NCBI RefSeq assembly: GCF_000518285.1
Contig: NZ_JADH01000008.1
Location: 1 to 56,778 of the forward strand
Direction of reading: 5' to 3'
DNA from: Williamsoniiplasma lucivorax ATCC 49196
GTDB taxonomy: Bacteria; Bacillota_I; Bacilli_A; Mycoplasmatales; Mycoplasmataceae
DNA: 56,778 nt
The position numbers were made by a program, and so were the translations under genes. Shown piece after piece: positions 1 to 56,778 of this stretch (positions within the stretch are counted from its first letter, which is position 1; every line of letters starts with the position of its first letter). The notes beneath the pieces were generated by a model. That model did not search any database. It was given only the letters and a program-made list of their open reading frames with translations, and was not told the origin of the DNA.

Positions 1-295
1 TGTGCCATTTCGATAGTTATTTTCATCTGTATTTCGGTTATATTTTTCATACCCTAAATGGGCATCCATTTCAGTATTTAAAGCCCTTTCAACAATTCTT
101 TTCGTTAGCTTTTTAAATAGCCCATCTTCATTAAAAATTTTTGAAAAATCTTTTTCATTTTCAAGTATTAGGTCTAGACCTTGTTCGAAAGAATCTTTTG
201 GTTGTTTTTTCATGTGTTATCTCCATTCTTCATTATTAACTTACTACAAAGTTAATCGTGTGTTTTGGAATTTACACAAAATTCTTTACAGACCC
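1..295 (-). mobile_element. IS256-family insertion sequence, partial (outer end plus 5' part of transposase)
   Basis: The element runs off the left edge of the window. The minus strand carries the first 71 codons of a transposase starting at 213, containing the stretch ALNTEMDAHLGYEK followed by NYRNG, typical of the N-terminal region of IS256/Mutator-type transposases. The outer terminal inverted repeat reads, from its tip inwards, GGGTCTGTAAAGAATTTTGT and ends at 295. The same end recurs at 56228-56256 and 56747-56778, and a decayed version lies at 42862-42899, so this is a multicopy element. No target duplication can be checked because the other end lies outside the window. Confidence 0.85.
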
Positions 296-358
296 AAGTA
301 GACACAAAAAAACTACAATTTTGTGTAATAAAAGACTTTAGAAAGGATGTTTTTTTTT

Positions 359-472
359 GTAGCCAAACTTCAATGAACTGGGTTAGGAATTCATAAGGAT
401 ATATCAGAATATGTAGAGTGATATAATTTTAACTAAAAAAAATCAAAATTGAAAAACGCCAGCTTCCACTAA
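359..472 (+). pseudogene. Possible C-terminal remnant of an IS3-type transposase
   Basis: With TGA as Trp, the plus strand from 359 is open for 25 codons and ends in ISEYVEWYNFN, then a TAA, then KKSKLKNASFH. The pattern EY.EWYN followed by basic residues and KNAS resembles the end of IS3-family orfB transposases (IxxYIxWYNxxRI...KLxxxSP). No upstream catalytic part is present and the frame carries a stop. It directly follows the IS256 end, so this looks like a graveyard of insertions. Assignment rests on a short motif. Confidence 0.35.
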
Positions 473-603
473 CGTTGTTAATTTATAAAATGTAAATTAT
501 TTTTCCATGTTTATAAATTTATGAGTCTTTTTTATATGTTAAAATACTTCTAGTTGTTCATCACAACTGAAAATTGATTTATAAAATTAATCATCATTAC
601 TTT

Positions 604-679
604 GTCTGATTAGCGCAATCGGTAGAGCAACTGACTCTTAATCAGTGGGTTGTGGGTTCGATTCCCACATCAGGCACCA
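604..679 (+). tRNA. tRNA-Lys (anticodon CTT)
   Basis: A full cloverleaf can be drawn. The acceptor GTCTGAT (604-610) pairs with ATCAGGC (669-675), followed by discriminator A and an encoded CCA (677-679). The anticodon stem ACTGA/TCAGT (630-634/642-646) encloses a loop with CTT at 637-639, reading AAG codons. The T arm is GTGGG-TTCGATT-CCCAC. A hairpin terminator follows 11 bp downstream. Confidence 0.95.
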
Positions 680-689
680 AATTGAATTT

Positions 690-709
690 AAACACCATTT
701 GGTGTTTTT
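690..709 (+). terminator. Intrinsic terminator after tRNA-Lys
   Basis: AAACACC (690-696) pairs with GGTGTTT (701-707) around a 4-nt loop, ending in a T run. Confidence 0.75.
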
Positions 710-737
710 CTTTTATAATATTAAAAAGAGGTAAACG

Positions 738-1577
738 ATGCAAAAAATAATTTATAACCCATTAACAATGATTATGTTGAATTTAGCACCCACAACGGCT
801 TTAATTGGGAATTGAACTGAGTGAAGTAATATTGAAGATGAAATCATCAAATTAGGTCTGCAAACTGATCAAGATTTAACGATTGTGAACATTGTTGAAG
901 ATGATCATTTAAAGGTGATTTGTGAACATGCCATTGATTTTCAAGCTCGGGAAAATCATCTGAAAAATGTCATTACTTTTATTATTCCGAAATGTACCCC
1001 CAAAGAGTTTTATAATTTTGAAAGTTTTAAATCAATGTTTCATTTCAAAAAAATTATTATTAATGCTGGGCATAAATTTTTGCAACCAATTAAAACAGTT
1101 ATGGGTGATGAGCAGATTCAAGTGGTAAATGCTTTAAAAAATGATGACAATCTCTTTTTTAAAGCCCAAAAAGCTTTAATTAATGGTGATTTAAAACTTT
1201 ATAAAACTTTAGCTGGGGCTAATTATAATTTTTCTGGGATTGTTGTCCATGGCCAACAAGTTGGGAGAATGATTAACTTTCCCACAGCTAATATGCAAAA
1301 AGGGGAATTACCATTTAAACAAGGGGTTTATTTAGCTAAAATTAACTTACCAAATGATGAAACAACATATTGAGGGATGGCTGATTATTGAAACCATCCA
1401 GTTAAAGGTTTAACTTTTGAAGTGCATATTTTTGATTTTGACCAAGATATTTATGGTTGAAATATTAAAATTGAACTCATTGAATTTGAGCGTGAAAATG
1501 TCAAAATCAATAATTTAGAAGAATTAAAAATCTTATTAACTTTAGATAAAAAAAATTTAATCAAAAAAATTAACTAG
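738..1577 (+). CDS. ribF: Riboflavin kinase / FAD synthetase family protein, adenylyltransferase half degenerate
   Basis: 279 aa, starting at ATG 738 behind AAAGAGG. The C-terminal half is a good riboflavin kinase domain: GIVVHGQQVGRMINFPTAN (about residues 167-185) contains the PTAN nucleotide/metal motif, and FEVHIFDFDQDIYG carries the glutamate normally acting as base. This enzyme phosphorylates riboflavin to FMN. The N-terminal half has family length but lacks the FAD-synthetase signatures: I see no GxFDGxHxGH and no ISSTxIR before the conserved GDL (GDLKLYKTL). It probably makes FMN only, or has a diverged FAD-synthetase site (inference). Three TGA codons are read as Trp in the conserved C-terminal part. 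nfo follows after 11 bp and is likely cotranscribed. Confidence 0.88.
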
Positions 1578-1588
1578 AAGGAAAATGA

Positions 1589-2476
1589 ATGATGAAAAAA
1601 TATCCCATAATTGGTGCTCATGTTTCAATGAATGCCCCGAATCAATATTTAATTGGATCGGTTGCTAGTGCTGTGCAAGATGGGGCAAATACTTTTATGA
1701 TTTATACTGGTCCACCACAAAGTTCGCATCGTAAACCAACAAATGCATTAAATATTGCACAAATGCATGTGCTGTTAAAAGAACACAATATTGATCCTCA
1801 GGATCTTGTTGTGCATGCTCCATACATTATTAATCTAGCTAACCCAGTGTCTGAAAGCACCTGAACTTTTAGTGTTGATTTTTTAAAAAAAGAAATGCAA
1901 AGATGTGATGAAATTGGCATTGAAATTTTAGTTTTACACCCTGGTGCTTTCACTAAAGGGACTAGTGAAGCTGGGTTAGCAAAATTAATTCAAGGTTTAA
2001 AATTAGTTTTTCAAGCTGACTTAAAAACCAAAATTGCTTTAGAAACAATGAGTGGTAAAGGGACTGAAGTGGGGATTAATTTTGATCAATTAGCTTATGT
2101 TTTAAAACAAGTTGGTGCAGAACAACGTTTAGGGATTTGTTTAGATACTTGCCATATGAATGATGCTGGTTATAATTTAAATCAATGGGATGACATCAAA
2201 GCAGAAATCCAAGCCAAAATTGGTTATGAAAAAGTTCTCGCTTTTCATTTAAATGATTCCAAAAATCCCATTGGTGCCCACAAAGACCGTCACGAGAACA
2301 TTGGTTATGGCACAATTGGTTTTGATAATTTAGTCAAAATTTTATGAGATGAGGATTTCAAAGAGATTCCGAAAATTTTAGAAACACCATATCTTGGTGA
2401 CCAATCACCATACAAAGCTGAAATTGCAGATTTATTAAATAAACAATGAAGTGATCCTTTCAAAAACAGCAAATAG
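1589..2476 (+). CDS. nfo: Endonuclease IV (AP endonuclease)
   Basis: 295 aa, normal for the family. It cleaves DNA 5' of abasic sites in base-excision repair using a trinuclear zinc centre. Zinc ligands are visible: H76 (VVHAPY), H117 (VLHPGA), E152 (ALETMSG), D186 and H189 (LDTCH), H220 (FHLNDS), D233 and H235 (HKDRHE), and the glutamate of LETPYLG near the C-terminus. The start at 1589 has AGAAGG 7 bp upstream; a second ATG follows at once (MMKKYP), so the start is uncertain by one codon. Internal TGA codons read as Trp. It probably forms an operon with ribF, 11 bp upstream. Confidence 0.96.
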
Positions 2477-2488
2477 TTTGCTGTTTTT
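2462..2488 (+). terminator. Intrinsic terminator overlapping the end of nfo
   Basis: AAAAACAGCAAA (2462-2473) pairs with TTTGCTGTTTTT (2477-2488). The loop is exactly the nfo stop codon TAG (2474-2476), so termination hairpin and stop codon are fused. A TATAAT box for the next operon follows at about 2495. Confidence 0.8.
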
Positions 2489-2525
2489 ATTTGGTATAAT
2501 TACATTTAGTAATCGAGGGTAAAAA

Positions 2526-2924
2526 ATGAAAAGAAATTTAAATAATAAAATTGAAATGTTAGCTAACTTCTTTTATCGTGCTTTACTTTTAAAATTAACT
2601 CCAGCCAAGATGAAACAAGAAGTTTTGGATGAAATCCAAATTGCTAGTGAAGAAACAGAAATTATTGAAGATGCCAATCAAATTATTGATCATTATCAAG
2701 AATTTAAAACCATTCTTGTGGGCATGTTAGCAACTAATTGAAAATGAGAACGCATCCCTGCTTTAATTCAAGCTTTATTAATTATTGGGGTTTATGCTAT
2801 TAAAATGACTGATGCTTCAAAAGCATTAGTGATTAATGAAATAGTCGTTTTAACCAAAACTTTAGAACCAGATTTTGAATTTGGTTTTGTCAATGCCATT
2901 TTAGATAAGATTAATAAAATTTAA
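2526..2924 (+). CDS. nusB: Transcription antitermination factor NusB
   Basis: 132 aa, all-helical and of normal NusB length. The C-terminal half shows the family pattern W..ERIPALIQALLIIGVYAI followed by LVINEIVVLTKTLEPDFEFGFVNAILDKI, matching the usual INEaveLak...fvNgvLd signature. NusB binds boxA RNA with NusE (S10) to prevent premature termination in rRNA transcription. The N-terminal half is weakly conserved, as usual in Mollicutes. It starts 49 bp after nfo behind GAGGG and is 8 bp from xseA, the common Firmicutes order nusB-xseA-xseB. Confidence 0.85.
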
Positions 2925-2932
2925 GGATAAAT

Positions 2933-4147
2933 ATGGAACAAAAAATTTATTCAGTAACAGAAGTTAATACATTTTTAAAGGAGTACATTGAAGCTCCTGA
3001 ATTTTTAAATAACCTTTATGTGACTGGGGAAATTTCTAACCTCACTTTTAATAAATCAGGTCACATTTACTTTTCTATTAAAGATGAAGGTGCCACATTA
3101 AAAGCAATGATTTGAAAAACAAATGCGGATAATCTTAAGCGTTGAAAACCCGCCAATGGGATGAAAGTCACAGTTAAAGGTAGATTTACTTTTTATGTGG
3201 CTGGGGGGAGTGTTAGTTTTGAAGTGCGCGATGTCCAATTAGAAGGTAAGGGTGAACTGCAAAAACTATATGATGAACGTTATCAATGGTTAGAAGACAA
3301 TGGTTGGTTTGATCCATCGCTAAAAAAACCAATCCCGATGTTTCCCACAAACATTGGGATTGTGACAGCTGATAGTGGAGCAGCAATTCATGATTTAATT
3401 ACAACGATTAAAAGAAGGTTTCCAATTGCTAATATTTATTTATTTCCAGCACAAGTACAAGGTGAACAAGCAAGATTTGATTTAGCTAAGAAAATTGTGC
3501 AAGCGAACGAATTTACTCAACCACTAGATGTTTTAGTAATTGGACGTGGGGGTGGCAGTTATGAGGATTTATGAGCTTTTAATGAAATTGAAGTTTTAAA
3601 AGCGATTCGTCATTCTTTAATTCCAGTTGTTTCAGCTGTTGGTCACCAACCAGATTACACTTTAAGTGATTATGTGGCTGATTTAAGAGCACCAACCCCA
3701 ACTAGTGCTGGAGAAATGGTTACTCCCAACATTTTGGAACTTAAAAGAAATCTGCAAAATTACTATTTAAATTACCAAGAAATCATTACTAAGAAAATTA
3801 CTGAACAAGAAAATTTAATCAAAAGAATTATTGGTCGCAATGCTTTAATTGTGAATAATATTTTGGATAAGAAAACTCTTGATTTAAGACAGTTTTATCA
3901 AACCACTAATCAATTAATTAAGCAAATTTTAGCTAATCAAACCCAACAACTAATGCATTTAAATGAACAACAAATGATTTTAGACCCATTAATTCCATTA
4001 CAACGTGGTTTTAGTTTAGTGAGTGAACAAAATGGTAAAATAATATCATCAACATCGAATTTAAAAATTGGTGATCCATTAACAATTAAAACTAAAGAGT
4101 TGCTCATTGAAGCAGCCATTACTAAGATTCAAAAGGAGAATAAATAA
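2933..4147 (+). CDS. xseA: Exodeoxyribonuclease VII large subunit
   Basis: 404 aa. The N-terminal OB-fold (YSVTEVNTFLKEYIE..., NLYVTGEISNLTF...GHIYFSIKDEGATLKAMIW) is followed by the catalytic domain with IGIVTADSGAAIHDLITTIKRRFP, VLVIGRGGGSYEDLW and VSAVGHQPDYTLSDYVADLRAPTPTSAGE in pieces, then a long coiled-coil region and a C-terminal LQRGFSLV motif. With XseB it degrades single-stranded DNA in both directions in mismatch and damage repair. It overlaps xseB by one base (TAATG), implying translational coupling. Several TGA codons are Trp. Confidence 0.96.
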
Positions 4148-4359
4148 TGAACCAAGAAAAAACATATAACCAATTAATTGAAGAAATTATGGGCGGTTTA
4201 AATAAATTATCTAATTCAGAAATTAATATGGATGAAGCAATTGCTTTATTTGAAGGCAATTTGCAAAAAATCAATGCAGCAAAAAAGGCATTAGAAGACT
4301 ACAAAGGTAAAGTTGTTAAAGTTTTAGCTGATAATAAAATTGCAGAATTTGAAGTTTAG
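4147..4359 (+). CDS. xseB: Exodeoxyribonuclease VII small subunit
   Basis: 70 aa, typical XseB length. It shows the family pattern YNQLIEEIMGGLNKL followed by MDEAIALFEGNLQKI, a short helical hairpin that packs on the XseA coiled coil. The ATG shares its A with the xseA stop codon. dinB follows 12 bp later behind AGGAGGG. Confidence 0.9.
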   Translation: MNQEKTYNQLIEEIMGGLNKLSNSEINMDEAIALFEGNLQKINAAKKALEDYKGKVVKVLADNKIAEFEV

Positions 4360-4371
4360 TAGGAGGGATTT

Positions 4372-5616
4372 ATGTCAAAAAAAGAAAAAGTAATCTTTCT
4401 TATTGATATGGATGCCTTTTTTGCTAGCGTGGCAGTTTTAAAAAACCCCGCATTTGCCCATAAACCACTCGTAATTGCCAACAATCATAACAAAGCAATC
4501 ATTAGTGCGGCGAGCTATGAAGCGCGAGCATATGGGATAAAAGCGGCAATGCCATTAAATATGGCTAAACAACTTTATAAGAATCTCATTGTCACACAAT
4601 TAGATTATCAATTTATCGAAACTATTTCTCAACGAATTTGGGAATTGGTTAAAACTAAATTTACTAATTTAGTTGAAGTGGTCTCAATTGATGAGGCTTA
4701 TGTTGATGTGACACAAATTTGAAAAAAATATGGGAGTGTCAAAAAATTAGCACTTCAAATTCAACAAACAATTAAAAGAGAACTTGATTTAAGTTGTTCA
4801 ATTGGGGTCAGTTATAATAAATTTTTAGCTAAAATGGCTAGTGACTTAGACAAACCTTACGGGGTAACAATTATGCGAGCTGAAGACATCCCAACAAAAC
4901 TTTGAAACTTACCCATTGGGCAAATGCATGGGGTTGGGGTCGCAACTGAAGAAATTTTAACCAATTATTTTCAAGTCACTAAAATTGGTGATTTAATTCA
5001 CATCAACCCACTTGAAATAGAAAAACAATTAGGTAAATATGGTTTAGTGTTAAGCAATCATGCTACTGGATTTGGAGCTGATGAAATTGATTTAAAAAGA
5101 AATCTTTCTAAATCAATTTCCAATGAGAGAACATTATATCAACCAACAAGTGATATTGAAGAAATTGAAGCGACAATTCGTCAATTAACGCATGCTATTA
5201 CAATTAAATTAAATGAAGAAAATCTCCAAGCCAAAACCATGGGTGTCATCTTAAAATACCGTTGGGAGAATGATCAAAAAGTGGCTTTTGATAAAAGAAT
5301 TCATTTAAAACATAAAAGAAAACAAACCACTTTAAGTTATTTAACTGATAATTACGAAACCATTTGTACCCACATTTTAGAATGTTTTGATAATTTATAT
5401 CAAAATGGAAAAAGTGTGGCTTTAATTGGGGTTTTTGTTAGTAATTTACATCCAAGTTATCATTATAAACAATTAGATTTAGAAGATTTACAAAATGAAT
5501 TTATTGCTCCACATCATCCCGAAGTTGATCAAGTGATTCAAGAAATCAATTTTAAATTAAAAAAGAAAAAAATGTTTTATGCTTCAAATTTAAAAAAAAG
5601 CAAAACTAATGACTAA
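4372..5616 (+). CDS. dinB: DNA polymerase IV (Y-family translesion polymerase)
   Basis: 414 aa. Catalytic carboxylates are in place: D12/D14 in FLIDMDAFFASV and D107/E108 in VSIDEAYVD. SYEARAYGIKAAMP and SCSIGVSYNKFLAKMASDLDKPYG are further Y-family motifs; a helix-hairpin-helix region (GVGVATEEIL) and little-finger domain follow. It copies past DNA lesions with low fidelity. It is the last gene of the nusB-xseAB-dinB run, giving a repair-themed operon. Its 3' end overlaps convergent coaE by 11 bp, so no terminator sits between them. I see no C-terminal beta-clamp peptide that I could name with certainty. Confidence 0.95.
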
Positions 5617-6175
5617 TTTTGCTCATGATTAAATCAATTTGTCGATATAAATCTTCTAAATTCTGATTGTTTTCAATTTGAAAATCTTTAGGACAATTAT
5701 TTAATAAAAAATCTTGGTATTTAATTAATTCCAGTGTGGTGTGGTCGTTAGCATCATCTCTCAGATTAATTCTTCGAACTAATTCTTTTTCATGAGCATA
5801 AATATAAATATATTTATCTAAAGGTAATTTTAAAACAGGTAAAATTGCTCCATCAATAATAATATTTTTTGTCGGTGAATTAATTAATTCACCAACTTTG
5901 GCTTTAATTTTTGGTCACATATATTGGGATAGTTTTTGATTTTCCAATGGTGAATTGAAAATAATTTCGCGCAGAATTTTACGATCAACATCCTTTTTTT
6001 CTGGATTATAAGCTTGGTTAAAATAAGTTTTGATAAATTCTTTACTGGCTTTTTGATGCATAATTTGCCGACTAATCTCATCTAAATCAATCACTTGATA
6101 ATGATATTTTTCCACAATATAATTAGTGGCTGTGGTTTTACCAGAACCAATAAATCCATAAATTCCGATAATCAT
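5606..6175 (-). CDS. coaE: Dephospho-CoA kinase
   Basis: 189 aa from ATG 6175; a GTG at 6187 would add four residues (MTIK). The P-loop GFIGSGKT lies at residues 7-14, followed by YQVIDLDEISRQIM, the usual aspartate-containing motif after Walker A, and the lid-like VRRINLRDD near the C-terminus. It phosphorylates dephospho-CoA, the last step of CoA synthesis. The ATG start lies one base after the upstream stop, with GGGTGA at a suitable distance. It is convergent with dinB and overlaps it by 11 bp. Confidence 0.9.
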
Positions 6176-6176
6176 T

Positions 6177-6455
6177 TTAATAGTCACCCATTAATTTTCA
6201 TTGACGTTCAACAGATACTTTAGTACAAGTTACAATTAAATTTGATTGTTTATTAATCACGAAAAACAACTGGGTATTACCAGCTGAAATATAAAGTTCT
6301 TTTTCAGTCTCAAATTGATTAGTTGAAAACTTGATTAGTTTGATGACTTCATCTTTAACTTTAAAATCTTCAACATCTTTCATGTTTAATCTTTGTTTCA
6401 CTCTTTGCATCCCGTGATAAGAAAAATTATAATCGTGTTTATAATAGTAACTCAT
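6177..6455 (-). CDS. Small hypothetical protein, 92 aa
   Basis: I do not recognise this family. The start MSYYYKHDYNFSYHG is rich in aromatics; the body is a predicted alpha/beta mix with VKDEVIKLIKF and YISAGNTQLFFVINKQSNLIVTC, suggesting a small beta-sheet protein. The frame passes a TGA after VERQ and ends ...WKLMGDY at TAA 6177-6179. A strong ribosome site (AAGGGGGAT) precedes the ATG. It is tightly coupled to coaE, and no signal peptide is visible, so it is presumably cytosolic. Confidence 0.7.
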
Positions 6456-6490
6456 TTTATCCCCCTTCTTATTTTAAACCTTTTTACTAA

Positions 6491-6545
6491 AAAACAACTC
6501 AAGATTATTCTTGAGAATATTTTTTTGCAAAATTTTAGTTGTTTT
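6491..6545 (-). terminator. Compound hairpin, probable terminator for the minus strand
   Basis: AGTTGTTTT (6537-6545) can pair with AAAACAACT (6491-6499), and an inner hairpin CTCAAG/CTTGAG lies at 6498-6515. On the minus strand it ends in a T-rich run. It separates the broken reading frame upstream from the small ORF-coaE pair. Confidence 0.5.
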
Positions 6546-6551
6546 ATTTAC

Positions 6552-6966
6552 TTAAAAACTCAATTTACTATTCGCAGTTTTTAAAGTATCCAATGTTTTA
6601 AGAGGAACAAAAGGATTTTCTTTAAATTCTTTTGCAAAATACAAAAGATGATTTGTTTTTTGCCAGATTCCATAATAATTAATCTTTTCATTATTTAAAT
6701 TCCCAATCTTGATCCTTAGTTTTTTTAATGTTAATACTTTGATTAACTTCAACAATATTGATTGAATCTGCTCAACCATCAATTTCAGGAAAATCTTTTT
6801 CATCCTTTAATTGCTTTTGAATGATTTCTTTTGTTTCTTTGGCAAAAAACATTTTTCATAATTCTGGATTAATTGCATTTAAAACAATAGATTCAATTTC
6901 AACTTCGATTTTAATTTTATTTTTGATCCATTGTTGTGTAATTTTAAAAGACACGATCTTTTTCAA
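6552..6966 (-). pseudogene. Frameshifted ORF fragment of unknown family
   Basis: The minus strand holds an open frame from about 6966 to a TAA at 6691-6693 (KIVSFKITQQWIKNK...GWADSINIVEVNQSINIKKTKDQDWEFK). The coding-like signal continues in another frame to 6552 (NEKINYYGIWQKTNHLLYFAKEFKENPF...TANSKLSF). The switch falls in an A-rich run at about 6693-6700. No convincing start codon or ribosome site was found, and a terminator lies immediately upstream. It looks like the broken 3' part of a gene; I cannot name the family. TGA-Trp codons in the first part support past coding. Confidence 0.4.
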
Positions 6967-6994
6967 AACAGTTTTGCAGTTGTTATTTCAAATT

Positions 6995-7020
6995 AAAAAA
7001 CCAGCATTTCAAATGCTGGC
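6995..7020 (-). terminator. Intrinsic terminator of the 7044-7676 lipoprotein gene
   Basis: On the minus strand CCAGCAT pairs with ATGCTGG around a short loop (7001-7019), followed by six T residues. Confidence 0.8.
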
Positions 7021-7043
7021 ATGATTTGTCCTTGTAGCAAGGT

Positions 7044-7676
7044 TTAAGCTTTTTCGAATTCCGCCATTGCTGTAATAATTTTTGCTTTCAATTGTGTCAA
7101 TTCTATATCAGTCACACCTTTTTTAGAACCAATTTTATCAGCCTCTATCAACACTGCGGCAAGTTTGTCCTTAACTTCTTGTGGTTTGTTTTTTCCTTGA
7201 GACAACATTTCCCCAGCTTTTCTACCTTGATCCATAAAATCTTTAAAAGTTTTAGTAGCTTCTTTAACTACAATGGTAAAAGTTTCAATAGTCTTTTTCT
7301 CAGGCAAAGGTTCTTGGGAAGTATTTTGTGATGTTGTTTGTTCTTTGGGTTGACCGACCAATTTTATATTGATAGTTCCTGCTTGTTTGGCATAAAAATG
7401 TATAAAATTTGTCTTGGGTTCACCAGGATCACCAGAATTTAATAATACATTAATTTTTTCATCAACTAATCCTGTTTTGCCTGACTCAACCACCTCTTCA
7501 ACAGTTATAGTTCCATAAGCGTATTTGCTTAAATCTTGATTAATTGTTTGCTGGATGTATTGTCAAACCACCCAATCTTTGTTTGCATTTGTGTCGCCTT
7601 TAGCACATGCAACTACTGTTGTAGCTGTAGTTGCAATCATTCCAATAGCACCTAGTAATGATAATATTTTTTTCAT
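7044..7676 (-). CDS. Lipoprotein, 210 aa
   Basis: The signal peptide MKKILSLLGAIGMIATTATTVVAC ends in a lipobox with Cys24, so the protein is predicted to be lipid-anchored outside the cell. The mature part has a region of QTTSQNTSQEPLPEKK linker and a C-terminal helical segment (FKDFMDQGRKAGEMLSQGKNKPQEVKDKLAAVL...) that may form a coiled coil. It has none of the A/B repeats of the other lipoproteins, but its promoter region is a near-identical inverted copy of that of the 18955 lipoprotein gene. Function unknown; a surface role is inferred. Confidence 0.85.
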
Positions 7677-7703
7677 TTTCTCTCTCTTTTACCTTTATAA
7701 TTC

Positions 7704-7747
7704 ATTATATATATGGTTATGAAATGGTTTCATAACAAAGAAGTAGG
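7704..7747 (-). promoter_or_regulatory. Lipoprotein promoter with conserved upstream element and palindrome
   Basis: The minus strand carries CCTACTTCTTTGTTA (7733-7747), a 23-bp spacer, then TATAAT (7704-7709). The spacer start forms a perfect palindrome, TTATGAAACCATTTCATAA, overlapping the end of the conserved element. The distance is too long for an ordinary -35 box, so the element may be an operator or activator site (inference). Confidence 0.6.
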
Positions 7748-7812
7748 TTCAACACTTTCTTGAGAAAAAAACATTATTTATTATTAAAATATCTACCTGC
7801 AAATTTATTAAA

Positions 7813-7839
7813 AAGCACACCAAATATTTTGGTGTGCTT
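7813..7839 (-). terminator. Intrinsic terminator after the 7888-9429 membrane protein gene
   Basis: A 12-bp perfect stem, AAGCACACCAAA/TTTGGTGTGCTT, with a 3-nt loop. It is part of the inverted block shared with 18791-18957. Confidence 0.85.
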
Positions 7840-7887
7840 AAGTGTTTTTTATTATATTTTGTATACTTAGAGAATTATATTCAAAGA

Positions 7888-9429
7888 TTATTCTTGAGTT
7901 GAATTTTTGTCTTTTTTATCTTTGCTGAATTTTTTATTTCATCAAGCTTTAATTTTCCATTGTCGAGGATTTTTATTTTTAGTGTTTGTTGGTTCATCAA
8001 AAAGTGATGGATCCATTTCATAAGTTTGTCCTTGACTCATTGCCATCATCACTTTTTGGTATTCAGTGTTAGCACGCATCATTTTATCACGATCAACTTT
8101 CGGGTTTAAAATTAAAATTGTTAACCCTGCAACCATTGAAAGAGAAATTAAGACCACACTCATAATTGCAAATATAGACTCAATATTCAAACTTTTTCCA
8201 TAATCACGAATAATTAAATTTCAAAGTTCATCAAAATGAGGTGTTACTGTGTTGTTTCAAACAGGTCCACCTTGTTTGTTCTCACCAGCATGAAAAATAT
8301 TATATTTTCCTAAAAGAATTTTAATATTACTTTCACTGACTAAATTAATCACTGAAAAGATTGACATTACAAAAAAGAAAATCATAAAGATAACTGGCAT
8401 AATGCTAATTCTATATTGTTCTCTTGTATTTCTTGGTTTTCTAAAAGCCATCATTCCGATATAAACAGCTGGTAAGATGAAGAATAAGAAATTAAAAATA
8501 CTTCTAAAGCCAACTTCATTTAATGGAATAAAATTATTAACCAACTGACCTTTATCAAAACTCTCTCATGCTCAAGCATTTAATATTTCATCTCATCCAG
8601 CTTTATCTGTGGGTAATGTGTCAAGACCTAAAAATTTTAATCAATATTCAGCTGGTAACTTAATTTTAATGGTCATTAAATAAATATTATTAATTACTAA
8701 TAATAAAGCCGTTAGAATTACAATGATCGCTAAGATTTTTTTAACCACTGGCATTCAATTAGGTTTAGCATTGTAAGGATAGAATCTAGCATCTTGCGTT
8801 GGATGCAATGGCATTTGTCCATAACCTTGCTGTTGCTGTTGACCACCAAAGCCACCAAAACCACCGAAAAATCCACCTTGACGACCACTATTTTGATTTG
8901 TATTTTGATTTTGATTTGTGTTTTGATTATTATTTGTAAACTCGTCTTGTTTATTTTTAGTAGCTTCTTCAGCTCTTTTATCAGCCTCTTCTTTAGCTTG
9001 GCGAGTTTTTTCTAAATCTTTATATTTAGCTTTAATATCATCATTCATCATTGCTGAATAAATAATGTCTTCTTCGGTAATTTTAATTACATCATCAATC
9101 AATTCATTACGACCAATTTCAAATTTTTTAATTGTATCTGATAAAAATGCAGAATATTCACCATAAATATCTTCAATATTCTTAGCAACCTTTTCAAATC
9201 TTTGTTTTGATTCGGTAATCTTAACAATTGCTTTGGCAAAAGTTGGGGCTCATTGATGGTCGTCTAGATTAGCATCAAAATCTTTTTCTAAAGTTAACAT
9301 GTTGTTAATTTGAGAAATAAATTGATTACGGAAATCACTTTTATCAACAATCTCAAATCGTAGTCTTTCATTTTTAATAATATTTAATGAAAGATAAACA
9401 AGACTCCTGTAAACTTTCTTAGCATCCAT
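7888..9429 (-). CDS. Multi-pass membrane protein with Gln/Asn/Gly-rich linker, unknown function
   Basis: 513 aa, rejoined across several TGA-Trp codons. The first 150 residues are a soluble helical domain (LEKDFDANLDDHQWAP..., charged RQAKEEADKRAEEATKN coiled coil). A low-complexity segment rich in N, Q and G follows (TNQNQNTNQN, then GGFFGGFGGFGGQQQQQGYG). The C-terminal half has about five hydrophobic segments, including KILAIIVILTALLLVI, FRSIFNFLFFILPAVYIGMM, MPVIFMIFFFVMSIFSVI and IESIFAIMSVVLISLSMVAG. I do not recognise the family. The start at 9429 has AGGAGGG and lies inside the end of holA (11-bp overlap), so the two are translationally coupled. Confidence 0.8.
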
Positions 9430-10396
9430 TATTTAGCCCTCCTTGGCTGATTAGTTTAATTAACTCATACTCTGGAATAATGATTGGGTCAATTTCACCA
9501 GTGACAATTCGTTTAATTATATTGTACAACATTTTTATTTTATCATTTAATTGAGTGATTGAGTTGTTCTTTACTGTCATTAACATTTTTAACCGATAAG
9601 CATTGACCCCAATTTTTTCAGCAATCGCATTATTGGCATAACCTTGTTTTTGCAGAATCAAAGCATCTCTTAAAATACTTAAATTATTTCCCATTAAAGT
9701 AAATAAACCAATATTATCTAAATTAAAGATTTTATAATTTTGATATTGGACAATAAATTTGTTGAGATCATTGGTTAAAAATTCATTGACCAATTGGAAA
9801 ATATCATATTCATAAAAGTGGGTGGTGTTTTCTTTAACATCACCCAAAGTGATGTTTTGTTGCGGCAACTTTAATAATTTATTAACTTCTAAACTCATGA
9901 TTTGCATTTCATTTGGTAAAACCCGTACGAGATATTCGACAGCTTCTAGTTCAATCGTTTTATTTTTACGCAAAAAACTTTGGGTGAGATATTTTTTAAT
10001 CGCTGGTTCATCTAACTTTTTAATGTAATCCACTTTTGCCTGTTCTTGAAATCATTGACCAATTTTTAAACGATTCGATAACTTATCGGTTTCAAGAGTA
10101 AAAATTAAAATGTTATTTTGGTTATAACCTTTTTTTAAAGTTTCTCAAAAAACATTAACATCAAAAGTTTTGTGTAACGCCACTTTTTTTTCAGTGACAA
10201 ACCAAGCATCTTTTAAAACAACAATTTTTTGGTCATTAAAAAAAGAAAATGTTTGAATTCCATCAACAATTTCACTCATTGTATTTTCAATAAATGAATA
10301 TGTTTCAACTTCCAAATTATCAGCACTTAAAGATTTAATCATTTTCTCAAGGTGTTTTTTGAGTAAAAAATTATCATCCGAATAAAGAAAAAACAT
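9419..10396 (-). CDS. holA: DNA polymerase III delta subunit
   Basis: 325 aa, matching HolA length. HolA opens the beta clamp as part of the clamp loader. Sequence conservation in this family is low; the best match is the C-terminal helical collar pattern ...LTLMGNNLSILRDALILQKQGYANNAIAEKIGVNAYRLKMLM... and the final IKRIVTGEIDPIIIPEYELIKLI, together with N-terminal FFLYSDDNFLLKKHLEKMI. I placed the start at ATG 10396 because AAAGGCGG lies just upstream; an in-frame ATG at 10414 lacks a ribosome site. In many Firmicutes holA lies between comEC and rpsT; here these two are 12 kb away. Confidence 0.8.
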
Positions 10397-10499
10397 GTCT
10401 AACCGCCTTTTCATATTATTCTAACAAATAAACCAGAGCATTCGACTTTTTTGCTTGATTTTTTTCATGAGTTCAAGATGTTTCAATTTAAAACACCTC

Positions 10500-10524
10500 T
10501 CAAGGCCCAATTCTAAAGCCTTGT
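10500..10524 (+). terminator. Terminator-like hairpin with no obvious gene in front
   Basis: CAAGGC (10501-10506) pairs with GCCTTG around an 11-nt loop and is followed by seven T residues, the layout of a plus-strand intrinsic terminator. The nearest gene upstream is holA on the other strand. The surrounding 10397-10590 contains no ORF I can support. It may be a leftover of a lost gene or part of a leader or small RNA. Confidence 0.45.
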
Positions 10525-10595
10525 TTTTTTGATTTGATTAACTATGAAAAAAATCAAATTGCATAACGAAGTAAATTTTGACAAACAATTGTTGT

Positions 10596-10640
10596 CCTAC
10601 TTCTTTGTTAGGGAGGGTTTATGAATTGAAATTTTATAAT
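10596..10640 (+). promoter_or_regulatory. Lipoprotein promoter with shared upstream element
   Basis: CCTACTTCTTTGTTA (10596-10610) is identical over 15 bp to the elements at 7733-7747 and 18884-18898. A 24-bp spacer leads to TATAAT (10635-10640), 26 bp before the start codon of the 1264-aa lipoprotein. The palindrome seen in two other copies is absent here. Confidence 0.6.
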
Positions 10641-10665
10641 TATTAAAACAAGGAAGTTAAGAAAG

Positions 10666-13600
10666 ATGAAAAAATTACTAGGGATATTATCGGGTTTATT
10701 AATAACTGGAGGGACAGCTATGACTGTGGTGGCATGTGGTTTGCGTGTTGATGTTGACGAAAACTATGACATCTCCAAAATTAAAATTAATAACATTAAA
10801 GTTGGTGATTCTGAACAAAGTGTTTTAAACAAAATTCAAGAAGCAATTCGTAGTTTGTATCTTTGAGCAGAAAATAAAGTAGATTATCGTATTGAAGGTT
10901 TAGAACTTTTATTGACTAAACAGATCATTACTAAACAAGGAAGTATTAGTGTTGTTGGGATTGGCAAATTTTTACAAGGCGGAGTGATTATCGAGATTAG
11001 TGACACTGGTTCAACTACCAAACCAATTCATCCAAGTCCAATTGATCCCCCAGCGACTGAAAAAATTAGTATTGCTGGGATTCAAATTAAGAACATTCAT
11101 CGATTAACTTCTCTGGAAGTCGTTAAACAAAAAGTTCATAAAAACATTACTGCTCGTGCTAAAGGTGCTGTTTTAGGAATTGATTATAATATTGCTGGTC
11201 ATCCACAACATGATCAAGAAATCACGATCCAAGCGACTGAGACAAGTAAATGAATTAAAGATGAATTTACTATTCAAGTGCAAGCAGAACCAAGTCATAA
11301 TCTTTCAGATATTGAAATTGATAATGTTAAAGTTGGTGATACCAAAGAGAGTGTGTTAGTCAAAATTCAAGAAGCTGTGCGTGAATATTATGACCAAGCC
11401 CAAATTGATCTTGATTACACTGTTAAAGGTTTAGATGCATTGGTCGAAAATAATCACATCAAAGCTGCTGGTAGTGTCCATATTCAGGCCCAAGGAAAAA
11501 ATTTAACTGGGGGATTTATTTTATGAATTCGTGATTCAGGTTCTACAACTGAACCAATTGATCCAGCAAATCCAACTCAACCAATTAAATTAATTGATAT
11601 TTCAATAATGACAGTTACAGGTGTTGATAGTTTAACAACACTAGCCCAAGTACGAGAAAAAGTTGCTGAAGCGATGGTGGCACATCAAGCTGGTGATGCT
11701 CTTTTAGGAAGAGATTATATCATTCAAGGAACACCACAAGATGATAACCAAATTATTGTGCGAGCAACTCATGAAAGTAAAATTATTACTAATGCTTTCA
11801 CGATTAATGTTGAGCAACATCTTGCTCAAGATATTTCCAACACCGAAATTAATGATATTAGAATAAATGATTCTGAAGAAAGTGTTTCAGCCAAAATTAA
11901 AAAAGCAATTCGTAAATATTATCCCCAAGCCCAAAATAATATTGATTACACTGTTACTGGTTTAGATAGGTTAGTGGAAAATCATCAAGTTGTTCATGAA
12001 GGAAGTATCAACATCCAAGCTCGAGGGCAACGTTTAACTGGTGGGTTTACCTTATGGATTCGTGATTCGGGTTCAACAACAACTCCAATTGATCCAAATA
12101 ATCCAAACCCACCAGTTAAATTATTTGATATTTCAACAATTAGTGTGACTGGTGTTGATAATTTAACCACGCTTAAAGCACTTGAAGCAAAAGTAGCAAC
12201 AGCAATTGAAAATGAGGTTCCTGGTGCTGTTTTAAAAACAGATTATATGATTGAAGGGACCCCACAACAAAATCAACGAATCACTGTGCGAGCAACTAAG
12301 GATAGTAAATTAATTAAAAACTTCTTTACAATTCAAGTAAAAAATTATGTCAAGCAAGATATTTCAGAGATTGAAATTACAAATATTCAACTTCAAGATT
12401 CTAAATCAACAGTTTTAGACAAAATTCAAAAAGCAATTCGTAAATATTATGCTCAAGCCCAAATTAATCTTGATTACACTGTTAAAGGTTTGGATCAATT
12501 ATTACAAAACGGACTGCTTGCTCACCCAGGAAGCATTCATGTGGAAGCTGAGGGGGAACGTTTAAGTGGTGGATTTGTTTTATGAGTGCGTGATTCTGGT
12601 TCAACAACAAATCCAATTGATCCAAATCCAAATCCACCAATTAGATTATTTGACCTTTCACAAATCGTGATTAATGGAATTAATAAATTCACACCTATGA
12701 ATGAAGTTAAACAAAAAGTTCAAACAGAAATCCAAAGAAAAGCACCAGATGCTAGTTGATCAAAAGATTATCAAATTCAAGGTGATCCGCAAAAAGATAA
12801 AAAAATTATTGTATCGGCCACTGAAAATAGTCGATGACTTTATAACTCATTCACTATTCTTGTAGAACAAGATGAGAAATTAGATATTTCAGATATCCAA
12901 ATCCATAATGTTAAAGTTGGTGATGCAAAGAAAAGTGTTTTAAATAAAATTCAAAATCAAATTCGTAAATTTTATGCAGAAGCAGTCTTAGATACAGATT
13001 ATGTAATTAATGGTTTGTCAGCTTTAACTGAATCAGGGGAAAATATTGTTCACCAAGGAAGTATTAATATCAAAGCTAAAGGAACAAATTTAACTGGAGG
13101 ATTTGCTTTGTGAATTCGTGATTCAGGTTCAACAAGTGAACCAATTGGCTCTGAAGAAAGACCAATTAAATTAAAAAATCTTGCTAGTTTACAAAATAAA
13201 ATTACGGATGTGAATCATTTAACAACGATGGATGAACTAGAAGTTAAAGTTGAAAAAGAAATCATCAAGATAGCTGATGGTGCGATTTTGGGAGATGATT
13301 ACACAATCATCGGAACTCCTCAAAATAGTCAAAAAATCATTGTCCAAGCGACTGAACATAGTCGATGACTTTATAACTCATTTACTATTGATATGAAGCA
13401 ATATCAAAAGGCAAATATTTCCAACATTTATATTTCTAATGTTCAAGTTGGTGATGCAAAGAAAAGTGTTTTAAATAAAATTCAAAATAAAATTCGTGAA
13501 ATTTATTCAGGAGCAACTCTCGATAGGGATTATCAAATTATAGGACTAAATGAATTAGTTCATAGTGGTGTCGTTGTTAGTCCAGGAAGTGTTAATATTA

Positions 13601-14460
13601 TCGCTAAAGGTGATTATTTAACTGGAGGATTTGCTTTGTGAATTCGTGATTCGGGTTCAACAACAAACCCAATTGATCCAACCAATCCCACTCCACCAGT
13701 AAAATTAATGGATATTTCTGATGTTTACATTGCCAATGTCAACAATGAAACTAGCATGGATGATCTGAAAAGAAGAGTTCATCAAGCAATTAATCAAAAA
13801 GCAGTCGGGGTTGTTGAAGACATTGACTATACAATTGAAGGTACTCCACAAACAACAAATCAAATTAAAGTCAAAGCTACTTCAACAAGTAAACTAATCC
13901 AAAATAGTTTTGCAATTGAAGTCATGCAAGTCAAGTTTGATATTTCTAACATTGTTTTTCCTAAAATACCAAGTTCAACACCTATGGCTTCGCTTATACA
14001 AATGGTTTATATTTACATAAGCAGATTAGCACATGGAATTCAACTGGGTAGAGATTTTATTGTCTCAGGAGAAATTGAACCTGGATCAATTTTATTTGTT
14101 GATGCACTTCCCGGTAGTCAGTTAATCAAAGGTTTTTTCACAATTTTTGTTTATGATGATATCCCAGATCCTAACCCACCAATAGATCCTAACCCACCAA
14201 CAAACCCTAATGATGGGACTTTAGTTAGTTTAAAAAATGATTTACAAAAGCTTTTAAATAGTATTCCTTGAACAAATAATATTACTTATTTTGTCCAAAG
14301 ACTCCATGAAGAAATGCGTAAAAATCCTAAATTTAACAACATAGAAGTTTATGCGTCTAGTGGTATTGATCCATACAATAGAGGTTTTGGTTTTTGAAAA
14401 AATGTACCAGGAAACAAAGAACCTCATCTTTATTTAATATGAGGAAATCCAGTCCAATAA
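10666..14460 (+). CDS. Giant repeat lipoprotein, alternating A-B modules (1264 aa)
   Basis: The signal peptide MKKLLGILSGLLITGGTAMTVVACG has a lipobox Cys. The rest is built from six A-B pairs plus a final B-like unit. Module A (about 95 aa): DIS.I.I.NIKVGDS..SVL.KIQ.AIR.YY followed by DYTV.GLD.LV, GSI.I.A.G..LTGGF and a linker W(I/V)RDSGSTT.PIDP. Module B (about 78 aa): TGVD.LTTL, KV...I, GA.L..DY.I.GTPQ, RAT..SKLI.N.FTI.V. After the array come the proline-rich segment PDPNPPIDPNPPTNPN and an 80-aa C-terminal domain ending ...YLIWGNPVQ. About ten TGA-Trp codons, mostly in the linkers, hide the gene under the standard code. It is presumably a long surface fibre; adhesion or antigenic variation is inference. 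Confidence 0.88.
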
Positions 14461-14499
14461 AGATTAAAACAATAAAATTAATTTAATTTAGACAAATTA

Positions 14500-14533
14500 A
14501 AGCAAATCTTGTAACAAGATTTGCTTTTTTTTG
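14500..14533 (+). terminator. Intrinsic terminator after the first repeat lipoprotein
   Basis: A 12-bp stem, AAGCAAATCTTG/CAAGATTTGCTT (14500-14511/14515-14526), with a 3-nt loop and an eight-T tail. Confidence 0.85.
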
Positions 14534-14558
14534 TAAGTTTAAGCAGTGCGATTTGCCT

Positions 14559-14602
14559 CCTATTTCAATGTTATCTTTTAAACAAAAAGGTAAATATATA
14601 AT
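14559..14602 (+). promoter_or_regulatory. Lipoprotein promoter with diverged upstream element
   Basis: CCTATTTCAATGTTA (14559-14573) differs at three positions from the element upstream of three other lipoprotein genes. It keeps the exact 23-bp distance to TATAAT (14597-14602). A strong AAGGAGG follows at 14611. Confidence 0.5.
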
Positions 14603-14627
14603 GGAAGTGTAAGGAGGTTTGACTAAA

Positions 14628-17600
14628 ATGAAAAAATTATTAGGATTATTGTCAACTTTTGTAATCGGAGTAGGAAGTGTAGCCACGGTTGCAGCTTGTG
14701 GTATTCGAATTGAGGAAGTTATTAGGCAAACTGATATATCAAACATTGTCTTAGCACCTGTCAAAATAAATCCCAATCTAGAAGTACTAAAAGCGAAAAT
14801 TCAAAAGAAAATCGAAGAAAAAATTCCCGGAACCAAATTAGGAGTTGACTATACAATTGATGGTAGTTTACAACAAACTGGTTTTATCCGCATTAATGCT
14901 ACAATTTCAAGTAAATTAATTAAAGGTTACTTTCCAATTATGGTAACTGATAATGCTCAAAAAAATATTGCTATGATTGGCATTACCAATCTTAAAATTG
15001 GGGATAGTAAAGCTGATGTTTATGCTAAAATCCATGAACAAATCCAACTTTTATATCCCGATGCAGAATTAAATCAAGACTATCAAATTGCAGGATTAGA
15101 GCAATTACTCCAAAATGATCAAATTGCTTTTGCTGGAGCTGTCCATGTCACTGGAATTAGTGATTATCTAAGTGGTGGTTTTGTTTTATCAATTTATAAA
15201 TCAAATTCAACAACTACACCACTAGGCGCACAATCACCCCAACCAGGTAAAATTACCAATATTTCAACGATTAGCATGATTGATGTTAAAGTTGGTGATA
15301 CTCAAGCTAGTGTTTTGGATAAAATTCACCAAAAAATTCGCGAATTTTATCCACCAGCAACGATCACTAAAGATTATCAAATTGCTGGATTAGATCAATT
15401 AGTTGTCGATGGTAAGGTTGCTTTTGCTGGCAGAATCAATATTAAAACAACTGGTAAATATTTAACTGGTGGTTTTGTTTTAGTGATTCGTCAATTAGAC
15501 TCAACTACCCAACCACTTGGTGATAATCCAGCTGCCCCAACAAAATTAACTGACATTTCTAGTCTAAGTTTTTCAGATATCAAAATTGGTTTATCAAAAA
15601 ATGAAGTTTTACAAAAAGTCTTTGGCAAAATTCAACAATTACATGGTCAAGCTAAGTTAGATCAAGACTATCAAATTGTTGGTTTAGACCAATTAGTTCG
15701 CGATGAGAAAATTGCTTTTGCTGGCATTGTTCATCTTTTAGGAATTGGTGATTATTTAACTGGGGGAGTTGTGATTAGAATTTATAAAAATAATTCCACA
15801 ACCGATCCAATTCCACCACATCCAAATCCACCAAGTAAATTGACAGATATTTCTCAAATTCAAATTAATGATGTCAAAGTTAATGAAAGTAAAATAAGTG
15901 TTTTATCTAAAATTCAAAAGCAAATTAGTGAATTTTATCCCCAAGCTCAAATTAATCAAGACTATCAAGTTCATGGTTTAGATGATTTAGTTCAAGAAGA
16001 TAAGATTGCTTTTGCTGGAAGTATCCATATTAAGGCCAGTGGTAATGTTTTAACTGGTGGGTTTGTTTTAACTATTCGTCAAGGAAACTCAACAACAAAA
16101 CCATTAACTAACCAAACAAACCCACCAGGTAAAGCACCAATTATTTCTGATGTGACAATTGGGGATATTAAAATTGGGGATAGTCAAGACCAAGTTGAAG
16201 CCAAAATCTTGGAAAAATTACAAGCTTTATATCCTGATGCCAAATTAAATCAAGATTATCAAATTCAAGGTTTAGAGCAATTAATGAAAGATGGTCAAAT
16301 TGCCTTTTCTGGAACTATTCATGTTGTAGGGATTGGTGATCACTTAACTGGGGGAATGGAAATTACTATTGATAAATTAAGTTCAACATCAAAACCACTC
16401 GGTTTAAATCCAACCCTACCAATGAAATGAAATGACATCTCAAATATCCAAATTTATGATGTAAAAGTAAATGACACTAAACTAAGTGTTTTAGCTAAAA
16501 TTCAAAAGCAAATTGCAGCAATTTTTACTAAGGCAAAAATTAATCAAGACTACCAACTTGATGGCCTAGACCAACTTATCGAAGGTGATAAAATTGCTTT
16601 TGCTGGTAATGTGCACATTAAAGCATTTGGTAACGATTTAACTGGTGGATTCATTTTGTTTATTCGTCAAACAGACTCAATAACCAAACCATTAGCTGGT
16701 CAAACAAACCCACCAGGTAAAATGCCAATTGTTTCTGATGTTACAATCAATGACATTAAAATTGGTGATACTAAAGCCCAAGTTGATGCGAAAATCTTGC
16801 AAAAATTACAAACTTTATATCCTCATGCAAAATTAAATCAAGATTATCAAATTCAAGGTTTAGAGCAATTGATGAAAGATGATCGCATTGTCTTTACTGG
16901 AACTATTCATGTTGTAGGGATTGGTGATCACTTAACTGGGGGAATGGAAATTACTATTGATAAATTAAGTTCAACATCAAAACCACTTGGTTTAAATCCA
17001 ACCCCACCAACAAAATTAATCAACATTTCAAATATTAAAATTCATGATGTGAAAGTTAGTGATGTTAAGCAAACTGTTTTAAATAAAATTGATCATAAAA
17101 TTAGTGAATTTTATCCACAAGCAAGAATTAATCGTGACTATAAAATTGAAGGTTTAGACGATTTAGTTCAGGAAGATAAGATTGCTTTTGCTGGAATAGT
17201 GCATATTAAAGCACTTGGTAAACACTTAACTGGTGGATTTGTTCTCGCTATTCATCAAACAGGCTCAACTACTGAAGTGCTAACTCCAAACTCAGCACAA
17301 ATAGGTAAATTAATTAGTATCGATCAAATTGAAATTAAAGATATTAAAATTGGGAATCTTTTAGTTGATGTGAAAGCTAAAATCGCTGCCAAAATTCAAA
17401 CTTTATATCCTGATGCACAATTAAATCAAGATTATCAAATCGAAAGTCTAGAGGCTTTAATTCAGGGAGATCAGATTGCTTGAGCAGGACAAATTAATGT
17501 GCATGCTATTGGTAATCATTTAACTGGAGGCGTGGCGATTAGCATCAATAAAACAGGTTCAACAACTAACCCGATTACCCCAAATACTCCAAAACCAGGT

Positions 17601-18710
17601 CGCTTAACTAATATTTCTGACATTAAATTAGCTGATGTTTATTTTGGTGATGCTGTGGATCGTGTTTTAGCAAAAATTCAAAACCAAATCAGTCAAATTT
17701 ATGAAAATGCAACTCTGGACAAAGATTATCAAATTGATGGATTAAATGAACTTGTTCGCAATGGCAAAATTAATGACTACGGAAACATTAATATCAAAGC
17801 GATTGGAGATAATTTAACTGGCGGATTTGCTTTATGAATTCTGCAATCAGGTGCCATCACTGAACCACTTGGATCTCATAATGCTCTCCCAACTAGATTA
17901 AAAACTATTAGTCAAATTGTCATTGATGATATTAATAAGAACACAAGTATGGAAGTTATTCGTCAAAAAGTGCAAGCAAAAATTGCTGAAATTGTTCCTG
18001 GAACTCAATTAGATGTTGATTACAACATTGTTGTTGATAGTGACCAAACAATTTCGGTGTTTGCCCTTCTGCAAAGCCGTCTCATTAAAGACGCCTTTGA
18101 AATTAAAATTAAGAAGAGTGTTGTGGAAGCCGATTTAAATATTGAAGTTTATCTTGGTGATACTGTCACAATTATGGAAATAAAAATTGAAAAAATATTA
18201 GAGGAAAGATTTAAAATTCCAGCCACACTACAAAGTTATAGAGTGCCTTGGCATGAAGTATATGATTTAATGGATTTGAAGGAATACAAGTTTAATAAAA
18301 CAGGAATTATTCACGTGAAAGGGATTGATGAGAGACTCCCAAAAGAATTTACTGTTACTGTTGTGGCAAATCCAAATCCACCAAAACAACCACCAGGTAA
18401 ACCACCAGGTAAACCAATTGTTACTAATCCTGATGCTAAACCCGAACCAATCGAAACATTGAGATACGATTTGCAATATATGCTTGATCAAATTTCGGTT
18501 TATCCAAGTTTCCCATTAGTGAACCAATTGTGGACAAGATTAAGAGCCGATCCGGCATATGATGGAATCAACGCTAGAGTTGAAGATAAAGTTTCCGATC
18601 GAGGAAAAGCTGTTGTTTTTGAATCAACAGATGGACGATATACAGGTAAATTAACCTTATATTGAAAAGGTCGCGTTGTTACATCAGACCCAACCCCTGG
18701 TGGTGGTTAA
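14628..18710 (+). CDS. Giant repeat lipoprotein, B-A(x10)-B architecture (1360 aa)
   Basis: I chose ATG 14628 because AAGGAGG (14611-14617) is well spaced; a TTG at 14619 would be too close. The signal peptide MKKLLGLLSTFVIGVGSVATVAACG carries the lipobox Cys. One B module is followed by ten consecutive A modules (each with KI...(I/L)YP.A.L.QDYQI.GL..L, IAFAG, LTGG and a S(T/I)T(K/Q/E)PL linker), then another B. The C-terminal region has VEADLNIEVYLGDTV..., the proline-rich PPKQPPGKPPGKP and a final domain ending GKLTLYWKGRVV. A modules 4-8 show a two-module super-repeat of 588 bp. Likely a surface lipoprotein; no enzymatic motif seen. Length variation by recombination between modules is expected (inference). 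Confidence 0.88.
16311..16987 (+). repeat. 588-bp super-repeat inside the 1360-aa lipoprotein gene
   Basis: Positions 16311-16399 and 16899-16987 look identical by eye at an offset of exactly 588 bp, which is two A modules. Flanking parts of the modules are also very similar. The pairing of A5 with A7 and of A4 with A6/A8 shows recent duplication of two-module units. Confidence 0.85.
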
Positions 18711-18790
18711 AAAAAAATTTAATCTTGATCGCTACTAGTTTTTAAAAACTTGTCAACAAAAGATGTAAAAATTTTATAATCAAAATTGTT

Positions 18791-18822
18791 TTAAGCACAC
18801 CAAAATATTTGGTGTGCTTTTT
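18791..18822 (+). terminator. Intrinsic terminator after the 1360-aa lipoprotein gene
   Basis: A 12-bp stem, AAGCACACCAAA/TTTGGTGTGCTT (18793-18804/18808-18819), is followed by T residues. The same hairpin lies inverted at 7813-7839. Confidence 0.85.
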
Positions 18823-18883
18823 AATGAATTTATAGCCAGATATTTTAATAATAAATCATGTTTTTTTTGAAGAAAGTGTTGAA

Positions 18884-18927
18884 CCTACTTCTTTGTTATG
18901 AAACCATTTCAAAACCATATATATAAT
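18884..18927 (+). promoter_or_regulatory. Lipoprotein promoter with shared upstream element and imperfect palindrome
   Basis: CCTACTTCTTTGTTA (18884-18898), 23 bp, then TATAAT (18922-18927). The palindrome TTATGAAA...TTTCAAAA has one mismatch compared with the copy at 7704-7747. Confidence 0.6.
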
Positions 18928-18954
18928 GAATTAGAAAGGTAAAAGTGAGAGAAC

Positions 18955-20400
18955 ATGAAAAAATTAATCGGATTATTAGCTAGTTTGTTTGTTATGAGCG
19001 GGACTGTGACAACTGTTGTGGCTTGTGGAACATATATTGAAAAAGAAAGCATTGAAAATGATATTTCCAATATTATAATGGAGGCTGTCATTGTTGATAC
19101 TAATTTCGATGAAATTAAAGCACAAATTGCTAGTGAAATTGCTAGTGAAACTAATGCTCAAGCAAGATTAGGGATTGATTACAAAATTAATGGTAATACT
19201 GATCAACCTGGAAAGATTGTTGTGCAAGCAACACCTGAGAGTAATTTAATTACAGGTAGTTTTAATATTGCGGTGGTTCAACCAGTTGATCTTGGCAGCA
19301 TCACCATTAGTGATATTAGAGTTGGTGATTCTAAGGTTCGTGTTTATCAAAAGATTGATGAACTACTTCATTACTTTTCTGATGGTCATGACATTTATTG
19401 GAATTATGAAATTCTTGGTTTAGATAATTTAGTTGAAGGTGCAAATATTGCTTATGCTGGAAGTGTGCATGTTATTCCTGCAGGACCATATTTAACTGGT
19501 GGATTTGTGTTATGAATCGACCATATTGGTTCAAAAGTTGAAGTTCTTGATGCTCAAGCAAATCCACCAGTCAAATTACAAGATATTTCCCAAGTAACAG
19601 TGGCTGATATTCAAATTGGTGAAACACTAGAATCAATAAAAAGCAAGATTCACCAACCAATTCAAAATCTATGACCAGATACTCCATTAGTTTTCGATCA
19701 AGATTATGAAATTAAAGGTTTAGAAACATTGGTGGAAGAAAATAAATTAATTCATCAAGGAAGTATTCATGTGGTTGGAAAAGGTCGATACATAACAGGT
19801 GGTTTTGTTTTAATCATTCGTCAAACGGGCTCAACTACTGAAGTGTTAACTCCTGAAACAACCCCACCAACTAAATTAGCAGATATTTCACAAGTCCAAA
19901 TCAATGATCTTCAGATTGGGGATACAGTAGAAGAAATGGATGACAAAATTTATCAACAAATTCAAAAGTTATTACCAAATACTTTATTAAGTTCAAAGCA
20001 AGATTATGAAATTCTTGGTTTAGCAGCCTTGGTTGAGGAAAATAAATTAGTTCATGAAGGAAGTGTTCATGTAATTGCAAAAGGAAACAAATTAACTGGT
20101 GGGTTTGTACTATGAATTCGCCAAACTAGTTCAAGTACTGAAGTGCTTGCCAACAATGCTGGTAAACCAACTAAATTACAAGATATTTCACAAGTTCAAA
20201 TTAAAGTTAATCGTAAAATGTCAAGCAAAGAATTGCATGAAAGAATTCAAAAGAAAATTGATCAAGTGATTAGCAATACCCAAATTGACATTGATTATCA
20301 AATTGAAGGTACCCCAGAAAATAGCGAACAAATTATTGTTCGAGCAAGTAATACAAGCAAATTAATTAAAGGTCAATTTGTGATTACGGTGAGTAGATAA
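18955..20400 (+). CDS. Repeat lipoprotein, B-A(x3)-B architecture (481 aa)
   Basis: The signal peptide MKKLIGLLASLFVMSGTVTTVVACG has the lipobox Cys. One B module (ARLGIDYKINGNTDQPGKI...SNLITGSFNIAV) is followed by three A modules (each with DY/NYEI.GL..LVE, GS(I/V)HV and (L/I)TGGFVL) and a terminal B (IDYQIEGTPENSEQIIVRAS...LIKGQFVITV). There is no extra C-terminal domain, so this is the minimal version of the architecture. Linkers carry GSTTEVLTPE instead of the GSTT.PIDP of the first gene. The next gene starts 60 bp downstream without a terminator, so they are likely cotranscribed. Confidence 0.87.
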
Positions 20401-20460
20401 AACTCACAATAACAAATTAACTAGCTAAACTAGCTATGTCATAGAAAGGAAAAAGAAAAA

Positions 20461-21624
20461 ATGAAAAAAAATATAAAAATATCAACGATGTTATTTTGGG
20501 TATTCTTGATTATTAGTTTAATTGCACTTTTAGTTGGAATTTTAATTAAGTGAGCCAATATCAATACGTCACACATCGAAACCTGAACAATTAGTAATAT
20601 GTTCTCCCCACTTAAAGGCAATAGTTGATCAATTGGTAATGCATTCCCATTCAAATGAATAGGAAATAATTGAACAGTAGTGGGAGAATTTTGATTTAAT
20701 GGTAATCCGATTAATCCATCTAACTTTGTTTTTAACATTATTGCCAACTATGCTATTTTAATCGTGTCAACAGTTTCAATGGGATTAGCTCTAATTGCTT
20801 TAATCTTCTCATTTGCAGGATCATCGACTCAAAAACCAACTAGTGAAACAGTTGTTCACGAAATTAAAAATGAAACAAATAATCCTAATCCAATTAATTT
20901 AATTTTTAATAACCAACCAGTGCCCAATGTTTTTCACACATCTGAAGGGGCAGGTAATTATGGACAAACAATTGATCCCAAAGATTTAAATCGTTTTAAA
21001 AACCCAGATCCAATTCCAACTCCAACACCAGTTCCGACCCCAGAACCAGTTCCGGCACCAATTCCAACACCAGTTCCAGCACCAATCCCCACACCAATTC
21101 CAACCCCAAAAGAAATGAGCCACTTCCAATTTCCTAAAGAACCAGAAGTGCCTGTAGCACCACTAATCAATTTTGAGGAATCAATTCCTGATAATAATAA
21201 TGTTTATGATTATTTATCACAAATTGAAGCAAAATATGCCTTGGAATTAAAACAACAAGAAATGGCTGAAAAGTTAGAAAAAGCGAGATATGAAGAAGCA
21301 TTAAGAAATGCTGCTCAAGATCACGAAAGAGAAAAAATTTTGGAAATGTTTGAGAATTCAAGATTACAAAGAAAACAAATGTCTGTCCAAGAACGTGCCA
21401 AAATTGATGGATCAGCAATCATTGTTGAACCACGAAGTGATTTACAAAAAAATGCTAATAAAATGCGTTCATTAGTTAACCCTAGTCATAAAACACTTTA
21501 CAATGCCGATTTACGTGCCATGACTAAAAGAGAGTTAATTATTTACATGCGAAAAGTGGCTAATGTGATTAATGAACAAATGACTTCATCAAGTGAAAAT
21601 GAATTAACTTATAGTTCAAACTAA
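20461..21624 (+). CDS. Membrane protein with two TM helices, proline-rich stalk and coiled coil (387 aa)
   Basis: I do not recognise this family. TM1 is LFWVFLIISLIALLVGILI; a 65-aa Trp/Asn-rich loop (NMFSPLKGNSWSIGNAFPFKW...) follows, then TM2 (IANYAILIVSTVSMGLALIALIFSFA). A PIPTPTPVPTPEPVPAPIP-type stalk of about 45 residues comes next, then a charged helical region (LELKQQEMAEKLEKARYEEALRNAAQDHEREKI in part) and a C-terminal RDLQKNANKMRSLVN-like part. With N-in topology both the stalk and the coiled coil would be cytosolic (inference). Being in the same transcription unit as the 481-aa lipoprotein it may anchor or organise surface proteins, but this is speculative. Confidence 0.8.
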
Positions 21625-21781
21625 TTATCGATTACTAATTTAAATCAAAAAGCGACTGATAATTTTATGCAATATCAACTAAGAAGATTGTTGTAAAATA
21701 CAAGTGTTGCCTAAAAGTGACGACACAATTTGAGATTTCTGAAAACTTGTCTATTTTTTATTAATTTTTCTTGTTTTTTGT

Positions 21782-21787
21782 TATAAT
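21782..21787 (+). promoter_or_regulatory. Probable -10 box for rpsT
   Basis: A perfect TATAAT lies 46 bp before the rpsT start codon in a T-rich tract; no good -35 is visible. Confidence 0.45.
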
Positions 21788-21833
21788 ATTATTTGTGTTA
21801 GCAATCATAACATTAATCAAAGGAGTTGAAAAG

Positions 21834-22079
21834 ATGGCAAATATTAAATCACAAGAGAAAAGAACAAAAACAAATGAAAAATCACGTTTAGCTAATAAAT
21901 CTTTAAGATCTGAAGTTAAAACAGCAATTAAAAAAGCTATGATTGCAAAATCTGAAAATGCTGCAAACAAAGATGAATTAATTAAAGATGCAGTTTCTTT
22001 AATCGATAAAGGTTATTCAAAAGGAATTATGAAAATTAATAAAGCAGCTCGTGAAAAATCACGTTTAATGAGCATTTAA
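21834..22079 (+). CDS. rpsT: 30S ribosomal protein S20
   Basis: 81 aa. The start is ATG 21834 (MANIKSQEKR) because AAAGGAG precedes it; longer frames upstream would put a hydrophobic stretch before a well-known N-terminus. The pattern KSQEKR...K...RLANKSLRSEVKTAIKKA, KDAVSLIDKGYSKGIMKINKAAREKSRLM matches S20, which binds 16S rRNA helices. It stands alone with its own promoter-like box and terminator, next to comEC in convergent orientation. Confidence 0.96.
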   Translation: MANIKSQEKRTKTNEKSRLANKSLRSEVKTAIKKAMIAKSENAANKDELIKDAVSLIDKGYSKGIMKINKAAREKSRLMSI

Positions 22080-22092
22080 TTCTTCAAGTCAA

Positions 22093-22123
22093 AAAATATC
22101 TCCATTACTGGAGATATTTTTTT
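22093..22123. terminator. Bidirectional terminator between rpsT and comEC
   Basis: A 12-bp stem, AAAATATCTCCA/TGGAGATATTTT (22093-22104/22109-22120), with a TTAC loop and A/T runs on both sides serves both convergent genes. Confidence 0.85.
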
Positions 22124-24215
22124 ATGTTCAATGATTAAACCGATGCTTGTGCAAGTTATAAGTTCAGTTATAATCATGACCAGTTAATTGGTATTTAAAA
22201 TGATATCTATTCAACATTTCAAGGGTCACTTGATCAGGAAATTGATGTTTATTTTTGAGACCAGCACTAATTCAAGACATTCTTGGGTTGACCAAGAGTA
22301 AGAATGTTTCACTCGTGCTCGTTTTACTTCCATGATGACCGATTTGCAACAAATCAATTGTCGTATTTTTAATTAAATAGACAAAGGTCTCGTTTTTGAG
22401 CAATTCAGCTTCACTAGTTTTAGTTAAATCGCCAGTAAAGAGCAAGTTACGATAGAGAGTTTTAACTAAAATAACTAATGAATTGTCATTTTCATCAGAC
22501 ATTTGTTTTAAATGCCATAACCAAATTTTGACTCCTTTGAGATTAATGAAGTTTTGGGTTGTATCATTTTTAATGACTTTATGCACATGAAGATTCTCTT
22601 GAACAGTCGCTAAACTATTATAATGATCTTCGTGATTGTGGGAAATAAAAGCAAGGTCAATATGATTAATCCCATTTTTAACTAAATAGTCACTTAAACT
22701 ACTTTTGTTAAAACCAGGACCAACTCCAGCATCAAAAATTAAAGTGAGATTTTTTCATTTATTAATGTAAACAAAGCTCGAACCGTTGCCAATGTTTAAC
22801 ATGATTAAATTTTCATTTGGTAAAAATACTTTGGTTCAGAATAAAAAAAGAAGTGTAATAAGTGTCCAACTAAACCAAAGGATTTTACTGTTTTTATGTC
22901 TAAGCAAAACATAAAAACATAAATAGTATGTGATGAGCATCAAGAATGGAGGTTGCCCAAAATTTCAAATTAAATTAATTTTACTTAATAAACTAATCAA
23001 GCTATCAAATGCATTGCTTAAAAAATCCAAAGCAACTTGAAACTGTGGTATTCACCAAAAAAGAAATGAAAAGACGTATAAGAAGGAAATCACAGGTTGA
23101 ATTAGGATTGTTTGTATGGGAGCTGAAAAATTCCATTTTCAATCCAAATAAATTTGCAAAGGTACAAAAATGAAGAGGGGTTTTGCAATTTGAATCACTG
23201 TTTTTTTCCAACCAAGATAATTTCTCATTGGTGTTAAGAAAACCATCGCAACAATTAAGAATGGTCATGAATTTGTTACAAAGAAATTCGGGTTGACCAA
23301 AACTAAAGACAATAAAGTTAAAACGTTGCGATGAGTTTTTGTGAGGTTAACATGTCCAATAACAAAAGCATTGGTAATAACATAACCAAAAATTACTCTT
23401 GTCATGATTAAGGGAAATCCGACGATTCATAAGTAAAAAAATAAAAAAACATGAATCGGGATTTTGAAATGTGGGTGAATTTTATATTTAAAGAAGATGT
23501 GATTAATGCTGAAGGCAAAAATGTACATATTAGCACCACTTAAATTCAATAAGTAAGCTAAACTCATTTTGTGAAGTGCACCTTTAATTTCATTAAGTTC
23601 AGTGTTTTTTTGAAACACCAGTTTCAAAATTAAATCATTATGCACATGACTGGAAATATATTTGTTCACCAAAAACTTTAAATTGTTGGTAGGGAGAGCT
23701 ATGATGTTTTCAGTTTTAAGTGTTTTAAAAACATTTTCTTGTTGAAGATACTTGTTAAAATCAAAATCATAACTATTATTTGTTGGTTTTAAATTTTCAA
23801 CAATGCCGGTTATAGAAAGATTTTCGCCAACTAAATAATGATGATCCATCGCTAAAACATAAAATTTATTGAACTGATATTGAGCAATAAAATAGTTTTT
23901 TGATGTTTTAACAACTTTAAAAGTTGTCTGATGAAAATGCAAATCAGCACCAAAATGAGTTTTAGTGAGGAAAAAATAAGTTAAATAAACTAGTACGACA
24001 ATAAGGAAGACAAGACCTAAGAATCATCTTTGCTTAATTTTTAAACTGATATAGCAGCATTGTAAGATGAGAGAAGTTGCTGCTAAGATATATAACTGAA
24101 GACTGAACAACCACAAAGTTAAAACCAATAATCCAAATAAAACCAAAAATGGATCAATGTTTCTAATCTTTTTGTTGAGTTGCAGTTGCTGGAATTTTAT
24201 TTTGATGATTTGCAT
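22122..24215 (-). CDS. comEC: ComEC/Rec2-type DNA channel protein
   Basis: 697 aa. N-terminal TM helices (FLVLFGLLVLTLWLFSLQLYILAATSLIL) precede a soluble OB-like region, a competence domain with many TM segments (LLNLSGANMYIFAFSINHIFF, MTRVIFGYVITNAFVIGH), and a C-terminal metallo-beta-lactamase domain with LNIGNGSSFVY, FDAG, the metal motif SHNHEDH, GDLTK and IGHHGS. ComEC forms the channel for single-stranded DNA uptake in transformable bacteria. Metal-binding residues appear intact here. I see no other competence genes nearby. A track reading frame at 23005-23268 is only a shadow. The start overlaps the 42-aa ORF upstream by 53 bp; no strong ribosome site, so the start is uncertain. Confidence 0.9.
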
Positions 24216-24291
24216 TTGCTTTTAATGAAAAAGCAAATGCACCAGCGACTAAGCTAATAAAAATAATAAAAATTACAACTGTCTTTTTCAT
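24163..24291 (-). CDS. Small membrane or secreted peptide, 42 aa
   Basis: A short frame starting behind AAGGGG: MKKTVVIFIIFISLVAGAFAFSLKANA then NHQNKIPATATQQKD. The N-terminus is a typical signal or TM segment (VVIFIIFISLVAGAFAFSL), with possible cleavage after ANA. It sits between valS and comEC and overlaps the comEC start. No family recognised; the good ribosome site and signal-like composition argue it is real. Confidence 0.5.
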   Translation of the reverse strand: MKKTVVIFIIFISLVAGAFAFSLKANANHQNKIPATATQQKD

Positions 24292-24341
24292 ATCTACCCC
24301 TTATTAGATTAGAAAAAAAGTTGTAATTTTTTAAATATTTT

Positions 24342-26978
24342 TTAAATATTTTTTAATTTATGTTGAATTGAGGCTAATTGTTCTTGATAAACAGCATATT
24401 TTTCTTTTTCTAGAGCAACTTTTTCAGTTGTTGCTCTGGAAATAAAGTTTTGATTGTTGAGCAATGCTTCACTGCGTTTAATTTCTTGGACAAGTTCTGC
24501 AGCTTTGGCTTTTAAACTGGCAATTAAATCTTCCCGTTTAATAAAAGCTTCAGTTTTAATTTCTAAGAAATATTCATCAATTGAAATTGAACTAATGTTT
24601 TGTTGGTCAATTTTTGTTAATGACACTTGAGCATTAACAAAAACTTTTAATAATTGGTTAATCACTGTGAGATATTTAGTAAATAATTTTTCATGTTCTT
24701 GATTTAAATGATTTAAATGGAAATTTAAAGCAATTGTGTTTTTAATATTATTTGTATTTCTAAATTCACGAATTGAAGTAATTAAATTAGTCACAACATT
24801 AATATATTCAGTATCAAAGTTAAAGTCTTGGGTTTTTCATTCTTCATTCATAATTGAATCTTTTAAATTTAAGTGCGTATAAATTTCTTCACTAATAAAC
24901 GGAGCATAAGGATGCAACATAATTAAAATGTTTTTCAAAACATAAAATAAAGTTTGTTTAGTTTGTTCAACAACTTCGAGAGTTGTTGAACTTAAATTAA
25001 CTTTGGCAAATTCAATATATCAACTACAATATTTTGATCAAACAAATTCATAAATTTCTTTGCCAGCTAAACCAAATTCATATTTATCCATTAAAGTTTG
25101 AACATTATTCATTGTTTTACTTAATTCAGTTAAGATTCAACAATCCACAGCATTTTCATGATGATCAGAATTAATGAAGTTATCGTTAGCTTGAAACTGC
25201 TCATCCAAATTCATTAAAACATAACGACTGGCATTTCAAAGTTTGTTCATAAAGTTTCAAGCATGACGAATTTTTTCATCACTATACTTAATATCCATCC
25301 CTGGTGTCGAGTTGGTTAATAAAAAGAATCTTAAAGAATCAACTCCATATTCATCAATCACATCCATCGGATCAATCCCATTACCAAGTGATTTGGACAT
25401 TTTATTGCCATGTTCATCACGAACTAGGCCATGAATTAAGACGTCATGAAATGGTTTTTGTCCAGTGAATTCAAAACCTTGGAAAATCATTCTTGCCACT
25501 CAGAAAAAAATAATATCATAACCAGTCACTAACACATTAGTTGGATAATATCTCTCAAATCATTGGCCAGGATTTTCTTTAGTTCATAATAAAGTGGCAA
25601 ATGGTCAGAGTCCAGAACTAAATCATGTATCTAAAACATCATCATCTTGAACTCAATTTTCTAAATCACTTGGTGGGTTCATACCGACATAAGTTTGGTT
25701 TGGGTCATTTTTATGATATCAAGCTGGAATTTGATGTCCTCATCATAATTGACGTGAAATTGTTCAATCAAAACTATTTTCCATTCATTGTTTTAAAGTT
25801 TGTTCAAAGCGTGGTGGAAAGAAGTTAATTGCCTCATTACTATTTTGTAAATCCAAAACTTGTTTAGCAAAGTGATCCATTTTAACAAATCATTGGTTTG
25901 ATAAATATGGCTCTACAACTGCATCAGTTCGTTCAGAATAACCGACTTGATGAGTAATTTCTTCAACTTTAATTAAAGTTTGTGCTTTACTTGCATTTTC
26001 AATAATTAATTGGCGAGCTGTGAAACGATCTAAACCTTGATAAAGTTCTTCACCCATTTCATTAACAGTCCCATCTTCATTTAAACAAATTGGTTGAGCA
26101 AGATTGTGTCTAATCCCGATTTCAAAATCGTTTAAATCATGAGCTGGAGTACATTTCATCACCCCAGTTCCAAAGTCCATTTCCACATACTCATCAGCAA
26201 TAACCGGAATTTGTTGATTGTTTACCGGATTAATCACCATCTGACCAATATATTTTGTATAACGAGCATCTTGAGGATGGACAACCACACATTGGTCAGC
26301 AAACATTGTTTCAGGACGAGTGGTTGCAATTTCTAATCATTGTTTAGTCCCAACAATTTGGTATTTAAAATGATACATTTTCCCAACAGTCTCACGATAA
26401 ATTACTTCAATATTAGAAATTGCTGATTTTTGGACAGGGTCTCAGTTAACAATGCGTTTACCACGATAAATTAAACCTTGATTAAACATTTCGACAAAAA
26501 CAAATTTAACTAGTTCATTAACTTGGGGATTTAAAGTAAAATTCTCCATGGAATAGTCTAAACTTAAACCTAATTTAGCTCATTGTTCATGGATTGCTGC
26601 TGAATACTCTTCTTTTCATTTTCAAACTTCTTTTAAAAATGCTTCCCGTCCTAAATCAAAACGATTTTTTCCAGTTGCTTTTTTAATCATTGCTTCCACT
26701 TTAGTTTGGGTAGCAATCCCAGCATGATCAGTTCCGGGAAGATATAAAACATCAAAACCATTAAGTTTTTTAAAACGAATAATCGCATCTTGTAAACTCC
26801 CATCTCAGGCATGTCCTAAATGTAATTTTCCAGTCACATTTGGTGGGGGGAGAATAATTGAAAAAGCTGGTTTGGTAGAGTTAAGGTCAGCTTTAAATAA
26901 ATTTTGTTGTTTTCAATTTTCATATTTACCTTGCTCAACAACACTTGGTTGATATTTTGTTTCTAATTCTTTTTTCAT
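24342..26978 (-). CDS. valS: Valyl-tRNA synthetase
   Basis: 878 aa, normal for ValRS. HIGH motif: [16 protein letters not shown] (HLGH at about 53-56); KMSKS motif at about 526-530 ([15 protein letters not shown]). The editing (CP1) domain shows [22 protein letters not shown] and the C-terminal anticodon-binding and coiled-coil arm ends with [21 protein letters not shown]. It charges tRNA-Val and edits Thr-tRNA. Many TGA-Trp codons break it under the standard code. Downstream on the same strand lie the 42-aa ORF and comEC without a clear terminator, suggesting an operon. Confidence 0.98.
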
Positions 26979-27287
26979 TTCATTGCTCGCTCTCAAATTA
27001 ATTTGTTTATAAACATTTTAATAATTATAAAACATTATAAGAAAATATCGATAAAAAAAGAAAACCACCCCCAAGGAAGAAAAACCGATTTTAGAATTTA
27101 TAAATTAATCAGTGGGTTTGGTGGTGTTAATTTATTAAATTCATCTAACTATGTTTTTCAGCAAAATTGAATTTTAAACGATTGGAAATTTGATAATTCA
27201 TAATTAAATTTACATATCAATCTTTAACCACTGATAAAAACTTTTTACTGAGTAAAGACAAATTATTTGATTTCCTTAACTCATTAA

Positions 27288-27503
27288 TTAGTTGTTCTTA
27301 TTCATTGCTTCACTTTGATGTAACTTTCATGTTTTTAGTGTATTAGAACCATCCCCTTTTTCATTCATAAATCCCTTGCTTTGAAAATGGTATTTTCTAC
27401 GTTGAATAGTGCTTATCGAAATATTGTGTTTTTTAATAACCACTGTAATACTTTTTGTTTTATACACAATAAAACTTTTGTTTTTAAAGCTGCTGTGTTT
27501 CAT
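27288..27503 (-). pseudogene. Degenerate transposon-type HTH protein (IS3-like orfA remnant)
   Basis: A 71-codon frame starts MKHSSFKNKSFIVYKTKSITVVIKKHNISISTIQRR in sections, with SITVVIKKHNISISTIQRRK resembling the helix-turn-helix of IS3 orfA proteins. After the stop at 27288 a second frame continues (QLINELRKSNNLSLLSKKFLSVVKDWYVNLIMNYQIS), consistent with a frameshift in the coiled-coil part. About 60 bp upstream on the same strand is GGGTCTCTACCATAAAGCGG (27571-27590), possibly the element end. No orfB is present. Confidence 0.4.
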
Positions 27504-27632
27504 TTAATCATAAAAATTCATCCTCTTTTTAATTAATTTTAGTGACATTTGCATGTCCGCTTTATGGTAGAGACCCACACCTTTATGACATTATTATTTT
27601 CACTTCAACCAAAAAAACAAATTTTTATTTTT

Positions 27633-27661
27633 TTGACATTTTTAAAAAAGCAAGGTATTAT
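27633..27661 (+). promoter_or_regulatory. Strong sigma-70-type promoter for the first FIVAR-DUF285 gene
   Basis: TTGACA (27633-27638), a 17-bp spacer and TATTAT (27656-27661). This is a standard promoter, unlike those of the A/B lipoproteins. Confidence 0.7.
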
Positions 27662-27702
27662 AACAACTTGGGAACGAAAACCCGTTAAAGGAGATTAAAA
27701 TT

Positions 27703-29997
27703 ATGAAAAAACTATTAGGCCTATTAGGGAGTCTTGGCTTAGTTTCAACAAGTGCAACTGCTGTTGTCTCTTTCGTAAAAATACCAAAAGACAATGACTC
27801 TAAAACAATAGATAAAGCACAATTAGAACAGTTAATTAATGAAGCTAAAAAATTAGCAACTGAAAACCAAGACAAAAATAATGAGGCATATCAAGCATTG
27901 CATAAAGCAATTGGAGAAGCTAATGGAGTTTTAGTAATTTATCAAAACGAAACAGAAAACCCAGGTGTTTTAAAAGAAGCACATGAGAAATTAGCAAAAG
28001 CAATGAATACTTTTACGGGTTCTGTGGATACTCCGGCAAATACAGTTGCTCTTGTACAAAGAATTAAAGATGCTAATAAAATTTTAACTGCATCTGTAAA
28101 TAATTCAAAAAGTAAAGAAGATAAAGAAAGATTACAAGTAGCAATTACAGCAGCTGAAACTCTTAAAGCTCAAAACCTAAAAATTAGCGAACAAGATAAA
28201 GTTAATGCAGGAGTTCAAACCTTGCAAACTGCCACACTTGCATTTTTTAACGCCGCTGACCAACCTGCAAACACAGCAGAACTAAAAGCAGAAATTGCAA
28301 ATGCTAAGAAAGCTTTAGAAACAGAAAAAGCTTTTGAAGCTATGGAGAAATTAAAAGGAGAAATCGCGTTAGCTGAAGAAGTTATTAAAGCTAACTATTC
28401 ATCAAGTGACGAAGGCCAAAAAATTGTTGATGATGCAACTGCAAGATTAAAACAAGCAATCAAAGACTACGCGAATGCAGGTCAACCAGTACTTCCTGAC
28501 GATCATGTTGATCTAAAAGCTTTAAGAGATAAAATTAAAGAAGCTAAAGATGTTGCAAGCGATCCAAAACGTAAACATAAACCCTTATCAGAACGTATTA
28601 AAATTGAAGAAGCAATTGGACATGCAGAGGGAATCATTGCTGGTAAACCAGTCGTTGGTCAAGAAAAAGAAATTCAAGCTGAAGTTACAGCCTTGCAAAC
28701 TGCCATGGACACTTTTATTAATGAACCTAATCAAAAAGCGGAACTTCATATGTTAGATGCAAACATTAAATTAGCAAAAGGTGTTGATAAAACCAAGAAA
28801 AAACCTGATACAGTCAAAACTTTTGAAGCAGCTATCAAAGCAGCTGAGATATTAGCAGGAACTAAACCAGACATTGATAAACAAGGTGATATTGATAAAG
28901 GTGCTGAAACTATTTGACAAGCAACTTTGACTTTTTTAAATTCAGCTAATAAAATTAATATTAATCATGTAATTTATAATGGACTTAAACTAGATGGTGT
29001 TTTCAAAAATCTAACTGATAAAAAAGCAATTGGTGAGCAAATAAAGAAACAATTTCCAAACGTTACTGATACAATTGATTTCTCAATTGGAACAGTTAAA
29101 CAAGCAAATAAGGATCACAAATCAAATGCTGAAATAACTGGAATAGGAGATTATCAGGCAATAACCAATGTTTATTTTGTTTTAGATCTTAAATTTATTG
29201 AAAAGAAACTTAATGATATTGTTAACACAAAAAAAGATGCAGCTTGGACAGCTGCTGAATTAAAAGCTGAAATAGAGAAAAATAATTTAGATGTTAAAGA
29301 TGGTTTAAAAGTAACTCAAATCGATAGTAAACCTAATCTTGAATTAGCTAAATTTAAAATTACAACAAATAACCACTATGATTATAGTGGTTATCAAGGT
29401 GAAGTAATTATTACTCAAGGTTCAAAAACTACTTAACATACTAGGTATATTGATGCAAAGACTGGTGAAGCAAAAGAAATCAAAAATGGACCAGCTCCAG
29501 AAGGAACAAAAGAAATTCTTCATCTTGGATGAGATGTTAAAACTGGAAAAGCATATAAAGTTCCTGTAAGTATTGAAAGAGTTCCAAATTATATTAGCCC
29601 AAAGATAACTGATTTAAGCAATGTCTTTGAATATGCTGCTAATTTTAATAGAGATATTTCCAAATAAGATACATCAAATGTAACAAATTTTGCAAATTTG
29701 TTCAGAGGAGCTAAAGCATTTAACCAAGATATTTCAAAATGAAATACTGTAAAAGTCACAAATATGAGAAATGTTTTTGATGGAGCAGAAGCATTTAACC
29801 GAGATATAAAGACTGTAGGTAATAGTTGAAATGTTTCGAATGTAACTGATATGTCGAGTATGTTTTGAGGTGTTAAAGCATTTAACAGAAATATTTCAAA
29901 CTGAGATGTTAAAAACGTTAAAAGCTACGATAAATTTGATGAGCAAGCAAATTCTAATTGAAAAGCAAACTACAAACCTCAATTTAAAAAAGCTTAA
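27703..29997 (+). pseudogene. FIVAR-DUF285 surface protein, interrupted by two in-frame TAA codons
   Basis: Intact it would encode 764 aa. The signal peptide MKKLLGLLGSLGLVSTSATAVVSF has Phe where the lipobox Cys is expected. Five FIVAR-like helical repeats follow (e.g. AYQALHKAIGEANGVLVIYQ; IEEAIGHAEGIIAGKPVVGQ), then two alpha/beta domains (residues about 420-575), then DUF285/BspA-like repeats (AFNQDISKWNTVKVTNMRNV). The first TAA at 29434-29436 ends the product at 577 aa, before the DUF285 part; the second, at 29665-29667, replaces the TGA-Trp of ISKWDTS. The downstream part remains in frame to 29997, so the gene broke recently. The 577-aa product could still be secreted. Confidence 0.8.
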
Positions 29998-30075
29998 CAA
30001 CTTATTTTAAAAATTTATTAAGCTTAATCATGTATTAATCTGAGTATGAATTTCGTATACAGAAAGGCGCACATA

Positions 30076-32478
30076 ATGAAAAAACTATTAAGTATATTAG
30101 CAACTTTCGCACTTGCTTCAACAAGCACAATGACAGTTGTTTCATGAACTATAACTCCAAAAACTAATGATTCTGAAGTTATAACTAACAATAGCCTAGA
30201 ACAATTAATTGTTACTGCTCAAGCATTAGCAACGAATGAAAAAAGTAAACCTCATACTGCTTATCAAAAATTGCACAAGGCAATTGGACAAGCTCGGGGA
30301 ACTTTAAAAATCTACATCAACGAAAATGAAAATCCAGGTGTCTTATATGAAGCTTATCTAACATTACAAGCTGCAATGAATACTTTTACTGCCACTGATA
30401 ATGAATTAGCTAAGATTGATATTTTAGAAACTAGAATTGTTGAGGCTCATGGTATTTTAGAAAAAAATAATGATAAATTAGAACAAGAAAAAGTGAAACT
30501 ACTAGCTGTAATTAAAGAAGCTGACGACTTGGTAGGGGGAAAACCACCTCGCAATGATCAAAATAAAGTTGATCAAACTTTATTAAAATTACAAACTGCA
30601 ATGATTAGTTTTTTGAATTCAACCAATGAAATAGCTGATTATTCTCGATTAAATGCAGAAATAAAAAAAGCACAACAAGCACTAAACAAATACCCTAATA
30701 AACATCCAGGAGTTATAAAATCATTGAATGATGCAATTGCTAATGCTCAAAAAGTTATTGAACAAAGTTACACAACAAATGATCAAGGTATTGTTGACCA
30801 AGAAGTTAAGAATTTGAAAGCTGCAATTGCAAATTTTCTTGATGCAGGAAAAGCAAAAGCCAATACTGACGAATTAGCACAAATAATTTTTGATTCTAGA
30901 AAAATTCCCCAAGGAAATAAATCAAAAGCAGAGTGGCTTGTTTTTCAACAAGCAATCGAACATGCTCAAGGAGTTGTTAAAGGCCAACCCACAATTGATC
31001 AACAACACATTGTTGATCAAGAAGTTAAGCATTTAAAAAAAGCAAAAGAAGTTTTTAACAATACCCCAGATCAAAATGCTGATTTAACTTGATTGAAATC
31101 AAATATTGCAATGGCTAAAACCATTGGGAAAAAAAATAAACGCGAACAAGATTGATTGTTGTTCCAATCAGCAATTACTAAAGCTGAAAATTATGTTTTA
31201 AAACCTCCATTAATTGATCAACAAAGTGAAGTGGATCAAATGACTGAAGATTTATGAGAAGCAACTTATGATTTTTTAAATAAAGCTGATCGAACAGACA
31301 TTCGTAGTGCGATTTTATGAAAAACTTCAATCGGAAGTTTAAAAGATGACAAACATGAAACAATTAAAAAAGCATTAGAAACCAAGTATGCGCCTCTTAA
31401 AGAAGGCAAAGATTACAAAATTGGAGCAGTTAAAGATTACAATGGAAAATTTGGTGTGGAACTAACAGGAATTAATGACTATTTTGAAAAAACAGTGGTG
31501 ACTTTTGTTTTGGATATCCAAAACATTGAATATGACCTTTATGATCTTGCAAATTCCAAGCAAACCCAATTATGAACAGCTAGTGAATTACAAACTGCTA
31601 TTGAAAATAAAAACTTTGATATTCAAAATGCTTTAAAAGTAACTGAAATTGCTTATGAACCAACACTTAATGTTAAACGTTTTAAAATCACAGCCAATGA
31701 TTTATATGATTATAGTAACTACAAAGGCGAAATTATTATCAATCAAGTTTTAAATCGGGAAAATCAAGACAAAACAATTTATCTTGACCCAAATAATGGT
31801 GCAATTAAAGCTGTAGTCGGTTCAGCTCCAAAAGAAACAAAAGAAGTTATTAATATTGGTCGAAAAGGGGGATATGCTCAAGGGATGCCTAAAAACATTG
31901 AAAAAGTTCCAAATTATATTAGCCCAAAGATAACTAGGTTGGATTGACTTTTTCAAGGTGCAACTAAATTTAATGGAGATATTTCCAAATGAGACACTAA
32001 GAATGTAACAAATATGGATGCCATGTTTAATATTGCACCAGCATTTAACCAAGATTTAAGTGAGTGAAATGTTTCAAAAGTAAAAAGTTTTTCTTGAATG
32101 TTTGGTGGCGCAATTCAATTTAATGGTGATATTTCCACTTGAAATACAAAAAATGCCACAAATATGGACCACATGTTTGTCTCTGCAAAAAACTTTGACC
32201 AAGATATTTCAACTAAAATATTATCAAGTGGTATTAAAGCTTGAGACACTTCAAAAGTAATAAATATGGACCACATGTTTAATGAAGCACGTGTTTTTAA
32301 TCAAGATATTTCAAGCTGAAATACTGGAAATGTAACAAATATGAATGCCATGTTTTATAATGCTAGATCATTTAATCAAGATTTAAACGGATGAGATGTT
32401 GAAAAGGTAACAAATCATAGTGGATTTAATTTCGGAACTCCTGCTTGAAAATTACCAAAACCAAAATTTCCTAACTAA
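30076..32478 (+). CDS. FIVAR-DUF285 (BspA-like) surface protein, 800 aa
   Basis: The signal peptide is MKKLLSILATFALASTSTMTVVSW: a Trp (TGA) stands where the paralogue at 32532 has the lipobox Cys, so lipid attachment is not expected. Five FIVAR-like repeats of about 70 aa (HKAIGQARGTLKIYINENEN; FQQAIEHAQGVVKGQPTIDQ) are followed by two alpha/beta domains, then from about residue 611 (VPNYISPKITRL) a run of DUF285 repeats of about 25 aa with FNGDISKWDTKNVTNM and FNQDLSEWNVSKV. DUF285 units, also called PARCELs, are known in mycoplasma surface proteins; FIVAR repeats occur in adhesins. Surface adhesion is the likely role (inference). One repeat (QDISTKILSSGIKAWDTS) carries a small insertion. 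Confidence 0.85.
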
Positions 32479-32531
32479 CAATAAACAACAAACCCAAAAC
32501 TAAGATTTTTGGAGAAAGAAAAAAGATATAA

Positions 32532-35393
32532 ATGAAAAAGATATTAAGTATATTAGCCAGTATTTCATTAACGGTTCCAACCACTTTACTTGTTGTGAGT
32601 TGTGGAACCAGAATTATAAATTTGAGTGATTTAGAAACAAATATTGGAGGAATCGATGGATTAGCTGATAATTATATTATTGAAGGCATTCGCAAGGCAA
32701 ATCCAGGTTATTATTTTGGTGTGGGTGACTTAAGCATTAATTTTGACACATTACACACTGATGACGGTGAACCAAAAACTGGATCAGTCGAAGTCGAAGG
32801 AAAAAGAATAGATGCTGGAACTTTTACAGTTCAATTTACGCTTAATTCAGCCGATTTAAGTGAATTAGAAAGATTAATTGCTGAAGCTGATGACACCATC
32901 CAAGGTTCTAAAATTGATCAAGCATGGTTTACTTTTAATCAAGCAATTGGGTTTGCAAAAGGAGTTGTGGAAGTGAGCCCATTAGCCCATAAACAATTAG
33001 CTGTTAATGGGGCATACTATGACTTAAACTGAGCAATGTATGAATTTAAAGAAGCAAATGATAAAAAACTAGATCTTTGAATGTTAAATGCCAATATCGC
33101 TTCGGCAAAAGATGTAGTTAAAACTGATCAAAAAGATCCGGCAGCTAAAGAAGTATTACAAAATGCAATTACGGCTGCTGAAGCAGTTCGAGACAACGCA
33201 AATGGTCAAATTTGAACAAAAGAAGAACAAGAAAAGATTGCCAAAGCAGCAGATACTTTATGAAGTGCAGTAGTTACATTTATTATATTACCAAATACTA
33301 ACCAACCAACTAAACATCTAAACCAAGAGCAAAACAACTTAAATTTCAGTGATAGAATGCCAACAAATGTTTTAGAAAATGAAAACCAACGATTAAGTGA
33401 TCAATTAGTTTTAGAAGGAGAAAATATGTCAAGAGCTACTAATGATTTAGACAATGTTAATAAAACACCACAACAAGATTTAGAAGCCTTGTTAGCACAA
33501 GCAAAAGTTCTTGAACAAAAAGATAAATCTTTTGATGAATATCTGAAATTAAGAAAAGCAATTGGACATGTTGAAGGAATTTTAAGTGTTTATGAAAATG
33601 AAACAGAAAATGGAAGTGTTTTAAGTTCAGCTATTGCAGATTTCAAATCTGCAATGAAGACATTTACTGAAAGTCCTGATTTAAAAGCAGAGAAAGCAAC
33701 TGCAAAATTAAGTGACAGAATCAAAACAGCAACTGATGCTATGGGTTCAAATCATTTTAAACCAGCAGAAATAGTTAATAACTTGCAAGGTGCAATAATC
33801 ACAGCTAATGGTGTTGTAATTGCTAATTTAGGAATTAGTGAAGAAAAGCAAATTTTAGAAGCAATAAATGAATTACAATTAGCAATTCTTAAATTTTATG
33901 CAGCCGATAAAGCATTGGCAGACTATCGAGAATTGGATAACACAATTATTGAAGCAAAAAATTTATTTGAAAATGAAAAAGATAATAAAATTCAGTCAAT
34001 TGTTGAGAAGTTAGAACGTGAAATTATAAAAGCTCAAGAAGTTCGTGGTCAAAACTTAACACTTGATCTCCAAGATCAAGTAAATCAAGTCGTTAAAACA
34101 TTAAAAGACACAATGAGATGATTTAATGATGAGGCATCTAATAGAAAAGAAATTAGTGAATTAATTAAAGTCACTAATTTAGGTCGAATAGAAGATAATA
34201 AAGAAACTTTTATTAAAGAAGCCATTATTTCTAAAAATCCAGGTGTGACGGATAAAAATTTTGCAGTTGATATAGCTTCTATAACCAATAATAAAGCCAC
34301 AATCAAAGGAATTGGTGATTATAAAGGGACAATTGAAGTAACATTTTTTATAAAAATCAGACATATTTCTACAATTGAAAATGAATTACAAAAAGTCATT
34401 GATTCAAAACAAGACGGTCTCTGAACTATCCAACAATTAGAAGAGGCTTTCGTAAATGCCAATCTAGATATTAAAGATGGAATTAAAATAGATTCTAAAG
34501 GTTCTCTTGAAGATCAAAAAATAGGTGTAAGTAAATTTACAATTACAGGTAAAGCAATAGATGGTTCTAATAATTTTCAATATGAAGGGGAAATAATTTT
34601 ATATCATGTTTTAAATAAAGAAAAACAAGATAAAACAATTTTCATCGATGCTGAAAAAAACGTCTTTCAAATTAGGGCTGATTGAGCTCCTGAAGGAACA
34701 AAAGAAATCGCTCATATTGGTTGAGATGAAATGAAAAAAGCCCATCGTGCACCTGGAACAATCCTAAAAGTGCCAAACTATATCAGTCCTGAAATTAAAA
34801 GTTTAAGTGAATTTTTTAAAGATGCTGCTCAATTTAATGGTAACATTTCGAATTGAGACACTTCAAATGTAGAGATTATGGCCTATACATTCCAAGGTGC
34901 AACATTATTTAATGGTGATCTTTCAAATTGAAATACTTGAAATGTAATAAGTATGAGATATATGTTTCACAATGCATCAGCATTTAATAGTGATATTTCA
35001 AAATGAGACACTAGAAATTTATTAGAAATGGAATCTATGTTTGCAGACGCTAAATCATTCAATCATGATCTTAAATGAAACGTTAGTCAAGTGTTAATTA
35101 TGGCAAATGTGTTTAAGGGAGCATCTGCGTTTAATGGAGATATTTCCGATTGAGACCCTTTAAATGTAACAACTATGGCTAACATGTTTCACAGTGCATC
35201 AGCATTCAATGGTGATATTTCCAGTTGAAATACTAAACAAGTAACTAATATGAATATGATGTTTTATCAAGCAAAAGAATTTACACGAGATCTTTCTGAT
35301 TTGCAAGTTCCAAAAGTAACAACTCACGCAAATTTTGCTTTATATTCAGGAATTCAAAATGATACTCGAAAACATCCTAAATGAGTTCCTTAA
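32532..35393 (+). CDS. FIVAR-DUF285 lipoprotein, 953 aa, apparent fusion
   Basis: The signal peptide MKKILSILASISLTVPTTLLVVSCG keeps the lipobox Cys. An N-terminal alpha/beta domain and two FIVAR-like repeats are followed by a polar linker (about residues 270-315) and then three more FIVAR repeats that begin like the mature N-terminus of the neighbours (KLRKAIGHVEGILSVYENETEN). Two alpha/beta domains (ISELIKVTNLGRIEDNKETF; YKGTIEVTFFIKI) and DUF285 repeats from about residue 746 follow. So an extra module set was placed in front of a paralogue-like protein. Most repeats keep (W/F)-type DIS.WDT pattern; one is shortened (HDLKWNVSQV). It ends at TAA 35391-35393. Confidence 0.86.
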
Positions 35394-35521
35394 ATAAAAT
35401 TAAAAGGAGCCAAATTAAATCAGTATCATAAAATAACGTAATATTTTTTCAACATAAATGTATATATGATTTTTGTATAAATTCATATATACAAAAATCG
35501 GTAAAGACCTCCGAAATAAAA

Positions 35522-35645
35522 AGTTATGCTCTTTTATTTAGTAATGCATCTACATTTGATAGCAATATTTCAAATTAAGATACTTCAAATGTAACTAGTA
35601 TGAAGATGATTTTTTTGAAGCCACTTTATTTAAAATTTGAAGGTA
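35522..35645 (+). pseudogene. DUF285 repeat shard
   Basis: Plus-strand codons give LFSNASTFDSNISN, then TAA (35576-35578) where Trp is expected, then DTSNVTSMKMIF; the next frame continues FFEATLFKIWR. This is one DUF285 repeat with a TGA-to-TAA change and a frameshift in a T run. It lies 130 bp after the 953-aa gene and has no start, ribosome site or promoter. Confidence 0.7.
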
Positions 35646-35701
35646 GGGTGATAATTAAATCATGAGTAAAAATGCATTTGCACAAAAATCTATAAACACC
35701 T

Positions 35702-35744
35702 AAACTATAATGCTTCGATTTTGAAGCATTATAGTTTTTTTAAT
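35702..35744 (+). terminator. Strong intrinsic terminator after the FIVAR-DUF285 cluster
   Basis: A 15-bp perfect stem, AAACTATAATGCTTC/GAAGCATTATAGTTT (35702-35716/35723-35737), with a 6-nt loop and T tail. Confidence 0.85.
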
Positions 35745-35768
35745 AGTTCAATTAAATGATGGATTAAT

Positions 35769-35802
35769 AAAAAATCCCCACCAATGAATGGTCGGGAATT
35801 TG
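35769..35802 (-). terminator. Intrinsic terminator of ldh
   Basis: On the minus strand CCCGACCA/TTGGTGGGG form a stem around TTCA, followed by ATTTTTTATT. Confidence 0.65.
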
Positions 35803-35830
35803 TTGTGATATCTTTACAAACTTTGCTAAA

Positions 35831-36787
35831 TTATTTAATGGCGTCTTGAGCTTTAGCAACTGATAGTTTTAAAGTTGCAATTGATGCATCCATTTTCATT
35901 TGTTCGTCAGCTGTTAATTCTCATTCGATAATTTGTTCAATGCCTTGAGCTCCGATGATTGCTGGTACTCCTGAATAAACATCACTATTTTTGTAAATGT
36001 TATTTAATTTAGCACCAACCATTAAAGTGGCTTTTTCGTCTCTTAAAATAGCACGAGCAATTTTAGTTAAGGCTGCTCCAATACCATAGAAAGTGGCGCG
36101 TTTTAATTCAATAATTTTGTATGCCATCTTGACAGCATCATGACTAATTTGGTCTAATTCAGCTTGGGTAATTTTGCCATCTTTGATGTATTGAGCAATT
36201 GGTTGCCCCATGATAGCAGCATGTGATCAAACTGGTACAGCACTATCTCCATGTTCTCCAACAAAATAAGCGTCAACAGCTTGAGCACCAACTCCAAGTT
36301 TTTCAGCAACTAATCTTCTTAAACGTGCTGAATCTAAAGTTGTTCCTGAACCAATGACTCTGGCTTCAGCAAACCCTGTTACTTGTTGATAAATTAAAGT
36401 TAAGACGTCAACAGGGTTAGAAGCAATAATTGTTATTCCACTAAATCCACTAGCTTTGACTTGTTGAGCAATTTCTTGCATAATCACAGCGTTCCCAGCG
36501 ACCATCTCTAAGCGGGTTTCGCCAGGTTTTTGTGGTCTTCCTGCTGTAATCACAACTAAGTCAGCATCTTGACAATCTTGATAATCACCAGCCTTAATCC
36601 CAGTCACAGGTAATGGTAGGATTGACATTGCATCAGACAAGTCAATCGCATTCCCTTCAGCTGCTTGTGGAAAGGCGTCAATTAAGACATACTCACTTGC
36701 CAATCCTTGATTAATCGCAGCATAAAGAAATGATGTTCCAACAGCTCCTGCTCCAATTAATACTACTTTATTTGATGTTTTTTTCAT
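35831..36787 (-). CDS. ldh: L-lactate dehydrogenase
   Basis: 318 aa. The NAD-binding motif GAGAVG is at residues 12-17; the catalytic histidine is H179 in VGEHGDS. The substrate loop reads AGRPQKPGETR, with Gln at the position that favours pyruvate, whereas malate dehydrogenases have Arg. GTTLDSARLRR is the usual helix after the catalytic Asp/Arg pair. It reduces pyruvate to lactate, regenerating NAD+ in a fermentative organism. An AAGGGAG ribosome site and TATAAT-like box lie in the 64-bp gap to the upstream membrane protein gene, so it may have its own promoter. Confidence 0.95.
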
Positions 36788-36851
36788 GTATCTTGTTCTC
36801 CCTTATACTTTTATTATTATAAACCTGATTTGGTGATTTAAAAAAGGAAAA

Positions 36852-37478
36852 TTACTCATTTTCCTTTTGGTTATTTTGGTTCATAAATGGATTGTCTTGG
36901 CTTTTTTTTAAGAATGTTTCAGCATCACTCGTGCGTTGTTTTTGCACCTTGACTAAAATTTCCTCATCAGAAATTTTAGTGTTTTTGTTTTGCTGTTTTT
37001 CTTGTTGGATTAGTTTATGTTCTTCGACATTCATAAAGATATGTTCATCAATTCTGGAAGCTGCTTCTAAAATCGAAGCAGTCACTAAAAAGAGAAACAT
37101 CACCCCCCCAAAAACCAGTACAATTATTTTTAAATCTGTGCTTAAAATCTTATCATTTGCAAACATCACTAAAAGATTAATTAAACCAAAGATTAAAGCA
37201 AGACTATAAAAAGTGATTGCTAAATATCATTTTAAAAGATCTTTTTGACTACGTTCATAATTGGTTTTGGCCATTAATTTAAAACGAAAGAAGAAATAAA
37301 TAAACAATGCCACAAAACCAATAAATCATAATGAAATATCGACACTAATAATTACCTTTCAAGAGATTGACGTTTTAAAAATAGCAATAACTACAAAAAC
37401 AAAAGCCCCAATTAACAAAGTTGCTGCAAATGTAGCTAAATATTTTAATCTCGTATAGCTTTTAGAATTGTTTTGCAT
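36852..37478 (-). CDS. Four-TM membrane protein of unknown function, 208 aa
   Basis: Rejoined across TGA codons. Four hydrophobic segments: LATFAATLLIGAFVFVVIAIF, VIISVDISLWFIGFVALFIYFF, WYLAITFYSLALIFGLINLLVMF and LKIIVLVFGGVMFLFLVTASIL. A charged cytosolic-type tail of about 70 residues follows (EEHKLIQQEKQQNKNTKISDEE...) ending NQNNQKENE. No family recognised. Its ATG lies 17 bp inside the end of nagA, implying translational coupling. Confidence 0.75.
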
Positions 37479-38610
37479 AGATCACCTTTCCTTCTGCAAT
37501 GGTCATTTCGACATGTAAATCACGATCTAACACGACAATGTCAGCTAATTTTTTTGGCGCTAATGAACCTGTCTTATTATAAATGTTTAATTGTTTAGCA
37601 ATATTAATTGAACTCATTTTAATTAAATCAAGCATGCTTGCATTGGTGTATTGTTTCATCGTGCGGACATTATGATCAAAAGTAGCTCCAGATCCAGCTA
37701 ATGCTCCATTGGATTTCAAACACACCTTCATCCCAGTTTTGATAACTGGTAATTTGCCTAATAAGTAATTTCCATCACGCAAGCCTTTAGCATTCATTGC
37801 ATCAGTAATGATGCAAATATGATTTGGTCCTTTAATTTTATAAATTAATTGTAAAATTTCAGGCTGTAAGTGAATGCCATCACTAATAACTTCAGCTAAA
37901 ACATCTTGATGGTTAAAAGCAGCTACCACTAAACCTGGACGATGTTGGTCAACCCCACTCATCCCATTAAATAAATGTGTCACATGACGCACTGCTAATA
38001 AATATTCTTTTTCAAACTCTTTAGCAGTCATGTTAGTGTGGCCAACAGCAGGAATAATTTTATGTCTTAATAAAAACTTAGTGTAACTACCATCTTGTAA
38101 ATCAGCAGCATAAGTCACCATTTTTAAATTATTTTTTGATCATTGCATGACTTTTTCAGTTAATTCTTCACTTGGTTTGATTAATAGTTTTTCATCATGA
38201 GCGCCTTTTTTTTCAGGAGAAATAAATGGTCCTTCCATATGCGCTCCCAGACAAATTGCTCCTTTACGGTCCACACGACTCATATACTCACCAAATTCTT
38301 GGTAATTTTTTTCCATGGTTGGAATGTTGGTTGTTACACTTGCTTGTAAATATTTAGTAATTCCTTCTTGGCCAACACTTTTAGCAAATAAATCAAAACG
38401 ATTTTTATTGCCAGTTTCAAAATCAACACCATATCCACCATGCACATGGCAATCAATAAAGCCAGGTAAAATTCATTTTCCTTTTAAATCCAAACCATCT
38501 TCATTAGTGTCACCAGGTGCAATATCTTTAATTCGATCTTTTTCAATAATCAAATATCCATTATCAATAATTCTATCTTCGAGAACTATTTTCGCATTTT
38601 TTAAAACCAT
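37462..38610 (-). CDS. nagA: N-acetylglucosamine-6-phosphate deacetylase
   Basis: 382 aa, amidohydrolase fold. FIDCHVHGGYG (H55, H57), the metal-binding glutamate in GAHMEGPF (E126), AVGHTNMT, VTHLFNGM and the catalytic aspartate in CIITDAM are all present. It removes acetate from GlcNAc-6-P, giving glucosamine-6-P for glycolysis or cell use. nagB is not in this window. The start at 38610 has GAGAGGAA upstream. It follows recD2 after 34 bp and overlaps the downstream membrane protein gene, so these form one unit. Confidence 0.95.
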
Positions 38611-38644
38611 CTTTAGTTCCTCTCTTCTAAATTAATTTTATACC

Positions 38645-40852
38645 TTAAATTTCTTGCTTGTGGAGTTTATCAATGATTGTTGTTTTTCTATTTCTTGCTT
38701 TAATTTTAATTGCTTGCATTAAAGTGTAAAAATCTCCAACAATCATCAGTTTTTCTTTAGCACGGGTAATGGCTGTATAAATTAATTTTTGATTTAAAAA
38801 GTTAGGTGATGGATGACCAGCTTCGAGCACAAAAACCACACGATTATATTCACTTCCTTGGGTTTTATGCACACTGGCAGCATAACCAAGTGAAACTTCA
38901 TTAAAGTTCTCGGTTTTTAAAAAGACAGTGCGATCATTGTCAAATTTAACTTCAGCCTCTAAGAACTTATTTTTTTCAAATGTTAAATTTTGAATAATTC
39001 CCATTTCTCCATTTGTTAATTCTAAAGCTGCTTCATTTTTTAAATACATAATCTTGTCTTCTTTAGCAAAACGATAACGATTACGATCATAAACTTCTTT
39101 GGTTTGTACTAAATTTTTATTAAAGCTTGCTTGAATAAAAGTATTTAAATTTTCAATGCCAATGCCACCTCCATAAATTGGGGCAATCACTTGGTAATCA
39201 AAAGCAGAAAAATTGGCTTTTTCCAAATAGAATTGGTAATCCACTTGGATGTTTTTTAACATTCCTTCCACATTGGTATCAAATAAAGTTTCAATTTCAG
39301 GATGGGCATTTCAATCAAAATCATCAATTGTTTGGGTTTCAATTGCTTTAGCTAAAGCAATAATGCCATTACCTTCTTTTTGACGGTGAATGGTATTTAA
39401 TTTGACTTTTCTAAACATATTAGAACGAATTAAATCCTCGAAAATGTTTCCGTAACTAACAGATGGTAATTGGTTGTAATCACCAACTAAGACAATTTTT
39501 TTTAAGTGTCCTTTGGCACTCAACAATTGCGCAAATAAACGATTATCAACCATCGAAAACTCATCAATAATAATTAAATCTTGAGTTAAAGGATTATATT
39601 GATTGCGTTTGAAGTTATCTTTTTCATCAGCTTCTAATAATTTATGAATGGTACCAGGAATTGAAGAATGCAAAGTTTTTTTAAATCGCGCACTAGCTTT
39701 TCCAGTTGGTGTGGCAATGGCAAAATTAGTGTTATGATAAACATTTTCATAAAGTTTGGCAATTCCTTGAATTAAACGGGTTTTCCCTGTTCCAGGTCCC
39801 CCAGTAATTAAAGTGATTGGATTTTCTAAAAAGATTTTAAATGCTTTAATTTGGTCTTCATCAAATTTGAAATCAACAATCCCCGTTTCTTCCCCCATTG
39901 CTTTTTCTAAATCACCCAAGACTTTTTCTCAAGCAATGGATGGGGGAGTTGTGGTTTTATTATTTAACATTTCTATCAAACTACGCACAATCATCTCTTC
40001 ATCTTCTCAAGCTTCACTTGCATAAAATTTATCATCAATAATATACACTAATTGATTTTCACAAGCATAGGCTAAACCTTGAATAAATTCTGCTTCATCA
40101 ATTTGTAAAGTTTTCATCGTTCTGCTTTTAATTAAGCTTGTTGTGGTGTAAGTATCGCCTGAATTAAAAGCAAGATCAATGGCTATTTTTTGAATTCAAT
40201 AACCAATTCTTTCTGGAGCATTTGGATTTAAACCAAAATAAACCGCAATTTTATCAACTTCATTAAATGGTCTAATTTTTAGTCTTTGGGCAAAACTAAA
40301 AAAATGATTTTCAAAAATATGACGAATTTCTTGTTCAGATTCACACAATGTTTTGACATGATTATAAATGTCAATTTTTAATTCATTTTCATAAAATAAA
40401 ATTTGTAATTGGTTTTGTTCAGCTTGAATTTTTAATTGTTTTTCTACAATCCCTGCTAAATGATGTGGTAAATCTTGGACTTGATAGAGTTGTTCATAAT
40501 TGAGTTTAATTGTCGCAATGGTGTCTTCACCAAAATAATCAACAATCACTTTGGCATATTTACGCCCAACACCAGGAAATAAATCACTCGAAAAAAAGCG
40601 GATCACAGCATCAGGAGAATTAATCGTCGCTGGACGAAAACTAGTTACATTAAAACTTTTTCCATACATTGCATGTTCTTCCAGTGTTCCTTGAATTTCA
40701 TAAAGTGTCTTTTTTTCCATGCTAGCAATCGCACCTTTGATTTTGATTTGCATTTTAGCATTCTTTTCCATGCAAAAAAGTGCCATTGCTCAGCCGCTAT
40801 CTTTTTTAGTTAGGATTCTTGTTAAATAACCACGTATAATTTTGTTTTCCAT
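38645..40852 (-). CDS. recD2: RecD2-type DNA helicase (ExoV alpha subunit-like)
   Basis: 735 aa. The N-terminal OB and HhH regions (IRGYLTRILTKKDSGW; LFPGVGRKYAKVIVDYFG) are followed by SF1B helicase motifs: Walker A GGPGTGKT at about residues 351-358, LIIDEFSMVD (motif II), VLVGDYNQLPSV (III), and near the C-terminus SLGYAASVHKTQGSEY and LIYTAITRAKEKLMIVGD (V/VI). RecD2 is the 5'-3' helicase found in bacteria without RecBC and has roles in replication-fork repair. No recB or recC is seen here. It starts at 40852 and precedes nagA by 34 bp. Confidence 0.95.
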
Positions 40853-40944
40853 ATTAAATATTTTACTAGATAAGCATCTGAAAAGGTAAAAATAAAATTG
40901 GGAGAGTCAATAAAGTTTTTAAAACTAAGCAATTTACAAAGAAA

Positions 40945-40972
40945 AAAAATCAAGTTTGATCACTTGATTTTT
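40945..40972 (-). terminator. Intrinsic terminator after the 41003-41926 membrane protein gene
   Basis: An 11-bp stem, AAAAATCAAGT/ACTTGATTTTT, around a 6-nt loop, ending in T residues on the minus strand. Confidence 0.8.
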
Positions 40973-41002
40973 AACTTTTATCTTTTTGCAAATTAAGCCA
41001 AA

Positions 41003-41926
41003 TTAAGCTTTTTGTGTTCTTTCGGCTTCGGCTTGTTTTGTTGCCAATGCTTCATATGAATGCATATGAACAACACCTTCTTTATTTCAAATTCCTTTGA
41101 TAGTTGCCATTGTTAATCTAATAACTAACATAACATACATAAATGTTCATACTAGACGGAATAGGGCATTCATGATCAGAATGAATCCGAAAAATCCATC
41201 AGCTTCAGAGAACGCTCTCATCATATCAAGGATTGCGGCAATTAAACGAATAATAGCCATGAAAATTACACCAATTAATTCTAATGTAATAATTGCTAAT
41301 CAAACTGTTGAAATTGCTTTCATGATTGAAGCTTTTGATGTGTTAGCATCTGCCAATTCTTGTTCGGCATTTTTAGATGAGAACAAGAAGAATGTTGGTG
41401 CTGATAAAGCTAATAATCCAATTAATAAAATCATTAAAACTAATGGTCCTGTTGAACTAATTAATTCTTTCATCGGAATTTTTCCCATGACTGTTCCACC
41501 AATGAATAACATTGCCAAACCAATCATAGCTCCAAAAAAGCCAACTTGTCCCATTATATTTGAGATTGTGTAACGAGGACTGATTGTTGATGTAGTATTA
41601 ACATTTGGCATCATTGTCATGATGAATGGAGTGAAAATTCCATTTAATGATAAACTTAATGCTGAAATAATAAATTTATTGTTTGCAATCACTTCATCAG
41701 AATTGTTTTTGACAAATCTGATGATTCAAATTCCTACAAAAATTGATTTTCAAGCAAAGTAACTAATGATTGTTAAAACCACTGTTGATGTGATTGGGTT
41801 CATGGTAGTATTTCATCGACCAGGGTTGAAAGCAACAACTCCGGCGATAAACATACAAACTCCCATCACGATCCCAAAGACTTGGGCGATATAGATAAAC
41901 GTTCTTGGTACGTATGATTGTCTCAT
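41003..41926 (-). CDS. Multi-pass membrane protein of unknown function, 307 aa
   Basis: At least six hydrophobic segments: FIYIAQVFGIVMGVCMFIAGVVAF, TSTVVLTIISYFAWKSIFVGIW, FIISALSLSLNGIFTPFIM, VGFFGAMIGLAMLFIGGTV, LVLMILLIGLLALSAPTFF and VWLAIITLELIGVIFMAIIRL, plus a C-terminal FILIMNALFRLVWTFMYVMLVIRL. The tail is short and charged. I do not recognise a transporter signature. The ATG overlaps the stop of the upstream flavoprotein gene (TAATG), so they are co-translated. Confidence 0.78.
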
Positions 41927-42525
41927 TAAAATTCTCCTGCTATTTTTTTAATTTCTTCTTTTAGTGTGAGTGCAGCTTCAGCTGGACTCATCTGATTTAA
42001 AGGGGGGAGTTTTGTTCCGGCTAATAAAATTGGTGTTCCAACTTTAGCCCCAACAAATTCTCATGTACCTTTTAAATTTTCAGTATGGTTTCCTCAAGGG
42101 TATCACCCAAATGGTGCTCCTTGAGTAGTGATTATTTGCACTTTTAAGTGCGGTAATAATCCAATTGCATCTCCTTTTTTAGAATACTTATATGAAAATG
42201 TTTCATTAGCTAATAAAACATGATCTAAATAATTTTTCATCAACCCAGAAATATTAAAGTTATTCATTGGACAAGTCACTACAACTTTATCAACTTCTCT
42301 TAATTGTTTAATATATGCATGGGCATCTTCTTGATTTCAATATTCACCAGAGTCTGCTTGCGACAATGTAATTGACGCCATTTTCTCTTTATTTAAATCT
42401 AAATGAATAATTTCATCATTGGGATTTAACTCTAGATAATCTTTTAAAAATAAGTCGGCAACTCCTTTTGTATATGATTTTTCACTAGGAGTTGATGATG
42501 CATTAATTACTAATATTTTAGACAT
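41926..42525 (-). CDS. azoR: NAD(P)H-dependent FMN oxidoreductase, azoreductase (AcpD) family
   Basis: 199 aa, flavodoxin-like fold. The N-terminal phosphate-binding loop ILVINASSTPSEKSYT, the KVVVTCPMNNFNISGLMKNYLDHVLLANETF segment and VQIITTQGAPFGWYPWGN match the AzoR/FMN-dependent NADH-azoreductase family, which carry out two-electron reduction of quinones and azo compounds. The physiological substrate is unknown; a redox-protection role is inferred. Strong ribosome site GGAGGAGG before ATG 42525. It shares one base with the downstream membrane protein gene. Confidence 0.88.
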
Positions 42526-42599
42526 CTGTTTTTACCTCCTCCAATAATTTTAACAAAAACAAAAGGGAAAGTTGAAATTAATCCTCAAATATTTTTGTT

Positions 42600-42861
42600 G
42601 TGTAGATTTAGTAATGATGCTGTCTTAGAAGTTCATTAAGTAGAATCGTTACAAGCCTCATAATTAATGATATGGAAAGAAACGTTTTTGAAACTATAGA
42701 GCAAGTCATTCATAAAACAATAACAAAAAAACAAAACATTATGGTTGTTATTACTTTCACTGAAAACATTTTACCAATTACCATACATATTTTTATGTCC
42801 TAATCGAAGTTATTAAAGAAGAATTCATTTGAAAAAATATTGAAGTAAAAGCAAAAACAAA
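42600..42861 (+). other. Degenerate coding-like DNA beside an IS256 footprint
   Basis: A short frame (42672-42803, MERNVFETIEQVIHKTITKKQNIMVV in sections) is followed in another frame by YHTYFYVLIEVIKEEFIWKNIEVKAKTK running into the IS remnant. The two together look like a frameshifted gene end. I cannot assign a family. It could be an eroded transposase or another lost gene. Confidence 0.3.
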
Positions 42862-42899
42862 GGTCTGTGAAGAATTTACACAAAACTCTTTACAGACCC
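42862..42899. mobile_element. IS256 footprint: two terminal ends joined
   Basis: GGTCTGTGAAGAA (left-end-like) is directly joined to a right end ending CTTTACAGACCC, with only 38 bp in total. The sequence matches the ends of the elements at 295 and 56256 with a few changes. The interior has been lost. Confidence 0.65.
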
Positions 42900-42970
42900 A
42901 AATTTTTCACTTATAAATTTAGTATTTAAAATTATTTTTTTGCAACATTTCCATTACTAATTGATAGTGA

Positions 42971-43725
42971 TTAATTTACAATTTCATAATCATCATTTGA
43001 TTCAATTACTGGTTCATCTTGACTTATTTTCAATCTTTTAGATTCTTCAATGATATCTTCTTTAAATTGGTCATAAAACAAGTTAGTAGTATCATCAACA
43101 GACAACTCTTTAAAGTACTCTTCACTTGATTGACTAACAAAAGATATGTATTCTTTTCGTTTTGTTTCTTTAATGATTAAAGGAGCCAAGTCATGTTGTA
43201 AACATTGAAAAATCATAAGACTTCTTCCGGTTCTTCCATTTCCATCTTGAAATGGATGGATAGATTCAAACTCTAAATGAAAACTTATAATTTTTTTATA
43301 TTTTTTTTCTACTGATAAATTATCAATATTTAATGATGCAAATTTATATAAAAGGTTTTCAATTAAAGGATGGATATTTTTGTGTGATGGTGGAATTGTG
43401 TTTGAACCAGCAACTAAAACATCATGATCTCTAAATTGACCAGATACAATACCTTTAATATTGCTAGTCAAAGTAAAATGAATGTCTCTTATTAAATCTT
43501 TAGACATAGTTTTATTATGACTTAAAGATTTTTCAATAAAATTTTAAGTAAATTCATAGTTTTGAACCTCATTTAATTCACGAAATTAACAGATCTGTTT
43601 GGGGTTTTATTATCTAATAATAAACAATAAGTTTCACCAAAAGTTAATGTGTTACCTTCGATGTGAGATGAGTTAAAGGCATCTCTTAATTTTAAATCTT
43701 CTAAATATTTTTTTGTTAATTTCAT
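42971..43725 (-). pseudogene. Fic-domain protein, broken between inhibitory helix and catalytic domain
   Basis: The N-terminal piece (43725 to a TAA at 43573) begins MKLTKKYLEDLKLRDAFNSSHIEGNTLTFGET; SSHIEG fits the (S/T)xxxE(G/N) inhibitory helix of class II Fic proteins. One base is missing near 43582, and the next frame (RELNEVQNYEFT, stop, NFIEKSLSHNKT) leads into an open frame from ATG 43507 (178 aa). That frame contains the complete motif HPFQDGNGRTGR (catalytic H84). Fic enzymes transfer AMP to hydroxyl side chains. If the 178-aa frame is translated it would give a catalytic domain without its inhibitory helix; no ribosome site is visible before 43507. Confidence 0.8.
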
Positions 43726-43839
43726 TTTAACACCCTACTCTATTTTAAATATCAAACAAATATTAAGTATTGGCTGTTGTATTTATTGATATAGTTATCT
43801 AAATGATATTTATTATTTTGCTTAATTTCTATGTTGAAA

Positions 43840-48587
<4,748 letters not shown>

Positions 48588-48628
48588 TTAACATATTAAT
48601 TATAAAGTAATATTTTTAAAGTGAAAAT

Positions 48629-48655
48629 GAAAAAGTGGTATTTATCCACTTTTCA
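48629..48655 (-). terminator. Intrinsic terminator after the 48673-49239 membrane protein gene
   Basis: On the minus strand AAAAGTGG and CCACTTTTT pair around a 7-nt loop, ending in T residues. It separates that gene from parE-parC. Confidence 0.7.
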
Positions 48656-48672
48656 ACAATTACTTGTTCTAA

Positions 48673-49239
48673 TTAATTTAAATTTTCATTATTTTGTTGT
48701 ATTCTCATTTTGCTATTTGGATAAAAAAATCATTTTAAATTCTCATATTTTGTAAAGCTACTGATCATCATTAAAGTTGCTATACCAGCAATTACCATTC
48801 CTGTAATTAAAAGGTGCATCACAATTGTTTTAGAAAAAATGACTAATTGAAAAGCATCAAAATTCAAAGTTGGAATTGGAATCACAAAAATTTCTAAATT
48901 GTCCAAATCACTAAAAATAATGACAACAAGAATTAATAAAACAATGGCAAACATAATTCTTGAGAGACAAATAAAATTGCCTTTAGTTATAAATTTTTTA
49001 AATTGCCATTGCTGTAAAACAAAATTAATTTTTAAACTAAAAATTGTGAAAATCAACAAAACAATAACTAAAGTTAAACTGATAGAGAAAAAATCTTTTT
49101 CTCTAATAATGTTTTGTCAAGGTTGATTAGGTATTGAACCATTAATTAACAAAGCTAATAAAATACTAAAAGCTAAAAGAAATGAGATGGTAGCGATGGA
49201 ATTAAATATTTTCTCCAAAAAATTAATATTTTTTTGCAT
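48673..49239 (-). CDS. Four-TM membrane protein of unknown function, 188 aa
   Basis: Hydrophobic segments: IATISFLLAFSILLALLI, FFSISLTLVIVLLIFTIFSL, ICLSRIMFAIVLLILVVIIF and VIFSKTIVMHLLITGMVIAGIATLMMI. The loop between TM1 and TM2 contains NGSIPNQPWQNIIREKDF. No family recognised. The start at 49239 has GAAAGGAG upstream; the gene is alone between terminators. Confidence 0.72.
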
Positions 49240-49399
49240 AATTTCGTTCTCCTTTCGAGCCTGTTGGAGTTTGTTTAATTATAGCAAGAGTAACAATAAA
49301 TAAAATAAAAGGGCTCACTTTTTGTTAAATTGTCAATGATATCGTAAAAATAAAATATGGACACTTAAAAAATTATTTTACAAAAGTAAAAATGATTTG

Positions 49400-49441
49400 A
49401 AAATAAACCAATGATGTCTAATCAACATCTTGGTTTATTTT
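49400..49441 (-). terminator. Intrinsic terminator after the 49466-50287 lipoprotein gene
   Basis: A 12-bp stem, AAAATAAACCAA/TTGGTTTATTTT, encloses a smaller GATG/CATC stem. Confidence 0.75.
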
Positions 49442-49465
49442 CATAATTCTTGATTAATTATATTT

Positions 49466-50287
49466 TTAAAAAGTGGCTGCATTAGTGATTGTGATAGTGC
49501 CTTTGTAGAACAAATTATCTGAAAAAACACTAATTACAGCTGATGTTTTTTCTTCATTAACATTAATACTTAAATTATGACGTTTCAAACTAGGTATTTT
49601 TTCTTTGTTTTTTTCTAAAAAAAGATTAATAATTTCTTGCCCAATCATTCCATCATTTTGATCAATAGGTCATACAAAGTGTTTGATTAATCCAATTGCA
49701 TCAATGTTCTTTTTGACAAAATATTCCATATTAATTTGACCAACATACTTATTTGAATCAATGATGTTAAATCTTGTTTTATACTTTTCAAATTTCCCGT
49801 TCTCATCAGGAACAGAACTAGAATTATTGCTAAAATTAGTCTGGTTTAACCCCTCTAATTTATCGGCATTTTGCGTTATAAAAGCTTGATAAATAGTACG
49901 ATCTTGATTGTCTTCCAAAATCCCTAATGTTGTATCTAAATCTTTAATCGTACTAATATCTTGTTTGATGATTGTAAAAGTTACATCAACTGAACCTTTA
50001 AACTTTTTACTGTAATTGGTGGAGCTAATTTTGGCTGAGGTTTTAGTTGTTGAATTTTCTTCAATTCTAAAATCATCTTCAACTGTCCCAACAAAATCAT
50101 TATTGAAATTTTGTTGTAAAAAAGCTTTGATAATTGTATCAGTCCTGTTATCTTCTAATAAACCTAAGGTTTTATCTAAATTTTTGATTGAATTGATATC
50201 TTGTTGACTTTTGTTGCAAGCAACAACTGTCACAGCAGTGGCTCCCACCATGCCTACACTACCAAGTAATGCTAATATTTTTTTCAT
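49466..50287 (-). CDS. Lipoprotein with three tandem alpha/beta repeats, 273 aa
   Basis: The signal peptide MKKILALLGSVGMVGATAVTVVACN has the lipobox Cys. Three repeats of about 80 aa follow: INSIKNLDKTLGLLEDNRTDTI..., ISTIKDLDTTLGILEDNQDRTI... and a diverged third (IDAIGLIKHFVWPIDQNDGMI...). Each ends in a strand pair like KKFKGSVDVTFTI. The pattern resembles the domain in the FIVAR-DUF285 proteins (VTNLGRIEDNKETFIKEAI...YKGTIEVTFFI), so these share a surface domain. Function unknown. It lacks the promoter element of the A/B lipoproteins. Confidence 0.84.
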
Positions 50288-50364
50288 TTTTTAACTCCTT
50301 CATTGAGTTTTTGACACTCAATAATATTTTATTTGACTTATGAAAAAATTGTTCTAAAAATTTT

Positions 50365-50390
50365 AAAAAACTAACACTCAATAGTGTTAG
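50365..50390 (-). terminator. Intrinsic terminator after the SDR gene
   Basis: CTAACACT/AGTGTTAG (50371-50378/50383-50390) around a 4-nt loop, with six T residues on the minus strand. Confidence 0.85.
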
Positions 50391-50398
50391 TTTAATGT

Positions 50399-51127
50399 TT
50401 AAATTTTTTGTTTAGTGTGCGTGATTAATAATTCTTTAATATTAATGTGTTGCGGAAGTTGATAAGTGTATAAAATAGCATCAGCAATATCACAAGCTGC
50501 TAATCCACCTTGTAAACGATTTTTATGCACAAGATAAGCACCTAACACTTCTTGATTAGTTGTGGTATCTAATAAATTAGTGTCAACCATACCTGGCTCA
50601 ATTAAAATAAAACGCACATTGTTTTCCCCATTTTCACGACGTGCTTGTTCAGTAATTGCATTAACAGCAGTTTTAGCCCCATTATATAAAGCATGATCAA
50701 TCGAAGTTCAACGACCAGCCACTGATGATAAATTCACAATCGTTCCATGTTGACGAGCATTCATCGCTTTCAAGACACAATCCATCCCATTAACAACCCC
50801 TTTAATATTGACATCTAATGTTGCATATTTATCGTCTAGGGATTGGTCAACATATTTATCCATTGGCATAATTCCAGCATTATTAACTAATAAGTCAACT
50901 GGACCATAAATTGCCTCAGCTTTTTTGATGGCGTCGCGCATTTGAACAATGTCAGTCACATCAACTTGAGCAGTTACTTTATGTTCGATGTCGAGTGCAT
51001 CTAAAAGATGCACTCGACGAGCCATGAGTAAGACAGGATAACCTTGAGCGGCAAATAATTCAGCTGTTGCTTTCCCAATTCCTGAAGATGCCCCAGTAAT
51101 GGCGACTAGTGGTTTTGTTGGTTTCAT
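50399..51127 (-). CDS. Short-chain dehydrogenase/reductase
   Basis: 242 aa, classical SDR. The cofactor loop TGASSGIG, the NNAG motif and the catalytic set serine (VNLSSVAGR), tyrosine and lysine (YNGAK) are present. The Arg residues after the second strand (MARRVHLLD) suggest NADP preference (inference). Substrate unknown. It is a single gene with its own terminator. Confidence 0.92.
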
Positions 51128-51220
51128 AAACTCTCCTTTAATCTAATCTTTTTGAGATAAGTTAATTATATCTAAAAACTTTAAGTAAGTTAAACTGGGA
51201 TAGTTTGAACATTAAAACTA

Positions 51221-51260
51221 AAAAGTTGTGTTGGTCAAGATTTCACCAACACAACTTTTT
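51221..51260 (-). terminator. Intrinsic terminator overlapping the end of udk
   Basis: A 15-bp stem, AAAAGTTGTGTTGGT/ACCAACACAACTTTT, around a 9-nt loop; the stop codon of udk lies at its base. Confidence 0.85.
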
Positions 51261-51918
51261 AATGATTTATTTTTTCTGCTTCTTTTTTATTATTTCTTAA
51301 AATATCACGAACTTTAGTTGCTACTAAATCAATGGCAATTTCATTTCCATCATGGAATGGAATAATAATGTCGGCTTGTTGAATACTTGGTTCAACAAAA
51401 ATATCATGCATTGGTTTAACTGTTGTTAAATATTGTTCAATAACATTATCAAAACTACGGCCACGGTCTTTAATATCACGTTCTAATCTGCGAATTAAAC
51501 GAATATCATCACTAGTTTTAATAAAGATTTTTAAATCCCCTAATTTAAAAATCTCTTGAATTTGTAAAGCTAAAATCCCATCTAAAATAACAACATCAGC
51601 TGGGGCAAACTCAATTCATTCTTTTTCACGAGAATGAGTGACAAAATTATATTGCGGGACATTAATTTTCACACGACTTTTTAATTTTTTTAGGTCAGCA
51701 ACTAATAAGTCCACATCAAAACTATTGGGGTGATCAAAGTTTAAGTTTTGTTTTTCTTCAAAACTTAAATTTGAAAAATCTTTATAGTAATTATCCATTG
51801 ATAAATAACTAACAGATTTATCTTTTAAAATTTGGTTAGCAATTTTGGTCGCGACGCTAGTTTTTCCAGAAGCCGTTCCTCCAGCAACAATAATTAAAAA
51901 AACTGGTTTATGATTCAT
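51259..51918 (-). CDS. udk: Uridine kinase
   Basis: 219 aa. P-loop GGTASGKTS at residues 13-21; YLSMDNYYKDF and LNFDHPNSFDVDLL are uridine/cytidine-binding motifs; VVILDGILAL is Walker B and RLIRRLERDIKDRGRSFD the lid. It phosphorylates uridine and cytidine in nucleoside salvage, needed as Mollicutes lack de novo pyrimidine synthesis. A TGA-Trp at SREKEW joins the halves. It has its own terminator. Confidence 0.95.
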
Positions 51919-52022
51919 CTTTTATTTTCTCCACTTAATCCGTTTAATATTATAAATTAAAAACAAAAGGATGAACAATTTTAGATAAAAAATGCGAAAT
52001 TAGCTTTAGTTTATAGAAAAAA

Positions 52023-52050
52023 ACAAGCAACTTTTTTTGCTTGTCTTTTT
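52023..52050 (-). terminator. Intrinsic terminator after the 52065-52646 membrane protein gene
   Basis: ACAAGCAA/TTGCTTGT (52023-52030/52037-52044) followed by a T run on the minus strand. Confidence 0.75.
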
Positions 52051-52064
52051 GTTTGTATTGCAAA

Positions 52065-52646
52065 TTAAGCAGCTTTAGTTTGAACTTTATTTGCTTTTTT
52101 TGCTTTTGGTGATTCTTCAACTTGTTTATTGTTACCTTTAAAGCAACTTACAATAGCAGCAATTAATCCTAATCCAGAAACGGCAGTCCCAGTAATTAAT
52201 AAGATTGTTGCTGGAGATGTTGCTCCTAAAAGTTGTTTTCCATCAATGAAATTAAAGAAGTCTTTAAATTGTGTAAAGTCAACAATTGAACCCGTTACTT
52301 TAGTATAAATGATAATTCCAATGACAAGCGCCCCGACAACTAAAACCCCAAAAATAATAATAAAAATTATACTTTTTAGAATTGTTTTCCCTGATCTCAC
52401 GATGAATACCACAGTTTTAATCACAAAGAACAATGCACACACAGCAGCAACACAAATAAATCCGATTGCTAAACCATTAATTAATTGTTCGTGATTAGTT
52501 AAATAGGTTTTTATTTCAGCCTCTGTTGGAACTGATGTTGCAACCAGACCATAAATTAGTAAACCTAATAATGTTGCAAACATAATGAAGAATGACAAAA
52601 CAACAATAGTGTTAGTTAGTCCTCCCAATAATTTTTTAATAAACAT
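52065..52646 (-). CDS. Four-TM membrane protein of unknown function, 193 aa
   Basis: Hydrophobic segments: TIVVLSFFIMFATLLGLLIYGL, LAIGFICVAAVCALFFVIKTVVF, SIIFIIIFGVLVVGALVIGIIIY and TILLITGTAVSGLGLIAAIVSCF. A positively charged tail follows (KAKKANKVQTKAA). No family recognised. An AAGGAAAAGAG ribosome site precedes the ATG. Confidence 0.75.
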   Translation of the reverse strand: MFIKKLLGGLTNTIVVLSFFIMFATLLGLLIYGLVATSVPTEAEIKTYLTNHEQLINGLAIGFICVAAVCALFFVIKTVVFIVRSGKTILKSIIFIIIFGVLVVGALVIGIIIYTKVTGSIVDFTQFKDFFNFIDGKQLLGATSPATILLITGTAVSGLGLIAAIVSCFKGNNKQVEESPKAKKANKVQTKAA

Positions 52647-52800
52647 ATCTCTTTTCCTTTTCTTTATTACTAAATTATTCTAATAGATAAATTCTTAAAA
52701 TAATTATTTTCTGTTATTTTTTTAGATTTTCCTATCTCTTTGTTAGAAAATATTTCCAAAATGCTTTAACAGAATTTTTGCATTTCTCTTTAAAAAAGAA

Positions 52801-52836
52801 GTGAACTTGATAAGTACTGTTCCTTATCATGGTCAC
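52801..52836 (-). terminator. Imperfect hairpin terminator after the PTS gene
   Basis: The core stem TGATAAG/CTTATCA extends to GTGA/TCAC with two mismatches, and TTCTTTTTT follows on the minus strand. Confidence 0.6.
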
Positions 52837-52853
52837 ACCTCTATTTTACAAAA

Positions 52854-54990
52854 TTATTTTGTAGCAAGTTTTAATTGTTGAGCATTTGCTTTTAATTGCT
52901 TTCTTTCTTCTTTAATCATCACTCCTAAGCGAACTTCTTCCAACATTTCTTGTTGATTCTCACCTTTATAAATTTTATTAACAAGATTTATGTAATTATT
53001 TTTAGTGTTCATTAAGGTCTCGTGATGTTGTTTAGTAGCAAAAATTTGATTAATTAAGGCAATTGTTTGATTGTTGATTGGTAAAATTTGTTCATATTTT
53101 AATTGCATTGATTTTTGCACTTCCACAATTTTATTTTTGATCAACTCTAAGTGTTTTGTCAATTTTTCAATTGCTTGAGGGTTTTTATTTTTCTCTTTTA
53201 ACCCAATTAATTTAATTTCTATTTTATCCATTTTAGCGATTAAATTATCATACTTCATATTTTGTTTTAAATATTCTTCTTGATTTTTAATATGAATTTT
53301 ATCACTTTGCAAATGTTCAATTTGACTTAATTCATTTTTAAGAGTTTCTTGTTCAGTGTTGTCTACTCCATTTAAACCAATGTATTTTAATGTTAGATTT
53401 GTTAATCGTCTCATGCTTTGTTTGGTTTTAACTTTTCAATCTTGTTCAAAAAAGAATGCTGTAATCAAAAATGCAGCCAAAGTAGCAATGCCAAAACATA
53501 ATAATGTGTAAACAATATCAATAGTTCCACCATTGTGTTCTGATTGAGTACCTGTGATGGTATTCATCACAGCTAAAATCCCTAATCCACCTTGTCTAAA
53601 GTATGGAGAACCTAACAACCCAAACACTAATCCACCAATTGCTGCTCCCACACAACCAAAAACTAGAGCTTTAATTTTAATTAAAGTAACTCCAAAAATC
53701 ATTGGTTCTGTGACACCAAATAAACATGGAATTGCCGCATCAATTGATGTTTTTCTCATCATTTTGTCTTTTGTTCTGAAAGCCACACCAAGTCCTGCTC
53801 CCATTTGTCCAAAGGCAGCTATTTGTGAACCCATCATAATTGGGATTGAAACTGAAAATCCAGCAGTTGAATTAATTAGTCATGGCGCCATAACCAAGAC
53901 AACTAATGCAACATGAGCTCCAGTTATAACTAAGAATTGTCATGCAAAAGCATAAAACATGACTCCAAGTCCATATGGGATATCGGTTAGTAAACTAACA
54001 GCTCTTCCTAAAATATTTTCAAAAATGCCAATCACTGGACCAAGTGCCACGAACACAAGAATTGTGGTAATAAACAAGGCAATTGCTCCAGCAAATAAGT
54101 TATTTAATAAATTAGGCACAATTTTATCAACAACAATTTTGACATATTTGAATAAAAAAACGGTTGGAATCAAGACAAAAATACTTCCCATCACTGGACC
54201 AATTTTTATTTTCATTCATCCGCCCCATGCATCAACAAGTGGGACACTTCAACCTTGAACAATTAATGTTGGAGCACAAACCATTAAGCCTAACACCGCT
54301 CCAAAAACTGGGTTTAATTTTAAGTATTTAAAGCCATTAATTAGAATTAAAACACCTAAAAACTGCATTGCTCCGGTTCCTCCAATGTAGAAGATTAAAC
54401 CAATGATAAATGTGACTTCATTTCCTCCCCCAGCAAGTCATGCTGCTTTTTGTTGTAAAAAACTATTAAGCAGAAGAATATTACCACCACGATTAAGAAT
54501 AGTCATTTGACTAATTGAAGGGATAACTTTCGCTAACACTAAAATTGCTTGTAAAGAAACAATGATTCCCATTCCAATGACAGCCGGAATCATCGGCAGC
54601 ATAAATCCTTTTAAAGTATTCAATGTTTTAGTAGCAAAACTTAAATCTTCTTTTTTGACAACATTATCGGGATTAAACAGATCAACTGGCAGATTACTTT
54701 GATTAGCACTGTCTGCAACAGTTTCTAAATATCGATTAAAAGCATCGAAGACTTTGGGAACTTCCATCCCAATAATGACTTGTAATTCATTACCCAACCA
54801 ATTAATCCCCTTGACTAATCCGTCTTTTTTTTGAGCCAAGAGTTCTGCTTCATTGACTAAAGCTTTATCTTTGATTTTAAATCTTAGCCGAGTAACACAA
54901 TGATAAAGATCGCCAAAATTAGCTTTTCCTACCGACTGCTTGATATGTTATTTTTAAAAACTCATCATATTTGTTTTTATCTTTTTTCAT
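52854..54990 (-). pseudogene. PTS EIIBC sugar permease with coiled-coil tail, frameshifted in EIIB
   Basis: The gene starts at 54990 (MKKDKNKYDEFLKITYQAVGRKS) behind AAAGGAG and stops after 23 codons. Removing one base from the A run at 54924-54927 restores KANFGDLYHCVTRLRFKIKDK, the EIIB domain with its phosphorylated Cys. The same frame runs to 52854: EIIC with about ten TM segments and the ITGAHVALV/FGVTEPMIFGVTL motifs of the glucose-sucrose-trehalose-type family. In place of an EIIA domain there is a 190-aa charged coiled-coil tail (HLELIKNKIVEVQKSMQLKYEQ...). EIIBC phosphorylates and imports a sugar using EIIA from elsewhere. The shift could be a sequencing error, a slippage site or real inactivation. 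Substrate not determined. Confidence 0.82.
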
Positions 54991-55062
54991 AATTAGCTTT
55001 CTCCTTTATTTATAAAATTATTTAATGATTGTTTAATGTTCTATCATTTTGATGAAAATCAT

Positions 55063-55158
55063 TTATTGAATAAATTGCTTAAGCCGTTCGCTTAATAAAA
55101 AATCATCTTTTTGTAGAATCCATCTTCTACCTCCTGATCAAAATTGAAAAATCTTAAT
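55063..55158 (-). other. Open gene-end-like frame upstream of the PTS gene
   Basis: A 31-codon minus-strand frame between two stops reads ...QFWSGGRRWILQKDDFLLSERLKQFIQ and ends 73 bp before the PTS start. The composition looks protein-like, and the stop is followed directly by the PTS leader. It may be the leftover 3' end of a lost gene. The rest of 54991-55232 shows only AT-rich leader sequence. Confidence 0.3.
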
Positions 55159-55232
55159 CTACTTTTATTTTGTAATAATTAAAATTTTTAACAATCATAA
55201 TTTGGAAATTGAAAACTTTTTTAAAAGAAGAA

Positions 55233-55268
55233 AGTTCATTCACATGACAATGTGAATGAACTAAAGAA
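55233..55268 (-). terminator. Strong hairpin terminator after the truncated DUF285 gene
   Basis: A 13-bp perfect stem, AGTTCATTCACAT/ATGTGAATGAACT (55233-55245/55250-55262), with a 4-nt loop; on the minus strand it leads into TTCTTCTTTT. Confidence 0.8.
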
Positions 55269-55304
55269 ATTTTAAGCTAATTATTATTTCGACCTTATTC
55301 TTCT

Positions 55305-56093
55305 TTAATTAAAAAATGGTCTATCACTTTCATGTCAATTTTTGTTATTACTAAAAAAGTTTTTTCAATTAACTTTTGCAACATCTCAATTAGAAAGACC
55401 TTGATTAAATGCATGAGCATTATCAAACATGTAGCCCATATTGGTCACATTGCTGGTATCTCATTTTCCTAGATCTTGATTAAATGATATCGCAGTTGAA
55501 AATATATCCCCCATATTAGTCACACTGAGAGTTTTTCAATCAGAAATATCTTGATTGAATTTTAAAGCTTTTAAAAACATTGACCTCCTGGTGGTGACAC
55601 TTGCAGTATTTCATTTTGCAAGATTACCATTAAATTGCTTAGCATAACAAAACATAAAGCTCATATCAGTTACTTTTGATGTATCTCATTTTGCAAGATC
55701 GCCTACAAATGCTTTCGACCCTTGAAACATTGCTGACATATTAGTAACTTGTGAGGTGTTTCAATTTGCAAGTTCACCATTAAATGCAGATGCACCAGAA
55801 AACATATGTTTCATCGTGGTAACTTGTGAGGTGTTTCAAGCAGATAAATCTTGGTTAAATGCTGATGCATCATAAAACATCGATGTCATATTCGTTACTT
55901 GTGATGTATCTCAAGTAGATAAATCTTGATTAAATGCTGATGCTTCAAAAAAGACACTGCGCATATTAGTTACTCGCGATGTATCTCAAGTGGATAAATT
56001 TTGATTAAATAATGTTGCAGAAGCAAATAAACCTCGTAAACTAGTTATTTGTGGGTTAAGATAACTAGGCACTTTTTCAATCGTTGTCTTCAT
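55305..56093 (-). pseudogene. DUF285 (BspA-like) surface protein, 5' end removed by IS256
   Basis: The minus strand encodes 262 aa: IEKVPSYLNPQITSL, the usual entry to DUF285 domains, then about nine repeats of 25 aa such as AFNQDLSTWDTSQVTNMTSM, AFNGELANWNTSQVTNM and FNQDLGKWDTSNVTNM. All Trp positions are TGA. The signal peptide, FIVAR repeats and middle domains of the relatives at 30076 and 32532 are absent. The only ATG (56091-56093) sits at the join to IS256 DNA and is out of frame with the transposase start. The repeats themselves have no internal stop, so the truncation is recent or the fragment serves as a recombination donor (inference). Confidence 0.82.
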
Positions 56094-56256
56094 TAAAGAT
56101 TTTTGAAAAATCTTTTTCATTTTCTAATATTAGATCTAGACCTTGTTCAAAAGAATCTTTTGGTTGTTTTTTCATGTGTTATCTCCATTCTTTACTATTA
56201 ACTTACTACGAAGTTAATGTTATGTTTGGAATTTACACAAAATTCTTTACAGACCC
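56088..56256 (-). mobile_element. IS256 remnant: end plus 29 codons of transposase
   Basis: From the outer end at 56256 (ACAGACCC) through the transposase start (ATG 56175) to 56088 the sequence closely follows the element at 1-295. It then switches abruptly to DUF285 sequence. The transposase frame continues only seven codons past the junction. The element therefore lost its interior and other end in a deletion that fused it to the surface gene. Confidence 0.85.
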
Positions 56257-56414
56257 TCTTATGATAAAAAAATGTTTTTTTTCCTGTATAAATGTTTTTA
56301 AAAATTAAAGTGGAATAATATTTATGTAACTTTATGTTATTACCGTTTCAAAATTAACTTATTTTTCCATAACATAAAACTATGATATTTCTTATTTTAA
56401 AAAGGAGAACTCTT

Positions 56415-56746
56415 ATGAAAACTTTATTAATAACCTTAATGCTAAGTAATTGTGGGGTAAGTATCATTCCACCAACAATGAATGTTCAAAAAAATTTGAA
56501 TTATTCAATCAATTTAAAAGATAAAGTAAAAAACTTTTCAGAAGAAATTGACAAAAAAAATATTGTGCAATTTTTAACAACAATTGCATATTATTATGTT
56601 AAAGAAGCATTCTATCAAAACACTTATGATGATTTACAAATTGGTGAATTAGCTTTTTCAAAACCAATTAACCTGTTAGGTGATGTCAGTTTAAAAAATG
56701 AAAATATTATTAAAAACATCAAAAATTTAATTCATGAACAAAATGA
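56415..56746 (+). pseudogene. Lipoprotein-like ORF interrupted by an IS256 end
   Basis: It starts at ATG 56415 behind AAAGGAG; the in-frame ATG at 56382 lacks a ribosome site. MKTLLITLMLSNCGVSIIPP looks like a very short signal peptide with a lipobox-like Cys. The rest (LKDKVKNFSEEIDKKNIVQFLTTIAYYYVKEAFYQNTYDD) is helical. The frame meets the IS tip at 56747 and ends two codons later in IS DNA, so the true C-terminus is missing. Family not recognised. Confidence 0.6.
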
Positions 56747-56778
56747 GGGTCTGTAAAGAATTTTGTGTAAATTCCAAA
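56747..56778. mobile_element. IS256 terminal inverted repeat running off the right edge
   Basis: GGGTCTGTAAAGAATTTTGT continues as GTAAATTCC to the window end, the exact reverse complement of the tips at 295 and 56256. The orientation of the element cannot be told from 32 bp. Confidence 0.85.

What the first reader, a model, noticed from the sequence alone, without database searches (positions are those of the whole stretch)
10666..20400. A modular A/B repeat lipoprotein system with three architectures
Three neighbouring genes are assembled from two related domains: (A-B)x6 plus B, B-A(x10)-B and B-A(x3)-B. Both modules share the core DY.I.G and a closing strand (LTGGF or SKLI.N.FTI), so B looks like a shortened A. 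Terminal B capping in two genes suggests B acts as an end or docking unit for a fibre. I do not recognise a named family for these modules, and the variation in number and order suggests a surface-length or antigenic variation system.
Basis: partly seen in the sequence, partly recalled or inferred. Interest (0 to 1): 0.75.

Follow-up and report, generated by a model that had tools for sequence, protein, structure and literature searches.

The report
Tandem spiralin-domain surface lipoproteins
Three neighbouring genes of an insect-type wall-less bacterium encode long surface lipoproteins built from many copies of one already named domain, spiralin, in two versions, one of which is a locally evolved longer variant; the arrangement is unusual in detail but of a known kind.

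Summary
B is the ordinary, widespread spiralin domain; A is an elaborated version (extra GLxxLV loop, Pro-rich linker), found at strong scores in only 2 of 60 genomes of the family. AlphaFold models an A-B pair at mean pLDDT 97.

Best mechanism: surface stalks or adhesins related to the lectin spiralin, lengthened by duplication. Current length or antigenic variation is not supported here: repeats are only 56-79% identical in DNA, though a congener has units up to 100% identical. Strains could not be compared.

The parts
10666..14460 (+). Gene 1, lipoprotein: signal peptide, (A-B)x6, B, Pro-rich linker, D cap
   Evidence: 13 Spiralin stretches in Pfam, E=5.8e-131
10768..14166 (+). 13 modules of gene 1; A at 10768, 11299, 11830, 12358, 12883, 13414; B at 11065, 11596, 12127, 12652, 13177, 13711, 13939
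   Evidence: coordinates; 12 of 13 listed over the Pfam cut-off (the last B at 13939 is not in the printed part of that list)
14215..14457 (+). D cap domain of gene 1
   Evidence: leave-one-out profile match E=1.1e-4; no Pfam match
14628..18710 (+). Gene 2, lipoprotein: signal peptide, B, A10 = (A'A'')x5, B, degenerate module, Pro-rich linker, D cap
   Evidence: 12 Spiralin stretches, E=9.3e-90
14964..17903 (+). Ten A modules of gene 2, each 294 nt, alternating in two subtypes (588-nt unit)
   Evidence: even-step identity 52.8% against odd-step 42.1%; permutation p=0.008, the least possible for 5+5 splits
18132..18440 (+). Degenerate long module and Pro-rich linker before D in gene 2
   Evidence: weak A-profile match, 8 bits
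18441..18683 (+). D cap domain of gene 2
   Evidence: leave-one-out profile match E=5.2e-6; predicted helix-helix-three-strand fold, pLDDT 78
18955..20400 (+). Gene 3, lipoprotein: signal peptide, B-A3-B, no D
   Evidence: Spiralin E=5e-38; signal peptide model NF045726 19.4 bits, cut-off 19.3
10596..10610 (+). Shared promoter element CCTAYTTCWWTGTTA, 70 bp before the ATG of gene 1; TATAAT 31 bp before the ATG
14559..14573 (+). Same element, 69 bp before the ATG of gene 2; TATAAT 31 bp before the ATG
18884..18898 (+). Same element, 71 bp before the ATG of gene 3; TATAAT 33 bp before the ATG
14499..14527 (+). Terminator-like hairpin after gene 1 (13 pairs, then T-run)
18793..18819 (+). Terminator-like hairpin after gene 2, seen by eye
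   Evidence: sequence; not listed by the scan
9419..10414 (-). holA, left boundary of the insertion
   Evidence: TIGR01128 E=4.2e-51; close to comEC in six relatives
21831..22079 (+). rpsT (ribosomal protein S20), right boundary of the insertion, followed by comEC at 22122-24215 (-)
   Evidence: gene name from sequence similarity to the small gene between comEC and holA in three congeners and from general knowledge

Best explanation
The three genes encode membrane-anchored, outward-facing lipoproteins whose bodies are strings of spiralin domains (PF05215). An ancestral spiralin domain (type B) gave rise in this lineage to a longer version (type A) with an extra loop and a Pro-rich linker; two-module units (A-B in gene 1, A'-A'' in gene 2) were then multiplied in tandem. 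The string works as a rigid or semi-rigid stalk that carries binding surfaces, and in genes 1 and 2 a distal D cap domain, away from the wall-less cell, most likely for adhesion to host surfaces as described for spiralin, a lectin. Shown: sequence family, module order, lipobox, shared promoter element, lineage restriction of A, insertion between rpsT and holA. Inferred: surface display, stalk geometry, and sugar or host binding.
For: Pfam Spiralin for all three proteins and for isolated A and B modules. A-B pair predicted as two compact alpha/beta domains with a confident junction, mean pLDDT 96.8, pTM 0.84. Lipobox signal peptides. Relatives place the same A/B strings in front of other repeat modules or a DUF285/PARCEL domain: ABAB-C-C-DUF285 in the own genome, (AB)x5-D-D and BABABA..-C(n)-..-D in a congener, which fits a stalk carrying exchangeable outer parts. 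Spiralin of Spiroplasma citri is reported as the major surface lipoprotein and a lectin for insect glycoproteins, needed for efficient transmission (PMC4804543).
Against: No binding or localisation data exist for these proteins. I found nothing that says which part of spiralin binds sugar, so domain membership does not prove lectin activity. Fold searches gave only weak matches (best VIA Z 4.4 for A-B, 5.3 for D), including sialic-acid-binding streptococcal adhesins at Z about 4, which may be chance. Gene 3 lacks the D cap.
Confidence: 0.65

Rival explanations
1. A length- or antigen-variation system: module numbers change often by unequal recombination, giving strain-specific surface lengths.
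For: Module number and order differ among the paralogues and between two species. In the congener, four of five AB units are 86-90% identical and C units up to 100%, which points to recent duplication. A 190-bp inverted repeat (91%) links the 5' regions of gene 3 and of another lipoprotein gene at 7676.
Against: In the window the repeats are 56-79% identical in DNA, poor substrates for recombination; no simple-repeat tract beyond a short ATATATA was seen in the promoter regions and each gene has its own promoter element. Inversion over the 190-bp repeat would carry holA along.
Confidence: 0.15
2. Self-assembling coat: the tandem modules pack side by side into a regular surface layer or fibre on the wall-less cell, and B modules dock molecules to each other.
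For: Spiralin is reported to cover the entire S. citri cell surface (PMC4804543); regular two-module units in genes 1 and 2; the first B of gene 3 is position-conserved across species (98/94).
Against: No assembly evidence. B is not confined to the ends. Fold search hits to S-layer self-assembly domains were weak (8bt9, Z 3.1).
Confidence: 0.12
3. A novel, unnamed domain family.
For: A modules match only 65 of 81 Pfam positions; NCBIfam's spiralin-repeat model scores below its cut-off (37.8 against 45).
Against: Isolated A modules score 37-38 bits against a Pfam cut-off of 25, and 17 of the 19 A modules and 10 of the 11 B modules are listed over the cut-off in the genome search.
Confidence: 0.03

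Closest known systems
Spiralin (Spiroplasma citri; Pfam PF05215, NCBIfam NF038030)
   Same: Same domain family, lipoprotein signal peptide, expected surface location
   Different: Spiralin of S. citri is a 26-28 kDa protein (PMC8779666); here 5, 12 and 13 modules in proteins of about 480 to 1360 residues, with an elongated A type. The equivalog model NF038030 matches far below its cut-off (28.5 of 140 bits)
Spiralin repeat-containing proteins (NCBIfam NF038028)
   Same: Spiralin repeats in a lipoprotein; gene 1 matches in four stretches, best in a B module (37.8 bits, E=1.9e-9)
   Different: Below the curated cut-off of 45 bits; A modules carry an insertion and Pro-rich linker
PARCEL / DUF285 (PF03382) surface lipoproteins of Mollicutes
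   Same: Tandem-repeat surface lipoproteins (PMC2996958); fused to A-B-A-B and C modules in one gene of the same genome (locus L069)
   Different: Different 25-residue repeat; not present in the three genes studied
ScARP adhesins of S. citri
   Same: Repeat-bearing surface adhesins in a related genus (PMC3485318, title and abstract only)
   Different: Not compared by sequence here

Membership tests
Spiralin domain PF05215 | Match to the Pfam profile over the gathering score | tested here: met
   Isolated A 38.3 and 37.1 bits, isolated B 60.7 bits, cut-off 25; whole proteins E=5.8e-131, 9.3e-90, 5e-38
Spiralin domain PF05215 | Coverage of the whole domain | tested here: inconclusive
   B covers profile 4-80 of 81; A covers only 4-68 before its insertion
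Spiralin lipoprotein equivalog NF038030 | Score over 140 bits | tested here: not met
   20.1 bits (gene 1) and 28.5 bits (gene 3); gene 2 not listed
Spiralin repeat-containing protein NF038028 | Score over 45 bits | tested here: not met
   37.8 bits (gene 1) and 19.3 bits (gene 3); gene 2 not listed
Mollicute lipoproteins | N-terminal signal peptide with lipobox cysteine | tested here: met
   MKKL...TVVAC, TVAAC, TVVAC; NF045726 passes for gene 3 (19.4, cut-off 19.3) and is just below for gene 1 (17.3)
Spiralin-type lectins | Binding of host glycoproteins | not testable with these tools
   Needs purified protein; reported for S. citri spiralin (PMC4804543)
Phase- or antigen-variable lipoprotein systems (Vsp, Vsa, Vpma type) | Module number or expression differs between isolates or within a culture | not testable with these tools
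   Only one genome per species is held

The most novel reading that the evidence does not exclude
The A module is a lineage-specific, functionally new version of the spiralin domain, and the two-module unit (A-B or A'-A'') is the working repeat of a periodic extended adhesin under a common promoter element shared by several lipoprotein genes.
Probability: 0.2. Interest if true: 0.5.

Novelty: new variant of a known kind. Interest (0 to 1): 0.33.

Why it matters
Spiralin is a classic surface lectin of insect-borne mollicutes, and no relative of these modules was found by sequence among solved structures. A confidently modelled A-B pair gives a testable picture of the domain, and the gene cluster shows how a small wall-less genome builds proteins of more than a thousand residues from one domain of about 75 residues. 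The finding corrects a claim of an unnamed family rather than opening a new one.

Tried and rejected
No MreB match in the own genome passes the family cut-off and the best scores 75 bits, against 7 matches, the best 322 bits, in one relative; this speaks against Spiroplasma and for an Entomoplasma/Williamsoniiplasma-like genus, but that name is from memory.

Fold searches with the A-B pair (PDB, VIA, viral) and with D (PDB, VIA) gave no match that can be trusted; sialic-acid-binding adhesins, chitinase domains and S-layer pieces at Z 3-4 are noted only. Sequence search of solved structures with the A-B profile: nothing better than E = 0.2.

Search for long inverted repeats as a promoter switch inside the cluster: only short chance-like pairs. 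The idea that the shared promoter element is the -35 box was dropped: its end lies about 23 bp before TATAAT. One literature item on Spiralin B was not held.

Full report
Check of the observation. The window uses TGA as tryptophan: the three genes are open from end to end only in code 4. Each protein begins with a signal peptide ending in a lipobox cysteine. A and B are related: hhalign E = 6e-12, and each type's profile finds most of the other type. Mean identity is 52% among the A modules of gene 1, 37% among its B modules and 21% between the two.

Family. Pfam's Spiralin domain (PF05215) matches the three proteins at E = 5.8e-131, 9.3e-90 and 5e-38, the three modules scanned alone (two A, one B) pass the cut-off on their own, and 27 of the 30 modules are listed over the cut-off in the genome search. 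B matches profile positions 4-80 of 81, A only 4-68. The alignment shows why: A has extra residues around the segment after DYxIxG (GLxxLVxxxxIxxxG) and a Pro-rich tail of about 18 residues. PF05215 occurs in 18 of 40 relatives, whereas strong matches to the A profile (79 bits or more) occur in only 2 of 60 genomes of the family, the own genome and one congener, G003. So A is best seen as a derived spiralin domain, not B as a shortened A. Two other congeners have one and no spiralin match.

Hidden structure. In gene 2 the ten A modules alternate: modules an even number of steps apart are 52.8% identical on average, an odd number 42.1% (permutation p = 0.008, which is the least possible with 126 ways to split ten modules 5+5), and the tree agrees. 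Genes 1 and 2 therefore both consist of two-module units, A-B and A'-A''. The first B of gene 3 groups with the first B of two long lipoproteins of G003 (support 98/94), and the first A of gene 1 leans towards the first A of another gene of the same genome (85/83) and the A modules of G003, so the first modules seem to keep their place while the later ones multiply within each gene.

The C-terminal end. Genes 1 and 2 end, after a Pro-rich linker, in a domain of about 75-80 residues (D) that closes three long lipoproteins of G003 as well; with either window copy left out of the profile it is still found (E = 1.1e-4 and 5.2e-6). D is related to a further repeat, C (hhalign E = 2.4e-7), present in 8 and 11 tandem copies in two G003 proteins, twice in the own A-B-A-B-C-C-DUF285 protein (locus L069), and weakly in three other window proteins. 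D gave no Pfam match and the C tract no convincing one. AlphaFold gives D a helix-helix-three-strand fold at pLDDT 78 from two sequences.

Structure of the modules. An A-B pair was predicted from 18 window sequences at mean pLDDT 96.8 and pTM 0.84: each module has one helix and a small sheet, and the junction is confident too. No solved structure matches at a level to be trusted.

Control region and setting. The same 15-base element, CCTAYTTCWWTGTTA, lies 70, 69 and 71 bp before the three ATGs, with TATAAT 31-33 bp before the ATG. The own genome has 8 exact copies; besides these three, one precedes another lipoprotein gene at the same 71 bp spacing (ATG at 7676), one the A-B-A-B gene (69 bp), one another lipoprotein gene at 87 bp, one a stretch that looks like a decayed lipoprotein start, and one no clear gene. 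With up to one mismatch there are 12 copies against 2 for the reversed pattern. The pattern was drawn from the three genes themselves, so the weight lies on the further copies and their spacing. A terminator-like hairpin follows gene 1, another seen by eye follows gene 2. In five of six relatives holA and comEC lie 436-480 bp apart, 1629 bp in the sixth, and in the three congeners the small gene rpsT was read between them; in the window rpsT and holA are separated by the three genes and one membrane protein gene. The cluster is therefore a lineage-specific insertion at this place; the A/B genes of G003 lie elsewhere in its genome.

Variation. Repeat units within the window genes are 56-79% identical in DNA; in G003 four of the five AB units are 86-90% and C units up to 100% identical. 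Module number thus changes between species and paralogues, and recent duplication is visible in the congener, but nothing here shows present-day switching in the window genes. Strain comparison was impossible because one genome per species is held.

How it probably works. By membership of the spiralin family, lipobox and modular form, these are surface stalks or adhesins. Spiralin of S. citri is reported as the major surface lipoprotein, a lectin that binds insect glycoproteins, and needed for efficient transmission (PMC4804543). That the same A/B strings stand before D, C or DUF285 parts in different genes suggests a carrier role for A/B with exchangeable outer parts. This last step is inference.

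Noticed in passing
window 7652-7841 and 18791-18979: Inverted repeat of about 190 bp, 91% identical, covering the region before and the first codons of gene 3 and of a 210-residue lipoprotein gene on the other strand (ATG at 7676); these are the only two copies found in the genome.
   Followed up: partly
L069 2979-5567 (own genome, contig 8): A lipoprotein with modules A-B-A-B-C-C followed by DUF285/PARCEL repeats: spiralin domains fused to another surface repeat family.
   Followed up: partly
L065 7182-12527, residues 770-1321: Six tandem C repeats in a congener, 91-100% identical in DNA, three of them 100% identical: recent expansion.
   Followed up: yes
L065 12437 and 18543 (- strand): Two long neighbouring lipoprotein genes of the congener share identical 100-bp upstream stretches and signal peptides; a run of about 16 A follows a TTGACA-like box in both, the kind of homopolymer that can slip and switch a promoter.
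   Followed up: no
window 27703-29436, 30046-32478, 32532-35393: Three large proteins, two with DUF285/PARCEL repeats, with weak C-module matches: further members of the modular surface set.
   Followed up: partly
L092 4503 (- strand; own genome, contig 8): A copy of the shared promoter element precedes a signal-peptide-like start that runs into a stop after about ten codons, apparently a decayed lipoprotein gene.
   Followed up: no
window 20461-21624: Membrane protein with a Pro-rich tract, with paralogues in the own genome and matches in five of six relatives searched; no clear terminator was seen between gene 3 and it.
   Followed up: partly
window 42971-43507: Fic/DOC family gene.
   Followed up: no
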